DNA of 48,778 bases from an uncultured Muribaculaceae bacterium (GTDB taxonomy: Bacteria; Bacteroidota; Bacteroidia; Bacteroidales; Muribaculaceae). Positions within the stretch are counted from its first letter, which is position 1, and every line of letters begins with the position of its first letter. The stretch is taken from assembly GCA_947179295.1 (NCBI GenBank), contig CAMXAZ010000014.1, positions 1-48,778 on the forward strand, in the 5' to 3' direction. Below, piece by piece: positions 1-48,778 of this stretch. A model generated the notes under the pieces. It made no database searches, had not been told where the DNA came from, and saw nothing but the letters and a program-made list of their open reading frames with translations. The position numbers and the translations under genes are program-made.

Positions 1-183
1 GGGCGTACAGTTGCACCGCAGCCACTTACAAGCGACCGAGAGGGCGCGGGAGAGGTGGACACTGGCCGGAGTTGAATACCGGGCTCCGATTGCGGGACCT
101 GTGAGAATCACGAGGGGCGAGGTTGAAGGTTTGCCCGGAACCTTAAAGAGAATGGCTTGAGAGATTGAATTGCTCATACTCAT
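1..183 (-). CDS. Possible N-terminal part of an unknown element protein, cut by the window edge
   Basis: An open frame runs from an ATG at 183 to the window edge (61 codons, beginning MSMSNSISQAILFK). It follows the inverted-repeat region and lies downstream, on the same strand, of a good promoter at 397-428. The stop of a possible 59-codon ORF (191-370, minus) sits 7 bases upstream, which would fit a small operon running out of the window. No family is recognised. The opposite strand is also open here (2-160), so at most one of the two frames is real. The gene direction of the neighbouring element favours this one slightly. Confidence 0.33.
   Translation of the reverse strand, partial: MSMSNSISQAILFKVPGKPSTSPLVILTGPAIGARYSTPASVHLSRALSVACKWLRCNCTP
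2..160 (+). CDS. Possible C-terminal end of an unknown protein (alternative to the antisense frame)
   Basis: A frame open from the window edge ends with TGA at 158-160 after 52 codons. The peptide is rich in Arg and Glu and ends GLPGTLKRMA, which looks protein-like, but no family is recognised. The 20-base inverted repeat at 176-258 follows its stop and could end transcription. It overlaps the minus-strand frame 1-183 completely. Sequence to the left of the window would decide which is real. Confidence 0.3.
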   Translation, partial: GVQLHRSHLQATERARERWTLAGVEYRAPIAGPVRITRGEVEGLPGTLKRMA

Positions 184-258
184 GATTTGTTTAGCATTTT
201 AAGGCAGGGGTATAAAAAGACGGCTGCCATATCCCGTCGCTAAACAAATCATGAGTAT
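176..258. repeat. Perfect 20-base inverted repeat with 43-base loop
   Basis: Bases 176-195 (ending in TGATTTGTTTAGC) are exactly complementary to 239-258. A third copy of the 16-base core TCATGATTTGTTTAGC lies in direct orientation at 377-392. A second inverted pair, GGCTGCCATATCC at 222-234 and GGATATAGCAGCC at 282-294 (12 of 13 matching), interlocks with the first. The arrangement could form a cruciform or a structured RNA, or be a set of binding or recombination sites. Confidence 0.75.
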
Positions 259-396
259 CTCCGAAGAGCTCTAATGAAAAAGGATATAGCAGCCGCTTTA
301 GCTGTGTATATGTATGGACATAAAAAATGCCCGATAAAATGTCGAGCCTATGACCGTGGCTCTCCGGCATGATGTTTCATGATTTGTTTAGCACTG
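196..396. other. Non-coding or small-ORF region between inverted repeat and promoter
   Basis: No gene is clear here. On the minus strand a 59-codon ORF (370 to 191, beginning MPESHGHRLDIL) would follow the promoter at 397-428 with a leader of about 20 bases. On the plus strand a 32-codon ORF (274-372, beginning MKKDIAAALAVY) exists. Neither resembles a known family, and the region may instead be the structured leader of the gene at 183-1. Confidence 0.3.
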
Positions 397-428
397 CAAA
401 TTTACGACAATAAACTTACACTGCCAAA
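397..428 (-). promoter_or_regulatory. Bacteroidetes-type promoter
   Basis: On the minus strand, TTTG (428-425) and TAAATTTG (404-397) are separated by 20 bases, an excellent match to the Bacteroidetes sigma factor consensus. The spacer ends with TTATTGTCG just before the -7 box. The 11-base string TTATTGTCGTA is shared with the divergent regulator promoter region at 11096-11106, suggesting common control. Confidence 0.65.
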
Positions 429-446
429 TATTGGAGGGAGAAAAAA

Positions 447-1043
447 TCAACCATTCGATTTATTAGCAATCTCGTCAAAATAATCCAACATTATCAATCC
501 TCTTCGGCGAGCCTCGATGGCATTTTTCTCGTCAATCTCGCAGGATTCGGTTTCGACCGGCCCTATGTGGATCCTGGGGATAATCTTTGTGAAATCCGTT
601 GGGGCTCCTATTGGCGGGTAGCAGAAAGAGAGTGCCAGCTGTTGGCCGTCGTGCGTGATGGCGAAGTCACCTTGGGTTATGAAGTCAAGACCGAGAGTTA
701 TGTCGCAGTCGGGGTCGGAATTAGGGGAATCATCTATACCGACATTCAGCAGAATCCGGCATCCCCCAAGAACGATGCATATTTCGGCCTCGGCCATCTT
801 TTTCATTCGGGAGATTCCGAATGGAGTTCTGAACATACGTTCGCCGGAGGGCTTCAACATAAGAAAATCGGCGGCGCGTTTTGAAACGATAGAATTATTG
901 CAGCCCGTATCCCATAGCGCACGGATACGGATAGCGTTCGGATTACCCGTCTCTGGAGAACAAAGCAGGATATCCGACACGATGCGTCCGCGATAAAATG
1001 GAAAACGACCTGTGAAAGCGTATGGAGAAGAGTCGGAGTTCAT
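447..1043 (-). CDS. Retropepsin-like aspartic protease 1
   Basis: A 198-residue protein with the hallmarks of clan AA (retroviral-type) aspartic proteases. The catalytic motif ALWDTGCNNS has Asp-Thr-Gly at residues 45-47, and the second conserved motif ITLGLD is at about 115-120, with hydrophobic residues before Gly. Such single-domain proteases act as dimers, each giving one Asp. There is no signal peptide or membrane segment, so a cytoplasmic location is expected. Its start is ATG at 1043, only 4 bases after a TAACTTTG promoter box, implying a leaderless mRNA. It lies downstream of hicA1-hicB1, separated by a terminator-like hairpin. Two paralogues are at 1883-2332 and 2444-3025. The fold assignment is strong; substrate and role are unknown. 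Confidence 0.85.
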   Translation of the reverse strand: MNSDSSPYAFTGRFPFYRGRIVSDILLCSPETGNPNAIRIRALWDTGCNNSIVSKRAADFLMLKPSGERMFRTPFGISRMKKMAEAEICIVLGGCRILLNVGIDDSPNSDPDCDITLGLDFITQGDFAITHDGQQLALSFCYPPIGAPTDFTKIIPRIHIGPVETESCEIDEKNAIEARRRGLIMLDYFDEIANKSNG

Positions 1044-1047
1044 AGCA

Positions 1048-1055
1048 CAAAGTTA
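1048..1055 (-). promoter_or_regulatory. -7 promoter box for retropepsin 1
   Basis: TAACTTTG on the minus strand, followed by TGCT and the ATG. The same TAACTTTGTGCTATG string occurs at retropepsin 3. No well-placed TTTG is seen at -33 here, so this copy may be weaker or need an activator. Confidence 0.5.
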
Positions 1056-1079
1056 TGTATAAATTTCCAAACGGCAGCA

Positions 1080-1124
1080 TAAAAACACCCCCGCCGTGAT
1101 GGGCGAGGGTGCGGCCAGTGCGAA
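1080..1124 (-). terminator. Repeated terminator hairpin T1, before retropepsin 1
   Basis: On the minus strand, CACCCTCGCC (1111-1102) pairs with GGCGGGGGTG (1095-1086) through ten pairs including one G-U, followed by a run of T. It lies 3' of hicB1 and just upstream of the promoter of retropepsin 1. Nearly the same sequence recurs at 2378-2417 and 3062-3095, each time upstream of a retropepsin gene. Confidence 0.7.
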
Positions 1125-1141
1125 CAATGTTAAGGTGTAAA

Positions 1142-1549
1142 TCAAACAAGCTGTAACTGGCTTAATTCTTTGCCGAAAGCGTGGAGCGCCGTTTGGATCT
1201 TCTCGGTAGTTTTGGGAGATGGAGTACGATAGCCGGAGATATACTGCGACAGCTGAGCGGCAGAAACGCCGGTGAGCTTGGCAAGACCTTTGTAGGAGAT
1301 AAGATCTGCGTAGTAGACGAGGAACGACGGCAAATCGTAAGAGAAAGCAAAATTGACATCCTCAAAAGGCTTTCCTTCTTCGATGAAGAAAGCCTTCATA
1401 TCCTCATACTCAGCTTTGAACTCTGCTATAGCATCATTGGCGGTGGGGCCATCGCCATGAACGCCCCAGCCAAGATGATTGTCATCCGGCATATAGGCTC
1501 CGAAAGTGCCGTCTTTGCCGCGTTCGATAAATACTCTTACTGTCTTCAT
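1142..1549 (-). CDS. hicB: HicB-family antitoxin 1 with C-terminal HTH
   Basis: A 135-residue protein. The N-terminal half (MKTVRVFIERGKDGTFGAY, then GDGPTANDAIAEFKAE) has the strand-helix pattern of HicB domains, which fold like a degraded RNase H and bind the HicA toxin. The C-terminal half (about 80-130, LAKLTGVSAAQLSQYISG) is an XRE/Cro-like helix-turn-helix that would bind the operator in the hicA1 promoter and autoregulate the pair. It follows hicA1 by about 73 bases containing a strong hairpin. The order toxin then antitoxin is usual for hicAB. Retropepsin 1 follows. Family assignment is confident; activity as an antitoxin is inferred from the pairing. Confidence 0.87.
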   Translation of the reverse strand: MKTVRVFIERGKDGTFGAYMPDDNHLGWGVHGDGPTANDAIAEFKAEYEDMKAFFIEEGKPFEDVNFAFSYDLPSFLVYYADLISYKGLAKLTGVSAAQLSQYISGYRTPSPKTTEKIQTALHAFGKELSQLQLV

Positions 1550-1596
1550 ATATTATGCTATATATTTCTTTAACAAATTATATTCTGTTTTGGTTG

Positions 1597-1625
1597 TAAA
1601 GGAGGGGCTTTCGCCCCTTCCTTTA
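1597..1625 (-). promoter_or_regulatory. Hairpin spanning the hicA1 stop and hicA1-hicB1 gap
   Basis: On the minus strand TAAAGGAAGGGGC, loop GAAA, then GCCCCTCCTTTA forms a stable stem with a GNRA-type loop. The hicA1 stop codon TAA (1625-1623) is part of the 5' arm. There is no long T run after it, so it could be an attenuator or an mRNA-processing or stabilising structure that sets the toxin to antitoxin ratio. A comparable GC-rich hairpin sits between hicA2 and hicB2. Confidence 0.6.
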
Positions 1626-1811
1626 TTTGATTCCGGCATCTCGAAGGATTGATTTGAGAGTTCCGGGTTTTACATCTTCCGAACCGTGGTTGCTTGTCTT
1701 GAAGTAATTGCCGGTTATCGGTGAGAACCACAGCGGGTGTCCGCTTCGTTGTCGGCCAGTATCATAACATCCGGCCTTTTTGAGTAGCTTGTGGAGTTCG
1801 TTGTATTTCAT
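1623..1811 (-). CDS. hicA: HicA-family mRNA interferase toxin 1
   Basis: A 62-residue protein, the normal size for HicA (YcfA-like) toxins, which have a double-stranded-RNA-binding fold and cut mRNA. It begins MKYNELHKLLKKAGC and has the conserved core SGHPLWFSPITG with His25, and SNHGSEDVKPGTLKSILRDAG near the C terminus, typical of the family. The start is ATG at 1811. A longer frame to 1865 would run through the promoter and is rejected. It is transcribed from a consensus promoter with a palindromic operator at 1836-1866 and followed by hicB1. Confidence 0.9.
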   Translation of the reverse strand: MKYNELHKLLKKAGCYDTGRQRSGHPLWFSPITGNYFKTSNHGSEDVKPGTLKSILRDAGIK

Positions 1812-1835
1812 TGTTCGCTGTTTTGATTTACACTG

Positions 1836-1866
1836 CAAAGATAATGCTAAATTTTTATTTAGCAAA
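1836..1866 (-). promoter_or_regulatory. hicA1 promoter with palindromic operator
   Basis: TTTG (1866-1863), 19 bases, then TATCTTTG (1843-1836) on the minus strand is a near-perfect promoter. Between the boxes lies the exact palindrome GCTAAAT-4-ATTTAGC (1846-1863), positioned to block RNA polymerase when bound. This is the expected site for HicB1 autorepression. Confidence 0.75.
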
Positions 1867-1882
1867 ATTTTCAGGGATTTTT

Positions 1883-2332
1883 TTAGCGAGCCAAAGACGA
1901 ATAGTCCAACGGCTTATTAAGCGGAGGGAACACGATGGATAAAATCAGCTCTCCCGCCTGGTTGTGGGTCAGAGCAAAATCGTGTAGTGATATAATATCC
2001 ATGCCTATTATGATGTCGTGGCCGTCGAAATGGCCCTCAACTACATTCAGCTTTGGAAGCCCGGCACCATTAGGAAGCATTATGGCTATTTGATAAACCG
2101 GCTTGCGGGAAATACCGTTTGTTGAATGGGAATTTATATGGCGAAATGGGACAAGTCTCATCATTGAGGCTAAATCCATGGAAATCATAGAGCGATTGGC
2201 TCCCGTATCCCATAAGGCATTTACGGTTGTACCGGCATCAGAGCTATTGGTCGGGCGCACGCAGCACTCGGTGATAATCATCTCCGGGTGCGTTCCAAGA
2301 TTCTTCGTGTAGGGGAGAAAGGTAATTTCCAT
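1883..2332 (-). CDS. Retropepsin-like aspartic protease 2
   Basis: A 149-residue clan AA aspartic protease-like protein. The motif ALWDTGANRSM places Asp-Thr-Gly at residues 42-44, and IIIGMD at 107-112 is the second family motif. It ends with LSIVFPPLNKPLDY, similar to the LSFCYPPIGAPTDF of paralogue 1. It is the shortest of the three, lacking the C-terminal tail of about 40 residues. The start is taken as ATG at 2332, since the upstream in-frame TTG at 2338 is less likely. A TAACTTTG box lies 17 bases upstream, and the repeated hairpin T2 lies before that. Its stop is about 20 bases from the hicA1 promoter. Role unknown. Confidence 0.85.
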   Translation of the reverse strand: MEITFLPYTKNLGTHPEMIITECCVRPTNSSDAGTTVNALWDTGANRSMISMDLASMMRLVPFRHINSHSTNGISRKPVYQIAIMLPNGAGLPKLNVVEGHFDGHDIIIGMDIISLHDFALTHNQAGELILSIVFPPLNKPLDYSSLAR

Positions 2333-2349
2333 ATGCAAATAATTATCAG

Positions 2350-2357
2350 CAAAGTTA
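2350..2357 (-). promoter_or_regulatory. -7 promoter box for retropepsin 2
   Basis: TAACTTTG on the minus strand, between hairpin T2 and the ATG at 2332. Unlike the other two copies it leaves a short leader. No clear TTTG is seen at -33. Confidence 0.45.
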
Positions 2358-2377
2358 GCTATTATTCCCTAAAATGA

Positions 2378-2417
2378 CACCCCCCGCCGTGATGGGCGAG
2401 GGTGCGGCCAGTGCGAA
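2378..2417 (-). terminator. Repeated terminator hairpin T2, before retropepsin 2
   Basis: Same hairpin as T1: CACCCTCGCC (2404-2395) opposite GGCGGGGGGTG (2388-2378), here with one extra G. Sequence identity to T1 extends at least to the shared GCGGCCAGTGCGAA at the outer side. It separates retropepsin 3 (ending 2444) from retropepsin 2. Confidence 0.65.
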
Positions 2418-2443
2418 TACGTGCCAAATTTTCGAGGAGAAAA

Positions 2444-3025
2444 TTATTGCTTTCTATCAGCAGGGACGGCACGATTCATGATTTTGACGGCATCGAGTCC
2501 GGAGTATATCTTAAGACGCTCACCGCCGTGGCTCAGTGGTACGATTGAGGCTGGAATAGCTACCGGAGAGGCCGTGAAATCAATGATATCGGTGGCGGGC
2601 ATTGTGAATGACAGAGTGATTCCGGAATCGCCTCCTGTTATAGCCAATGTGCCGCGACGGATTAGATTCAATCCGAGGATGACCGAGTAATCGACACCTC
2701 CGACATAACTGTCGACAACGGCACATTTCACCGTTACGATACCACCGCCGGCAACGAAAGACACGTAGGCGAAACAAGCTAATGAGTCGGCAGAGCCGGT
2801 AAGGCCACGCGCAGAAGGGCCTGGCGCCGTTTCGAGCTGCAAGGCATCTGCCAATTGTTTTGAGATTATACACACTTCGGCGCCGGTATCCCACATTGCA
2901 TGAGCCTCGGCAGCAATCACACCTTTTAGGTTCATGAGCGTGATTGGCGTGTAAAGCTTTGACGGCTCGCCTGATGAATGAGCCGTCAGTGCAAAGCAAG
3001 AATGATTGTCGTTAGTCATATCCAT
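2444..3025 (-). CDS. Retropepsin-like aspartic protease 3
   Basis: A 193-residue clan AA aspartic protease-like protein. AMWDTGAEVC gives Asp-Thr-Gly at residues 46-48, and VILGLN at 115-120 is the second motif, with Asn where the paralogues have Asp. A tail of about 50 residues follows, containing SPVAIPASIVPLSHGG. No signal peptide is present. The ATG at 3025 lies 4 bases after the TAACTTTG of a full promoter, so a leaderless mRNA is expected. It follows hicA2-hicB2 exactly as retropepsin 1 follows hicA1-hicB1. The three proteases differ widely outside the motifs, so they are old duplicates or separately acquired. Substrate unknown. Confidence 0.85.
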   Translation of the reverse strand: MDMTNDNHSCFALTAHSSGEPSKLYTPITLMNLKGVIAAEAHAMWDTGAEVCIISKQLADALQLETAPGPSARGLTGSADSLACFAYVSFVAGGGIVTVKCAVVDSYVGGVDYSVILGLNLIRRGTLAITGGDSGITLSFTMPATDIIDFTASPVAIPASIVPLSHGGERLKIYSGLDAVKIMNRAVPADRKQ

Positions 3026-3029
3026 AGCA

Positions 3030-3062
3030 CAAAGTTAAGCAAATTTACGGAACATAAGCAAA
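3030..3062 (-). promoter_or_regulatory. Promoter of retropepsin 3
   Basis: TTTG (3062-3059), 21 bases, TAACTTTG (3037-3030) on the minus strand. The -33 TTTG overlaps the T run of hairpin T3, so the terminator of the upstream hicAB unit and the promoter of the protease are fused in one compact cassette. Confidence 0.7.
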
Positions 3063-3095
3063 ACACCCCCGCCGTGATCGGCGAGGGTGCGGCCA
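3062..3095 (-). terminator. Repeated terminator hairpin T3, before retropepsin 3
   Basis: CACCCTCGCC (3089-3080) pairs with GGCGGGGGTG (3073-3064) on the minus strand and is followed by TTTT. It differs from T1 in its loop by one base. It sits between the hicB2 stop (3121) and the retropepsin 3 promoter. Confidence 0.72.
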
Positions 3096-3120
3096 CTCTT
3101 TGGCTTGACGTATTGCAAAA

Positions 3121-3519
3121 CTAAACAAGCGACAGAGATGCCAATTCAGATGCGAGGCGGTGTATGCCTGTTTCAATTTTTTCGAGCTGAGCGTCCGAGA
3201 TTGGTGTATCACCTTTCTTGTACTGGCGCATAAGTCCGGGATTGATGCCGAGATAGCGTCCGAGCGCACTTACATTGAACATGGAGTAATATTCAAATAG
3301 CGAAGATATGTCAAAGTGAAATTCGACCTCGGCAGTAAGTTCGGCCGGAACCTTCTGGCCGCGCTCGATGTAATCACTGCTTACCTCCTCAATGGAGTTA
3401 AAGAAATCTTCTTTTGCCTCCTTGACGGTGTCGCCGGTGCCGATGAGAGTGCAGTGTTCTCCATCGGTGTTATATGCGATATATGTACCGTCCGACTGTT
3501 TTTCAATGCTTACTTTCAT
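3121..3519 (-). CDS. hicB: HicB-family antitoxin 2 with C-terminal HTH
   Basis: A 132-residue protein with an N-terminal HicB-type domain (MKVSIEKQSDGTYIAYNTDG, then GTGDTVKEAKEDFFNSIEEV) and a C-terminal helix-turn-helix (VSALGRYLGINPGLMRQYKKG, about 83-105). It ends SELASLSLV, matching the KELSQLQLV end of HicB1, so the two antitoxins are paralogues. It follows hicA2 after 74 bases with a GC-rich hairpin, and is followed by T3 and retropepsin 3. Expected to neutralise HicA2 and repress the operon through the inverted repeats at 3811-3868. Confidence 0.86.
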   Translation of the reverse strand: MKVSIEKQSDGTYIAYNTDGEHCTLIGTGDTVKEAKEDFFNSIEEVSSDYIERGQKVPAELTAEVEFHFDISSLFEYYSMFNVSALGRYLGINPGLMRQYKKGDTPISDAQLEKIETGIHRLASELASLSLV

Positions 3520-3563
3520 ATTAGAGTAGGTGTTATGGATTAATACCTGAGTTTGTTAAATTG

Positions 3564-3593
3564 AGAGGGAGGGGAGCGCCCTCCCCCTCTTGG
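3564..3593 (-). promoter_or_regulatory. GC-rich hairpin between hicA2 and hicB2
   Basis: On the minus strand AGAGGGGGAGGG and CCCCTCCCTCT can pair around a short CGC loop with one bulge. No T run follows. The position matches the hairpin at 1597-1625 in the other hicAB pair although the sequence differs, suggesting a conserved function such as attenuation. Confidence 0.5.
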
Positions 3594-3776
3594 TTAGAAT
3601 CCGATTCGCTTTTTCAGAGCCATCATCAGGCCTTTGCGAACCTCTTGTGAGCCGTGCCGCTCTACTAAGATTTCATCGCCGGTTTCGGCGTTGTAGTAGC
3701 GGTCATGTTTTTTGCCGTGCTTTACAAGTCTGTAACCGTGAGCCTCGGCAATCTTAATGAGTTCTTTCCATTTCAT
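3594..3776 (-). CDS. hicA: HicA-family mRNA interferase toxin 2
   Basis: A 60-residue HicA-like toxin beginning MKWKELIKIAEAHGYRLVKH. The conserved GKKHDRYYNAETG carries the likely catalytic His24, and VERHGSQEVRKGLMMALKK is the usual C-terminal block. The start is ATG at 3776; the longer frame to 3842 overlaps the promoter. It has its own consensus promoter (3805-3835) inside a large inverted repeat. It is distinct in sequence from HicA1 (62 residues), so the two pairs are unlikely to be a recent duplication. Confidence 0.9.
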   Translation of the reverse strand: MKWKELIKIAEAHGYRLVKHGKKHDRYYNAETGDEILVERHGSQEVRKGLMMALKKRIGF

Positions 3777-3804
3777 GTCAAAGAGCTTGTTTAGTTTTGC
3801 ACTA

Positions 3805-3835
3805 CAAAGGTATGACATTTTTGTAATATAACAAA
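3805..3835 (-). promoter_or_regulatory. hicA2 promoter
   Basis: TTTG (3835-3832), 19 bases, TACCTTTG (3812-3805) on the minus strand, an excellent match to consensus. The predicted start point leaves a leader of about 25 bases before ATG 3776. One arm of the inverted repeat 3811-3868 covers the whole spacer. Confidence 0.72.
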
Positions 3836-3868
3836 GTTTCAAGACGAAAATATTACATAAATGTCATA
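3811..3868. repeat. 19-base inverted repeat at hicA2 promoter
   Basis: TATGACATTTTTGTAATAT (3811-3829) and ATATTACATAAATGTCATA (3850-3868) are inverted copies with 18 of 19 bases matching and a 20-base loop. One arm overlaps the hicA2 promoter. Two operators for HicB2, allowing DNA looping, is the simplest reading. As RNA the same sequence forms a long hairpin after the antirepressor stop (3875) and may reduce read-through. Confidence 0.75.
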
Positions 3869-3874
3869 TTTTTT

Positions 3875-4387
3875 TCAGAACAGGCAGGGTTGCGGGTTGA
3901 GCCGCTCTGCCCGGAGCTTGCCGAGGGTTTCCTCGGCTTTCTTGCGTCGGCCTTTAGCCTCCTTCTCGTCAGAGATAGCCGAATTGATCTGTTGCAGCAG
4001 TTCAATTTCGGCGTTGTTGGTCTCGATGGTGCGCCGCATTGAGCCGGTGAAATGCTCATAAAGCACGTCATAGCACTCGCGACGGTAGCGAGTGACCGCC
4101 TCACGAGCTTCCGGGGCGACCTTTCCGGGGTTGATGGTGGCGAGCCAACCGTAGACATCGCGGAGACGAATGCAGTACATCTCGCGCTCCTTTTCATCGG
4201 CGGCAACTGAGGTGATAATCGCCCCAGTTGAAGCGAAAAATTCGTCTTCCTGGAGTTTGGCACGTTGAGCTTTTGCGTCAATGCCGATTGCCTCGCAGAT
4301 TGGTTTGATAGGTACGAAGATTTCTCCGTCACGGTCAACGGTTACGATGTCGACGCCGTTGATTTTGGAGATTAGCTGTTGTGGCAT
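3875..4387 (-). CDS. Phage antirepressor, P22_AR_N type
   Basis: A 170-residue protein. Residues 1-115 match the N-terminal domain of P22-type antirepressors: LISKINGVDIVTVDRDGEIF, VPIKPICEAIGID, then AKLQEDEFFASTGAI and a YCIRLRDVYGWLATINP block. The C-terminal 45 residues are charged and helical (EKEAKGRRKKAEETLGKL), a likely coiled coil for oligomerisation. Such proteins inactivate phage repressors or act as Bro-type DNA binders. It is the last gene of the long minus-strand operon, overlaps the end of the preceding ORF by 16 bases, and is followed by the hicA2 control region. Supports a phage or phage-satellite origin for the element. Confidence 0.82.
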   Translation of the reverse strand: MPQQLISKINGVDIVTVDRDGEIFVPIKPICEAIGIDAKAQRAKLQEDEFFASTGAIITSVAADEKEREMYCIRLRDVYGWLATINPGKVAPEAREAVTRYRRECYDVLYEHFTGSMRRTIETNNAEIELLQQINSAISDEKEAKGRRKKAEETLGKLRAERLNPQPCLF

Positions 4388-4758
4388 ATTCTTGTATTGA
4401 ATTTTGATGAGTATTTCTTACAGGAGAATTGTTTAGGGGAGATGGAACGCTTGGAGAGCTGACATCGGGGCGGGTGGGCTTGATAGTGACAGCAACAGTC
4501 GCAAGCAGGCTGAATCTGGCCGCAAAGGTCTCTCGAAAGTTTGGCTAAATTAGCTTTTAAGGATAGGACTGGCGAGGTAGTCATAGGAGGCGGAGCGAGC
4601 CGAACCTTATCGAACGAGAGAGCGGCTTTTGCGGCCACCTCGCGGAACTCATCGAAAGCCGCGGCTACGGCCTTCAGCTCTGGCGGCATTGAAGCGAGTG
4701 CCAGGGCTGAGGCGTATGCCGAGATATATGATTTGTGATAGTGCTTTGTCCGGATCAT
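4372..4758 (-). CDS. Hypothetical protein of the replication operon
   Basis: A 128-residue frame starting MIRTKHYHKSYISAYASALA. Residues 10-60 are Ala-rich and helical; the C-terminal part is unusual, with a Cys/His cluster (CDCCCHYQ) and many Ser and Lys. It starts 2 bases after the stop of the upstream gene and overlaps the antirepressor start by 16 bases, as expected for a coupled operon. No family is recognised, and the odd composition of its second half leaves some doubt about the true frame. Confidence 0.5.
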   Translation of the reverse strand: MIRTKHYHKSYISAYASALALASMPPELKAVAAAFDEFREVAAKAALSFDKVRLAPPPMTTSPVLSLKANLAKLSRDLCGQIQPACDCCCHYQAHPPRCQLSKRSISPKQFSCKKYSSKFNTRICHNS

Positions 4759-4760
4759 GA

Positions 4761-5201
4761 TTACTTGAGTGGCGCGGGGTTTTCGTCGGCCCAGAATGCA
4801 CCCTTCGAGAATACTGAGAAAAGAACTACGGAGAACATCAAATCGATGCGAGAGGAAGGCTCTGCCTTGCGCTGCATTTCTTCGACCTCTTTACTCATTG
4901 CCGACATCCTTTCTGCTTTTGAGCTGAATTTGGCGGCAGGGTTGTCATCGGCCCACTTAGCTCCGGAGACGAATAGTGTAGCGAAGAGGAGGCCTGACAT
5001 CGGGCTTTTGCGCATGATGTCTTCGGTTTCTTTCAGGACTGCGGCTGCGATTTGAGCTGCACGTGCCTTTTCGTCGATAGTTGGTTCATTTGCCTGTTCA
5101 GAGACGTCTTCAAAGGCAACATCTTCGGCCATGTCATGGAGACGGTTCTTGCGGTCAGAGCGAAAGAACGGCGAGTGGTAGTGGAAGGGATTGGAACACA
5201 T
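4761..5201 (-). CDS. Hypothetical protein, tandem segment pattern
   Basis: A 146-residue protein without recognised family. It holds two similar segments: MSGLLFATLFVSGAKWADDNPAAK (about 67-90) and LMFSVVLFSVFSKGAFWADENPAP (about 121-145), each a hydrophobic stretch followed by WAD(D/E)NPA. The segments could be short membrane or amphipathic helices; the link between them is charged. An internal ATG (MAEDVAFEDV, residue 24) is an alternative start. Located in the minus-strand operon between the small ORF at 5221 and the ORF ending at 4372. Confidence 0.6.
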   Translation of the reverse strand: MCSNPFHYHSPFFRSDRKNRLHDMAEDVAFEDVSEQANEPTIDEKARAAQIAAAVLKETEDIMRKSPMSGLLFATLFVSGAKWADDNPAAKFSSKAERMSAMSKEVEEMQRKAEPSSRIDLMFSVVLFSVFSKGAFWADENPAPLK

Positions 5202-5220
5202 AGTTTTTTTGATTTATCTA

Positions 5221-5448
5221 TTATTTATTACGTTTAGTTTGTTTCTTCTTACGTTTATGGACTCGTGGAGAGTCGGGAGGTATGATAGTTATAAAGTGTT
5301 GCGGGACACAGAAAGAGTTGCGGTCGACGGAGATAAAAGCGCCGGTTTCACCAATTGAGAACAAATCGACTTCAACGCCTTTCTGTATGTGGAGGCTGCC
5401 GATTGTCAGGGAGCGCAGCAGCACGGCCTTTGTAGGGTTCGGGATCAT
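5221..5448 (-). CDS. Small basic hypothetical protein
   Basis: A 75-residue protein beginning MIPNPTKAVLLRSLTIGSLHIQ and ending in a strongly basic tail (HKRKKKQTKRNK). Its ATG overlaps the stop of the ATPase gene (ATGA at 5448-5445), showing translational coupling. The predicted strands in the first 60 residues and basic tail would suit a small nucleic-acid-binding protein, but this is only inference. No family recognised. Confidence 0.6.
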   Translation of the reverse strand: MIPNPTKAVLLRSLTIGSLHIQKGVEVDLFSIGETGAFISVDRNSFCVPQHFITIIPPDSPRVHKRKKKQTKRNK

Positions 5449-6275
5449 GCGTAGAAGGCAAAAACATCTTTGCCGCGGTTATAATCGCGGAGATATTCGA
5501 GTGCACAGTAGAACATAAAGTTATCGAACATGCACCACTGGGCGGGATTCCAATCGGAGAACATGTAGTGGCCAAGATAGTCTCTTACGGTATTGGATTC
5601 GCTGAAAAACGAAGAGAAGTCCAGAAGGCTGAAACGTCGACGGAAGCCACCATCTCTGCGGATATCAGCAATAGACAGATTGGAGACAAGCAGCATGTGA
5701 GGGCTCCTTTCGAAAGGAATTATCAAGGGCTCTAAACACTTGCGATTTATGGTCCAATCATCAGTACAAAGACTGTATAGATGTTTAAGTGTCGTCCTTA
5801 TATTCAAGTCGTCAACAATCAGAAGTTGTGTCTGATTGGTTACGTCTGATAACCAAAACACATCGTGGAACCTATAATCAAGCTTAGTTGTATTACAGTA
5901 CTGAGCAATAGCATTACAAAAAAGAGATTTGCCGTTTCCCATAGTCTTTTCATGTTCATTTACACATATAAATGAGCGAAGGCGTGTAGGGTTGTGCTTG
6001 GGTAATTTATTGCAGAGCATGTAACCGATAGCCGCCAGCTTCTTAACCAGAGAGCCATTTGTCGAGCTTGTAGCGTCAAGGAATCTGTAGAAGTCTGATT
6101 GGTCGCCAATGAATTCGGCAGGAGAACTAGCCGGAGTGAATTCACGGTCGAGGACAACGTCATTCGGCCCAGGAATAAGGGTGCGCGATATGCGCATTTC
6201 GCCGGGCAAGAGGAGTGACACGGCGCAGTTCCGGAAGAAGAAGCGAGCGGCGAGTGTGGGGTCTGCGGTATTCAT
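5445..6275 (-). CDS. Stand-alone SF3-like helicase/ATPase, paralogue of the primase-helicase
   Basis: A 276-residue protein with a Walker A-like MGNGKSLFCNAIAQY (about 108-122), Walker B-like LLIVDDLN, a sensor-like HMLLVSNLS and an arginine-rich FRRRFSLLDF. It aligns by eye along its length with the C-terminal helicase domain of the 1006-residue primase (7280-10300): MFSDWNPAQWCMFDNF against FFDDWDEEQWNLFDNL, and LSDVTNQTQLLIVDD against LSGVTKATRNIFIDD. It lacks primase and zinc domains. It is coupled to the upstream lipoprotein gene (4-base overlap) and the downstream small ORF. It may be a helicase partner or regulator for element replication. Confidence 0.75.
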   Translation of the reverse strand: MNTADPTLAARFFFRNCAVSLLLPGEMRISRTLIPGPNDVVLDREFTPASSPAEFIGDQSDFYRFLDATSSTNGSLVKKLAAIGYMLCNKLPKHNPTRLRSFICVNEHEKTMGNGKSLFCNAIAQYCNTTKLDYRFHDVFWLSDVTNQTQLLIVDDLNIRTTLKHLYSLCTDDWTINRKCLEPLIIPFERSPHMLLVSNLSIADIRRDGGFRRRFSLLDFSSFFSESNTVRDYLGHYMFSDWNPAQWCMFDNFMFYCALEYLRDYNRGKDVFAFYA

Positions 6276-6634
6276 TTCGATATAGAATTTAGTGAGTAGA
6301 TGTTGTCGTTTTCGTGGTCGAACACCTGAAAGCCGATGATCGAGGCGTATTCATCGCCGCGCTCATGGGCGACGTTGAGGCAGAGGTCGACCCGGTCAAA
6401 TTTGCCGTTGAATGAGTCGGCGATAGAGCGGATCGTGGCGGCAGAGGCACGTTCCGCGGAAGCAAGACGAATGAAATATCCGTCGGGGTGCTGCTCAATG
6501 ACGGAGAACCCGGCAGGGATTGACACAGAGGCTACGGCTGCATGAGACTGAGCCGATGAGCCTGAAAGTTCGTTGTTAGGCTGAGAGCAGCCAACCAGAG
6601 CGAGGACAAGTAGAATGGGAAGTTTGTAAACCAT
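6272..6634 (-). CDS. Small lipoprotein within the replication operon
   Basis: A 120-residue protein with an SPII signal: MVYKLPILLVLALVGCSQ, with lipobox LVGC and Cys at residue 16. The mature part includes VIEQHPDGYFIRLASAERAS and a domain ending in FDHENDNIYSLNS. It would be anchored to the inner or outer membrane. It begins 11 bases after the stop of the upstream gene and overlaps the ATPase start. A lipoprotein in a replication operon suggests surface exclusion or superinfection immunity, but there is no direct evidence. No family recognised. Confidence 0.72.
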   Translation of the reverse strand: MVYKLPILLVLALVGCSQPNNELSGSSAQSHAAVASVSIPAGFSVIEQHPDGYFIRLASAERASAATIRSIADSFNGKFDRVDLCLNVAHERGDEYASIIGFQVFDHENDNIYSLNSISK

Positions 6635-6645
6635 ATTTGAAAAAA

Positions 6646-6996
6646 TTAGAATAGTTCAGCTTGTAGGAGCGACGCCTCGCCATTGCGGATGTCAGCTCGT
6701 GTTTCTTCGAGGAAATAATCGAGATATAGAAGCATGAAGCCGATTGCATATAATTTGGCTTCGCGTTGAGAACGGAAGCGACCGAGAGCAGCGATAGGCT
6801 GTCGCACAGATATACGTCCGTTGGCCCAGTGAACGAGATAGCCATATACCCAAGAACCGTCAGGCAGAGGCGAAGAGAAGATAGTGACGGTTTCATTTCG
6901 GCCTGCGGTGACACACCAGGTTGACTGGGGCTTGATCGGTTCGGCATCTTCGAGGTAGTCGATCTTAAGATACTCGTAACGATTTTTGACATTCAT
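6646..6996 (-). CDS. Hypothetical protein of the replication operon
   Basis: A 116-residue protein with start chosen at ATG 6996 (MNVKNRYEYLKIDYLED); a longer frame to 7095 is rejected because it would overlap more deeply with the upstream gene. It contains TIFSSPLPDGSWVYGYLVHWANG, a beta-rich segment, and RFRSQREAKLYAIGFMLLYLD, a helix, then an acidic end. The start overlaps the DnaA-like gene by 32 bases. Family not recognised; the compact alpha/beta pattern resembles small accessory proteins of Bacteroidales mobile elements. Confidence 0.65.
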   Translation of the reverse strand: MNVKNRYEYLKIDYLEDAEPIKPQSTWCVTAGRNETVTIFSSPLPDGSWVYGYLVHWANGRISVRQPIAALGRFRSQREAKLYAIGFMLLYLDYFLEETRADIRNGEASLLQAELF

Positions 6997-7267
6997 ACAT
7001 TTTAGAGACTTTATCGAATTTTTCTCGGAACAACCTGGAAAGCCGGAGAGCGTCATTGGCGTTATGCCTCGATTTGAGAATGGCACATCTACCACGATTC
7101 AGAGTCCATGAGATAACCTCGTCTGTGGCTCCATCGCGGGAAAGCAGAAGGATTATGAGCTGCCGAGCTTCAACTGCAGGCCATTCCCGCGTCCGGGAAA
7201 GAATTGTCGATTTCGCCACTCCTGTGGCTCTACTGACCACAGAAATTGCTATTTCTTTGTTATCCAT
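6965..7267 (-). CDS. DnaA domain IV-like small DNA-binding protein
   Basis: A 100-residue protein resembling the C-terminal DNA-binding domain of DnaA: an initial helix (ISVVSRATGVAKSTILS), a basic second part (RTREWPAVEARQLIILLLSRDG) in the position of the DnaA basic loop and PRQIAMYL-like helix, a helix-turn-helix (ATDEVISWTLNRGRCAILKSRHN) and a final helix. There is no AAA+ ATPase domain. It starts 12 bases after the primase-helicase gene. It could recognise the element's origin or compete with host DnaA. The similarity was judged by eye and needs a profile search. Confidence 0.6.
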   Translation of the reverse strand: MDNKEIAISVVSRATGVAKSTILSRTREWPAVEARQLIILLLSRDGATDEVISWTLNRGRCAILKSRHNANDALRLSRLFREKFDKVSKMYECQKSLRVS

Positions 7268-7279
7268 ATAAGAAGTAAA

Positions 7280-10200
7280 TTAGAATGGTTTGAGTTCTTT
7301 TTCTTTTGCCGGCGAGAATACTTTAAAATATTCGGCCCCACCGGATTTGTCATCTGAGCCAATAAAAGACTCGTCAGGATGCAGCGGTTTCCAATCGGAG
7401 TAATAGAGCTTTTCGGCGTTAGGACGGTCGATATTGAAATCATAACCTTTGAACTTGCAGTAGGCTTGAATTTTCCCTTTGAAATTTGTTCGAGTAACGC
7501 CATGCCCGGCAGGGCCGCCGGCATACTCAAAGAAAGACGCCACAAGGTCAGCACGTTTGATTCTATCGTTAAGATGAGAGCCAGACGGATCGAAATATTC
7601 CTCGGCCCACTGATACAGGACTTCAGACATTTCCTGCCTAAGAGTTCGCAACTCAATATTCTTCATAGGCGGCGGCACAGCTCCGGCACCCTCTCGCGCC
7701 CAACAGTTCTCGAATGACCGAAAATAGTACATGACGCACTCGGCCATAAGATTGTCAAAGAGGTTCCACTGCTCTTCGTCCCAATCATCGAAGAACATGT
7801 GATGAAAATCATCGACGAGAGTATGATCGGGATTATACCATGTCGAGAACTCCATGTAGATGATACGGCGTTTTGTGGCGTTTTCATTGGCTTTGTTGAT
7901 CGCATGGTTGGTAGTAATCAGTATTTTTGGAGAGTCCTCAAGCGGGATACAATATCTGTCCTTGCCTTTGGGATTGACATACATCGGACCGGTGACCATC
8001 GCAAAAAGGTTCTCAAAGGCAAAATTCGTCTTCACGTCATCGATAAAGATATTTCGTGTCGCTTTAGTAACTCCGGAAAGGAGGAACTCATCATCGCGTT
8101 TCATCTGCTTGCCGTCAATAAAAAATTGTGAGACAACATGGCCGATAGCATTCCCTACTATAGACTTGCCGGCACCTCCATGACTTTGGCCAACCTCCGA
8201 CATTAGATGATCCTGTATAATTACGGCTTTACGCTCGGAGGCGTATTTATAATCACAGAGCAAAAATCCGAGCGTCGTGATTTTATTGACGATGTGATGA
8301 ATCCATTCAAACATTTCAGCTTCGGATAGATCACGTTCAGCGTCATGGGCAAAAAAATTATTGGAAGTGTTTATGAGGAAGGAAAGAAACTCACACTTTG
8401 CAGCCTCCGGCGTATATTCAATATAAAAATTATCACCGACTTTTTGTATATTCTTGATTATAGGTACTCGTCGAAAATGCCGTGGGACTATCCGGCTGCG
8501 CCATACCTGACTGATAGGCTTGTTTGGCGTAATAGCGTTAGCGGTAATCTCAACCTGGCCATTATTATAATACGTTCTTTGAACTCCAGATGTGAAATTA
8601 TTAAAATCATCGGATATGATAGCGAGGTTTTCGAGCTGTTTGTCGGCCATGATTGTAGCAAGCCGCTTGGCAAAGAATTGCAAAACAATATCAGTCTTAC
8701 AATTCGCATTGATGTAATCTCGGATAAAATCACGAACCTCATATGGTGCGACACGATCAATAATGCCATCATCAATACGGATAAACTCATAACCTGTAGC
8801 GGCCTCGTCACTGTTACGCAAACGATGAAAACCACTGGCCGCAAGGAAACGGAAAGCTTCGACATCGTTAAATTCGACCTTGTCTTCGCCTTTTGATGTT
8901 TGCGTAATCGAATATATATCCGTAGCCGAGGAATATCGGCTCATAGGCACGAGAGTACCATTTTCGGCCTTATACCTGATATTGCCAATCTTGAAAGTAT
9001 CAATCCCGGTCAAACGGTCTTTATGAATTTCATAGAACGTCTGAACATCATTCAAAGACCAGAAATCACGAATTTTAGTATCTGATTCCTCTGTGATTTT
9101 ATGGATATTGAGCCATGTTCCATGACCATCATGAGAGTTCATAGTGCGCTCTATATCGTCCATCAGTTCAGACTCTCGCCCAAGCAGAGATCCACAAAGG
9201 AGGTCATCGACTCCTTTGTCTCCATGCTCATTCTCATTTACATGTCCCCACCAGATATTTACAGACAAACCGATGGTGTTAAAGGTTTTCATATACTGCC
9301 TATACTTTATGACAGCTTTTGAGAATGAATTAGGACGTTTATCAGCGCGATCGCCGACGATGATTTCTCGATGTAGATCGTTCCAGTCCGCATCCATGAC
9401 AAGCACTATATTAGCAATCGAGCATACTTTGGCGATATCTTGAATGTCTTGCAGAAGACCTTCCTGTTGAGAACCGAAGTTATTAATTCCCTGTATGCCG
9501 ATTGATAACATGCCGTGTTTGCATGCCTTTTCCGCCTTTTTCTCGCCTTCCTGAAGAAATAGAGTGTCAATATGGGTTTTGCTCTTATACAGACGGCGGA
9601 TCTTCTCTGGGATATAAACTCTACAAGAAGCTCCGGCCGGAGTCTGGTATTTCATCTCCTTGCCGTCAGAACTACGATGTAAAGCAGGGTTAGACCAGCG
9701 TACACGCACGTATTGGCGAGGCTTTGCAGCTCCCTTAGGAGTAAACATCATAGGGCGCCCCGTCAGATCATAATAATAAATCAGCATTTCATCTCCGGTC
9801 TCGTCCGGGATGAAAGACTCGTTTACCTTGCCCTTGCGGAATGGAGAGCGGAACAGTTCTTGTCCCCCCTCGACAATCGAGGCCATAACGTCAGCCTCGG
9901 AGAGGCCTGACGCTTCGAGCTGCTGTCGGAGAAACGATGATTTATTCGACTTGACAGCGGCCTCGATAGACTGCTCGCGCTGTCGCTCTTGCGGAGTGAT
10001 GACGATACCACCCTGTCGGGCGGTTTCTTCGAGTGCATGGAGGAAATCGGTGTCAAGGTTTATGCCTGAATAGTGAGCCACGGCGGCAATGGGGCCGGAG
10101 AACCCTTCGCCGCAGACCCAGCACTTTGCGCTGTTAAAGCCCTTTTTGCGGCTGACGTTGAATTTCATCTTTCCGCAAAACGGACACTCTACATCCTGCG

Positions 10201-10300
10201 AGACTTTATGGAGGTTGCACCCCGGAATGAATTGTCGAATATCGAGGTCTTTGACACGCTGCACCTCCCATTTACTGTATTTATGAGTATCGGGATTCAT
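7280..10300 (-). CDS. Primase-helicase (CHC2 zinc finger, TOPRIM-like, SF3 helicase)
   Basis: A 1006-residue replication protein. A CHC2-type zinc finger has Cys39/Cys42 and Cys60/Cys63 (VECPFCGKMKF, then AKCWVCGEGF). A TOPRIM-like/DUF3854 region at about 240-310 has LFLQEGEKKAEKACKHG and the acidic IVLVMDADWN. The C-terminal SF3/D5-like helicase has Walker A SHGGAGKSIVGNAIG (about 705-718), Walker B NIFIDDV (about 752), sensor ILITTNHAI and RRIIYMEF. It would synthesise primers and unwind DNA for element replication. The start ATG overlaps the stop of the LuxR-type gene (ATGA at 10300-10297). Common in phages and plasmids of this phylum. Confidence 0.9.
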   Translation of the reverse strand: MNPDTHKYSKWEVQRVKDLDIRQFIPGCNLHKVSQDVECPFCGKMKFNVSRKKGFNSAKCWVCGEGFSGPIAAVAHYSGINLDTDFLHALEETARQGGIVITPQERQREQSIEAAVKSNKSSFLRQQLEASGLSEADVMASIVEGGQELFRSPFRKGKVNESFIPDETGDEMLIYYYDLTGRPMMFTPKGAAKPRQYVRVRWSNPALHRSSDGKEMKYQTPAGASCRVYIPEKIRRLYKSKTHIDTLFLQEGEKKAEKACKHGMLSIGIQGINNFGSQQEGLLQDIQDIAKVCSIANIVLVMDADWNDLHREIIVGDRADKRPNSFSKAVIKYRQYMKTFNTIGLSVNIWWGHVNENEHGDKGVDDLLCGSLLGRESELMDDIERTMNSHDGHGTWLNIHKITEESDTKIRDFWSLNDVQTFYEIHKDRLTGIDTFKIGNIRYKAENGTLVPMSRYSSATDIYSITQTSKGEDKVEFNDVEAFRFLAASGFHRLRNSDEAATGYEFIRIDDGIIDRVAPYEVRDFIRDYINANCKTDIVLQFFAKRLATIMADKQLENLAIISDDFNNFTSGVQRTYYNNGQVEITANAITPNKPISQVWRSRIVPRHFRRVPIIKNIQKVGDNFYIEYTPEAAKCEFLSFLINTSNNFFAHDAERDLSEAEMFEWIHHIVNKITTLGFLLCDYKYASERKAVIIQDHLMSEVGQSHGGAGKSIVGNAIGHVVSQFFIDGKQMKRDDEFLLSGVTKATRNIFIDDVKTNFAFENLFAMVTGPMYVNPKGKDRYCIPLEDSPKILITTNHAINKANENATKRRIIYMEFSTWYNPDHTLVDDFHHMFFDDWDEEQWNLFDNLMAECVMYYFRSFENCWAREGAGAVPPPMKNIELRTLRQEMSEVLYQWAEEYFDPSGSHLNDRIKRADLVASFFEYAGGPAGHGVTRTNFKGKIQAYCKFKGYDFNIDRPNAEKLYYSDWKPLHPDESFIGSDDKSGGAEYFKVFSPAKEKELKPF

Positions 10301-10857
10301 GAGAACAGGTTGTTTTGAGAGGCATAGCGGACAAATTCAGCCCTGGAGTGAATGTTGAGACGTTGATACGCATGACGAATGTGATTGTGGATTGTATGTG
10401 GAGAGAGGCACAAGCGGACTGCGATATCATCAATAGAAAGTCCGTTGAACCATAATCGTAGCACAGGAATTTCTGCCGCCGAGAGTTTGTGGTCGAACTC
10501 TGGGCGACATATCACTCTCTCATGGCGACACTCGCCCCGGAGAGGGCATGGAACAAACTCAAACGAGCAGCGGCAGGTGTCAGAGAAATCCGGGATATTG
10601 TCGAGCTGCGCAAAGTTGCAGCGGATAAAACGACAGGCGAGTCTGTATCGGTAATAAGACCGGTTCAGAGCGCACCCTTTATATTCTGCACAAAGCGCCT
10701 CATAAGCCTTTGGGTAGAAAGTAGAGATGTGATCAATCAGCTCGTCGAGGATTTCTGAATCCGACTCACGCAGCTTGTCGATAGAGGTATCGGGGCGCCG
10801 ATACCACACCTCACCCTCGTAGGCGAAAAATTCTGTATTTGTTAATGACCTATCCAT
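10297..10857 (-). CDS. LuxR-type HTH regulator of the element
   Basis: A 186-residue protein. The C-terminal part (about 123-182) is a LuxR/GerE helix-turn-helix: LSAAEIPVLRLWFNGLSIDD, IAVRLCLSPHTIHNHIRHAY, then QRLNIHSRAEFVRYA. The N-terminal part is Cys-rich in the middle (CRCSFEFVPCPLRGECRHE), possibly a metal site. No receiver domain is present. It is the second gene of the operon, 10 bases from the small upstream gene and coupled by ATGA to the primase, so it likely controls or times replication gene expression. Confidence 0.82.
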   Translation of the reverse strand: MDRSLTNTEFFAYEGEVWYRRPDTSIDKLRESDSEILDELIDHISTFYPKAYEALCAEYKGCALNRSYYRYRLACRFIRCNFAQLDNIPDFSDTCRCSFEFVPCPLRGECRHERVICRPEFDHKLSAAEIPVLRLWFNGLSIDDIAVRLCLSPHTIHNHIRHAYQRLNIHSRAEFVRYASQNNLFS

Positions 10858-10867
10858 GTCAATTTAA

Positions 10868-11077
10868 TCAATTTGTGATATTTTCAAAAATGTTTTCGCC
10901 GACTGCTTCCGTAATTTTGTCCCGCCAAACGACCTCAATTTGGCTCCGGCCTTTTCGCCAGTCATAGAGAACGCTCCGGGATTTCTGACATAACGAGCGA
11001 ATATCACGCGACTTAGCGGCTCGTTCCTTTGGATTGAGCGAGCGGAGGTAAGCGTCGAGAGCTTCATTTGCGGTCAT
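10868..11077 (-). CDS. Small HTH-like DNA-binding protein, first gene of operon
   Basis: A 69-residue, mostly helical, basic protein (MTANEALDAYLRSLNPKERA, then DIRSLCQKSRSVLYDWRKGR). The segment SRDIRSLCQKSRSVLYDWRKG has the spacing of a helix-turn-helix recognition unit. It starts 126 bases from the divergent XRE gene with a perfect palindrome between them, and is followed by the LuxR-type gene. Probably a Cro/excisionase-like control protein. No exact family recognised. Confidence 0.65.
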   Translation of the reverse strand: MTANEALDAYLRSLNPKERAAKSRDIRSLCQKSRSVLYDWRKGRSQIEVVWRDKITEAVGENIFENITN

Positions 11078-11085
11078 ATTCTTGG

Positions 11086-11122
11086 AAAAGTTAAATTATT
11101 GTCGTATTTTTACGACAGCAAA
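11086..11122 (-). promoter_or_regulatory. Divergent control region with palindromic operator
   Basis: The exact palindrome TGTCGTA-4-TACGACA (11100-11117) sits between a -7-like TAACTTTT (11093-11086, minus) and a TTTG at 11122-11119. The spacing of 25 is longer than usual, so promoter calls are tentative. TTATTGTCGTA at 11096-11106 recurs in the promoter at 397-428. Likely bound by the XRE protein at 11203 or the small HTH protein. Confidence 0.6.
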
Positions 11123-11202
11123 GTAACAAAGAAAAATCAAAACTTAAACTATTTGTGAACTGCATTCGCATTTAGTTTAATTATCTTTAACATTTGCAGA
11201 AT

Positions 11203-11580
11203 ATGAAACATCTCGGACAACTGCTCAAAAAGCACATAGAAACCAACAACTTAAAGAAGCGTGACGTATCAGCCGCCGCGGGAATCACCTCTAACTATCT
11301 GTCAACACTCTTTAACAAAGAGACAATGGATTGTGAGCTGTGGGAGAAATTGTGCTTGGCAACCGGGATAAATCCGGCAGTCGCCTTCGATGTGCCGTTG
11401 TCAAGCAACAAAAGTTGCTCAGATATATATGCGCAGACCGTTCTCGGGCCTGCGACAGTTACCATCGGGGCAGAACAGAAAACGCTCCTTGACCTACTTG
11501 CGGAAAAGGAGCGTTTGATACAGGTTCTACTAGCCGCCTCCGGCCTTAAAATCGGAACAAAAACAGAACAAACCAAGTAA
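11203..11580 (+). CDS. XRE-family transcriptional regulator
   Basis: A 125-residue protein. Residues 1-50 form a Cro/C1-type helix-turn-helix (LKKRDVSAAAGITSNYLSTL); the C-terminal part ends in a helical LLDLLAEKERLIQVLLAASG, a likely dimerisation coil. The start is ATG 11203 (MKHLGQLLKKHIETNN) rather than the upstream TTG at 11194. It is the only regulator transcribed rightward, divergent from the replication operon, the typical place for a phage-like repressor. A strong terminator follows at 11667. Confidence 0.82.
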   Translation: MKHLGQLLKKHIETNNLKKRDVSAAAGITSNYLSTLFNKETMDCELWEKLCLATGINPAVAFDVPLSSNKSCSDIYAQTVLGPATVTIGAEQKTLLDLLAEKERLIQVLLAASGLKIGTKTEQTK

Positions 11581-11666
11581 AAAAGTAACGTATAAATCAC
11601 CTAATTGCAGGCTCTAAGATGTTACTATGCGAGGTTTTTCTTTCTAGTCACCCCGACAAAAGCAAG

Positions 11667-11706
11667 AGGAAACAGGTTTAGCTCAATGAGTTAAACCTGT
11701 TTTCCT
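11667..11706. terminator. Terminator hairpin after XRE gene
   Basis: AGGAAACAGGTTTA (11667-11680) pairs with TTAAACCTGTTTTCCT (11691-11706) around a 10-base loop, with T-rich sequence on the 3' side. It is symmetrical enough to work on both strands. Confidence 0.75.
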
Positions 11707-11948
11707 TTAAACAGCCGGGACAAAAACGGGACACGCCGGGTCAGCGGATTTTTCCGGTGGGCGGAGGGAATGTCAAGAGTATAGAGTGGCCAGTCTGAAC
11801 ATAAAGAATTTGATGTCGCCGACTCCCCGGAACTGTGTTCTGAACGCCTTGATTTTGCAATTTCAACCCAATTCTACCACTCTGAATCATATTGAATAAA
11901 CCGAATCTAAATTCTTTAACACTAATTAATACACTCACTACTAAAATC
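11707..11948. other. Intergenic stretch with weak retropepsin-like remnant
   Basis: Together with 11581-11666, this is a gap of about 370 bases with no convincing gene. A minus-strand frame of 49 codons (11741-11890) ends VQTGHSILLTFPPPTGKIR, resembling the NQAGELILSIVFPPLNKP end of retropepsin 2. The catalytic region is absent, so it could be a decayed fourth copy or chance. Short direct repeats of CGGGACA lie near 11717-11735. Confidence 0.3.
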
Positions 11949-12377
11949 ATGAACTACCTTTCTATAGAGCAATCCATCAATATTCTTCCACCAGAGTTCA
12001 AGAATATAGTAAAATGCCCTGGAAGGAGACCAATCTATTCTTCTTCAATGGGAAATCTTTATTTCAGGGGGTCTAAAGATTTCGGATATAAACACAAGAC
12101 GTGGTGGTATAGCATAGATCCGGAAGTAATAAAGAGTGAGAGAATCGCCTACATAGTTCTTGCTGCCGATGCAAAAGGGATATTCCTCATCCCATCAAGT
12201 ATATTTTTTGCATATAGACACCGACATCCAGTGGGAGCGGTAAAAGGCGGACGGGAAGACTTCACAATCTTACGCAACGATAATCGCTACATTAGACACG
12301 AAGCAAAATGCGAAGATGAAGATATTACAAGATACTTTATCTCTAACCCTGAAAATCTTGTCAATGTTGTAAAATAA
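11949..12377 (+). CDS. Orphan hypothetical protein at element edge
   Basis: A 142-residue protein of unknown family, start ATG 11949 (MNYLSIEQSINILPPEFKN); an in-frame TTG at 11892 is less likely. Its coding sequence is visibly A+T-richer than the core genes to its right, a sign of recent transfer. The pattern is beta-rich (IAYIVLAADAKGIFLIPSSIF, then RHPVGAVKGGREDFTI), which could suit a small DNA- or nucleotide-binding fold. It lies alone between the XRE regulator and the tRNA gene, the usual place for accessory cargo such as defence genes. Confidence 0.68.
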   Translation: MNYLSIEQSINILPPEFKNIVKCPGRRPIYSSSMGNLYFRGSKDFGYKHKTWWYSIDPEVIKSERIAYIVLAADAKGIFLIPSSIFFAYRHRHPVGAVKGGREDFTILRNDNRYIRHEAKCEDEDITRYFISNPENLVNVVK

Positions 12378-12548
12378 TCCAGTTCAAGATTAAGTTTATG
12401 ATATTACTTGCAGCGCGGGTCGGAATGGACTGTAAAAAAGATGGAGATAAGATTTCTTCTATATACTTTGCATCTAATAGTAGATTTTCATCCAGCCTCA
12501 GCACACGCAGCACACACCTTCAAAAGACCACCAATCCACCTAAACGCC

Positions 12549-12583
12549 AAAAGAGCTGCAAATCATAGATTTGCAGCTCTTTT
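12549..12583. terminator. Terminator of tRNA-Ser
   Basis: AAAGAGCTGCAAATC and GATTTGCAGCTCTTT form a perfect stem with a 3-base loop, flanked by A and T runs on either side, directly 3' of the tRNA. It can end transcription on both strands. Confidence 0.85.
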
Positions 12584-12584
12584 G

Positions 12585-12671
12585 CGGAGAGAACGAGATT
12601 CGAACTCGTGGTAGGATTGCTCCTACGTCAGTTTAGCAAACTGGTGGTTTCAGCCACTCACCCATCTCTCC
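12585..12671 (-). tRNA. tRNA-Ser (GCU anticodon)
   Basis: On the minus strand, acceptor GGAGAGA (12671-12665) pairs with TCTCTCC (12592-12586) followed by discriminator G; CCA is not encoded. The anticodon arm is CAGTTTGCTAAACTG with anticodon GCT, reading AGC/AGU serine codons. A long variable arm (GTAGGAGCAATCCTAC) and T-loop GTTCGAATC confirm a class II tRNA. The accessory region begins on its 3' side, the usual integration target for mobile elements. Confidence 0.95.
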
Positions 12672-12732
12672 AAGTGCTTGTTGAATTGTTTTTACACTTG
12701 GTTAAAAGTGTCTCACTTTCTCTAAAGCGTTG

Positions 12733-12764
12733 CAAAGGTAGACATTTTCTTCGAACTATCCAAA
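12733..12764 (-). promoter_or_regulatory. Promoter of tRNA-Ser
   Basis: TTTG (12764-12761), 20 bases, TACCTTTG (12740-12733) on the minus strand, a consensus Bacteroidetes promoter about 60 bases before the mature 5' end. Confidence 0.75.
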
Positions 12765-12832
12765 TTTTGCAGTAACTTTTTTATTTTATTTTCACGGCCA
12801 CCCGCCCCACTACACTGCTTAGGCTTTAACAA

Positions 12833-12875
12833 TCAGGGCATTGAATGTCATAATCATCCACATTCAATGCCCTGA
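12833..12875 (-). terminator. Terminator after prfC
   Basis: TCAGGGCATTGAATGT (12833-12848) and ACATTCAATGCCCTGA (12860-12875) are perfect inverted repeats with an 11-base loop, 3' of prfC. Confidence 0.75.
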
Positions 12876-12921
12876 TAATACCTTACAGCAATTGTCGCCC
12901 GTCCGCAGTTTCTTCCTCGTC

Positions 12922-14499
12922 TTAGAATTCCGAGGAGAAGTGGAAACGGATTTTGGGGAAGTCATTCTGGGCCATCTGGAGCACATAGCCGGAGTCGGCG
13001 AGGAATACGTCGCGTCCCTCTTTGTCAACAGCCATGAACTGGTGCTTGCGTTTTTTGAAGGCTGCAAGCGCTTCGGCATCATCGCTCTCGATCCAGCAGG
13101 CCTTGTAGAGCGAGATGGACTCCCAGCGACACTGCGCGCCATATTCGTGGAGCAGGCGATACTGTATTACTTCAAACTGGAGCTGTCCGACAGTACCGAT
13201 GATCTTACGGCCGTTAAACTGGTTGACAAACAACTGTGCGACACCTTCGTCCATCAGCTGCTGTATGCCCTTGTCAAGCTGCTTGGCCTTCATCGGGTCG
13301 GAATTCTCTATATATTTGAACATTTCAGGCGAGAAACTCGGAAGACCCTTGAAATGCAGAGTCTCTCCGGATGTCAGAGTGTCGCCGATCTTGAAATTGC
13401 CGGTATCGGGGATGCCGACGATATCGCCGGGATATGCCTCGTCGACAATATTCTTTTTCTGCGCCATGAAGGCCGTCGGGGCGGCAAATTTCATGGTTTT
13501 GCCTGATCTCACATGCTTGTAGGGAGCATTGCGCTCGAATTTTCCTGAGCACACTTTAACAAAAGCTATGCAGGAACGGTGGTTCGGGTCCATGTTGGCA
13601 TGAATCTTGAACACAAAACCCGAAAAACCCTCTTCGTCAGGATTGATGGCGCGTTCTTCGGCATTGACCGGACGGGGAGAAGGAGCGATTTTTACGAAAC
13701 AGTCAAGAAGTTCCTTTACACCGAAAGTATTGAGCGCCGAGCCAAAGAACACAGGAGCCACCTTGCCTTCGAGATAGGCTTCGGTATCGAATTCGGGATA
13801 GACGCCCTCTATAAGTTCCAGGTCTTCACGAAGCTTTGCGGCATCGGTCTCACCCACCGCTTCATCGACACGCGGATCTGTGACGGAATCAATCTCGACA
13901 CGCTCGCTGACACGCTGCTTATCGGGGGTAAAGAGATCCAGAGAATGCTCAAAAATATTGTAGACTCCCTTGAACTTCGCACCTATATTTATAGGCCATG
14001 ACAGCGGGCGCACGCTGATCTTCAGCTCGCTTTCAAGTTCGTCGAGAATATCAAACGGATCGCGGCCCTCGCGGTCGAGCTTGTTGACAAAGATAATCAC
14101 CGGAGTGTTACGCATACGGCAGACCTCCATGAGCTTACGGGTCTGCTGTTCGACACCCTTAGCCACGTCGACCACGATGATCACACTGTCTACAGCCGTC
14201 AGTGTGCGGTAAGTGTCTTCCGCGAAATCCTGGTGGCCGGGGGTGTCAAGGATATTGATCTTATAATCACCGTAGTTGAAACCCATAACCGAGGTGGCCA
14301 CAGAGATACCGCGCTGCTTTTCGATTTCCATCCAGTCGGAAGTCGCAGTCTTTTTGATTTTGTTTGACTTTACGGCACCTGCCACATGGATCGCGCCACC
14401 GAAAAGCAGAAGTTTTTCAGTGAGAGTTGTTTTACCTGCGTCAGGGTGTGAAATGATTGCGAACGTGCGTCTGCGGGCTATTTCGTCGGTAAGAGACAT
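12922..14499 (-). CDS. prfC: Peptide chain release factor 3
   Basis: A 525-residue translational GTPase of the RF3 family, full length. The G1 loop [13 protein letters not shown], the switch region [11 protein letters not shown]3 [14 protein letters not shown] and G4 NKLDRE are all present, with the RF3-specific [21 protein letters not shown] section. RF3 removes RF1/RF2 from the ribosome after termination using GTP. A TAACTTTG box (14538-14531) lies 32 bases upstream of the ATG. It is a typical core gene and marks the chromosomal side of the tRNA junction. Confidence 0.97.
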
Positions 14500-14530
14500 G
14501 GGTTTATTGTTTTTTATGATTTTGCGGGTG

Positions 14531-14538
14531 CAAAGTTA
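14531..14538 (-). promoter_or_regulatory. -7 box of prfC
   Basis: TAACTTTG on the minus strand, about 32 bases before the prfC ATG at 14499. A matching -33 TTTG is not obvious. Confidence 0.5.
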
Positions 14539-14587
14539 CTAAATTTTTCCGAGTTGAGAAGTTTTTCCCAGCGCTGAAAGCAAGGGG

Positions 14588-15292
14588 TCAGAAATCAAGC
14601 CTTCTGAACGACGCGCGGGCTTTGGCCTTATTGACAAGGTCGAAATGCCACCATTCGGTGCGGATGGTATGAAATCCGGCCGAGGTCATGACCCGGCGCA
14701 GGAGCAGACGGTTCTGCCGCTCGGTTTCACTGATTACACCACGCTTTACCAGCGCCTCCTCGGCATCTATATTCGCCTCCGGACCAAGATGGTCAACCGG
14801 AGTTCCCATAGGGAGCTCACGGCCTTCCTGATCGACAATAGTGATATCAACCGCCAGTCCGTAATTATGCAGACCGCCGCCTCTGGCCGGATTGGCCACA
14901 TAATTTGCCTTAGGCGTACCGCTTACAGCCCGAAACATCCTGCGCTGGACACTCATCGGACGGGCGGCATCCTTGATCAGCAGCCGATGGCCAGGACTGA
15001 TCCTGCCAAGCTCAGCCTGTGCACGAACCACCGCCGCAGCTGCCTCCGGCTGCAGATAGGCCCGCTCAAGGCCATCGGTGTAGAGCAACACGCCAGTGAA
15101 ATTATCCTCTCTCGCATACATCAGACTTACACATATGGTTGAATCAAGACCCGCCACATCAACGAGTCCATGATCCTTAAGCTTCTGTTCGAGCGTCAGC
15201 GGCGACGGGGTCGATTGTGAGTGCAACTGCATGATATTCAGAGATGAAAAAATAAGAAGAATAAGAAATCTAAGAAATCCGGATTGTTTCAT
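14588..15292 (-). CDS. D-alanyl-D-alanine dipeptidase (VanX/DdpX-like, peptidase M15D)
   Basis: A 234-residue zinc peptidase with an N-terminal signal segment (FLRFLILLIFSSLNIMQLHSQ), so periplasmic. The zinc ligands are visible: His142 and Asp149 in GGGLHNYGLAVDI, and His216 in TEWWHFD, with Glu213 as catalytic base. These enzymes cut D-Ala-D-Ala, in this setting probably for recycling of peptidoglycan fragments rather than for vancomycin resistance, since no vanH/vanA partner is nearby. A TATTTTTG box lies just before the ATG, suggesting a very short leader. Confidence 0.9.
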   Translation of the reverse strand: MKQSGFLRFLILLIFSSLNIMQLHSQSTPSPLTLEQKLKDHGLVDVAGLDSTICVSLMYAREDNFTGVLLYTDGLERAYLQPEAAAAVVRAQAELGRISPGHRLLIKDAARPMSVQRRMFRAVSGTPKANYVANPARGGGLHNYGLAVDITIVDQEGRELPMGTPVDHLGPEANIDAEEALVKRGVISETERQNRLLLRRVMTSAGFHTIRTEWWHFDLVNKAKARASFRRLDF

Positions 15293-15346
15293 GGCCGCAA
15301 AAATATGAAAAATCCTTAAATCATGACCGTGTTTTCTGCGAAAACA

Positions 15347-15354
15347 TTACTTTT
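15347..15354 (+). promoter_or_regulatory. -7 box of the TPR-protein gene
   Basis: TACTTTTG on the plus strand about 20 bases before the first possible ATG (15375) and 47 before the preferred one. It is divergent to the dipeptidase promoter. Confidence 0.45.
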
Positions 15355-15401
15355 GCAAGTCATAACCCTGCAAGATGATCATTACCACATATAAAATACA
15401 T

Positions 15402-17468
15402 ATGCTACGGCGCCTGCTGCTGCTGCTCATTGTGCTCATCTCAGGCACGACACACGTCAGCGGACAGATCAACACCGAACAGGTGTTGCGGATCGGCGCC
15501 AATACCCACTACTTTGAAGACTACGTACTTTCGATCCAATATTTCAACCAGGTCATAAGCGTCAACCCCTCTCAGGCCAAGCCATATTTCTACCGTGCAG
15601 TAGCCAAACTCAACCTCGACGACTTCCGCGGAGCTGAAGAAGACGCCACACTCGCACTTGAACGCAACCCGTTCATCACCGAAGCCTACGAAGTCAGAGG
15701 TGTGGCACGGCAAAACCAAGGCAAAAACGCCGAAGCCATAGCCGACTACGACCGAGCGCTTGAAATGCAGCCCGAAAACAGCAGCATAATCTTCAACAAA
15801 GCCATAGCCCAACACGAAAACCGCGACACAGTCGGAGCGAAAACCACGTTCAGCCATCTCATCAGACGCTTCCCGAAATTCGAAGAAGGCTATCTGGGCC
15901 GGGCACGCCTGCGTCTGGAGATGAAAGACACAATCGGAGCAAAAGCCGACATAGACCATGCACTCTCGCTAAACTCCAATGCCGTCAACGCCTACCTGCT
16001 GCGGGCCGATATAGCAATCCATTCAGGCAAAGACTTCAAAAGTGCCCTTGCCGACATGGACAAAGCCGTGAAACTGCGTCCGGAAGCCGCCGGATTCTAT
16101 ATCAACCGCGCATATCTGCGCTATATGAACGATGACATACACGGAGCCTTCGAGGACTACGACCGTGCAATCGGGCTCGAACCCGACAACACCGCAGCCA
16201 TATTCAACCGCGGCCTCCTCCGCGCCGAAGTCCATGACACCAACCGGGCCATCGACGACTTTTCACGTGTGCTCGACCTCGACTGCGAGGACTACAAGAC
16301 GCTCTACAACCGCGCCATACTCCTTGCAGAAATCGGATCGTTCGAAGCCGCGCTGGCCGATCTCGACAAAGTGATCGAAGCCTTCCCGGACTTTGCCGGA
16401 GCCTACTTTCTGCGCTACGACATCAAACGCCGCAAAGGCGACAGCCGCTCGGCCCAGAAAGACTACGACAAATCAATGGCTCTGGCCAAGACCACCGTCC
16501 AGCTGACACCCGACAAACAATTCAGCGGATCAGCATATTCCGGTTCCGCGACACACGGCAAATCCGACGCCGCGACAACCGGCGACAAAGCCTCTGCAAC
16601 AACCGAAGGCACCTCTCAGCCGAAAAGCGAGACCATAACGGAAACACAGGAGCAGGTGAAGCGCAGATTCTCATCGCTCACCACCGTGCGCAGCAACTAT
16701 TCAGCAGAGAAAGACTACTCGACAGCCGACATTCGCGGGAAAGTCCAGGACAAAGACATGTCCGTAGAACTTGAACCGCCGTTCATGCTGACCTACTACA
16801 CCTCACCCAACGAGATCAACCCAAGCAGCGAATACATACGCGAAGTCGATGAAATCAACTCTCTGGGACTACTGCGCTTCGTCATGCAGGTTGCCGGCCA
16901 CCCGGCCCAGTTGCCAATGTATGAACTTGAAGGCCCGCACCGCCAGTCGATCAGCTACTACAACTCCTACATGGCCGGGCATGCCCCCCGCGCCATCGAC
17001 TACTTCGGACGCGCTATGGACCTCATGGCTCTCAAAGACTATGACCGCGCCATAGCCGATCTCAACGAAGCCGTCAGACTCACACCCGACTTTGCACTCG
17101 CCTATCTGCTGCGCGCCCAGGCAAGATATGAGACAGTCAAGGCCACAGCCGAGCCGGGCAAAGCACTGCCGCGCGACGGCATCATGGAAGCCATAGCCGA
17201 CCTTGACGAAACCCTGCGCCACTCACCGTTCATGCCCGTAGCCTATTATAATAAAGGTGTAATGCTGGCAGAATGCGGCAGCTACGTCGAAGCCATCGAA
17301 GCCCTCACCCGTGCCATAAAACTGAAACCCGACTTCGGCGAAGCCTATTATGACCGCGGATTCGTCTATCTGTCGCTCGGCGACAAAAGCTCCGCCCTCC
17401 CCGATCTCAGCCGGGCCGGCGAACTTGGAATCGTAGCCGCCTACCCGCTTCTCAAACGCATGAAGTGA
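15402..17468 (+). CDS. Exported TPR-repeat protein
   Basis: A 688-residue protein with signal peptide (MLRRLLLLLIVLISGTTHVSG), start chosen at 15402; ATG 15375 would add 9 residues. It holds about eight to ten tetratricopeptide repeats in two blocks (about 20-350 and 540-680), for example ADYDRALEMQPENSSIIFNK and EDYDRAIGLEPDNTAAIFNR. Between them is a low-complexity linker rich in Ser, Thr and Lys followed by a region with LEPPFMLTYYTSPNEINP. TPRs mediate protein binding; such exported proteins are common in Bacteroidales, their partners usually unknown. Confidence 0.88.
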   Translation: MLRRLLLLLIVLISGTTHVSGQINTEQVLRIGANTHYFEDYVLSIQYFNQVISVNPSQAKPYFYRAVAKLNLDDFRGAEEDATLALERNPFITEAYEVRGVARQNQGKNAEAIADYDRALEMQPENSSIIFNKAIAQHENRDTVGAKTTFSHLIRRFPKFEEGYLGRARLRLEMKDTIGAKADIDHALSLNSNAVNAYLLRADIAIHSGKDFKSALADMDKAVKLRPEAAGFYINRAYLRYMNDDIHGAFEDYDRAIGLEPDNTAAIFNRGLLRAEVHDTNRAIDDFSRVLDLDCEDYKTLYNRAILLAEIGSFEAALADLDKVIEAFPDFAGAYFLRYDIKRRKGDSRSAQKDYDKSMALAKTTVQLTPDKQFSGSAYSGSATHGKSDAATTGDKASATTEGTSQPKSETITETQEQVKRRFSSLTTVRSNYSAEKDYSTADIRGKVQDKDMSVELEPPFMLTYYTSPNEINPSSEYIREVDEINSLGLLRFVMQVAGHPAQLPMYELEGPHRQSISYYNSYMAGHAPRAIDYFGRAMDLMALKDYDRAIADLNEAVRLTPDFALAYLLRAQARYETVKATAEPGKALPRDGIMEAIADLDETLRHSPFMPVAYYNKGVMLAECGSYVEAIEALTRAIKLKPDFGEAYYDRGFVYLSLGDKSSALPDLSRAGELGIVAAYPLLKRMK

Positions 17469-17561
17469 GCGGAGACTGCCTGAAACGGATCGTTTTGCTT
17501 GCCGAAAACCCGAATTTACAGCAATGTAGCCATACAGACAGCCGTTTTGGTTTCACAATGC

Positions 17562-17590
17562 TTTGATGTGAATTTTTTTTTGTAAATTTG
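17562..17590 (+). promoter_or_regulatory. Promoter of lysC
   Basis: TTTG (17562-17565), 17 bases including a run of nine T, TAAATTTG (17583-17590). The spacer is slightly short. The start point would leave a leader of about 40 bases, too short for a lysine riboswitch. Confidence 0.6.
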
Positions 17591-17635
17591 CGCCAAATAC
17601 TCCTATCGAATTATCACATACATAACATTTAAAAT

Positions 17636-18952
17636 ATGAAAGTCTTAAAGTTTGGAGGAACTTCTGTAGGATCAGCCGAAAGAATCCGCCACGTAGCAGA
17701 CCTCGTCAGCGCAAGAGGTAAAAACATCATCGTTCTTTCAGCCATGTCAGGCACAACCAACTCCTTGGTTGAGATTTCAGACTATCTCTACAAAAAAAAT
17801 ACCAACGGAGCCAAGGAAACGATCAACCTCCTCGAATCGAAGTATCTCAAGACAATCGCCTCTCTCTATGACCGCCATGAGAGCCGCGAAAAAGCGCTCA
17901 AAGAGATAAAGGCCTGCTTCAACTACATCCGCTCGTTCACCCAGCGCGAGACTTTCGGCCCGACTGAAGAAAAAATCATCCTTGCCCAGGGCGAGATCAT
18001 GAGCGTGGCCATGATGACCATCCTGCTCAACGAGCGCGGTCTCTACGCCGAAGCCCTCCCCGCCCTCGACTTCATGAAGACAGGCCAGAACGGAGAGCCC
18101 GACATGCAGCACATAGCCCTGCATCTCCAGCCGCTGCTTGACAAATATGTCGACGCCGACATTTTTGTGACCCAGGGATTCATCTGCCGCAACTCGACCG
18201 GAGAGATCGACAACCTGCAGCGTGGCGGCTCGGACTACACCGCATCGCTCATCGGCGCAGCCATCGAAGCTGACGAGATCGAAATCTGGACCGACATCGA
18301 TGGTATGCACAACAACGACCCGCGCTTCGTGGAAGGCACCAAGCCCGTCAACGAGCTCCACTACGAAGAAGCATCCGAGCTGGCCTACTTCGGCGCCAAG
18401 ATCCTCCACCCCACCTGTGTGCTCCCCGCCAAGGTCAACAACATACCTGTGCGCCTGCTCAACACACTTGAACCGGAAGCTCACGGCACTCTGATCTACA
18501 ATAACATAACCGAACCGTCAATCAAAGCCGTCGCAGCCAAAGACAATGTGGTCGCCATCAAGATCAAAAGCTCCCGAATGCTTCTGGCCTACGGCTATCT
18601 GACACGCGTGTTCGAGACATTCGAAAAATACCGCACCCCGATTGACATGATCGCCACTTCAGAAGTAGGTGTCTCACTGACAATCGACTCCGAACGCTTC
18701 CTGCCGGAAATCATTGACGAGCTCAAGAAGTTCGGCACCGTGACCGTTGACAAGGACATGGTCATCATCTGCGTGGTAGGCAACATGGAGTGGACCAACA
18801 CCGGCTATGAGGCAAAAGCGATGGAAGCTCTCGCCGACATCCCCGTGCGCATGATCTCCTATGGCGGATCAAACTACAACATCTCGTTCCTCGTCCGCAG
18901 CTGCGACAAAATCGAGGCTCTCAAACGCCTCAGCGAAAAACTTTTCAGCTAA
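17636..18952 (+). CDS. lysC: Aspartate kinase
   Basis: A 438-residue monofunctional aspartokinase. The N-terminal motif KFGGTSVGSAERI (4-16), the central LQRGGSDYTASLIGAA and WTDIDGMHNNDPR are typical. The C-terminal region (about 300-438) holds two ACT domains (SSRMLLAYGYLTRVFETFEK, then DMVIICVVGNMEWTNTGYEA) for lysine feedback. It makes aspartyl phosphate, the first step to lysine/diaminopimelate, threonine and methionine. lysA follows 38 bases later, so this is a lysine/DAP operon. Confidence 0.96.
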   Translation: MKVLKFGGTSVGSAERIRHVADLVSARGKNIIVLSAMSGTTNSLVEISDYLYKKNTNGAKETINLLESKYLKTIASLYDRHESREKALKEIKACFNYIRSFTQRETFGPTEEKIILAQGEIMSVAMMTILLNERGLYAEALPALDFMKTGQNGEPDMQHIALHLQPLLDKYVDADIFVTQGFICRNSTGEIDNLQRGGSDYTASLIGAAIEADEIEIWTDIDGMHNNDPRFVEGTKPVNELHYEEASELAYFGAKILHPTCVLPAKVNNIPVRLLNTLEPEAHGTLIYNNITEPSIKAVAAKDNVVAIKIKSSRMLLAYGYLTRVFETFEKYRTPIDMIATSEVGVSLTIDSERFLPEIIDELKKFGTVTVDKDMVIICVVGNMEWTNTGYEAKAMEALADIPVRMISYGGSNYNISFLVRSCDKIEALKRLSEKLFS

Positions 18953-18990
18953 AGACCGCACACCTAATTAAAGAGATCAGACAGAAAAAA

Positions 18991-20142
18991 ATGACACGTT
19001 TCCCCATAGAGGAATTTTCAAGCCTCAAAACACCGTTCTATTTCTACGACCTGCGTCTGCTTGAACGCACCGTAAAGGAGATCCGCCGCACCGCTCGTGA
19101 TCCCCGCTTCAAAGTCCACTACGCCATCAAGGCCAACGCTAACCCCGGCATTCTGCGCACCATCCAGGCTGCCGGATTCGGAGTGGACTGCGTCAGCGGC
19201 TGGGAAATCGAAGCAGCGATCGAAGCCGGATTCCGCGGCGACCGCATCGTGTTTGCCGGCGTAGGCAAAAGCGACCCTGAAATCCGCTCGGCTCTTGAAG
19301 CAGACATCGAATGCTTCAACGTAGAGTCAGAACCGGAGCTGAGAGTCATCAGCGAAATCGCGGCCGAGATGGGCAAGACCGCACGTGTGGCAATCCGAGT
19401 CAACCCCAATATCGATGCCCACACCCATGCCTACATCACAACAGGCCTGGCCGAAAACAAGTTCGGCATCAATCTTGAACATCTCGACTCGATTATCGGC
19501 CTCGCCAAAAGCCTCCCCGCCATCGAACTCAAAGGCCTGCATTTCCACATCGGATCGCAGATCACAGAGATAGAACCTTTCGTGATGCTCTGCGAGACCA
19601 TCAACCGCCTGCAGGACGAATATGAGCAGAAAGGTGTGAAATTCAGCCTCATCAACGTAGGAGGAGGACTCGGCATAGATTACGCACATCCCGAACGCCA
19701 CCCGATCCCCGACTTTGAAGCCTACTTCACCACCTTCCACAACCATCTGCGCCTGCGCCCGGACCAGGAACTCCATTTCGAACTCGGCCGCTCGGTGGTG
19801 GCACAATGTGGATCGCTGATCACCCGTGTGCTCTACATCAAGGAAGGCACAAGCAAGCGCTTCGCCATAGTCGATGCCGGAATGAGCGACCTCATCCGTC
19901 CGGCCCTCTACAGCGCACACCACAAGATCGAAAACATCTCGAACCCCAACGGCGAACTCCACCACTACGACGTGGTAGGACCGATCTGCGAATCCTCTGA
20001 CCGTTTCGGCGAGAGCGAAACCCTGCCTGAAGTAAAGCGAGGCGATCTGCTCGCACTCCGTTCTGCCGGCGCATATGGCGAGATAATGGCCTCGCGCTAT
20101 AACTGCCGCCCCTTCCCCCACTCCTATTTTTCAGAAACCTAA
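18991..20142 (+). CDS. lysA: Diaminopimelate decarboxylase
   Basis: A 383-residue fold type III PLP enzyme. Lys47 in VHYAIKANANPGI would bind PLP; HFHIGSQITEI, NVGGGLGIDY and the C-terminal PICESSDRFGE are the expected motifs, the last supplying the Cys of the neighbouring subunit. It converts meso-diaminopimelate to lysine. It is somewhat shorter than the E. coli enzyme, as usual in this phylum. The OPT gene follows after 17 bases. Confidence 0.95.
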   Translation: MTRFPIEEFSSLKTPFYFYDLRLLERTVKEIRRTARDPRFKVHYAIKANANPGILRTIQAAGFGVDCVSGWEIEAAIEAGFRGDRIVFAGVGKSDPEIRSALEADIECFNVESEPELRVISEIAAEMGKTARVAIRVNPNIDAHTHAYITTGLAENKFGINLEHLDSIIGLAKSLPAIELKGLHFHIGSQITEIEPFVMLCETINRLQDEYEQKGVKFSLINVGGGLGIDYAHPERHPIPDFEAYFTTFHNHLRLRPDQELHFELGRSVVAQCGSLITRVLYIKEGTSKRFAIVDAGMSDLIRPALYSAHHKIENISNPNGELHHYDVVGPICESSDRFGESETLPEVKRGDLLALRSAGAYGEIMASRYNCRPFPHSYFSET

Positions 20143-20159
20143 TCACCTGAAAAACCAAG

Positions 20160-22154
20160 ATGAAACCAACAGAAACCCCTAAGGAAGTCTATCAGGACGC
20201 AGATCCTGTGGAACTCCCCGAAAACGCGTTCCGCGAACTCGCCGAGGATGAAGGCTACCGCCCCATCATGCACCCGGCCCGTGACTACCCCGAAGTGACG
20301 CCCTACTCTGTCGGCATGGGACTGCTGCTTGCCGTGATATTCAGCGCGGCAGCCGCCTACCTCGGCCTTAAGGTCGGACAGGTATTCGAAGCCGCCATTC
20401 CCATCGCCATCATCGCAGTCGGCCTTTCAGGCGCTCTGAAAAAAGAGAATCCGCTGGGCCAGAACGTCATCATCCAAAGCATCGGAGCATGTTCGGGAGT
20501 AATTGTAGCAGGTGCCATCTTCACCCTGCCCGCACTCTACATTCTCCAGGCCAAGTATCCTGAGATCACCGTCAACTTCCTGCAGATATTTCTCAGCTCG
20601 CTCTTAGGCGGCATACTCGGCATACTCTTCTTCATCCCGTTCCGCAAATACTTCGTAAAAGACATGCACGGGAAATATCCTTTCCCTGAAGCTACCGCGA
20701 CCACCCAGGTGCTTGCAAGCGGCCTCGGCAAAAGCTCCGCCGGCAACAGCGGACAGGCCCGCACCCTCGTGCTTGCCTCGCTCATCGGCGGTATCTATGA
20801 CTATGTTGTAGAAACTTTCGGATGGTGGGCCGGAGTACTCAACACTCATGTCACCGAATGGGGCCAGACTCTGGCCGAGAAGACCAAACTCGTGCTCAGC
20901 TGCAACACCGGAGCCGCAGTGCTCGGTCTTGGCTATATAATAGGTCTGAACTATGCCTTCATCATCTGCGCCGGTTCGATCTTTGTATGGTGGATTCTGA
21001 TTCCGCTGCTCGGCACCTACGGATCAGCTGAAATCGCAGCCATGAGCCCCGAAGCCATATTCTCTGACCACGCCCGCATGATCGGCATCGGCGGCATCGC
21101 TATGGCAGGCATCATCGGCATAGTGAAATCATGGTCTATCATCCGCGGTGCTGTAGGTCTCGCCTCACGCGAACTCCGCGGCAATACTTCTGAAGGCAAA
21201 ACCGTGCGCTGGCAGACAGATATTTCGATGAAACACATCGTGTTTTTCATCGCACTCGCGCTGGCAGCCGTGCTGATATTCTTCTGGATCGGTGTGATCC
21301 ATACCTTCTGGCAGGCTCTTGTGGCCTGGCTGGTGGTCACAGCTATCGCATTCCTCTTTACGACCGTGGCAGCCAACGCAATCGCCATTGTAGGCTCCAA
21401 CCCCGTATCAGGCATGACACTGATGACCTTGATTGTGGCATCGGCCATCTTTGTGGCCATCGGCCTTAGCGGATCGTCAGGCATCGTGGCCTCGATGGTG
21501 ATCGGCGGCGTAGTCTGCACAGCCCTATCGATGGCCGGCGGATTTGTCACCGACCTCAAGGTGGGCTACTGGCTCGGCTCCACCCCCCGCAAGCAGGAAA
21601 GCTGGAAATTCCTCGGCACTCTTGTCTCGGCAGCCACTGTAGGCGGTGTCATCCTCCTGCTCAACAAAGTCTATGGCTTTACCGGCGACAACGCCCTCAT
21701 CGCACCCCAGGCCAACGCAATGGCCAAGGTGATCGAACCGCTGATGATGGGCGGCGACACCCCCTGGATTCTCTATATGACCGGCGCCATTCTGGCTCTG
21801 ATACTCAACTGGCTCGGTGTGCCGGCCCTTGCATTCTGCCTCGGCATGTTCATTCCCCTGCAGCTCAACACTCCGCTGCTTGTCGGAGGCGCCATTGCTT
21901 GGTTTGTCGGAAGCCGCTCTACCGACAAGGCACTCAATGATGCCCGCCGCGACCGCGGTACCCTGATCTCGTCAGGCCTCATAGCCGGCGGTGCCCTCTT
22001 CGGTGTATTCGCCGCCCTGACACGCTTCCTCGGTTTCGAATACACAAGCCCTCTCAGCGCCATCGCCACACAATGGGCCGGACTTGCCGTCTATGCCCTT
22101 CTCATCGTCTACCTGATCTGGGATTCGATGAAAGCGAAACGCCTCAAAGACTGA
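20160..22154 (+). CDS. OPT-family oligopeptide transporter
   Basis: A 664-residue polytopic membrane protein with around 14-16 hydrophobic segments, starting after a 45-residue cytoplasmic N terminus. Features of the OPT family include PYSVGMGLLLAVIFSAAAAY, GLKVGQVFEAAIPIAI, the YPFPEATATTQVL block and the C-terminal IAWFVGSRSTDKALND. These transporters take up peptides or metal chelates with protons. It lies 17 bases after lysA and 19 bases before the MATE gene, so probably co-transcribed. Confidence 0.92.
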   Translation: MKPTETPKEVYQDADPVELPENAFRELAEDEGYRPIMHPARDYPEVTPYSVGMGLLLAVIFSAAAAYLGLKVGQVFEAAIPIAIIAVGLSGALKKENPLGQNVIIQSIGACSGVIVAGAIFTLPALYILQAKYPEITVNFLQIFLSSLLGGILGILFFIPFRKYFVKDMHGKYPFPEATATTQVLASGLGKSSAGNSGQARTLVLASLIGGIYDYVVETFGWWAGVLNTHVTEWGQTLAEKTKLVLSCNTGAAVLGLGYIIGLNYAFIICAGSIFVWWILIPLLGTYGSAEIAAMSPEAIFSDHARMIGIGGIAMAGIIGIVKSWSIIRGAVGLASRELRGNTSEGKTVRWQTDISMKHIVFFIALALAAVLIFFWIGVIHTFWQALVAWLVVTAIAFLFTTVAANAIAIVGSNPVSGMTLMTLIVASAIFVAIGLSGSSGIVASMVIGGVVCTALSMAGGFVTDLKVGYWLGSTPRKQESWKFLGTLVSAATVGGVILLLNKVYGFTGDNALIAPQANAMAKVIEPLMMGGDTPWILYMTGAILALILNWLGVPALAFCLGMFIPLQLNTPLLVGGAIAWFVGSRSTDKALNDARRDRGTLISSGLIAGGALFGVFAALTRFLGFEYTSPLSAIATQWAGLAVYALLIVYLIWDSMKAKRLKD

Positions 22155-22173
22155 TCGGGCCCGCTAAATTCCG

Positions 22174-23460
22174 ATGAAAGAAATCAACCGCGACATTCTG
22201 TCGCTCGCAATTCCGTCGATCATCACGAACATCACCACGCCCCTGCTGGCCCTGATGGACGTGGTGATCGTCGGGCATATGGGGAGTGCCGACTATATTG
22301 CCGCAATAGCTGTCGGCGGAACAATTTTCAATATGCTCTACTGGCTTTTCGCCTTCCTGCGGATGGGCACAAGCGGACTTACAGCCCAGGCCAATGGCGG
22401 AGGCGACAGCAAAGGTTGCGCCCAGGTGCTTGCCCGCGGCCTGACAGTGGCTCTCTGCGCGTCAACCCTGATTATACTTTTTCAGAAACCGCTTCTTGAC
22501 ATCACTCTGGACTTTCTTGAGGTCAAAGACCGGGTAAGGGATCTCGCCTCAGTCTATTTCTCGATTCTCGTCTGGGGAGCTCCCGCTTCGCTGGCCACAT
22601 TCACTGTCACCGGATGGCTGTTAGGAATGAAAAACGCCCGCGCGCCGATGTGGGTGGCTTTCGTGGTCAACATATCCAATATTGCCGTCAGTCTGCTGCT
22701 CGTGCTCGGTTTCGGACTCAAGGTCGAAGGTGTTGCTTCCGGCACACTGACAGCCCAGTGGCTCGGAGCGCTCACGGGTCTCGGCATTGTGGCGGTCAAA
22801 TATCACCCTGCGCCCGGACGGCTTCGGGAGATAATCAGGCTGAGAGATCTGAAAAGATTTTTCAAAGTAAATACCGACATATTTTTCCGCACACTCTGCC
22901 TGATAACCGTAACAGTCTGGTTTACGCGCACCGGTGCAACCCAGGGCACCGTCATACTGGCCGTCAACACACTGCTCATGCAGTTTTTCATACTTTTCTC
23001 ATACTTCATGGACGGCTTTGCCTTTGCCGGAGAGTCGCTGTGCGGCAATCTGATCGGAGGCGGCGACAGAAATGGGCTGCGCGAATGCGTCCGAGCTCTG
23101 TTCAGATGGAGTGTGGCAATGGTCTTGCTCTTCACCCTGGTCTATGCTGTGGGAGGAGAAAGCATCATGGGCCTCCTTAGCGATGATGCCGGAGTAAGAC
23201 TTTCAGCCAAGGAATATTACAGCTGGGTAATAGCTATTCCGGCTGTAGGATTCGCGGCATTCACATGGGACGGAATTTTCATCGGCGCGACACGCACAAG
23301 AGAAATGCTGCTCTCAATGGCCACCGCCACTGCAATTTATTTCGTGATGCTCCGCATCCTGTTCCCTATAATAGGAAACCACGGGCTCTGGATAGCCTTT
23401 CTGGCATATCTCTTCACCCGTGGTCTGGCTCTGACGGCCATGAGCCGCCGTATTTTCTAA
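22174..23460 (+). CDS. MATE-family efflux transporter (DinF-like)
   Basis: A 428-residue protein with 12 predicted membrane segments. The start MKEINRDILSLAIPSIITNI followed by PLLALMDVVIVGHMGS is the MATE signature, and a second half-repeat begins KVNTDIFFRTLCLITVTVWF. The DinF subgroup exports drugs or other organic cations with sodium or protons. It is the last gene of the plus-strand run from lysC; a terminator follows. Confidence 0.92.
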   Translation: MKEINRDILSLAIPSIITNITTPLLALMDVVIVGHMGSADYIAAIAVGGTIFNMLYWLFAFLRMGTSGLTAQANGGGDSKGCAQVLARGLTVALCASTLIILFQKPLLDITLDFLEVKDRVRDLASVYFSILVWGAPASLATFTVTGWLLGMKNARAPMWVAFVVNISNIAVSLLLVLGFGLKVEGVASGTLTAQWLGALTGLGIVAVKYHPAPGRLREIIRLRDLKRFFKVNTDIFFRTLCLITVTVWFTRTGATQGTVILAVNTLLMQFFILFSYFMDGFAFAGESLCGNLIGGGDRNGLRECVRALFRWSVAMVLLFTLVYAVGGESIMGLLSDDAGVRLSAKEYYSWVIAIPAVGFAAFTWDGIFIGATRTREMLLSMATATAIYFVMLRILFPIIGNHGLWIAFLAYLFTRGLALTAMSRRIF

Positions 23461-23481
23461 AACCACAATCCTAAAACGCAT

Positions 23482-23525
23482 AATAAGGTAACTATCAGGC
23501 GAGTATACTGAATAGTTACCTTATT
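23482..23525. terminator. Bidirectional terminator between MATE and MFS genes
   Basis: AATAAGGTAACTAT (23482-23495) and ATAGTTACCTTATT (23512-23525) form a perfect 14-base stem with a 16-base loop between convergent genes, with T-rich ends on both strands. Confidence 0.8.
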
Positions 23526-23543
23526 TTGTCTGTCAGGATAGAA

Positions 23544-24863
23544 TCAATTCTCCTTTTCAGCGTAAGTCTCTTTGACCAGTCCGACACTAAGCGCGCCGGC
23601 AATCAGGAGAACTCCGCCGAGCACCAGCATATTAACCTGATGGCCTCCAAGAAGCGGAAGAATCAGACCGCCGAGAGCGGCTGCGCAGATCTGAGGCACA
23701 CAGATAGTGCCGTTGAAAAGCCCAAGATAGGTGCCCATGTTCTTGCCTGATATAGAGTTGGTCAGAATTGTAAACGGAAGTGCCAGCATCGCAGCCCACG
23801 CACAGCCGATCAGCAGGAAGGAAATGAACAGCACATACTGATCAGTTACAAAAAGCGTCGAGATAAAACCGACTGCTCCGAGAAGAAGACTGAGCACATA
23901 GACTGTCTTGTGGCTCTTGAAGCGCGGAATGACCACGGCCCAAAGCACCGACCCAACGGCTTGGACGGCAAAAAGCACACCGACCCAGTTGCCAGCTGTC
24001 TGATAAGCCTCCGAATTGGTATCGGTTGTGCCCCACACGGTATCGGCGATAGCACCGGGCGTATAGGTCCACATATAGAGGAAAGCCGCCCAGCAGAAAA
24101 ACTGCACGAGACCGACAGTCCAGAACGTGCGCGGAGCATGTATCAGCAGTTTCAGCATCGAGGTCTTTTCTTCGTTCTGCTGCTCGGTGATTCCATGATA
24201 CTCGGCATATTCTTTGGGGGGCATCTCACGGATGGTGACGAAGCTATAGATGACACACAGTATAAGCACAGCGGCTCCGATGTAGAAAGAATAAGTCACC
24301 GCATCCGGCACCTGACCCGCCGGAGCGAGATTGCTGACGCCGATAGCTGTCAGAGTGATCGGCGCGAGATAACCGACGAGACTGCCTGCATTGCAGAGAA
24401 AACTCTGGATGGAATATGCCAGACCTTTCTGACGCTCATTGACCTGGTCGCCGACAAGCATCTTGAACGGCTGCATGGCCATGTTGATCGAAGTGTCAAG
24501 AAACATCAGGGCTATAAAGCCGAAAATCATAGCTCCGCCAACTGTCAGTCCGAAACTTCCGGCATTAGGCAGAAGACACATGACCACAACAGCGATAGCG
24601 GCTCCGAGCACAAGGTAAGGCAGGCGTCGGCCGAGACGATTCCAGGTGCGGTCACTCGCAGCGCCAACCAGAGGCTGCACGATAATGCCCATCAGCGGGG
24701 GCAGAATCCAGAAATAGCTCAGTGAATGAGGATCGGCACCGAGAGTCGCAAATATACGCGAAATATTGGCGCTCTGAAGGGCATAGGCGATCTGGACGCC
24801 AAAAAAGCCGAAACTCAGGTTCCAAAGATTCAGAAAACTTTGGTCCGGTTTATTTTTAACCAT
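23544..24863 (-). CDS. MFS sugar transporter (SUC/GPH-like)
   Basis: A 439-residue protein with 12 membrane segments; start ATG 24863 (MVKNKPDQSFLNLWNLS). The motif GAASDRTWNRLGRRLPYLVLG after segment 2 and ITIR-type loops are typical of the sucrose/maltose-like MFS subgroup found in Bacteroidetes next to glucan-using genes. Probably imports a disaccharide. The central loop (EMPPKEYAEYHGITEQQNEE) splits two six-helix halves. No sugar hydrolase is adjacent, so the substrate cannot be given. Confidence 0.88.
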   Translation of the reverse strand: MVKNKPDQSFLNLWNLSFGFFGVQIAYALQSANISRIFATLGADPHSLSYFWILPPLMGIIVQPLVGAASDRTWNRLGRRLPYLVLGAAIAVVVMCLLPNAGSFGLTVGGAMIFGFIALMFLDTSINMAMQPFKMLVGDQVNERQKGLAYSIQSFLCNAGSLVGYLAPITLTAIGVSNLAPAGQVPDAVTYSFYIGAAVLILCVIYSFVTIREMPPKEYAEYHGITEQQNEEKTSMLKLLIHAPRTFWTVGLVQFFCWAAFLYMWTYTPGAIADTVWGTTDTNSEAYQTAGNWVGVLFAVQAVGSVLWAVVIPRFKSHKTVYVLSLLLGAVGFISTLFVTDQYVLFISFLLIGCAWAAMLALPFTILTNSISGKNMGTYLGLFNGTICVPQICAAALGGLILPLLGGHQVNMLVLGGVLLIAGALSVGLVKETYAEKEN

Positions 24864-24979
24864 AGGTAAGTGTAAGTTGATGATGATATAATCAAAAAAT
24901 AATCTCTCTACATTAATAAACAAGATCCGTCAGTCAGCGGATCGGCAGGATGCTGCCGTGGGAGTGTACTTGGCAGGCT

Positions 24980-25834
24980 TCAGTCTGACTGTCGGTTGTC
25001 AAGCGAGTAAAGCAGACTGATTTCCTCAGCCCATATAGCCTCGTCAGGAGTCTCCAGAATAAGAGGAATGTCGTCGAAGCGCGGATCGTTCATCAGTCTT
25101 GACCAGAATTCGCGGTCAAGATTGGCGGTGGCAATCGGGGCATGACGGTCTACGTGCGATCCGAGTCCCTTCTGAGTATCGTTGAGGTGCATTCCGCAAA
25201 GATAGCCGAAGCCGATGACACTGTCAAATTCAGCCCATGTCTTCTCATAACCCTCAGCCGTGGCAAGGTCATAGCCGGCCGTGTAGGCATGGCAGGTATC
25301 TATGCAGACTCCTATCCTCGTCTTGTCATCCACACGGTCAATAATTCTGGCTATCTGTTCGAACGAATATCCGAGATTGCTTCCCTGACCTGCGGTGTTC
25401 TCGATCACAGCCTTCACCCCCGACGTCTTTTCCAGCAGACCGTTGAGCGAGTCGGCTATCAGGTCGAGACAGGCATCGGTCTCCATCTCACGCATGTGTG
25501 AACCGGGATGAAAGTTGAGCATGGTAAGTCCGAGCTGCTCGCAGCGGCGCAGTTCATCAAGAAAAGCCTCACGCGACTTTTCGAGTTTCGCGGCATCCGG
25601 CGAACCGAGATTTATCAGAAAGCTGTCATGTGGAAGAATATGCGCCGGGCTGTAGCCGTAGCGCATACAGTTTTCTCTGAATGCCTCAGCCTGCGCCTGC
25701 GGTATCGGTTTCGAAGTCCAGCGCGAAGGGTTGCGGGTGAAGAGGGCGAATGATTTCGCCCCGATCAGATGGGCGTTCAGAGGAGTATTGCTCACACCGT
25801 CTCCGGCAGAGACATGTGCTCCTATATATTTCAT
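24980..25834 (-). CDS. nfo: Endonuclease IV
   Basis: A 284-residue AP endonuclease of the Nfo family, full length. MKYIGAHVSAGDGVSNTP, LNFHPGSH, AVIENTAGQGSNLG, GVCIDTCHAYTAGYDL and MHLNDTQKGLGSHVDRHAPI carry the three-zinc site residues. It cleaves DNA 5' to abasic sites in base-excision repair. It is divergent from hisS, with its promoter (25886-25917) overlapping the hisS -7 box. Confidence 0.96.
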   Translation of the reverse strand: MKYIGAHVSAGDGVSNTPLNAHLIGAKSFALFTRNPSRWTSKPIPQAQAEAFRENCMRYGYSPAHILPHDSFLINLGSPDAAKLEKSREAFLDELRRCEQLGLTMLNFHPGSHMREMETDACLDLIADSLNGLLEKTSGVKAVIENTAGQGSNLGYSFEQIARIIDRVDDKTRIGVCIDTCHAYTAGYDLATAEGYEKTWAEFDSVIGFGYLCGMHLNDTQKGLGSHVDRHAPIATANLDREFWSRLMNDPRFDDIPLILETPDEAIWAEEISLLYSLDNRQSD

Positions 25835-25885
25835 AAGTATCGGGTCTGTTTTACGAGTAAGTATGTTTACGCATTAAAGTGACGC

Positions 25886-25917
25886 AAATTTAGCAAATAA
25901 TCGCTATCTTTGCAAAA
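25886..25917 (-). promoter_or_regulatory. nfo promoter overlapping divergent hisS promoter
   Basis: Minus strand TTTG (25917-25914), 20 bases, TAAATTTG (25893-25886). The plus-strand TATCTTTG (25906-25913) for hisS lies inside the same interval, so the two promoters cannot be occupied together. Confidence 0.65.
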
Positions 25918-25972
25918 TAATTCGTACTAACTTTCAACGATAATATATTTAAGAACAAATCAACAGATATAC

Positions 25973-27346
25973 ATGGCACAGAAACCGTCAATCCCCAAAG
26001 GCACCCGCGACTTCACCCCGGCTGAAATGGCGCGCCGAAACTATATATTCGACACTATACGCACTGTTTTCAAACTCCACGGTTTCCAGCAGATAGAGAC
26101 TCCGGCAATGGAGAATCTCTCGACTCTCATGGGTAAATACGGTGAAGAGGGCGACAAACTTCTGTTCAAGATACTTAATTCAGGCGACTTCCTGCGCGGG
26201 GCTGATCCACAGCTGATCCAGTCGGCCATAGCCGGCGACGATTCGGCGAAACTTGCCGCCAAGATCTGCGAGAAAGGTCTGCGCTACGACCTGACAGTGC
26301 CCTTCGCACGTTTCGTTGTCATGCACCGCAACGATCTCAGCTTCCCCTTCAAGCGTTTCCAGATCCAGCCCGTGTGGCGTGCCGACCGTCCGCAGAAAGG
26401 CCGTTACCGCGAGTTCTATCAGTGCGATGCCGATGTCATCGGATCTGACTCGCTGATCAACGAAATCGAACTGCTCCAGCTCATCGACGATGTGTTCAGC
26501 CGTCTCGGCATCCGCATCACCATCAAGCTCAACAACCGCAAAGTCCTTGCAGGCATAGCCGAACTTGTCGGCGCGCCTGACAAGATCGTGGATATAACCG
26601 TGGCCATCGACAAGATCGACAAGATCGGCCTCGACAACGTGAAAGCCGAACTCGGCGAACGCGGACTGTCGGCCGAAGCCATTGACCGCATCACCCCGCT
26701 CATCACCCTCTCCGGCTCCAATGCCGAACGCCTAGCAAGCCTCGAAGAAATGCTTGCGTCAAGCGAGACAGGCCTCAAGGGCGTAAGCGAACTGCGCGAA
26801 GTAATGGCCGGCACAGAGGCTCTCGGTCTGTGCGCCGACCTCGAACTCGATGTCAGCCTGGCCCGTGGTCTGAACTACTACACCGGAACCATCATCGAGG
26901 TGAAAGCCCGCGACGTGGAGATCGGCAGCATCACCGGCGGCGGCCGTTACGACAACCTTACCGGTGTGTTCGGTCTGCCCGGAGTCTCCGGCGTAGGCAT
27001 CTCATTCGGCGCCGACCGCATCTATGACGTGCTCAACACACTCAATCTCTATCCCGAAGGAATCGAAGGCGCTGCCAAGGTGATGTTTACCAACTTCGGT
27101 CCCAAGGAAGCCGCCCGCAGCCTTCAGATCATCAAGAAACTGCGCGAAAGCGGCATCCCCGCCGAGCTTTATCCCGATGCGGCAAAAATGAAAAAGCAGA
27201 TGGGACGCGCCGACAGCCTCGGCATTCCCTTCGTGGCCATAATCGGAGAGACCGAGCTCCAGAACGGAACTGTCACTCTCAAAAACATGACCACAGGAGA
27301 ACAGTCTGAAATCAGCGCAGAGCAGCTGACTGAAGCCCTCGGCTGA
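25973..27346 (+). CDS. hisS: Histidyl-tRNA synthetase
   Basis: A 457-residue class II synthetase. Motif 1 region [14 protein letters not shown], motif 2 [20 protein letters not shown] with YQCDADVIG, histidine loop [12 protein letters not shown], and motif 3 [10 protein letters not shown] plus [12 protein letters not shown] are all present, as is the C-terminal anticodon domain ([19 protein letters not shown]). It charges tRNA-His. A TATCTTTG box lies 60 bases upstream. It is a core gene without oddities. Confidence 0.97.
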
Positions 27347-27430
27347 TCCGATGCCGGATAAAATTCTCTCTTCTTTCCTGAATTCTGGCCAATAGCCCCA
27401 CTACAGCCTCGGCAACAGGTGACAAATGCT

Positions 27431-27438
27431 TACCTTTG
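27431..27438 (+). promoter_or_regulatory. -7 box of mlaE
   Basis: TACCTTTG on the plus strand, 32 bases before ATG 27470. No clear -33 TTTG upstream. Confidence 0.45.
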
Positions 27439-27469
27439 CCGAGGTAAATGTAATTTTCAACCTCTTGAC

Positions 27470-28219
27470 ATGGTTATAACCGACTCACTCACCACCTTCG
27501 GGCAATACTGCCTCTTCATAAACAAGATATTCTCGGTTCCCGACCGCTGGAAGACGTTTTTCAGACGCACCTTCTTCGAGATCACCAAACTTGGCGTGGA
27601 CTCCATTCCGCTGGTGATCGTGATCTCACTGTTTATCGGCGCTGTGATCACCATCCAGATGCAGCTCAACATCGTCTCGCCCCTTGTGCCCTCCTATTCC
27701 ACCGGTCTTGCCACCCGCGAGATCATCCTGCTGGAGTTCTCCAACTCCATCCTGTGTCTGATCCTCGCCGGCAAGGTTGGCTCGAACATAGCATCGGAGA
27801 TCGGGACAATGCGCGTGACCGAGCAGATCGACGCACTTGACATCATGGGCATAAATTCCGCCAACTTCTTGGTGTTGCCGAAAATAGTAGGCTTCCTGGT
27901 CTACATGCCCGTGCTGGTGGTTTTCTGTATATTCACATCGTTCCTCGGCGGAGTGCTGATCTCTATTTTCACAGGCATCATCCCGCTCAACCGCTTCATC
28001 TACGGCCTGCAGACCATGTTCGTGGAATGGTACGTGTGGTACGGACTCATTAAATCGCTCTTCTTCTCCTTCATCATCACCTCCGTCTCCGCCTACTACG
28101 GCTATTTCGTCAAAGGCGGCGCTCTTGAAGTCGGAAAGGCTTCAACCAACGCCGTTGTAGCTTCCAGCATTCTGATTCTGCTGCTTGACGTCGTACTGAC
28201 AAAACTCCTACTGCAATGA
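27470..28219 (+). CDS. mlaE: MlaE-family ABC transporter permease
   Basis: A 249-residue inner membrane permease, start ATG 27470 (MVITDSLTTFGQYCLF). The MlaE signature is visible in GKVGSNIASEIGTMRVTEQIDALDIMG split over about 105-131, with five to six membrane segments. With MlaF it forms the core of the complex that moves phospholipids between the membranes and keeps outer membrane asymmetry. Its stop overlaps the mlaF start (ATGA, 28216-28219). No MlaD-type gene follows in this operon. Confidence 0.92.
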   Translation: MVITDSLTTFGQYCLFINKIFSVPDRWKTFFRRTFFEITKLGVDSIPLVIVISLFIGAVITIQMQLNIVSPLVPSYSTGLATREIILLEFSNSILCLILAGKVGSNIASEIGTMRVTEQIDALDIMGINSANFLVLPKIVGFLVYMPVLVVFCIFTSFLGGVLISIFTGIIPLNRFIYGLQTMFVEWYVWYGLIKSLFFSFIITSVSAYYGYFVKGGALEVGKASTNAVVASSILILLLDVVLTKLLLQ

Positions 28220-28998
28220 TCGAAGTAAAGAATATCACCAAATCATTCGACGGCAAGACCATCCTCCACGATGTCAGCGCCAGATTCGAAACCGGCAAGA
28301 CAAACCTCATCATCGGCCAGAGCGGTTCGGGAAAGACAGTCCTCGTCAAATCGCTCGTGGGTCTCATCCGCCCGGAAAAAGGCGAAATCCTTTATGACGG
28401 ACGCGACCTTATGAAGATGGACACCAGCCAAATCAAGGAACTGCGCAAGGAAATCGGCATGCTCTTCCAGGGCTCGGCCCTCTTCGACTCGGAGACCGTG
28501 CTCGGCAACGTGATGTTTCCGCTCACCATGTTCACATCCATGACTCCGGCCGAAATCAAAGACCGCGCGCAGTTCTGCCTTGAACGCGTGAAACTGAAAG
28601 GCGCCGACTCGAAATATCCGTCGGAAATTTCAGGCGGTATGCAGAAACGTGTGGCCATAGCGCGCGCCATAGCCCTCAACCCCAAATATCTTTTCTGCGA
28701 TGAGCCAAACTCCGGTCTCGATCCGAGAACCTCGATAGTGATTGATGAACTTCTGAGCGACATCACCCACGAATACAACATCACCACCATCATCAATACC
28801 CACGACATGAACTCGGTGCTCGGCATCGGCGAGAACATCATCTTCATCAACAAGGGCCACCGCGAATGGGTTGGTGACATGCACCAGATCTATCAGACTT
28901 CCAACGAAGCCCTCAACGAATTCGTGTTCGCCAACGACCTCTTCCAGAAAGTCCGCGCCTACGTAATCTCCAACTCCAGCGACCGTCAGCCGAAGTAA
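28216..28998 (+). CDS. mlaF: MlaF-family ABC transporter ATPase
   Basis: A 260-residue ATPase. Walker A IIGQSGSGKTVLVK (about 34-47), Q-loop GMLFQGSALFDSE, signature SGGMQKRVAIARA, Walker B KYLFCDEPNSGLDP and H-loop NTHDMNSV are all complete. The combination GSALFDSETVLGNVMFPL after the Q-loop is typical of MlaF. It pairs with MlaE for phospholipid transport. Followed by a palindromic terminator-like repeat at 29011-29037. Confidence 0.94.
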   Translation: MIEVKNITKSFDGKTILHDVSARFETGKTNLIIGQSGSGKTVLVKSLVGLIRPEKGEILYDGRDLMKMDTSQIKELRKEIGMLFQGSALFDSETVLGNVMFPLTMFTSMTPAEIKDRAQFCLERVKLKGADSKYPSEISGGMQKRVAIARAIALNPKYLFCDEPNSGLDPRTSIVIDELLSDITHEYNITTIINTHDMNSVLGIGENIIFINKGHREWVGDMHQIYQTSNEALNEFVFANDLFQKVRAYVISNSSDRQPK

Positions 28999-29010
28999 GC
29001 CAGGTCGTTT

Positions 29011-29037
29011 TAGAGGTTGTTTTTAAACAACTTCTTA
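29011..29037. repeat. Palindromic repeat, short form (copy A)
   Basis: TAGAGGTTGTTTTTAAACAACTTCTTA is read here only by its ends: TAGAGGTTGTTT and AAACAACTTCTTA pair as a hairpin. It shares the TAGAGGTTGTTTAAA end with the repeats at 43711, 43898 and 48538. Between convergent genes mlaF and nrdG it can serve as a bidirectional terminator. Confidence 0.65.
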
Positions 29038-29060
29038 TAACGGAGCCAAGCAACAGTCTC

Positions 29061-29537
29061 TTACCACTCCCACTCGACAACATTGCCGACCGTGGAGCGC
29101 GCCACATCGACCAGCCGCTGGTTGGCCGAGCCGCGAAACAGCAGATGCACATCGCGCCGCGCCTCTATGAAAGGCCCGTCGACAAGCACATCGACATATT
29201 CAAGCAGACGCCTCATAGGCTCATTGCCCATGATAGCCTCATAACTGAAACCGGAATAGCACCAGATGCTCTTTCCGGCTTCTTTTATTCTGGCGGCAAG
29301 CGGTATAAGCTGCTCGGCGCTATACATCGGATCGCCGCCGGTCAGAGTGACATCGAAATCATTTTCTATCACTTCGAGCATCACCTCATCGACGCTCATC
29401 TCACGCCCTGCGCCGAAATCCCACGACTGCGGATTGTGGCAGCCGGGGCATCCGTGAGAGCAACCGGCAACATAGATGGCTGTACGAAGTCCGGGGCCGT
29501 CAACCGACGTCCCCGGAACTATTTCGAGAATTCTCAT
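29061..29537 (-). CDS. nrdG: Anaerobic ribonucleotide reductase activating protein
   Basis: A 158-residue radical SAM activase, start ATG 29537 (MRILEIVPGTSVDGPGLRTA). The cluster cysteines are Cys26, Cys30 and Cys33 in GCSHGCPGCHNP, and TLTGGDPMY is the SAM-binding GGE-like motif. It installs the glycyl radical on NrdD. Placed 36 bases after nrdD, in the same operon. Confidence 0.95.
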   Translation of the reverse strand: MRILEIVPGTSVDGPGLRTAIYVAGCSHGCPGCHNPQSWDFGAGREMSVDEVMLEVIENDFDVTLTGGDPMYSAEQLIPLAARIKEAGKSIWCYSGFSYEAIMGNEPMRRLLEYVDVLVDGPFIEARRDVHLLFRGSANQRLVDVARSTVGNVVEWEW

Positions 29538-29573
29538 TCTGAAAAAATCTGTCTGAGTGTGTAATTGAAACAA

Positions 29574-31781
29574 TCACTTGTGGACTATACGGTCATTGAG
29601 TTCCGCCAGTTTAGCATTGTTCCAACGGTCAGTGGTGCCGACAAGATAGCCGGTGATGCGCTGCAGGCAGTCGATGTTGTGGCTGTGGCAACAAGGGCAT
29701 TCTTCAAGCGACTCCTGGGCATCCTCATATCCGCAGTCCATGCAGCGGTTGCGGTTATGGTTCACCGAGCAGTAGCCGATGTTATACTTGTCCATCAGGT
29801 CAACGATATCGCTGATCGCCTTCGGATTGTGGGTGGCATCACCGTCGATCTCCACGTAGAAGATGTGGCCGCCGCCGGTCAGTTCGTGATACGGCGCCTC
29901 GATCTTGGCCTTATGGCGGGGCGAGCAGTGATAGTAGACCGGCACGTGGTTTGAGTTGGTGTAATAGATCTTGTCTGTGATGCCGGGAATAACGCCGAAC
30001 GATTTGCGGTCGCGCGAGGTGAATTTTCCTGACAGACCTTCGGCCGGAGTGGCGAGCACAGAGAAGTTGTGCTTATACTGTTCGCTGTAGTCATTGACAC
30101 GTGAGCGCATGTGCGACACGATCTTCAGACCTAACTTCTGCGCATCCTCGCTCTCGCCGTGGTGTTTTCCGGTCAGGGCTATCAGACATTCGGCCAGGCC
30201 GATGAAGCCGATGCCGAGTGTGCCCTGGTTGATCACGCTCTCGATGGTGTCAGTCGGTTTGAGTTTTTCGGCGCCGTTCCACAGACGCGACATCAGCAGC
30301 GGGAACTGCTTGGCCATAGCCGTCTTCTGGAAATTGAAGCGGTCGCAGAGCTGACGGGCGGTGATGTCAAGCACCTCGTCGAGTTTTTCAAAGAAGCGTC
30401 TGATACGTTCTTCCTGATCAACTATGTTCATACACTCGATCGCAATGCGCACAATGTTGATTGTCGAGAAACTGATGTTTCCGCGGCCAATCGAGGTCTT
30501 TTCACCGAAACGGTTCTCAAACACTCGTGTGCGGCAGCCCATCGTGGCTACTTCATACTTGTAGCGTTCCGGATCATTGACATCCCACTTTTCATGCTGG
30601 TTGAATGTAGCGTCGAGGTTCACGAAGTTCGGGAAGAAGCGGCGCGCGGTCACCTTGCAGGCAAGCTGATAGAGGTCATGATTGCGGTCGCCGGGCAGAT
30701 AGCTGACTCCCTTTTTCTTTTTCCAGATCTGAATGGGGAAGATGGCTGTGGCTCCGTTGCCCACACCTTCGTAAGTCGAATTGAGAAGCTCGCGGATGAT
30801 GCAGCGGCCCTCGGCCGAGGTGTCTGTACCGTAGTTGATCGAGCTGAACACAACCTGGTTTCCGCCACGCGAATGGATGGTGTTCATATTGTGTATGAAA
30901 GCCTCCATGCTCTGATGCACACGGCTCACAGTCTGGTTGATGGCATGTTGCTTCCAGCGCTCTGCCCCGGTCAGACCTTCGAGCGAAGTTTTGATATAGT
31001 CCTCGATCTCGGCATCGTAGAGCGCCGACAGATCTTCGCCGCTGAGGTCTTCGAGTTGCTTGACTTCTTCTATATATGAAGATCTCACGAATGGAGCGAG
31101 GTAGAAGTCAAATGCCGGAATGGCCTGACCGCCGTGCATTTCGTTCTGGGCTGTCTCAAGCGAGATGCAGCCTATGATGCTGGCCGTCTCGATGCGCTTT
31201 GCCGGACGCGATTCGCCGTGGCCGGCCACGAAACCGTATTTCAGTATGCGGTCCAGCGGATGCTGCACGCAGGTAAGGCTCTTGGTCGGATAGTAGTCCT
31301 TGTCATGGATATGGAGATAGCCGTTCTGCACAGCCTCGCGGGCTTCGGGCGACAGCAGGTAGTCGTCAACAAAGGGCTTGGTTGTCTCGCTGGCAAATTT
31401 CATCATCATGCCGGCGGGCGAGTCCGTGTTCATGTTGGCATTCTCACGGGTGATGTCATTGCTTTTTGCCTCGATGATTTCCAGAAACATGTCGCGTGTC
31501 TTGGCGCGGCGGGCTATCGAACGCTGGTCACGATAGGCGATATAGCGTTTGGCCACTTCCTTTCGGGGCGATTTCATGAGTTCAAGCTCCACACGGTCCT
31601 GAATCTCTTCAACCGTCATTTGCTCGCAGCCGATCATTCCGATCCGGTCTGTGATGCGTGAAATCAAGGCTTCGTCTTCTCCCATCTCTGTGGTGAGCAT
31701 TGCCTTGCGGATTGCAGCCTTTATTTTCTCTTCGTTGTAGCCCACGACGCGACCGTCGCGCTTTACCACTGTCTGTATCAT
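29574..31781 (-). CDS. nrdD: Anaerobic ribonucleoside-triphosphate reductase
   Basis: A 735-residue class III reductase, start ATG 31781 (MIQTVVKRDGRVVGYNEEKI); a longer frame upstream crosses the promoter. An ATP-cone occupies about 1-90. The catalytic barrel includes VFSSINYGTDTSAEGR and MGCRTRVFENRFGE. At the C terminus a zinc site (CMDCGYED, ECPCCHSH) precedes RITGYLVGTTDRWN, with the radical Gly at about 711. It makes deoxynucleotides without oxygen, pointing to a strict anaerobe. Co-transcribed with nrdG. Confidence 0.96.
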   Translation of the reverse strand: MIQTVVKRDGRVVGYNEEKIKAAIRKAMLTTEMGEDEALISRITDRIGMIGCEQMTVEEIQDRVELELMKSPRKEVAKRYIAYRDQRSIARRAKTRDMFLEIIEAKSNDITRENANMNTDSPAGMMMKFASETTKPFVDDYLLSPEAREAVQNGYLHIHDKDYYPTKSLTCVQHPLDRILKYGFVAGHGESRPAKRIETASIIGCISLETAQNEMHGGQAIPAFDFYLAPFVRSSYIEEVKQLEDLSGEDLSALYDAEIEDYIKTSLEGLTGAERWKQHAINQTVSRVHQSMEAFIHNMNTIHSRGGNQVVFSSINYGTDTSAEGRCIIRELLNSTYEGVGNGATAIFPIQIWKKKKGVSYLPGDRNHDLYQLACKVTARRFFPNFVNLDATFNQHEKWDVNDPERYKYEVATMGCRTRVFENRFGEKTSIGRGNISFSTINIVRIAIECMNIVDQEERIRRFFEKLDEVLDITARQLCDRFNFQKTAMAKQFPLLMSRLWNGAEKLKPTDTIESVINQGTLGIGFIGLAECLIALTGKHHGESEDAQKLGLKIVSHMRSRVNDYSEQYKHNFSVLATPAEGLSGKFTSRDRKSFGVIPGITDKIYYTNSNHVPVYYHCSPRHKAKIEAPYHELTGGGHIFYVEIDGDATHNPKAISDIVDLMDKYNIGYCSVNHNRNRCMDCGYEDAQESLEECPCCHSHNIDCLQRITGYLVGTTDRWNNAKLAELNDRIVHK

Positions 31782-31844
31782 CTGATTTTTGTTTTGAGGG
31801 GAATATTGTTTTTTGCAGGTGTTATTTTTAGTCTTTTGACACTG

Positions 31845-31875
31845 CAAAGATAGGCATAAAAAAAGAAAAGTCCAA
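31845..31875 (-). promoter_or_regulatory. nrdD promoter
   Basis: Minus strand TTG (31875-31873), 20 bases, TATCTTTG (31852-31845), about 64 bases before ATG 31781. The -33 part overlaps the hairpin of the upstream gene's terminator. Confidence 0.6.
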
Positions 31876-31895
31876 CATAAAAGTTAGACTTTTTA
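31857..31895 (-). terminator. Terminator after the HAD gene
   Basis: Minus strand AAAAGTCTAAC and GTTGGACTTTT form an imperfect stem, followed by CTTTTTTT. It overlaps the nrdD promoter. Confidence 0.6.
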
Positions 31896-31990
31896 TATCA
31901 CAAAGTATGCGGTTTTGGATAACTTTTTTGTATTTTCAAAATTTGCAACACGCTAAACACCAGCGATATACACATTTGTTTTGGACAACT

Positions 31991-32638
31991 TTATTCATTT
32001 ATCAACTCGCAAAAATCAACCAAACCGAGCAATTCGCCGAGATTTTCAATTTCGATCAACGGCCGGTTTTCTTCCGGAAAATCAGCCGGATCAGCCTGCG
32101 TGATATTCTCGCCGTTGCCGCCCCGCCGGAAGCCTATCGTAGTCCAGCCGAGACGGTTCGGCGCAATAAAATCTTTAGCCGGGTTGTCGCCAACATAGAC
32201 ATAAGGCCCCCCGTCCTCTGTGCGGTTCATAATGGAGCGGAAAGCACGGCCCGATGTCTTTTCCTCCCCAACCTCCTCAGAAATCATGATCAGGTCAGGA
32301 CTGATGAAACGGGCAAGTCCGAGAGCCTCTATCTTGTGGCGCTGAGTCACGCTGCGTCCATCAGTCACCAGCCCCAGAGTGTGGCCGGCGCGCGCAAGAC
32401 GGCTCAGCACATAGAGCGACATCCAGGGCAATCTGATGTCCGGCACATGATTTCTGTAGAGACCGATCACCTCGGCCGCCGGCAGACCGGTAGAGTCAAA
32501 AGCCTCGCGCGGATTAGCAGCCGAAAACATGGCCAGCAACAGCCCGCGGCCATAGCGGCGTGCTATAGCTCTGTAGGCCGATCTCACAAACTCCATCTCC
32601 GGATAGAGCGTATCGTCCAGATCAAAGACTATGACCAT
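31991..32638 (-). CDS. HAD-superfamily hydrolase
   Basis: A 215-residue phosphatase-like protein. Motif I is VFDLDDTLYPE (Asp6, Asp8), motif II LVTDGRS, motif III has a Lys in the HKIEALGLARF region, and motif IV is VYVGDNPAKDF. Cap region of subtype I between motifs. Substrate cannot be predicted; related proteins act on phosphoglycolate, nucleotides or sugar phosphates. It is followed by a terminator and preceded by the Dabb gene 48 bases away. Confidence 0.88.
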   Translation of the reverse strand: MVIVFDLDDTLYPEMEFVRSAYRAIARRYGRGLLLAMFSAANPREAFDSTGLPAAEVIGLYRNHVPDIRLPWMSLYVLSRLARAGHTLGLVTDGRSVTQRHKIEALGLARFISPDLIMISEEVGEEKTSGRAFRSIMNRTEDGGPYVYVGDNPAKDFIAPNRLGWTTIGFRRGGNGENITQADPADFPEENRPLIEIENLGELLGLVDFCELINE

Positions 32639-32686
32639 TCCTTATCGCCTTTGTCAGCCCAGACACCTTACTCCGGCCCGGACTTA

Positions 32687-32983
32687 TCATGAGAAATAGT
32701 AGTCCACACAGGCCCGCGCTTCCTTATGGGCGCCGATTATCGAAGCCGCCGCCACATGGGCCGGGTGTTTGGCATAGACCGCCACATCATCCATAGTCGG
32801 AACCACGGCGGTGAGCACCACATCCCAGTCTTCCGCCGGATTTTCATTGATGCCCACTTCCATCGAGCGGAGCACATCAATCTGCGCCGGGAGTTCCATC
32901 AGCGCATTCTTGAAACGTTCGGCAACCTCGCGGCGTTCCTCCGCAGTGCCTTTAAGTTTGAAGCTTACTATATGTTTTACCAT
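32687..32983 (-). CDS. Dabb (stress-responsive A/B barrel) domain protein
   Basis: A 98-residue protein, start ATG 32983 (MVKHIVSFKLKGTAEERRE); upstream in-frame codons run through A+T-rich intergenic DNA and are rejected. The pattern MxKHIVxFKLK, then DVLRSMEVGINENP and WDVVLTAVVPTMDDVAVYAKHPAHV is characteristic of the Dabb ferredoxin-like barrel. These small dimers have varied or unknown roles. An A+T palindrome (32997-33024) lies just upstream. Confidence 0.88.
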   Translation of the reverse strand: MVKHIVSFKLKGTAEERREVAERFKNALMELPAQIDVLRSMEVGINENPAEDWDVVLTAVVPTMDDVAVYAKHPAHVAAASIIGAHKEARACVDYYFS

Positions 32984-33465
32984 TGCCAATAAAAATTGTA
33001 TAATATATATGTATATTATAATATCGGTGTTCGAGCGATTTCGCCGATCAGCGAACCGACATTCAAAATTAACCATTTCCCGCGACCCGTACAAATAAAA
33101 AAGCGTCTGAAAAATCATTTGCCTGATTTGCTGGTAAAAAAATAGAAAATTTGCACTTATTTTATCTTTTCTATTGCAGATTTGAAAACAAATTACTACT
33201 TTTGTTGTTGAAAATGAGTTTCCAACGAAACGTTTTCACGACACACATCACAGTTATAGTAGCATTTTAGTAGAGTAGTAACACGTTTATGTCACGTAAT
33301 CAGTTGGCTTATAGTAGTATCACCAAGAGCATCGGAATCAACGCTTCCATGCCCTTGAATTTCTGCGCCTGACTCCTCAGCGAGACATTCGCAGGTATTT
33401 TTGTGCGCCTACTTCTGGCACTGCCCGCCTGGCATAAGCAATAGTAACAATTATATAGATTATCT
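32984..33465. other. Long intergenic region upstream of pilus operon
   Basis: It holds an A+T palindrome (about 32997-33024) near the Dabb start, a plus-strand pilus promoter at 33174-33204 and a leader of about 260 bases. Within the leader a 27-codon ORF (33289-33372, MSRNQLAYSSITKSIGINAS...) is followed in frame, after a TGA, by 22 more codons ending LLLALPAWHKQ. No known RNA family is recognised. Confidence 0.4.
33174..33204 (+). promoter_or_regulatory. Promoter of type V pilus operon
   Basis: TTG (33174-33176), 20 bases, TACTTTTG (33197-33204) on the plus strand. The predicted mRNA has a leader of about 260 bases before the DUF3575 gene, long enough for regulation. No inverted repeats of phase-variable type were found around it. 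Confidence 0.55.
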
Positions 33466-34056
33466 ATGTTGCCTATCAAAAGAGTATTGCTTGCAATCAT
33501 GATGGTTGCGGGCTTGTTCGAAATGTCGAAAGCGCAGGATCTTGCAGTCAAGACCGACCTTTCGTCAGATATCTTCACCAACATAAACATCGGAGGTGAA
33601 GTTGGCCTCGCACCCAAATGGACCCTCGATCTCTCAGGCGAATTCAATGCCTGGACTTTCAGCGACAACAAGCGCTGGAAGCACTGGTTCGTGCAGCCCG
33701 AAGCCCGCTACTGGTTCTGCGACCGCTTCGCAGGCCACTTCGTAGGCGCACACCTCCACGGAGGCCAGTACAATGTCGGAGGCCTTGACATGGGTTTCTC
33801 CATGCTCGGCACCGATTTCGGCAAACTCAAAGACTACCGCTTCCAGGGATGGTTTGTCGGCGCAGGCGTGGCCTACGGCTATGCCTGGGTGCTCGGACGC
33901 CACTGGAACCTCGAAGCAGAGATAGGTCTCGGATATTCCTATACCCGCTACAGCCAGTTCAAATGTGCGGGATGCGGCAAGAAACTGAAATCAAACCGCC
34001 CTCACAACTACTTCGGCCCAACAAAAGCCGCAATCAACTTAGTGTACGTATTTTAA
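33466..34056 (+). CDS. DUF3575 outer membrane protein of pilus operon
   Basis: A 196-residue protein with signal peptide (LLAIMMVAGLFEMSKAQ) and a DUF3575 pattern: DLAVKTDLSSDIFTNINIG, WFVQPEARYWFCDRFAG, HFVGAHLHGGQYN, ending INLVYVF, an outer membrane beta-barrel-like terminus. A C-x2-C pair (KCAGCGKK) is near the end. DUF3575 proteins occur at the start of Bacteroidetes fimbrial operons and are presumed assembly or outer membrane parts. It is followed 21 bases later by the DUF3868 gene. Confidence 0.88.
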   Translation: MLPIKRVLLAIMMVAGLFEMSKAQDLAVKTDLSSDIFTNINIGGEVGLAPKWTLDLSGEFNAWTFSDNKRWKHWFVQPEARYWFCDRFAGHFVGAHLHGGQYNVGGLDMGFSMLGTDFGKLKDYRFQGWFVGAGVAYGYAWVLGRHWNLEAEIGLGYSYTRYSQFKCAGCGKKLKSNRPHNYFGPTKAAINLVYVF

Positions 34057-34077
34057 CCCTGTCAAAAACGCACTGAA

Positions 34078-35505
34078 ATGAAATTTCCCGTCCTTCACAT
34101 ATCCGCAGCCATCATCCTCGGCCTCTCGGCAGGCTCATCGGTAGCCGAAACACGCACTATCCCCGTAGGTGTCAGCGTGGACCACGCCTCACTCCAGCGT
34201 CACGGCGACTATATGAACGTGGACCTCTCTCTTGATCTCAGCAAACTCCGGGTAGAAAGCAACCGCGCGGTGCTGCTAACTCCGAGCATCATCAACGGCT
34301 CCGACACCCTGAAGCTCCCCGCCGTAGGCATCTATGGCCGTGTGCGTTACTATCAGTATCAGCGCAACAGCCCCGGCATGATCTCCGGCGAAGACGAGAC
34401 CGTGATCCGCGCATCAGAGCTCCCTGACAGCCTGCACTACTCACAGATAATCCCCTATGCCGACTGGATGAACGGCTCTTCGGTCTACCTTGATCGCTCC
34501 GACTTCGGCTGCTGCCGCAAACTGCTGGCCGAAGCCCCCTTTGAAGGCCCTTACGGCTATTTCGGCTACTTCACTCCGAAGTGGGTCTACGTGCGCCCGC
34601 AGGGCAACGGCGAGAAACACCGCGAACTCTCCGGCTCGGCCTTCATCGACTTCCCCGTCGACCAGACCGTCATCTACCCCGAATATCGCCGCAACACCAC
34701 CGAGCTGGCCAAGATCCAGGCCACAATCGACTCCGTGCGCGGTGACGGCGACGTGACCATCACCCGCGTGTGGCTCAAAGGTTTCGCTTCGCCTGAAAGC
34801 CCCTATTCCCACAACCGCGACCTCGCCATCGGCCGAACCGCCGCACTCAAAGACTACATCCAGAAACTCTACCGCTTCGACTCCGGCATCATAGCCACCG
34901 ATTTCGAGCCTGAAGACTGGGCCGGTCTCAAAAAAGCCGTTGACGGCTCAAACCTCCCCAACCGCAGCGAAATCCTCGCCCTCATCGACTCCGACATGGA
35001 GCCTGACGCAAAAGAAGCCCGCATCAAGAAGCTCTATCCTGAGGACTACCGCTTCATGTTGCAGACCTACTACCCCGCCCTGCGCCACACCGACTACCGT
35101 ATTGAATACAACATCCGCACCTACAGCGATGTCAACGAGATACGCCGCATCATGAAGGAACAGCCGCAGAAGCTCAGCCTCAACGAGTTCTATCTCGTAG
35201 CCCAAGACTGCCAGCCCGGCAGCGAGGAGTTCAACGATGTCTTCGAGACAGCCGTGCGCATGTATCCCTCCGACCCCGCAGCCAACCTCAACGCTGCTGT
35301 CTGCGCCCTCGAACGCGGTGATCTCGACCAGGCAGCCCGCTTCCTCGACAAGGCCGGAACTTCAGAAGAGGCCGAATATATCAGAGGTGTGCGCGAAGCC
35401 CTTAAAGGCAACTACTCAGCCGCCCGCGCATACTTCGAAAAATCGCCCTCGATCCCCGAAGCGGCCGACGCCATCCGTCAGCTCGACAAGCTCAACGCCC
35501 GATAG
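34078..35505 (+). CDS. DUF3868 / OmpA-like pilus-associated protein with TPR end
   Basis: A 475-residue exported protein (signal peptide to about residue 24, GLSAGSSVAETRT). The N-terminal domain (about 25-190) has the DUF3868 pattern of a beta-sandwich. The middle (about 200-290, ITRVWLKGFASPESPYSHNR, then LAIGRTAALKDYIQ) resembles an OmpA-type peptidoglycan-binding domain. The C-terminal 90 residues (NLNAAVCALERGDLDQAARF) form TPR-like helices. Likely anchors or scaffolds pilus assembly at the cell wall. Confidence 0.88.
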   Translation: MKFPVLHISAAIILGLSAGSSVAETRTIPVGVSVDHASLQRHGDYMNVDLSLDLSKLRVESNRAVLLTPSIINGSDTLKLPAVGIYGRVRYYQYQRNSPGMISGEDETVIRASELPDSLHYSQIIPYADWMNGSSVYLDRSDFGCCRKLLAEAPFEGPYGYFGYFTPKWVYVRPQGNGEKHRELSGSAFIDFPVDQTVIYPEYRRNTTELAKIQATIDSVRGDGDVTITRVWLKGFASPESPYSHNRDLAIGRTAALKDYIQKLYRFDSGIIATDFEPEDWAGLKKAVDGSNLPNRSEILALIDSDMEPDAKEARIKKLYPEDYRFMLQTYYPALRHTDYRIEYNIRTYSDVNEIRRIMKEQPQKLSLNEFYLVAQDCQPGSEEFNDVFETAVRMYPSDPAANLNAAVCALERGDLDQAARFLDKAGTSEEAEYIRGVREALKGNYSAARAYFEKSPSIPEAADAIRQLDKLNAR

Positions 35506-35675
35506 GCAAAACAGGCTTGCCTGACCCACCCCACGCTCTCCTCTCATTTCTCTCCACCGACATCACACAATAGAAACATAATAGCCTGATTTTCAACCAT
35601 CCATTCAATCACACATTTCAAAACTACACAGATTCATCAGTAACAAATTAAAAACCAATTCAATAATCAATCACA
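35506..35675. other. Gap before the major pilin gene
   Basis: 170 A+T-rich bases without a clear promoter consensus or terminator. The sequence close to ATG 35676 is A-rich, as is common in translation starts of this phylum. Confidence 0.5.
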
Positions 35676-37433
35676 ATGAAGTTTAAAAGCTTATTTTTGA
35701 CAACAGCCGCAGCAATGGCGTTTGCTGCCTGTTCAAGCGACGAACCCGCTAAAAACGGCGGCAACGGAAACATCGACGGCGAAGGCGCAACCATGTACCT
35801 GACCGTCAACATCACAGATGCCAACACTGTAGGCCGTGCCAATGAAGGCGATCTCGTTCCCGGCGATCCCGAAGAACATGCTGTAAACACCGCTCACTTC
35901 TTCTTCTTCGACGAAAACAAAATGTTTGTCACCGAAGCCAACGTCTGGAACGGCGGTCAGTCAGGTGACTTCGAGGACCACAATGTAGAATTCCAGAGCA
36001 ACAACGTGCTTGTTCTCAAAAACCTCACTCAGAAAAACCTTCCCAAGTATCTCATCACTGTCCTCAACGCCTCTCCCGAACTTCTTGAATACATCCGCGA
36101 GACTCCCCGCACTATGAAAGAAGTGCGCAATTACACTCTCCAGTGGAACAACGGCAAATCATTCGTGATGTCTACTTCAAGCTTTAACGGCGGTGCAAGC
36201 GCTTTCCCCGGTCAGTATGACGATGCCGTCTACTATGCCAACCTCATTCAGGAAAGCAACCTCAAGACCGAACCCGTTGATGTTAAGAATGTTCCCGCCT
36301 CTGACGTTGTAAAAATCTACGTAGAGCGTCTTGCCGCCAAATACACCATCTCCCTCCCCACAGGCAACCCCTTCCCGGTTGACGTTACAATCGCCGGTCT
36401 CGAAAACGACAATAGCAACAACGTCGAGTTAGGTGCAGAGCGTGTCTATGTAAAGATCGAGAACTTCGGCGTGACCGGAACTGAGAAAGAGTCATATCTC
36501 GGCAAGAACCTCGACGACCTCACCGGTCTCTGGGACTCATGGAACATCGCCCAGCTCCACCGCAGCTACTGGGGCAAGTCTGTAAGCTACAACGATGCCA
36601 ATGCCGCTCTTGACCGCCCGACTTTCAGCAAAGTCAACACCGACCTCTCCAAGCCCGTCTACTCAAACGAGACCACCAAGGATTTCACCCTGATCCGCAA
36701 CAAGAACAACGTGCTTACTCCCGCAGCTGTCACCAACATCGTCTTCACCGCTACTATCTATGCCGATGAAGCAGCTACCACTCCCCTTGATCTCATCCTC
36801 TTCAGCGGTGTCTACTACAAGAAAGACCAGTTCGTTCCCTACATCCTCAACCGTCTGAACGCCACTAACCAGCTCAACTACTGGATCAAGACCGGCAGCG
36901 AGACCGAAACCAACCCCGACGGTACTCTCAACCGCAACAACTACACCCAGGTAAGCGCAGTGAACGTAGAGCTTGCTAAAGACGGCGCAAGCACCGGTAT
37001 CTTCAAGCTCGTGGCCAACATCGGCGCTGATACTCAGCTCTATGCCATCAACGACAACGCCGCTACAAAAGTAGAGACTTCAACTTTCGAAACCGCACTC
37101 AACACATTCTTCACCAACGAGAAGCCTATGGCCTACACCGGCGGTGCAAGTGTTTACTACGTGCCTGTTGAACACCTCCTCGGCAACAATGCCGGTTCCG
37201 GTAACAACTATGACTACACCGTGAGCGAAAACGGCCAGTATGGCGTTGTCCGCAACCACTGGTATCAGATCGAGGTAGGCAAAGTCTTCCGTCTCGGCCA
37301 GGGCGTATTCGATCCCAGCAACGGCAGCACTGAAGAACTCATCCCCGACAATCCCTCGAAAGAGACCTTCGGTATGGCTGCTAACATCAGCATCCTCTCC
37401 TGGAAGGTTGTCAAGCAGAGCGTAGATCTCTGA
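35676..37433 (+). CDS. Mfa1-like major pilus subunit (type V pilin)
   Basis: A 585-residue lipoprotein precursor: signal MKFKSLFLTTAAAMAFAACS, with lipobox FAAC and Cys19. Arg54 in NTVGRANEGD is a candidate site for the Arg-specific cleavage that frees the N-terminal strand for donor-strand polymerisation in Mfa1/FimA pilins. The C-terminal part has NHWYQIEVGKVFRLGQGVF and ends NISILSWKVVKQSVDL, typical of Mfa1-family subunits. It is followed by a strong terminator, so it is probably the most expressed gene of the operon and the shaft subunit. Confidence 0.93.
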   Translation: MKFKSLFLTTAAAMAFAACSSDEPAKNGGNGNIDGEGATMYLTVNITDANTVGRANEGDLVPGDPEEHAVNTAHFFFFDENKMFVTEANVWNGGQSGDFEDHNVEFQSNNVLVLKNLTQKNLPKYLITVLNASPELLEYIRETPRTMKEVRNYTLQWNNGKSFVMSTSSFNGGASAFPGQYDDAVYYANLIQESNLKTEPVDVKNVPASDVVKIYVERLAAKYTISLPTGNPFPVDVTIAGLENDNSNNVELGAERVYVKIENFGVTGTEKESYLGKNLDDLTGLWDSWNIAQLHRSYWGKSVSYNDANAALDRPTFSKVNTDLSKPVYSNETTKDFTLIRNKNNVLTPAAVTNIVFTATIYADEAATTPLDLILFSGVYYKKDQFVPYILNRLNATNQLNYWIKTGSETETNPDGTLNRNNYTQVSAVNVELAKDGASTGIFKLVANIGADTQLYAINDNAATKVETSTFETALNTFFTNEKPMAYTGGASVYYVPVEHLLGNNAGSGNNYDYTVSENGQYGVVRNHWYQIEVGKVFRLGQGVFDPSNGSTEELIPDNPSKETFGMAANISILSWKVVKQSVDL

Positions 37434-37473
37434 TCCTGACAGTCATCACATAGAGAATATTATCAACCACCAT

Positions 37474-37521
37474 CCAAGGTGCGGGGCCGAGCGGCGCCCC
37501 GCAAAGCCCCGCACCTTTTTC
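37474..37521 (+). terminator. Terminator/attenuator after the major pilin gene
   Basis: AAGGTGCGGGG (37476-37486) and CCCCGCACCTT pair, with a second inner stem GGGGC/GCCCC, followed by TTTTTCTCCTTTTCT. Partial read-through would give a high ratio of shaft to anchor and tip subunits. Confidence 0.8.
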
Positions 37522-37696
37522 TCCTTTTCTCTCCCCACATTCAAATTCGCCAACATACACCAAACCCTCTCCCCCTCTCTAAACCAAAAAACAGCCATAG
37601 CGCCTCTCACCTCTTCTTCAACCCGACACTGACGAGAGGATCTCACCGGTCCTCCTCACCATACATACACTCATTCAAAGAACCAATCGCTTTATA
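37522..37696. other. Gap before mfa2-like gene
   Basis: C-rich, pyrimidine-heavy sequence after the terminator (CCTCTCCCCCTCTCT-like). No promoter consensus is seen, so the downstream genes probably depend on read-through. Confidence 0.4.
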
Positions 37697-38758
37697 ATGC
37701 CATCCACGGATCGTAAGATGAAACCTGATACAAAACTCCGCCGCCTCAACCTGCGAATCGCCGCAATCATGCTCTCCGCACTGTCACTCGCCAGTTGCAA
37801 CGGAGTCATGTATGACGAAGAAGGAGACTGTGACCCTCACTACAAGGCACGCTTCATCTTTGACATGAACATGCTCTATGCCGATGCCTTTTCAAAGGAA
37901 GTCAATGCCGTAACCCTCTACCTGCTTGATCCCGCCACCGGCGACATCGTATGGCAGAAAAGCGAGCGCGGCGACCTGCTGCGTCAGGACGGCTATCTCA
38001 TGGACCTTGACGTGGCCCCCGGAAGCTATCAGCTGCTTGCCTGGTGCGGAGAAGGACGTGACGAGCATTTCGCCATTCCGGCCGATGCGAGCCACCACAC
38101 CCATCTCACCTGCCGCCTCAACCGCGAATATGACCCTGTCACCGGCGCCGCCATCTCACGCAAAGACCTCAAGAGACTCTACCACGGCAAGACCGATGTC
38201 AAGATTTTCCCTGAAGAGGAGGGCACATACATCTACAATGTTGAACTCGTCAAAAACACCAACGATGTCAACATTGTGCTCCAGCACCTCTCCGGCGAGA
38301 TAGTCAAGGAAGGCTACACCTTCACCATTACCGATGCCAACGGCTCGCTTGACTGGGACAACTCCATCATGCCCGACGAGGAAATCACCTATCAGCCCTG
38401 GCAGGTACTCGCCGGAACAGCCGGAATCGAATATCCTGAAGCCGACGATGTGCCCGTCATCACCACCATGAGCGCCTGTGTGGCCAATCTCACAGTCTCA
38501 CGCCTGATGGCTGACCGCAGCAACGACATGTGCGTCAAGATCTACAATCCGGCCGGCGAAAAAATCGTAGACATTCCCCTTATCCAATATGCCCTGCTTG
38601 TTCGCGGACGCTATGAGCACTCTATGACCGAGCAGGAATATCTTGACCGACAAAACAAATATGATCTCGTGTTCTTCATCGACGAAGGAAACCGCTGGGC
38701 CGACTCCTACATCTACATCAACAGCTGGATGGTGGTGCGCCAGTCATCCGACCTCTGA
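37697..38758 (+). CDS. Mfa2/FimB-like pilus anchor lipoprotein
   Basis: A 353-residue protein (346 if ATG 37718 is used). Lipoprotein signal IAAIMLSALSLASCNGV with lipobox LASC. It has the Mfa2/FimB features: CDPHYKARFIFDMNMLYADA, a VTLYLLDPATGDIVW segment and YLMDLDVAPGSYQLLAWCGEG. It ends INSWMVVRQSSDL, like the end of the major subunit. Mfa2/FimB proteins anchor the pilus to the outer membrane and control its length. No Arg-Ala cleavage site follows the signal, fitting an anchor that is not processed. Confidence 0.92.
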   Translation: MPSTDRKMKPDTKLRRLNLRIAAIMLSALSLASCNGVMYDEEGDCDPHYKARFIFDMNMLYADAFSKEVNAVTLYLLDPATGDIVWQKSERGDLLRQDGYLMDLDVAPGSYQLLAWCGEGRDEHFAIPADASHHTHLTCRLNREYDPVTGAAISRKDLKRLYHGKTDVKIFPEEEGTYIYNVELVKNTNDVNIVLQHLSGEIVKEGYTFTITDANGSLDWDNSIMPDEEITYQPWQVLAGTAGIEYPEADDVPVITTMSACVANLTVSRLMADRSNDMCVKIYNPAGEKIVDIPLIQYALLVRGRYEHSMTEQEYLDRQNKYDLVFFIDEGNRWADSYIYINSWMVVRQSSDL

Positions 38759-38804
38759 AAGAACCAATTCTCTATCCCCCACACTCAAGACAATTCGACA
38801 CACA

Positions 38805-40253
38805 ATGTTTAACAAATACACTGCAAGTTCAATCCGGACACTCCTCGCCCTGCTGCTGTCGGCCGCAGCCTTTGGATTTGCCGCCTGTTCCGATGGATCG
38901 GATGATCCGGGTGGAACGGACGGCGCGGGCGGTGTCACGGTTGAACATAAAATAGGTCTTTACCTGCAGACAGGGTCCGACCTTGCATCGCGCGCCACTC
39001 CTCCCGGCGACTATGACCGTGGCGCCGGCTATGAAAACTACATCGACATAGCGGACGGCGACCTGCTCGTGGCCCTCTACGGCACCGACGACCGCTGGAT
39101 AGCCACAGTGGGAAATCCCGTGGTCACTCCCGTTTCCGAAACATTAAGTTCCAAGACATATTTCCTCGAATTCAAGGTCAGCGGAGATATCCGCGACGCC
39201 CTCGGCTCCTCGTTCAAAGTGCTGATGCTTGCCAACTGGCACCACCGCTACCCCGATCTCGCAGCCGCCGGATCGCTCCAGGCACTGTTTGACATAGTCT
39301 CGACTGCTGACTATTGGATCGACTACTCCGGCGGGCTTCCCTCCTGGGATCTCTCGGCCTCCGACAAGATCGCCATGTTCGGCGTCAGCCAGTATGACAA
39401 CGTCAGTCTACGCCCCGACATGGCCGCATATCTCGGCAAACTCCATCTGCTCAGAGCCTTGGCAAAAATTGAAGTCTGGGACAACTCCGACAGCGCCGAC
39501 GAGATCGAATCAGTAGCCCTCACGCGCCATATCACCAGAGCTGTGCCGATGCCCAAAGGGGTCACACATCAGGACCACTATGTCAAGAACGACTATCTGA
39601 AAGACTATGTGCTCTACCCCTCGCTCCCCGCAGGCTCCGGCCTCTATCCCTATCCAAATGAAAGTTCCGAGCCGCTTCCGCTGGTGAAAAATCCGGCTGA
39701 CGGCCACTACACCGTCTATGTACCCGAATTTCCGAACTCTCAGAGGGAGACCGACGCCACCCGCGCCCGTCTGAAAATCAGATATAAGGAATATAACGCC
39801 CGTGACTACTTCATTGACTTCAAATACTACAACGATCCGCCGGAAGGAGCCTCTGCAGGCGACTATTTCGACCTGCTGCGCAACTACTGGTATCAGTTTG
39901 AAGTCCGCAAACTGGCCGAATACATCAATGTGGAGGTCCAGGTGGTACCCTACTCCCATGTGCCGCTGAAACCCGGTTTCGGCATAGGCATTTCCAAGGA
40001 TCTCGTACCGGTCTATGATGACAACGGCAACCTGATCTGCTATTTCAACTCCGAAAACGGCAACTATTACGACACCGATGCCACTACCGTGATCAAAAAC
40101 CCCTTCCTCATCGAAGGCAACCCCAAAGATCCGGCCACCGGCTGGGACATTGTGCGCGACGACAACGGAACCTTCCGCTATTTCCGCGATCCGGCCACCG
40201 GCAAATGCTATGATGCCGACAAAAACGAAATCCCTGATCCAGACAATAATTAG
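38805..40253 (+). CDS. Mfa1-like minor pilus subunit with C-terminal repeats
   Basis: A 482-residue lipoprotein, start ATG 38805; a longer frame overlaps the upstream gene. Signal ending FGFAACSDG. Arg63 in LASRATPPGD is a candidate processing site. RNYWYQFEVRKLAEYINVEV is the typical Mfa1-family C-terminal block, here not terminal: about 80 further residues carry two repeats, VYDDNGNLICYF...YYDTD (about 402-425) and VRDDNGTFRYFRD...CYDAD (about 449-472). The added repeats could be a ligand-binding tip. Located between the anchor and the large tip-like gene. Confidence 0.88.
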   Translation: MFNKYTASSIRTLLALLLSAAAFGFAACSDGSDDPGGTDGAGGVTVEHKIGLYLQTGSDLASRATPPGDYDRGAGYENYIDIADGDLLVALYGTDDRWIATVGNPVVTPVSETLSSKTYFLEFKVSGDIRDALGSSFKVLMLANWHHRYPDLAAAGSLQALFDIVSTADYWIDYSGGLPSWDLSASDKIAMFGVSQYDNVSLRPDMAAYLGKLHLLRALAKIEVWDNSDSADEIESVALTRHITRAVPMPKGVTHQDHYVKNDYLKDYVLYPSLPAGSGLYPYPNESSEPLPLVKNPADGHYTVYVPEFPNSQRETDATRARLKIRYKEYNARDYFIDFKYYNDPPEGASAGDYFDLLRNYWYQFEVRKLAEYINVEVQVVPYSHVPLKPGFGIGISKDLVPVYDDNGNLICYFNSENGNYYDTDATTVIKNPFLIEGNPKDPATGWDIVRDDNGTFRYFRDPATGKCYDADKNEIPDPDNN

Positions 40254-40269
40254 GACTATCAATCCAGCA

Positions 40270-43200
40270 ATGAAATCCAGACACTTCAACACATATTACA
40301 TATGGCTTCTGCTTCTCCTCTCAGGAGTGACGGCTTCATGCGTCGATGATTTCGACCGCCGCGCCGACGTGTATGTCGAGGGCACGGCTGACATTGCCGT
40401 AGAGCTGTCATACGAAGCGGAGTCTTCACGCTCGCTCAACTCCCGCGCCTATGAGGGTGGCGAGGAAGGCGACCGGATCAAAAACATATCCTCACTGGTG
40501 ATGCTCGTCTATAAAGGCGACAATCTCTACGGGCGCTATGTGGTGGTCAGCGACGGATCAGAGCCTGTCCACTCCGACATCTCCGATGTCCGCAACCTCA
40601 ATGACCAGGACAACCGCCTCGACCCTGACGAAAGCAACCTCACTGACAGCCGCACCGGCAAAGTGACTTTCAAATTGCAGCTCGAATCAGGCAAGGACTA
40701 CCACATCTATGCCGTGGCCAACATGGGCACTCTACGCGAGGATGAATATCAGACCGCCATAGAGACACGCGACGGTCTGAAAAGCATCTCCCGCTCCTGG
40801 GATGTAACTTCGCTGGCCAACAACAGCGAGATGTTCGGCATCTTCTCCCTCAGCCCCGACCGCGAGGCTTCTGACAGCTCTCCGCTGGTCATCTCGGCCA
40901 CCACCTCGAAGCTCCACTGCTGGGTGCGCCGTCTCGCGTCAAAAGTGACAGTAGCCTTTGACGGCTCGGAGCTTTACAACGACGTGCAGGTCTACATCAC
41001 CGACATCTATCTGAAAGACATCCCCAAGACATGCCTGCTCGGCAAGCCCAACACTGCAGGCGAAGGGAGCGAAGTCTCTGCCGACAAGCGTCATGACATT
41101 CCCAACGGCGTCTACGAGGACGGCGGCAGGATCACCGTGCAGAAACTGCCCGATGACCCTAACTCCATCATCCCCGAAAACTGCCTGCACGTCTGCAATG
41201 ACGCCCACAGTTTCCTCGGAGCCTACGGCAACAGTGATCAGAACGATGTCATTGACGCTACCCACGCCAACACCGCTCCCTCGCTCTTTTTCTACGAAAA
41301 CATGCAGGGCACAGGCAAATCAAAGCAGCAGGACGCCATCAACAATGACACCAAAGAACCGGGAAGCGACAATAAGATCGACTTCCCAAATCCCGACATC
41401 GACACCGAAGGCTCCGGCTGGAAAGACGAGAAACCTTTCGGCACCTACGTGGAAGTGAAAGGCCATTACCGCTGCACCACGGCCGACGGCCATGTCAGCT
41501 CAGGCCCCATCACCTACCGCTTCATGCTCGGCCAGAACGTCACCACCGACTATAACGCCACACGCAACACCCACTATCAGCTGACCCTCGCCTTCAAAGG
41601 CTACGGCAACGATGCCGACTGGCACATCGAATATCAGGAAAAGCGCGGTCTCTACGCCACCTCTCCGCAGTATATCTCCTATCTCTACAACAAAAAGATG
41701 GTGACAACCATCAAGGTTGTCGGACGCATGGAACCGGGGACCAAGCTCAAAGCCCATATCATCGATGTGGGTGATGCGGAATACGATCCGGACAGCATCT
41801 CGCTCTGGCGACCCTGGGGCGACGGATCAAAGGCATTCCCCAAAGTAAAAGGCACTAAAAGCGCTGAATGGCCGGGCATCTCATATTATTATGAGGATGC
41901 CGTACATGGAGACGGACGCCATCAGGCTTTTCTCTCGCTCCAGCAGACCCGCCTGACGCAGATTCCGCCACCTGACGGATATGAAGACCAGCCGTCATGG
42001 AATGTGCCGTTTGCCAGCGCGCTCAAAAAAAGCCAGGATTACTACAAAGAACACAGCATCGGCGACCGCGAATACGAGATAGGCAACGACTCGTCGGATG
42101 ACCTGCAGGAATTCGGGTCAAATGCAACCGGCGGCAACGGACAGCACACCGTGATTGTCAGCAAGCGCAATCTCCGTGGAGAACCAACAGAGCGCATCTT
42201 CAAAATTCCGCTCTACACCCGCGCCAAGGAGCTGGTGACCCGAACAGGTTTCACCGGCAACAACCCCTACTACTCCTATCCGCGCAAGCAGAAAGTACGC
42301 TTCACTGCCTCGATCTGGAAAGACGAGATCAAGGCCTATGCCGACACCACTTTCATTCTCGACATAATTCAGGTGCGACGCATCCTCAACCCGAAAGGAG
42401 TCTGGCGCAAGTCAGGCAGCACCGAGGATTTTCATGTGACTCTGCTCCGTCTGACCGAAGACAAGGATGACTCAGACTTTTCGTCGTTCAACTCTGAAGG
42501 CGCCTGGAGCGCGGAGGTCATCGCCGGCTCCGGTGTGGTCACCCTCTCCTCGACCCGCGAAGGCAGCGGCGACGACACCGCCCCGCAAGTCCACGTGAAG
42601 CGCATTCAGGGAGCCACTGAAAAGCCTATCGACTTCAAGATCAACTTCACCGGAGCCGACGGCTGTGCGATTGTGCGTGTGCGCTACCACAACTACACCT
42701 GCGAGCATGACATCTTCTGCCGCGAGGGCTATGACCCGATAGCCTTACGCGAGGGCAATGACAAGAACGGAAAACCATATGCAGAATGGAGCTCGTTCAA
42801 TGTCGATCACTTTGAAAACGGCGAAGCCATAATGACCAACTCGCCGCTTGACGAAGGCTCTCTCTTCCGCCGCAAAAGCAACATCGCCATAACCTCGGCA
42901 AACAATGCGAAATATCCGCGCCCGCGAGGCAATAACCGCATTGCGCCTGGCAATTTTGATGTCATTGACGCTTCCGGCAAGGCTACCACCATGTCATGGG
43001 ATCAGACCAAGGGTGACTGGACTTCAGATCATACCTGGGACATCACAAACACTGACTACCGGATAGCCACCATTGAAAACTACTTCCAGCTCATGTCTGA
43101 AGGCAATGAGACAAATGACCTCTCCTTCCCTATCAGCAAAGCCTATGGAATTGTCTATGGCGATGGAGCCCGTGAAGTGAAAACCAAACGTTCCGATGCC

Positions 43201-43713
43201 TACGGCTATCTCAAAACAGCTGACGGAAAATCGGAAAAGGGCATGATCGGTGTGATTGTCTACAACAACCAGACGGCCGCCCAGATCTTCTTTCCCCTCG
43301 GCACCGAAGGAGCCGGACGCCGGAAAGGATCGGGAACTCCAAACGGTGCCGCAAACTGGCAAGGAAAATGGGACCCAAATCCGACCAACAGAGACTATCC
43401 CGGAACTCTGCGATATAGTGGCCGAAGCGCTTATTACGGCTTTAGAACCACAGAAGGTTTCAGTGATGTTGACAATGTCAAATACCAGCCTATGTTCTAT
43501 GACCTATACCGCCGTCCGGGAGCTGTCTACTGGGCTTACCAGTGGTATTCAGATGGCAATACCGGCTTCAACCATTCCTCGGCCTTTGACATGAACTTCT
43601 TCACGATGGGCTTCGAAGGTTTCCAGAACGGAGCCGCTGGTAGCGCAGCCACCTCCGACGCCTGCTTCATCCGCCTGGTCAAGAAACAGGTTGAGGAAGA
43701 GGACAAGAAATAA
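40270..43713 (+). CDS. Large tip-like pilus lipoprotein
   Basis: A 1147-residue lipoprotein; start ATG 40270 (MKSRHFNTYYIWLLLLLSGV), lipobox TASC with Cys24. The N-terminal part resembles fimbrillin-type domains (DIAVELSYEAESSR, with Arg59-Ala60 in LNSRAYEGGEEGD as possible processing site). The middle and C-terminal parts have immunoglobulin-like strands and a C-terminal lectin-like region with VYWAYQWYSDGNTG. Size and place as last gene fit the large adhesin-like tip proteins (often annotated DUF4906) of Bacteroides pilus operons; that family name is inferred. The stop codon lies inside palindromic repeat B. Confidence 0.85.
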   Translation: MKSRHFNTYYIWLLLLLSGVTASCVDDFDRRADVYVEGTADIAVELSYEAESSRSLNSRAYEGGEEGDRIKNISSLVMLVYKGDNLYGRYVVVSDGSEPVHSDISDVRNLNDQDNRLDPDESNLTDSRTGKVTFKLQLESGKDYHIYAVANMGTLREDEYQTAIETRDGLKSISRSWDVTSLANNSEMFGIFSLSPDREASDSSPLVISATTSKLHCWVRRLASKVTVAFDGSELYNDVQVYITDIYLKDIPKTCLLGKPNTAGEGSEVSADKRHDIPNGVYEDGGRITVQKLPDDPNSIIPENCLHVCNDAHSFLGAYGNSDQNDVIDATHANTAPSLFFYENMQGTGKSKQQDAINNDTKEPGSDNKIDFPNPDIDTEGSGWKDEKPFGTYVEVKGHYRCTTADGHVSSGPITYRFMLGQNVTTDYNATRNTHYQLTLAFKGYGNDADWHIEYQEKRGLYATSPQYISYLYNKKMVTTIKVVGRMEPGTKLKAHIIDVGDAEYDPDSISLWRPWGDGSKAFPKVKGTKSAEWPGISYYYEDAVHGDGRHQAFLSLQQTRLTQIPPPDGYEDQPSWNVPFASALKKSQDYYKEHSIGDREYEIGNDSSDDLQEFGSNATGGNGQHTVIVSKRNLRGEPTERIFKIPLYTRAKELVTRTGFTGNNPYYSYPRKQKVRFTASIWKDEIKAYADTTFILDIIQVRRILNPKGVWRKSGSTEDFHVTLLRLTEDKDDSDFSSFNSEGAWSAEVIAGSGVVTLSSTREGSGDDTAPQVHVKRIQGATEKPIDFKINFTGADGCAIVRVRYHNYTCEHDIFCREGYDPIALREGNDKNGKPYAEWSSFNVDHFENGEAIMTNSPLDEGSLFRRKSNIAITSANNAKYPRPRGNNRIAPGNFDVIDASGKATTMSWDQTKGDWTSDHTWDITNTDYRIATIENYFQLMSEGNETNDLSFPISKAYGIVYGDGAREVKTKRSDAYGYLKTADGKSEKGMIGVIVYNNQTAAQIFFPLGTEGAGRRKGSGTPNGAANWQGKWDPNPTNRDYPGTLRYSGRSAYYGFRTTEGFSDVDNVKYQPMFYDLYRRPGAVYWAYQWYSDGNTGFNHSSAFDMNFFTMGFEGFQNGAAGSAATSDACFIRLVKKQVEEEDKK

Positions 43714-43740
43714 GAGATTGTTTTAAACAACGGCCTCTAA
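43711..43740. repeat. Palindromic repeat, short form (copy B), terminator of pilus operon
   Basis: TAAGAGATTGTTTTAAACAA with CGGCCTCTAA forms a hairpin of the same family as copy A. The stop codon of the tip gene (43711-43713) is its first three bases. Confidence 0.65.
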
Positions 43741-43798
43741 GCCCTCTCCGCCTGAAGCGCCAACTTACTTTTCATATATTGCATATATTGCCTATAAC

Positions 43799-43829
43799 GC
43801 CGATGTAAGCCTAAGCCTGCATCGGCGTT
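43799..43829 (+). terminator. Hairpin after the pilus operon
   Basis: AACGCCGATG (near 43797-43806) and CATCGGCGTT (43819-43828) pair with a 12-base loop, followed by ACTTTCG. Weak T tract, so possibly an accessory terminator. Confidence 0.5.
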
Positions 43830-43897
43830 ACTTTCGTCCACCCATCTTCCACCCGACAGACCATATAAAAACAATAAGAAAGTGAAATCCACCTTTT

Positions 43898-44031
43898 AGA
43901 GGTCGTTTAAAAACAATAGTTAAAATCTGAGCGAAAGTTTTGAGGTGGATATGGCTCCTTCCTCATTTGCAACAATTTATCTAAAAGATACACCACTCAG
44001 ATTTTAACTCTTAGTTTTAAACAACCTCTTA
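43898..44031. repeat. MITE-like element with 35-base terminal inverted repeats (copy C)
   Basis: The left end (43898-43932: TAGAGGTCGTTTAAAAACAA then TAGTTAAAATCTGAG) is complementary, with a few mismatches, to the right end (43996-44031: CTCAGATTTTAACTC then TTAGTTTTAAACAACC). The left 61 bases recur almost exactly at 48538-48598. No coding capacity. Probably a non-autonomous mobile repeat. Confidence 0.7.
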
Positions 44032-44054
44032 CGGCTCACTCCCCCGTAAGCAAC

Positions 44055-44092
44055 AAAAAGCGTCCCCGGTCTCGGTTGACCTGGGACGCTTG
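44055..44092 (-). terminator. Terminator of kdgK
   Basis: Minus strand AAGCGTCCCAGGTC and GACCGGGGACGCTT form a long stem followed by TTT, 30 bases after the kdgK stop. Confidence 0.8.
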
Positions 44093-44121
44093 TGTATATT
44101 TGATCAAAAATCTCTTCGTGA

Positions 44122-45141
44122 TCAGCGCTGAACGCGGCCGTTAGCGTTACCGCCGGCGAGTGACATAACTTCGTCTACTGTAACGAGGTTGAAGTCGCCG
44201 GGGATAGTGTGCTTGAGAGCAGAAGCGGCTACTGCAAATTCGAGAGCTTCGCCCTGGGTCGGCATGGTGAGCAGACCGTGGATCACACCGCCTGAGAAAG
44301 AGTCGCCACCACCTACGCGGTCGATGATCGGGTTGATGTCGTAGCGCTTGCTTTCATAGAATTCCTCACCGTTGTAGATCATAGCCTTCCAGCCGTTGTG
44401 AGTAGCTGAGAATGATTCGCGGAGGGTAGAGATGACATATTTGAAACCGAATTCCTTAGCCATAGCCTTGAAAATGCCCTTGTAGCCTTCAGCATTGGTC
44501 TCGCCGCCTTCTACGTCAGCGTCGGGCTTGAAGCCGAGGCAGAGTTCAGCGTCTTCCTCGTTGCCGATGCAGACGTCAACGTACTGCATGAGAGGACGCA
44601 TGATAGACTGAGCTTTTTCTTTAGTCCAGAGTTTCTTGCGGAAGTTGAGGTCGACAGACACAGTCACGCCGTGGCGCTTTGCAGCCTCGCAGGCAAGACG
44701 GGTGAGTTCGGCAGCCTTGTCGCTGATGGCGGGAGTGATACCGCTCCAGTGGAACCAGTCGGCACCTTCCATGATAGCGTCGAAGTCGAAATCTTCGGGA
44801 TCAGCCTCTGAGATGGCAGAGTTTGCGCGGTCATAGATCACCTTTGAGGGACGCATCGAGGCACCGGTCTCGCAGTAGTAGATACCTACACGCTCACCGC
44901 CACGGGCGATGTGATCGGTGTGGACACCGTAACGGCGGAGTGCGTTGACAGCAGCCTGGCCGATTTCGTGCTTGGGGAGTTTTGAAACGAAGTAAGCGTC
45001 ATGACCGTAGTTGGCACAGCTTACAGCCACGTTGGCCTCGCCGCCACCCCAGATGACGTCAAAGTTATCTACTTGCACAAAGCGATTGTTCCCTTCGGGG
45101 GAAAGGCGGAGCATAATCTCGCCTAAAGTTACAACTTTCAT
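44122..45141 (-). CDS. kdgK: 2-keto-3-deoxygluconate kinase (PfkB family)
   Basis: A 339-residue ribokinase-like sugar kinase. GEIMLRLSPEGNNRF at the N terminus, WGGGEANVAVSCANYG as the first PfkB signature region, SVDLNFRKKLW, and the catalytic DRVGGGDSFSGGVIHGL with Asp base are present; the RLSP start is typical of KDG kinases. It makes 2-keto-3-deoxy-6-phosphogluconate from the product of uronate breakdown. With kduI in the same cluster it fits the 5-keto-4-deoxyuronate pathway for pectin or glycosaminoglycan. The reductase KduD and KDPG aldolase are not in the window. Confidence 0.9.
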   Translation of the reverse strand: MKVVTLGEIMLRLSPEGNNRFVQVDNFDVIWGGGEANVAVSCANYGHDAYFVSKLPKHEIGQAAVNALRRYGVHTDHIARGGERVGIYYCETGASMRPSKVIYDRANSAISEADPEDFDFDAIMEGADWFHWSGITPAISDKAAELTRLACEAAKRHGVTVSVDLNFRKKLWTKEKAQSIMRPLMQYVDVCIGNEEDAELCLGFKPDADVEGGETNAEGYKGIFKAMAKEFGFKYVISTLRESFSATHNGWKAMIYNGEEFYESKRYDINPIIDRVGGGDSFSGGVIHGLLTMPTQGEALEFAVAASALKHTIPGDFNLVTVDEVMSLAGGNANGRVQR

Positions 45142-45210
45142 AATTTAATAAGTATGGTATTTAATTAGGTAAAATTTGATGATTTTCTATATTTTAAGGC
45201 ACTCTTGCAT

Positions 45211-46722
45211 TCAGTCGAGACGTGTATTGCGGATGATTTCCTCGAAAGCCTCGGCCATCGACTTTGCAGCCTTGCGGCCGTCGCCCATAGCGAGGATCAC
45301 GGTGGCCGCGCCTCTGACTATATCGCCTCCGGCATAAATTTCCGGCGACGATGACTTCATTGACGAGCCGTCGACGAGAATATTTCCGTTGCGCGAAAGG
45401 TCGACGTCAGGGAGTGAGACGGGCGGGTTCGGCAGGAAGCCCACGCAGACCACTGCCAGATCTACCTCGACATCAATGATGTCACCCTCGACAGGCACCG
45501 GAGTGCAGCGGCCCGATTCGTCAGGCTCACCAAGCTCCATGCGCTGGAGTCTGACAGCCTTCAGCAGACCGTTTTCATCGGCAATATATTCAAGCGGATT
45601 GTGAAGCGTGAGGAATTCGGCGCCTTCTTCCTTGGCATGACGCACCTCTTCCTGGCGTGCCGGAATCTCCGACTCGCCGCGGCGGTAGATGATCATGGCC
45701 TTCTCGGCACCCAGGCGCAGGGCTGCGCGCACGGCATCCATCGCGGTGTTGCCTGCGCCGATGACCGCCACCCGTTTCTGCTTGAGAGTGGCCACGTTCT
45801 GGCCGTAGATTTCATGCTGGCTGAAATTGACGCGGATCAGATATTCATTGGCGGTCATGACACCCGGCAGATTCTCTCCGGGAATGCCCATGAAACGGGG
45901 CTTTCCGGCACCGGTAGCCACGTATATGCCCTTGAAACCCTGCTCCTGCAGATCGTCATAGGAAAGAGTTTTCCCTACGAAGGTGTCTTTTACGAATTTC
46001 ACGCCAATGGTGCGGAGCTTTTCAATTTCGGCATCGACCACATGATTAGGCAGACAGAACTGTGGAATTCCGTATTTCAGCACCCCGCCGAAACAGTCGA
46101 GCGCTTCGAACACGGTCACGTCGTAGCCGCGTTTGGCCATATCGCCGGCAAAAGCGAGTCCGGAAGGACCGGAGCCGACAACAGCTATCTTTATGGCGGC
46201 GAAATATGATGGCGCCTGCACTGCCGGAGCCGATGACTGCCGGGCTACGGTTTCATCAAGTTCACGGTTATAATCGGCCACAAAGCGTTCGAGATGGCCT
46301 ATGGCCACCGGCGGCTTTTTCATTTTGTTGTAGATGCAGCCGTGCTCACACTGCTTTTCCTGCGGGCAGACACGTCCGCAGACAGCCGGAAGCACCGTGG
46401 TCAGCGAGAGCACTTTCAGAGCCTCGCCGAAGTTGCGCCGCTCCACATTCTTTATGAAAGCCGGAATATTGTTTGAGACCGGACACTCCTTCATGCAGCC
46501 GGGGTCAGGGCAGTCGAGACAACGGCGCGCTTCAAGAACCGCCTGCTCGGTTGAAAGGCCCTGGTTGACCTCGTCGTCGCAACGTACGCGATAGGCCGCG
46601 TCCATCTCAGGCATTTTGACCCGCGGCACAGCTGTGCGCTCTTTGGTCGTGAAACGCTTGCGCAGCTCTTCACGCCACTCGGAATCGCGGGAAATCAGAT
46701 TGTTTTCTTCGATTGTTGTCAT
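45211..46722 (-). CDS. NADPH-binding subunit of NfnAB-type transhydrogenase (GltA-like)
   Basis: A 503-residue flavoprotein. The N-terminal iron-sulphur region has CLDCPDPGCMKECPVSNNIP and CGRVCPQEKQCEHGC; FAD binding VVGSGPSGLAFAGDMAKRG and NADPH binding VIGAGNTAMDAVRAALRLG follow. It is related to the glutamate synthase small subunit, but no large subunit is present; the adjacent NfnA-like gene (4-base overlap) indicates an electron-bifurcating NADH-dependent ferredoxin:NADP oxidoreductase or similar complex. It likely supplies NADPH in the anaerobe. Confidence 0.88.
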   Translation of the reverse strand: MTTIEENNLISRDSEWREELRKRFTTKERTAVPRVKMPEMDAAYRVRCDDEVNQGLSTEQAVLEARRCLDCPDPGCMKECPVSNNIPAFIKNVERRNFGEALKVLSLTTVLPAVCGRVCPQEKQCEHGCIYNKMKKPPVAIGHLERFVADYNRELDETVARQSSAPAVQAPSYFAAIKIAVVGSGPSGLAFAGDMAKRGYDVTVFEALDCFGGVLKYGIPQFCLPNHVVDAEIEKLRTIGVKFVKDTFVGKTLSYDDLQEQGFKGIYVATGAGKPRFMGIPGENLPGVMTANEYLIRVNFSQHEIYGQNVATLKQKRVAVIGAGNTAMDAVRAALRLGAEKAMIIYRRGESEIPARQEEVRHAKEEGAEFLTLHNPLEYIADENGLLKAVRLQRMELGEPDESGRCTPVPVEGDIIDVEVDLAVVCVGFLPNPPVSLPDVDLSRNGNILVDGSSMKSSSPEIYAGGDIVRGAATVILAMGDGRKAAKSMAEAFEEIIRNTRLD

Positions 46723-47483
46723 ACAAAATGGCGCTGGCGGTTTTGCAATTGGTCAAAATCAACATGATGTGCGTCAAAGACAGGCCCGTCAATGCAGGTC
46801 AGCATCCGTTTGCCGTCGACCATGACGCGGCAGATGCCGCAAAGCCCCACACCGTCAAGCATCACCATATTGAGAATGCAGCGTGTGGGAATCTGTCTGG
46901 CACGTGTGCACTCGGCAATGGCTTTCATCATCGGTGTAGGTCCGGTCATGACGGTCAGATCCACCTTTTCTTCAGTGAGCACCCGGTCCATGAGTTCCAG
47001 GGTAGCCGCTTCTTCAGAAGAGTGGAGAATCACATCGCTGTAAGGCTCTACATTGGCTCTGAGGCACGAAGTTTCCGAGGTAAATTCCGAAAGGATTGTC
47101 ACCACTCTGTTGCCTGCCTGCTTCAAGGCCCTGATCACGGGGATGATGGGCACGAAACCGACACCGTCGCCGCAGCAGACCACTGTACCGTAGTTTCTGA
47201 TCTCGAACGCCTGTCCCAAAGGACCGAGCACATCACCAATCCGGTAATCTTCGTGGAGCGAACCGATCAGGTCGGCCAGACGGGCACCCTTGTGGATTAT
47301 AATGGTGAATGTGCCGTCGGCGGGAGAGGCATCGACGATAGTAAACGGGATGCGGGGACAATCAGGAGTGAAACGTACCATCACAAAATGACCGGCACGG
47401 GCCGAGCGGGCGATAGAAGGGTTTTCTATCACCACCTCGGCCGTGTATTCCGAATGCCGGACTATTTTCCTGATTATATTCAT
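46719..47483 (-). CDS. NfnA/SudB-like FAD and NAD-binding subunit
   Basis: A 254-residue protein of the PyrK/NfnA family; start ATG 47483 (MNIIRKIVRHSEYTAEVVIE). The FAD-binding domain holds RIPFTIVDASPADGTF, the NAD domain CCGDGVGFVPIIPVIRALKQ, and the [2Fe-2S] cysteines are in DGVGLCGICRVMVDG and MLTCIDGPVFDA. It pairs with the GltA-like subunit. Translationally coupled to it by ATGA. It lies 44 bases after kduI, an unusual neighbour. Confidence 0.88.
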   Translation of the reverse strand: MNIIRKIVRHSEYTAEVVIENPSIARSARAGHFVMVRFTPDCPRIPFTIVDASPADGTFTIIIHKGARLADLIGSLHEDYRIGDVLGPLGQAFEIRNYGTVVCCGDGVGFVPIIPVIRALKQAGNRVVTILSEFTSETSCLRANVEPYSDVILHSSEEAATLELMDRVLTEEKVDLTVMTGPTPMMKAIAECTRARQIPTRCILNMVMLDGVGLCGICRVMVDGKRMLTCIDGPVFDAHHVDFDQLQNRQRHFV

Positions 47484-47527
47484 ATATTCAGTCAAAATTT
47501 CTAAAATCTTCAGAGTCTGCTCTGAAA

Positions 47528-48448
47528 TTATTCCATCTGAAGGTAAGTGATCTTGTCCATGTCGCCATAGTCAAGATTTTCGCCACCCATGCCCCAGATG
47601 AACATGTAGTTCGAAGTGCCGGCGGCGGCGTGGATCGACCATTCGGGAGAGATGATGGCCTGTTCGTTGTGGAGCCATACGATGCGGTTTTCCTGAGGCT
47701 CGCCCATGAAGTGGCAGATGGCGTTGCCTTCGGGCACGTTGAAGTAGAAGTAGGCCTCCACACGGCGGTCGTGGGTGTGGGCGGGCATTGTGTTCCAGAC
47801 GCTGCCGGGCTTGAGCTCGGTGAGCCCCATCTGAAGCTGGCAGGGACCTTCTTCAAGCACATTGTTGACAATGAGCTGATTGATCACGCGGTCGTTGCTC
47901 TCTTCCATTTTGCCTGCGGCGAAGGAATTGGCTTTGAGAGAACCTTTGCGTCCGTCGATGGTGATGAGCTGGGTCTTGTATTCCTTGTGTGCGGGAGTTG
48001 AGTTGAGATAGAATTTCGCGGGATTCGAGGCATCCTTGCTGCGGAAAGTTACGTTTTTCTTACCGCGGCCTACGTAAAGCGCATCCTTGAAGTGAAGTTC
48101 ATATTCCTTTCCGTCAACAGTCACTATGCCGTCGCCGCCGATGTTGATCACGCCGAGTTCACGACGCTGGAGGAAGTAATCGGCCTTCAGGGGGTCGATA
48201 GTCTCAAGAGTCATCTCCTTTGCCACGGGAATCACGCCGCCATAGACCAGACGGTCATAGAGGCAGTAGGTAAGGTTGATCTTGTCTTCTTCCATGACTT
48301 TGGGCATCATGAAGTGAGAACGTAGCTGCTTGGTGTCATAGTGCTTTACGTCATCGGGATGGCAGGCACGGAGTATTGTGTAATCGGTCTGTGCGAAGCC
48401 ACTGAGAGATACGCTCATAAGTGCAAATGCAGTTAATAATTTTTTCAT
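47528..48448 (-). CDS. kduI: 4-deoxy-L-threo-5-hexosulose-uronate isomerase with signal peptide
   Basis: A 306-residue KduI-family enzyme. [53 protein letters not shown] and [13 protein letters not shown] match the family; the His and Glu ligands of the metal site ([11 protein letters not shown]) are conserved. It isomerises 5-keto-4-deoxyuronate. The N terminus is unusual: [20 protein letters not shown] is a clear cleavable signal peptide ending AQ-T, suggesting a periplasmic enzyme, while KduI is normally cytoplasmic. First gene of the kduI-nfnA-nfnB-kdgK run. Confidence 0.93.
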
Positions 48449-48537
48449 ATTCGTTTATTGCTTTTTATTCTTTGGATAATTCCAGTCTGCGCCACGGAGG
48501 CTTTTTTGTCAGAGCCTCCGACGCGAACTGACAGATT
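48449..48537. other. Upstream region of kduI with hairpin
   Basis: A hairpin GGAGGCT/AGCCTCC (48496-48517), with outer pairs extending to about 48492-48524, lies 45 bases upstream of the kduI start. No TAnnTTTG box is evident between hairpin and gene. Confidence 0.45.
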
Positions 48538-48778
48538 TAGAGGTTGTTTAAAAACAATAGTTAAAATCTGAGCGAAAGTTTTGAGGTGGATATGGCTCTG
48601 AATTGAAGGAGCATAGCGAGCTATGTGACTGAGATGAAGAGTCATAGGCGCCCAAAACTTTCGCAGGCGAGGGTATTATATTTTTTCCTTTTAGTAATTT
48701 CATGTTTGAGTATTTTTTAGTTTCCTGAGCCTTGGTGTCTCTTTTGCTAAATTGTTGAAATTCGTCAGTCACATAGCT
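48538..48778. repeat. Palindromic repeat family, long form (copy D), cut by window edge
   Basis: Bases 48538-48598 match copy C (43898-43957) with about one mismatch. After that the sequence differs: GCGAAAGTTTTG (48572-48583) pairs with CAAAACTTTCGC (48653-48664), and AGCTATGTGACTGA (48619-48632) is exactly complementary to TCAGTCACATAGCT (48765-48778) at the very end of the window. A 74-codon minus-strand frame here is not considered a gene. Confidence 0.65.

Follow-up and report, generated by a model that had tools for sequence, protein, structure and literature searches.

HicAB modules are type II toxin–antitoxin systems in which the toxin gene comes first and, in the form closest to that described here, is followed by a gene for an HTH-type HicB. 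The pairs examined in this study share with them the HicA_toxin family, the C-terminal HTH of HicB and the gene order, and their promoters have a dyad like that reported for HicB operators in the available part of PMC11594946. What sets them apart is an mRNA whose 5′ end has its complement at the hicB stop codon. Comparable RNA arrangements are known from the hok mRNA, which folds back on itself, and from the c4 antisense RNA of P1. Pairing between the 5′ and 3′ UTRs has been described for the icaR mRNA (available part of PMC3868564), and in all three, as here, a 3′ segment is complementary to the translation start or 5′ end of its own mRNA; the hicAB case is distinct in being a type II operon with the arm at a stop codon within a stem loop, and is known here from sequence.

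The pair of a DUF5678 gene and a retropepsin, found in phages and in genomes of the host's order, contains a protease homologous to those of our array, which is without a DUF5678 gene. Among bacterial retropepsins is an enzyme of Rickettsia conorii, APRc. Like this enzyme, Pseudomonas RimB (PMC11957791, as far as available) and eukaryotic DDI1, the array proteases are single-domain DTG proteins with a retropepsin fold, but they are phage-borne, show 9–22% identity in the structural matches listed and contain no further Pfam domain that could be found. A protease beside a toxin–antitoxin pair also has a precedent: the gene of the caspase MaOC1 adjoins a ParDE-like pair and its product cleaves the antitoxin (PMC7935541, seen in part), the arrangement being the same and the protease class different.

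Array layout and prophage setting

The window, that is the whole stretch of 48,778 nucleotides analysed, comes from an uncultured Muribaculaceae bacterium, and from position 1 to ~12.5 kb it is one end of a prophage. The array lies in its accessory region next to an antirepressor gene, with primase-like and regulator genes also around it, and comprises seven genes on the minus strand (3776–447), transcribed in the order hicA2–hicB2, protease 3, protease 2, hicA1–hicB1, protease 1. This order, the strand and the reading frames agree with the original prediction, as judged from ORFs and sequence; its statement that intact retropepsins adjoin the hicAB pairs, with one more protease between, is likewise borne out, the DTG motif being present.

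3875–4387, minus strand: P22_AR antirepressor gene adjoining the array (P22_AR domain at E 9.6e-34; also phrog_524)
3594–3776, minus strand: hicA2 toxin gene (PF07927, 40.4 bits; ATG start, although the ORF could begin upstream)
3121–3519, minus strand: hicB2 antitoxin gene, HTH-type by alignment
3066–3102, minus strand: T3, terminator hairpin of hicAB2 (inverted-repeat search and fold)
2444–3025, minus strand: protease 3, retropepsin-like (Asp_protease_2, 30.7 bits), with its own TAACTTTG box 4 nt before the ATG
2381–2417, minus strand: T2, in the gap from protease 3 to protease 2, 37/37 nt identical to T1 and probably what is left of a hicAB 3′ end, with its terminator and the right arm of the stem
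1883–2332, minus strand: protease 2, retropepsin-like (Asp_protease_2, 26.4 bits)
1623–1811, minus strand: hicA1 toxin gene (PF07927, 46.8 bits)
1142–1549, minus strand: hicB1 antitoxin gene, HTH-type (HTH_3, 29.6 bits)
1086–1111, minus strand: T1, terminator hairpin of hicAB1 (fold)
447–1043, minus strand: protease 1, retropepsin-like, homologous to proteases 2 and 3, with its own TAACTTTG box at 1048–1055

Both HicA proteins exceed the Pfam cut-off of 27 bits, and each gene has a hicB downstream (for HicB2 by alignment only), so that two HicAB toxin–antitoxin pairs are predicted. The HTH_3 domain of HicB1 is above its cut-off; HicB2, which has no Pfam match above cut-off, was assigned through its 33% identity to HicB1, and it also matches a hicB profile that was built with hicB2 included.

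The array proteases are retropepsins, their fold being predicted from the model of protease 2. Alignments reveal the D-T/S-G and hydrophobic–hydrophobic–Gly motifs of family A2 (clan AA), with GLN in protease 3 where the others show GLD or GMD. Proteases 2 and 3 pass the Asp_protease_2 cut-off; protease 1 falls below it (E 0.008), yet has the DTG and is 34% identical to protease 2 and 30% to protease 3. A profile of 53 relatives searched against the PDB matched DDI1 and retroviral proteases (best E 1.5e-6), and the single-chain model, made for protease 2 only (pLDDT 94.7), matched the structures 5c9f and 3s8i, of the Rickettsia retropepsin and DDI1, each with a probability of 1.00. Among PADLOC candidates, PDC-M08B weakly matched protease 1 (E 0.0022) and left proteases 2 and 3 unmatched at 0.01.

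The gaps between hicB2 and protease 3 (95 nt) and between hicB1 and protease 1 (98 nt) each contain a terminator-like hairpin and then a distinct promoter box, TAnnTTTG, presumably the −7 consensus. Because of this hairpin and separate box, hicAB and protease would form separate transcription units, a point absent from the original prediction. T1 and T3 appear to be the hicAB terminators and T2 resembles a relic of one; in a scan of the source genome allowing up to 3 mismatches, the T pattern was found at these three places only. An integron-type or attC reading of the repeats was rejected, T1 and T3 folding as terminators at hicAB ends, as was a relation to known RNA families, Rfam covariance models finding nothing up to E 1 over positions 1–12000 of the window. 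Tandem duplication of a hicAB–protease unit was also rejected, the two HicB proteins being 33% and the three proteases 20–34% identical.

Co-occurrence of hicAB and retropepsins

A stable trio of HicAB and protease, as first proposed, was to be recognised by enrichment of such proteases beside hicB in Bacteroidota. The adjacency does recur, in three other phages (L031, L036 and L041), but stable co-occurrence across genomes was not found, and neither the family survey, the partner count nor the hicB-locus count gave any enrichment. A hicA or hicB match lies within 1 kb of the protease in 5 of 79 contigs, a count that omits six near-identical viral contigs, three whose edge falls at the protease and a family-survey match with an open frame of 418 aa (G105). 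Among 77 phage hicB loci, a protease occurs in the examined flank of five and within 1 kb, i.e. adjacent, in two. The profile search of the protease loci omits L032, L035 and L051, which repeat the contigs of L028, L031 and L029, and found no protease in L142; the phage-locus matches include repeats of one phage family (e.g. L212–L218). In the bacterial family survey, the protease was present in 5/198 genomes and HicA in 55/198, and none of the four other protease-bearing genomes had both on one contig, these being drafts in which contig ends limit the view. From 29 protease-search matches, neighbours were taken for 16, with four belonging to the source genome and nine with long open frames (231–460 aa) left out. 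Searching plasmids with protease 1 gave no match and phage records one partial match, to protease 3; relatives of protease 3, used in a last scan of viral sequences, led to no confirmed match, and L036/L031, used in a genome scan, led to two.

Individual loci point in the same direction as these counts, since relatives of both hicAB pairs and of proteases 1 and 3 exist without the other partner. L220 has a hicAB1-like operon in the same synteny after an antirepressor, followed by an exonuclease-like gene (named by eye from its sequence) and no protease; L242 has a hicAB2-like operon and a stretch that fits the 29-base T pattern without mismatch, then another gene, the locus being free of proteases. 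Protease 1 has its closest relative (G006, L023) behind a DUF5053 operon, and the closest relatives of protease 3 (on contig C12 and in G099) have no hicAB in the DNA pieces examined. C12 carries the fourth protease of the source genome, beside phage lysis and head genes, and two more hicA genes in this genome have no protease match on their contigs. The usual neighbour of the protease is a DUF5678-like gene (62/79 contigs), for which no match was found in the window. DUF5678 and retropepsin thereby stand out as two genes that are widely paired in phages; the only literature match for DUF5678 concerns, by its title, another subject.

In the three other adjacent cases the geometry differs, hicAB lying upstream, divergent or downstream. 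L031 is the same DNA as L305, from Hallella multisaccharivorax DSM 17128, a cultured type strain with a hicAB–protease–protease array, and L036 is the same as L304, from an uncultured Prevotella sp. An 83-nt stretch in L036 resembles L031 where the latter has its hicAB terminator and promoter and, together with T2, suggests that these proteases once came directly after a hicAB. Taken overall, hicAB and retropepsins look like separate cargo sharing one site by chance, although the recurrence in three other phages may reflect some link.

Complementary ends of hicAB transcripts

Both hicAB pairs of the window have inverted repeats at the predicted ends of their transcripts, and candidate operators at their promoters:

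3806–3873, minus strand: large dyad in the hicA2 promoter region (inverted repeat I1, arms 3806–3829 and 3850–3873), candidate HicB operator
3785–3805, minus strand: 5′ arm in the hicA2 mRNA leader, complementary to 3110–3130 (inverted repeat I3, 21 nt, 95%)
3110–3130, minus strand: 3′ arm at the hicB2 stop codon (I3 and operon survey)
1845–1864, minus strand: dyad TGCTAAAT-N4-ATTTAGCA before the hicA1 −7 box (promoter dyad survey), candidate HicB operator
1836–1843, minus strand: −7 box TATCTTTG of hicA1, taken as such from its sequence
1817–1833, minus strand: 5′ arm in the hicA1 mRNA leader (inverted repeat I10, 17 nt, 88%)
1135–1151, minus strand: 3′ arm at the hicB1 stop codon (I10 and operon survey)
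1120–1129, minus strand: a further complementary segment, pairing 10/10 with GCGAACAATG at the start codon of hicA1
1114–1161, minus strand: stem GCCAGT/ACTGGC enclosing the 3′ arm (fold; compensatory changes in relatives)

Among HTH-type hicAB operons, 49/116 reach a score of at least 12 for complementarity between the mRNA 5′ end and the sequence at the hicB stop codon, immediately before the terminator, as against 0/2320 shuffled ones; the best match lies away from the hicB stop in 49/116. Duplicates were removed from this survey by leader sequence, the hicA loci being a chosen subset from among the matches listed. The arm sequences vary between loci and the complementarity is retained, so that the start and 3′ end of transcripts, whose ends are predicted, remain complementary above chance through sequence change. 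The 5′ arm begins 3–4 nt past the −7 box in 36 of 66 operons and 0–6 nt past it in 51, and in 58/67 the 3′ arm has a terminator-like hairpin behind it (control, 15/67). Enclosure of this arm by a stem is commoner than for swapped pairs, and the stem retains its pairing via compensatory changes in a small set of relatives; only 7 of 34 arm mismatches are G-U, and of six folds that of L268 is weak (z −1.1). Such complementarity as a property of every promoter was rejected: 403 others (L028–L242) gave 19 complements of at least 12 versus 12 direct repeats, and these 19 include the window hicAB again in L099 (two) and DUF5053-type operons (four).

The complementarity suggests a type II toxin–antitoxin mRNA under hok- or icaR-like fold-back control, in which pairing would occur within the transcript. 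The available parts of two HicA/HicAB papers, one of them PMC11594946, make no mention of it. With about even confidence, we propose that HTH-type hicAB of Bacteroidota phages and chromosomes are hybrid systems, in which HicB is accompanied by a stem-loop at the hicB stop, antisense to the 5′ end of its own mRNA and acting by fold-back in cis or, if processed, as a small RNA antitoxin in trans; in this prophage they alternate with retropepsins, perhaps recruited as a loosely attached third layer.

Origin and control of the array

The reading that we favour, at a probability of roughly two in three, is that separately acquired hicAB and retropepsin cassettes share a prophage accessory site, and that hicAB is controlled twice, by HicB at the dyad and by mRNA fold-back. 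The antirepressor side would be a landing site for self-contained accessory cassettes of two kinds, HTH-type hicAB operons and single-gene retropepsins, each with its own TAnnTTTG box and the hicAB with its own terminator. The alternation would come from retropepsin cassettes lying downstream of hicAB terminators, of which T2 may be a left-over. The retropepsins would probably act as homodimers, with a phage or host protein as their likely target and a function separate from that of HicAB. HicB probably represses at the promoter dyad, and pairing of the mRNA 5′ end with the antisense segment just before the terminator would make the hicA start inaccessible in the complete transcript or target that transcript for decay. 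Some observations count against this reading: a hicA or hicB match within 1 kb is commoner in contigs whose protease is without DUF5678 (4/17, window included) than in those with it (1/62), the three other adjacent phages group on the tree (support 95/64), and T2 and the L036 stretch hint at a former direct succession of hicAB and protease. On the RNA side, the operons with their best match away from the hicB stop, the few G-U mismatches and the weak L268 fold speak against it.

A tripartite module, in which HicB would be either cut by the retropepsin or a restraint on it and phage attack or induction would free HicA, appears improbable. It would account for the adjacency here and in three other phages and for T2 before protease 2 and the terminator-like stretch before the L036 protease, and the antitoxin-cleaving caspase lends it a parallel (PMC7935541, in the part available); the lack of enrichment in all three counts, the variable geometry, the separate promoter boxes and nearest relatives of proteases 1 and 3 without adjoining hicAB speak against it.

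The hicAB repeats could also be paired DNA operators for HicB, closing a loop of ~650 bp, instead of an RNA element. With its HTH, HicB could contact DNA near +1, and related HicB seem, by eye, to have similar arms, but this is an unlikely reading, as a separate palindromic dyad scoring at least 8 occurs above chance in hicAB promoters (34/110 versus 23/550 shuffled) and in the window is unlike the arms in sequence, the arm positions fit transcript ends, and the 3′ arm keeps its enclosing stem. That the repeats, which bracket both genes, are ends of a mobile or invertible segment is very improbable indeed: the right arm overlaps the hicB stop codon, arms differ widely among loci, and no hicAB was noticed flipped against its own promoter box, though this was uncounted.

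With separate cassettes as the favoured reading, the three-part HicAB–protease interpretation is corrected, and neighbours in phage accessory regions call for co-occurrence tests. Hallella multisaccharivorax DSM 17128 offers a test system for both the protease and the RNA questions, the latter concerning a candidate RNA layer in a type II toxin–antitoxin family usually described as protein-controlled.

Prophage setting of the array

The gene order that had been read from the sequence was recovered, with the whole array on the minus strand:

3875-4387, minus strand: antirepressor gene, followed in order of transcription by hicA2-hicB2, protease 3, protease 2, hicA1-hicB1 and protease 1
176-395, minus strand: leader-type element
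C12 (another contig of the same genome), 12389-12970: fourth protease, preceded by phage genes for an amidase, a lipoprotein-like protein and a head protease

The window is the complete contig C14 of its genome. Downstream of protease 1 lie a leader element and then a gene truncated by the contig end. Upstream of the antirepressor, primase-like and regulator genes are followed by an HTH gene in divergent orientation and a tRNA-Ser, beyond which come chromosomal genes (release factor 3). We interpret roughly the first 12.5 kb of the window as a prophage end. No hicAB was found around the fourth protease in the 20-kb piece of C12 searched.

The leader-type element holds one 16-20 nt sequence in three copies, the first within the leader, another in antisense and one where the following gene has its start codon; a terminator-like stretch lies between them. 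Its fold has an MFE of -70.6 (z -5.4), and Rfam gave no match for it. Its 21-base motif is also present in two other loci, L005 (at 7165, 8373 and 13540) and L303, and L005 7165 has the same plan with a different repeat sequence. The element resembles the c4 type of antisense control known for phage antirepressors.

Co-occurrence of retropepsins with hicAB

The original prediction made the retropepsin a stable third component of HicAB, a claim that is not borne out, since co-occurrence is low. Among 77 phage hicB loci a protease lay in the available flank of 5 and was adjacent in 2; for a control accessory gene, DUF5053, hicAB was in the flank of 3 of 21 loci and a protease in 2. Within the host family, 5 of 198 genomes have the protease and 55 have HicA. 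None of the four other family genomes with a protease has a HicA match on the same contig, two having no HicA match and two having HicA on other contigs; the protein of one of them, G105, has a long frame and is probably not of this kind. Across the host order a protease match occurred in 23 of 393 genomes and HicA in 142, HicA neighbours being taken from individual loci among the matches listed. A set of 59 hicA loci from other genomes showed no protease in about 1.3 kb downstream, a stretch that in some was shortened by a contig edge.

The viral contigs comprised 68 loci from a second scan and 4 from a first, partly identical; with repeats and edge cases removed, the count over all sources covered 79 contigs. 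In 62 of the 79 a DUF5678-like gene lies within 120 nt of the protease (viral 49/60, genomes 13/18, the window 0/1), and only one of these, L077, has a hicA match within 1 kb, itself without a hicB match. Among the 17 contigs lacking a DUF5678-like gene are four with hicAB no more than 1 kb away, namely the window, L031, L036 and L041. Three small proteins tested against Pfam DUF5678 gave 36.0 bits, above the cut-off, 22.7 against 23.2, nearly reaching it, and no match; the remaining assignments come from a profile built from those three. The DUF5678-like gene and retropepsin form a widespread phage gene pair (L029, L030, L017 and many of L039-L093).

Geometry differs between the adjacent cases. 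L031, which is the L305 DNA of Hallella multisaccharivorax DSM 17128, has the order hicAB-protease-protease; in L036, which is the L304 DNA of uncultured Prevotella sp. RUG759, hicAB is divergent to the protease; and in L041 the protease comes first. A literature search with most subscription journals outside its range returned no paper on a retropepsin with toxin-antitoxin systems, on an aspartic protease with HicB or on toxin-antitoxin systems with fold-back inhibition, and for DUF5678 a single paper, unrelated by title. As far as their texts were available, a paper on HicA contexts (PMC10865869) has neither protease nor peptidase in its main text, a HicAB review (PMC11594946) mentions no protease, antisense or secondary structure, and a review of bacterial 3' UTRs (PMC7821165) contains neither HicA nor hok.

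Transcription units and the proteases

A GC hairpin with a T run stands behind hicB2 (element T3) and behind hicB1 (T1), each followed by a TAnnTTTG box directly ahead of the protease start, 4 nt from the ATG for proteases 1 and 3. By sequence, then, hicAB and protease do not form a single operon. T2, between proteases 3 and 2, is identical to T1 over 37/37 nt, the right arm of the hicAB1 stem included, and we take it as a relic of a hicAB 3' end, though it could be a recombination joint. In L036, 83 nt before and at the protease ORF start (5833-5915, plus strand) correspond to the terminator and promoter region of hicAB in L031, even though the hicAB of L036 is divergent from the protease; this stretch is another possible hicAB relic, a second hint that such proteases at one time followed a hicAB, and it counts against independent assortment of the parts.

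In relatives the parts appear to assort independently. L220, a syntenic phage, has an antirepressor, a hicAB1-like pair, a terminator and then an exonuclease-like gene; L242 has an antirepressor, a hicAB2-like pair, an exact T-pattern match and then another gene; and genome G006 has an antirepressor, a T-like hairpin, a small gene with DUF5053, a second T-like hairpin and then a relative of protease 1, with an orphan hicB1-like gene, lacking a HicA match, 8.4 kb away. Both types of hicAB, as well as proteases 1 and 3, therefore have relatives with no adjacent copy of the other partner. In L282, a locus of G006 (C104, 11336-11941), hicB is an orphan: it has a promoter of the hicAB1 type and arms that match over 11 nt, but hicA is absent.

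That the proteases are intact clan AA members agrees with the alignment, in which DTG and the second hydrophobic-hydrophobic-Gly motif are present in each of the three. A profile from 53 relatives matches DDI1 and retroviral proteases in PDB and, weakly, SecA tails; the top structural matches of the predicted structure of protease 2 (pLDDT 94.7) include a retropepsin of Rickettsia conorii (5c9f) and human DDI1 (3s8i). Our probable reading (about 0.7) is that the proteases act as homodimers and that their substrate, from phage or host, has no relation to HicB; cleavage of HicB we consider improbable. In the protease tree, where bootstrap is unsettled and several branches are long, L041, the two L031 genes and L036 form one group (support 95/64), protease 3 falls with the C12 protease and G099 (100/93), protease 1 with G006 (99/94), leaving protease 2 without a placement. 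In one phage retropepsin (L046, 5869-6429, plus strand) the C-terminal tail has matches to two kinds of profile, E2-type and PDC-S12, at the profile ends.

Complementary ends of the predicted hicAB transcripts

In both pairs the hicA leader (5' arm) is complementary to a segment at the hicB stop codon (3' arm), with arm sequences that differ between pairs:

3785-3805 with 3110-3130: inverted repeat of hicAB2
1817-1833 with 1135-1151: inverted repeat of hicAB1

A first test on phage operons gave a score of at least 10 in 51/69, against 286/2760 mismatched pairings. A second set held 116 operons whose HicB is of the HTH type. When the whole downstream sequence was compared with the leader, its best complement was at the hicB stop in 67 of them (viral 45/66, family genomes 18/37, order genomes 4/13), as against a uniform expectation of 9%, 10/116 for direct repeats and 104/570 for leaders of other loci. 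The 70-nt stretch at the hicB stop scored at least 12 in 49/116 versus 0/2320 shuffled, and duplex energy was -14 or better in 66/116 own pairs versus 111/1160 swapped ones. The 5' arm begins 3-4 nt past TAnnTTTG, where, to judge by the promoter motif, the transcript should start, in 36/66, and 0-6 nt past it in 51/66; behind the 3' arm, 58/67 have a terminator-like hairpin (control 15/67). Ten hicA genes had no detected HTH-type HicB; among the 9 of these given a score, one was above 10, that of L036, which does carry an HTH-type HicB missed by automated detection. The same complementarity is seen in operons of a small gene and a DUF5053-like gene, presumably of the family so named (L023 of G006, 3040-3530, minus strand; L226, L228, L229 and L234).

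The 3' arm lies inside a stem (score at least 8) in 22/57 operons versus 80/684 swapped pairs. One stem, in 10 testable operons with an LSQ-type hicB end, pairs fully in 6/10 versus 18/90 swapped, with C:G/T:A and A:T/G:C exchanges, several of which are, by eye, at synonymous hicB positions. Stem and terminator fold with z of -2.5 to -4.7 in window hicAB1 and hicAB2, L220, L242 and L276, and of -1.1 in L268. A second segment complements the hicA start codon, with a score of 10 for four operons of the hicAB1 type and of 8 for one more; in the full set of 57 operons, 6 score at least 8, versus 6/684 swapped. Since the two matches follow one another in the leader just as they do in the 3' end, a single continuous duplex of both cannot form; they may be alternatives.

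Beyond the complementarity itself, we infer that HicB dimers most likely occupy the promoter dyad and that the hicAB mRNA ends most likely pair, so that full-length mRNA would yield little HicA; in variants of this scheme the 3' end would be lost, or a processed 3' RNA would act as antisense. Such pairing of the mRNA ends would be akin to that of hok. It may likewise be compared with icaR, as far as the available text describes it (PMC3868564).
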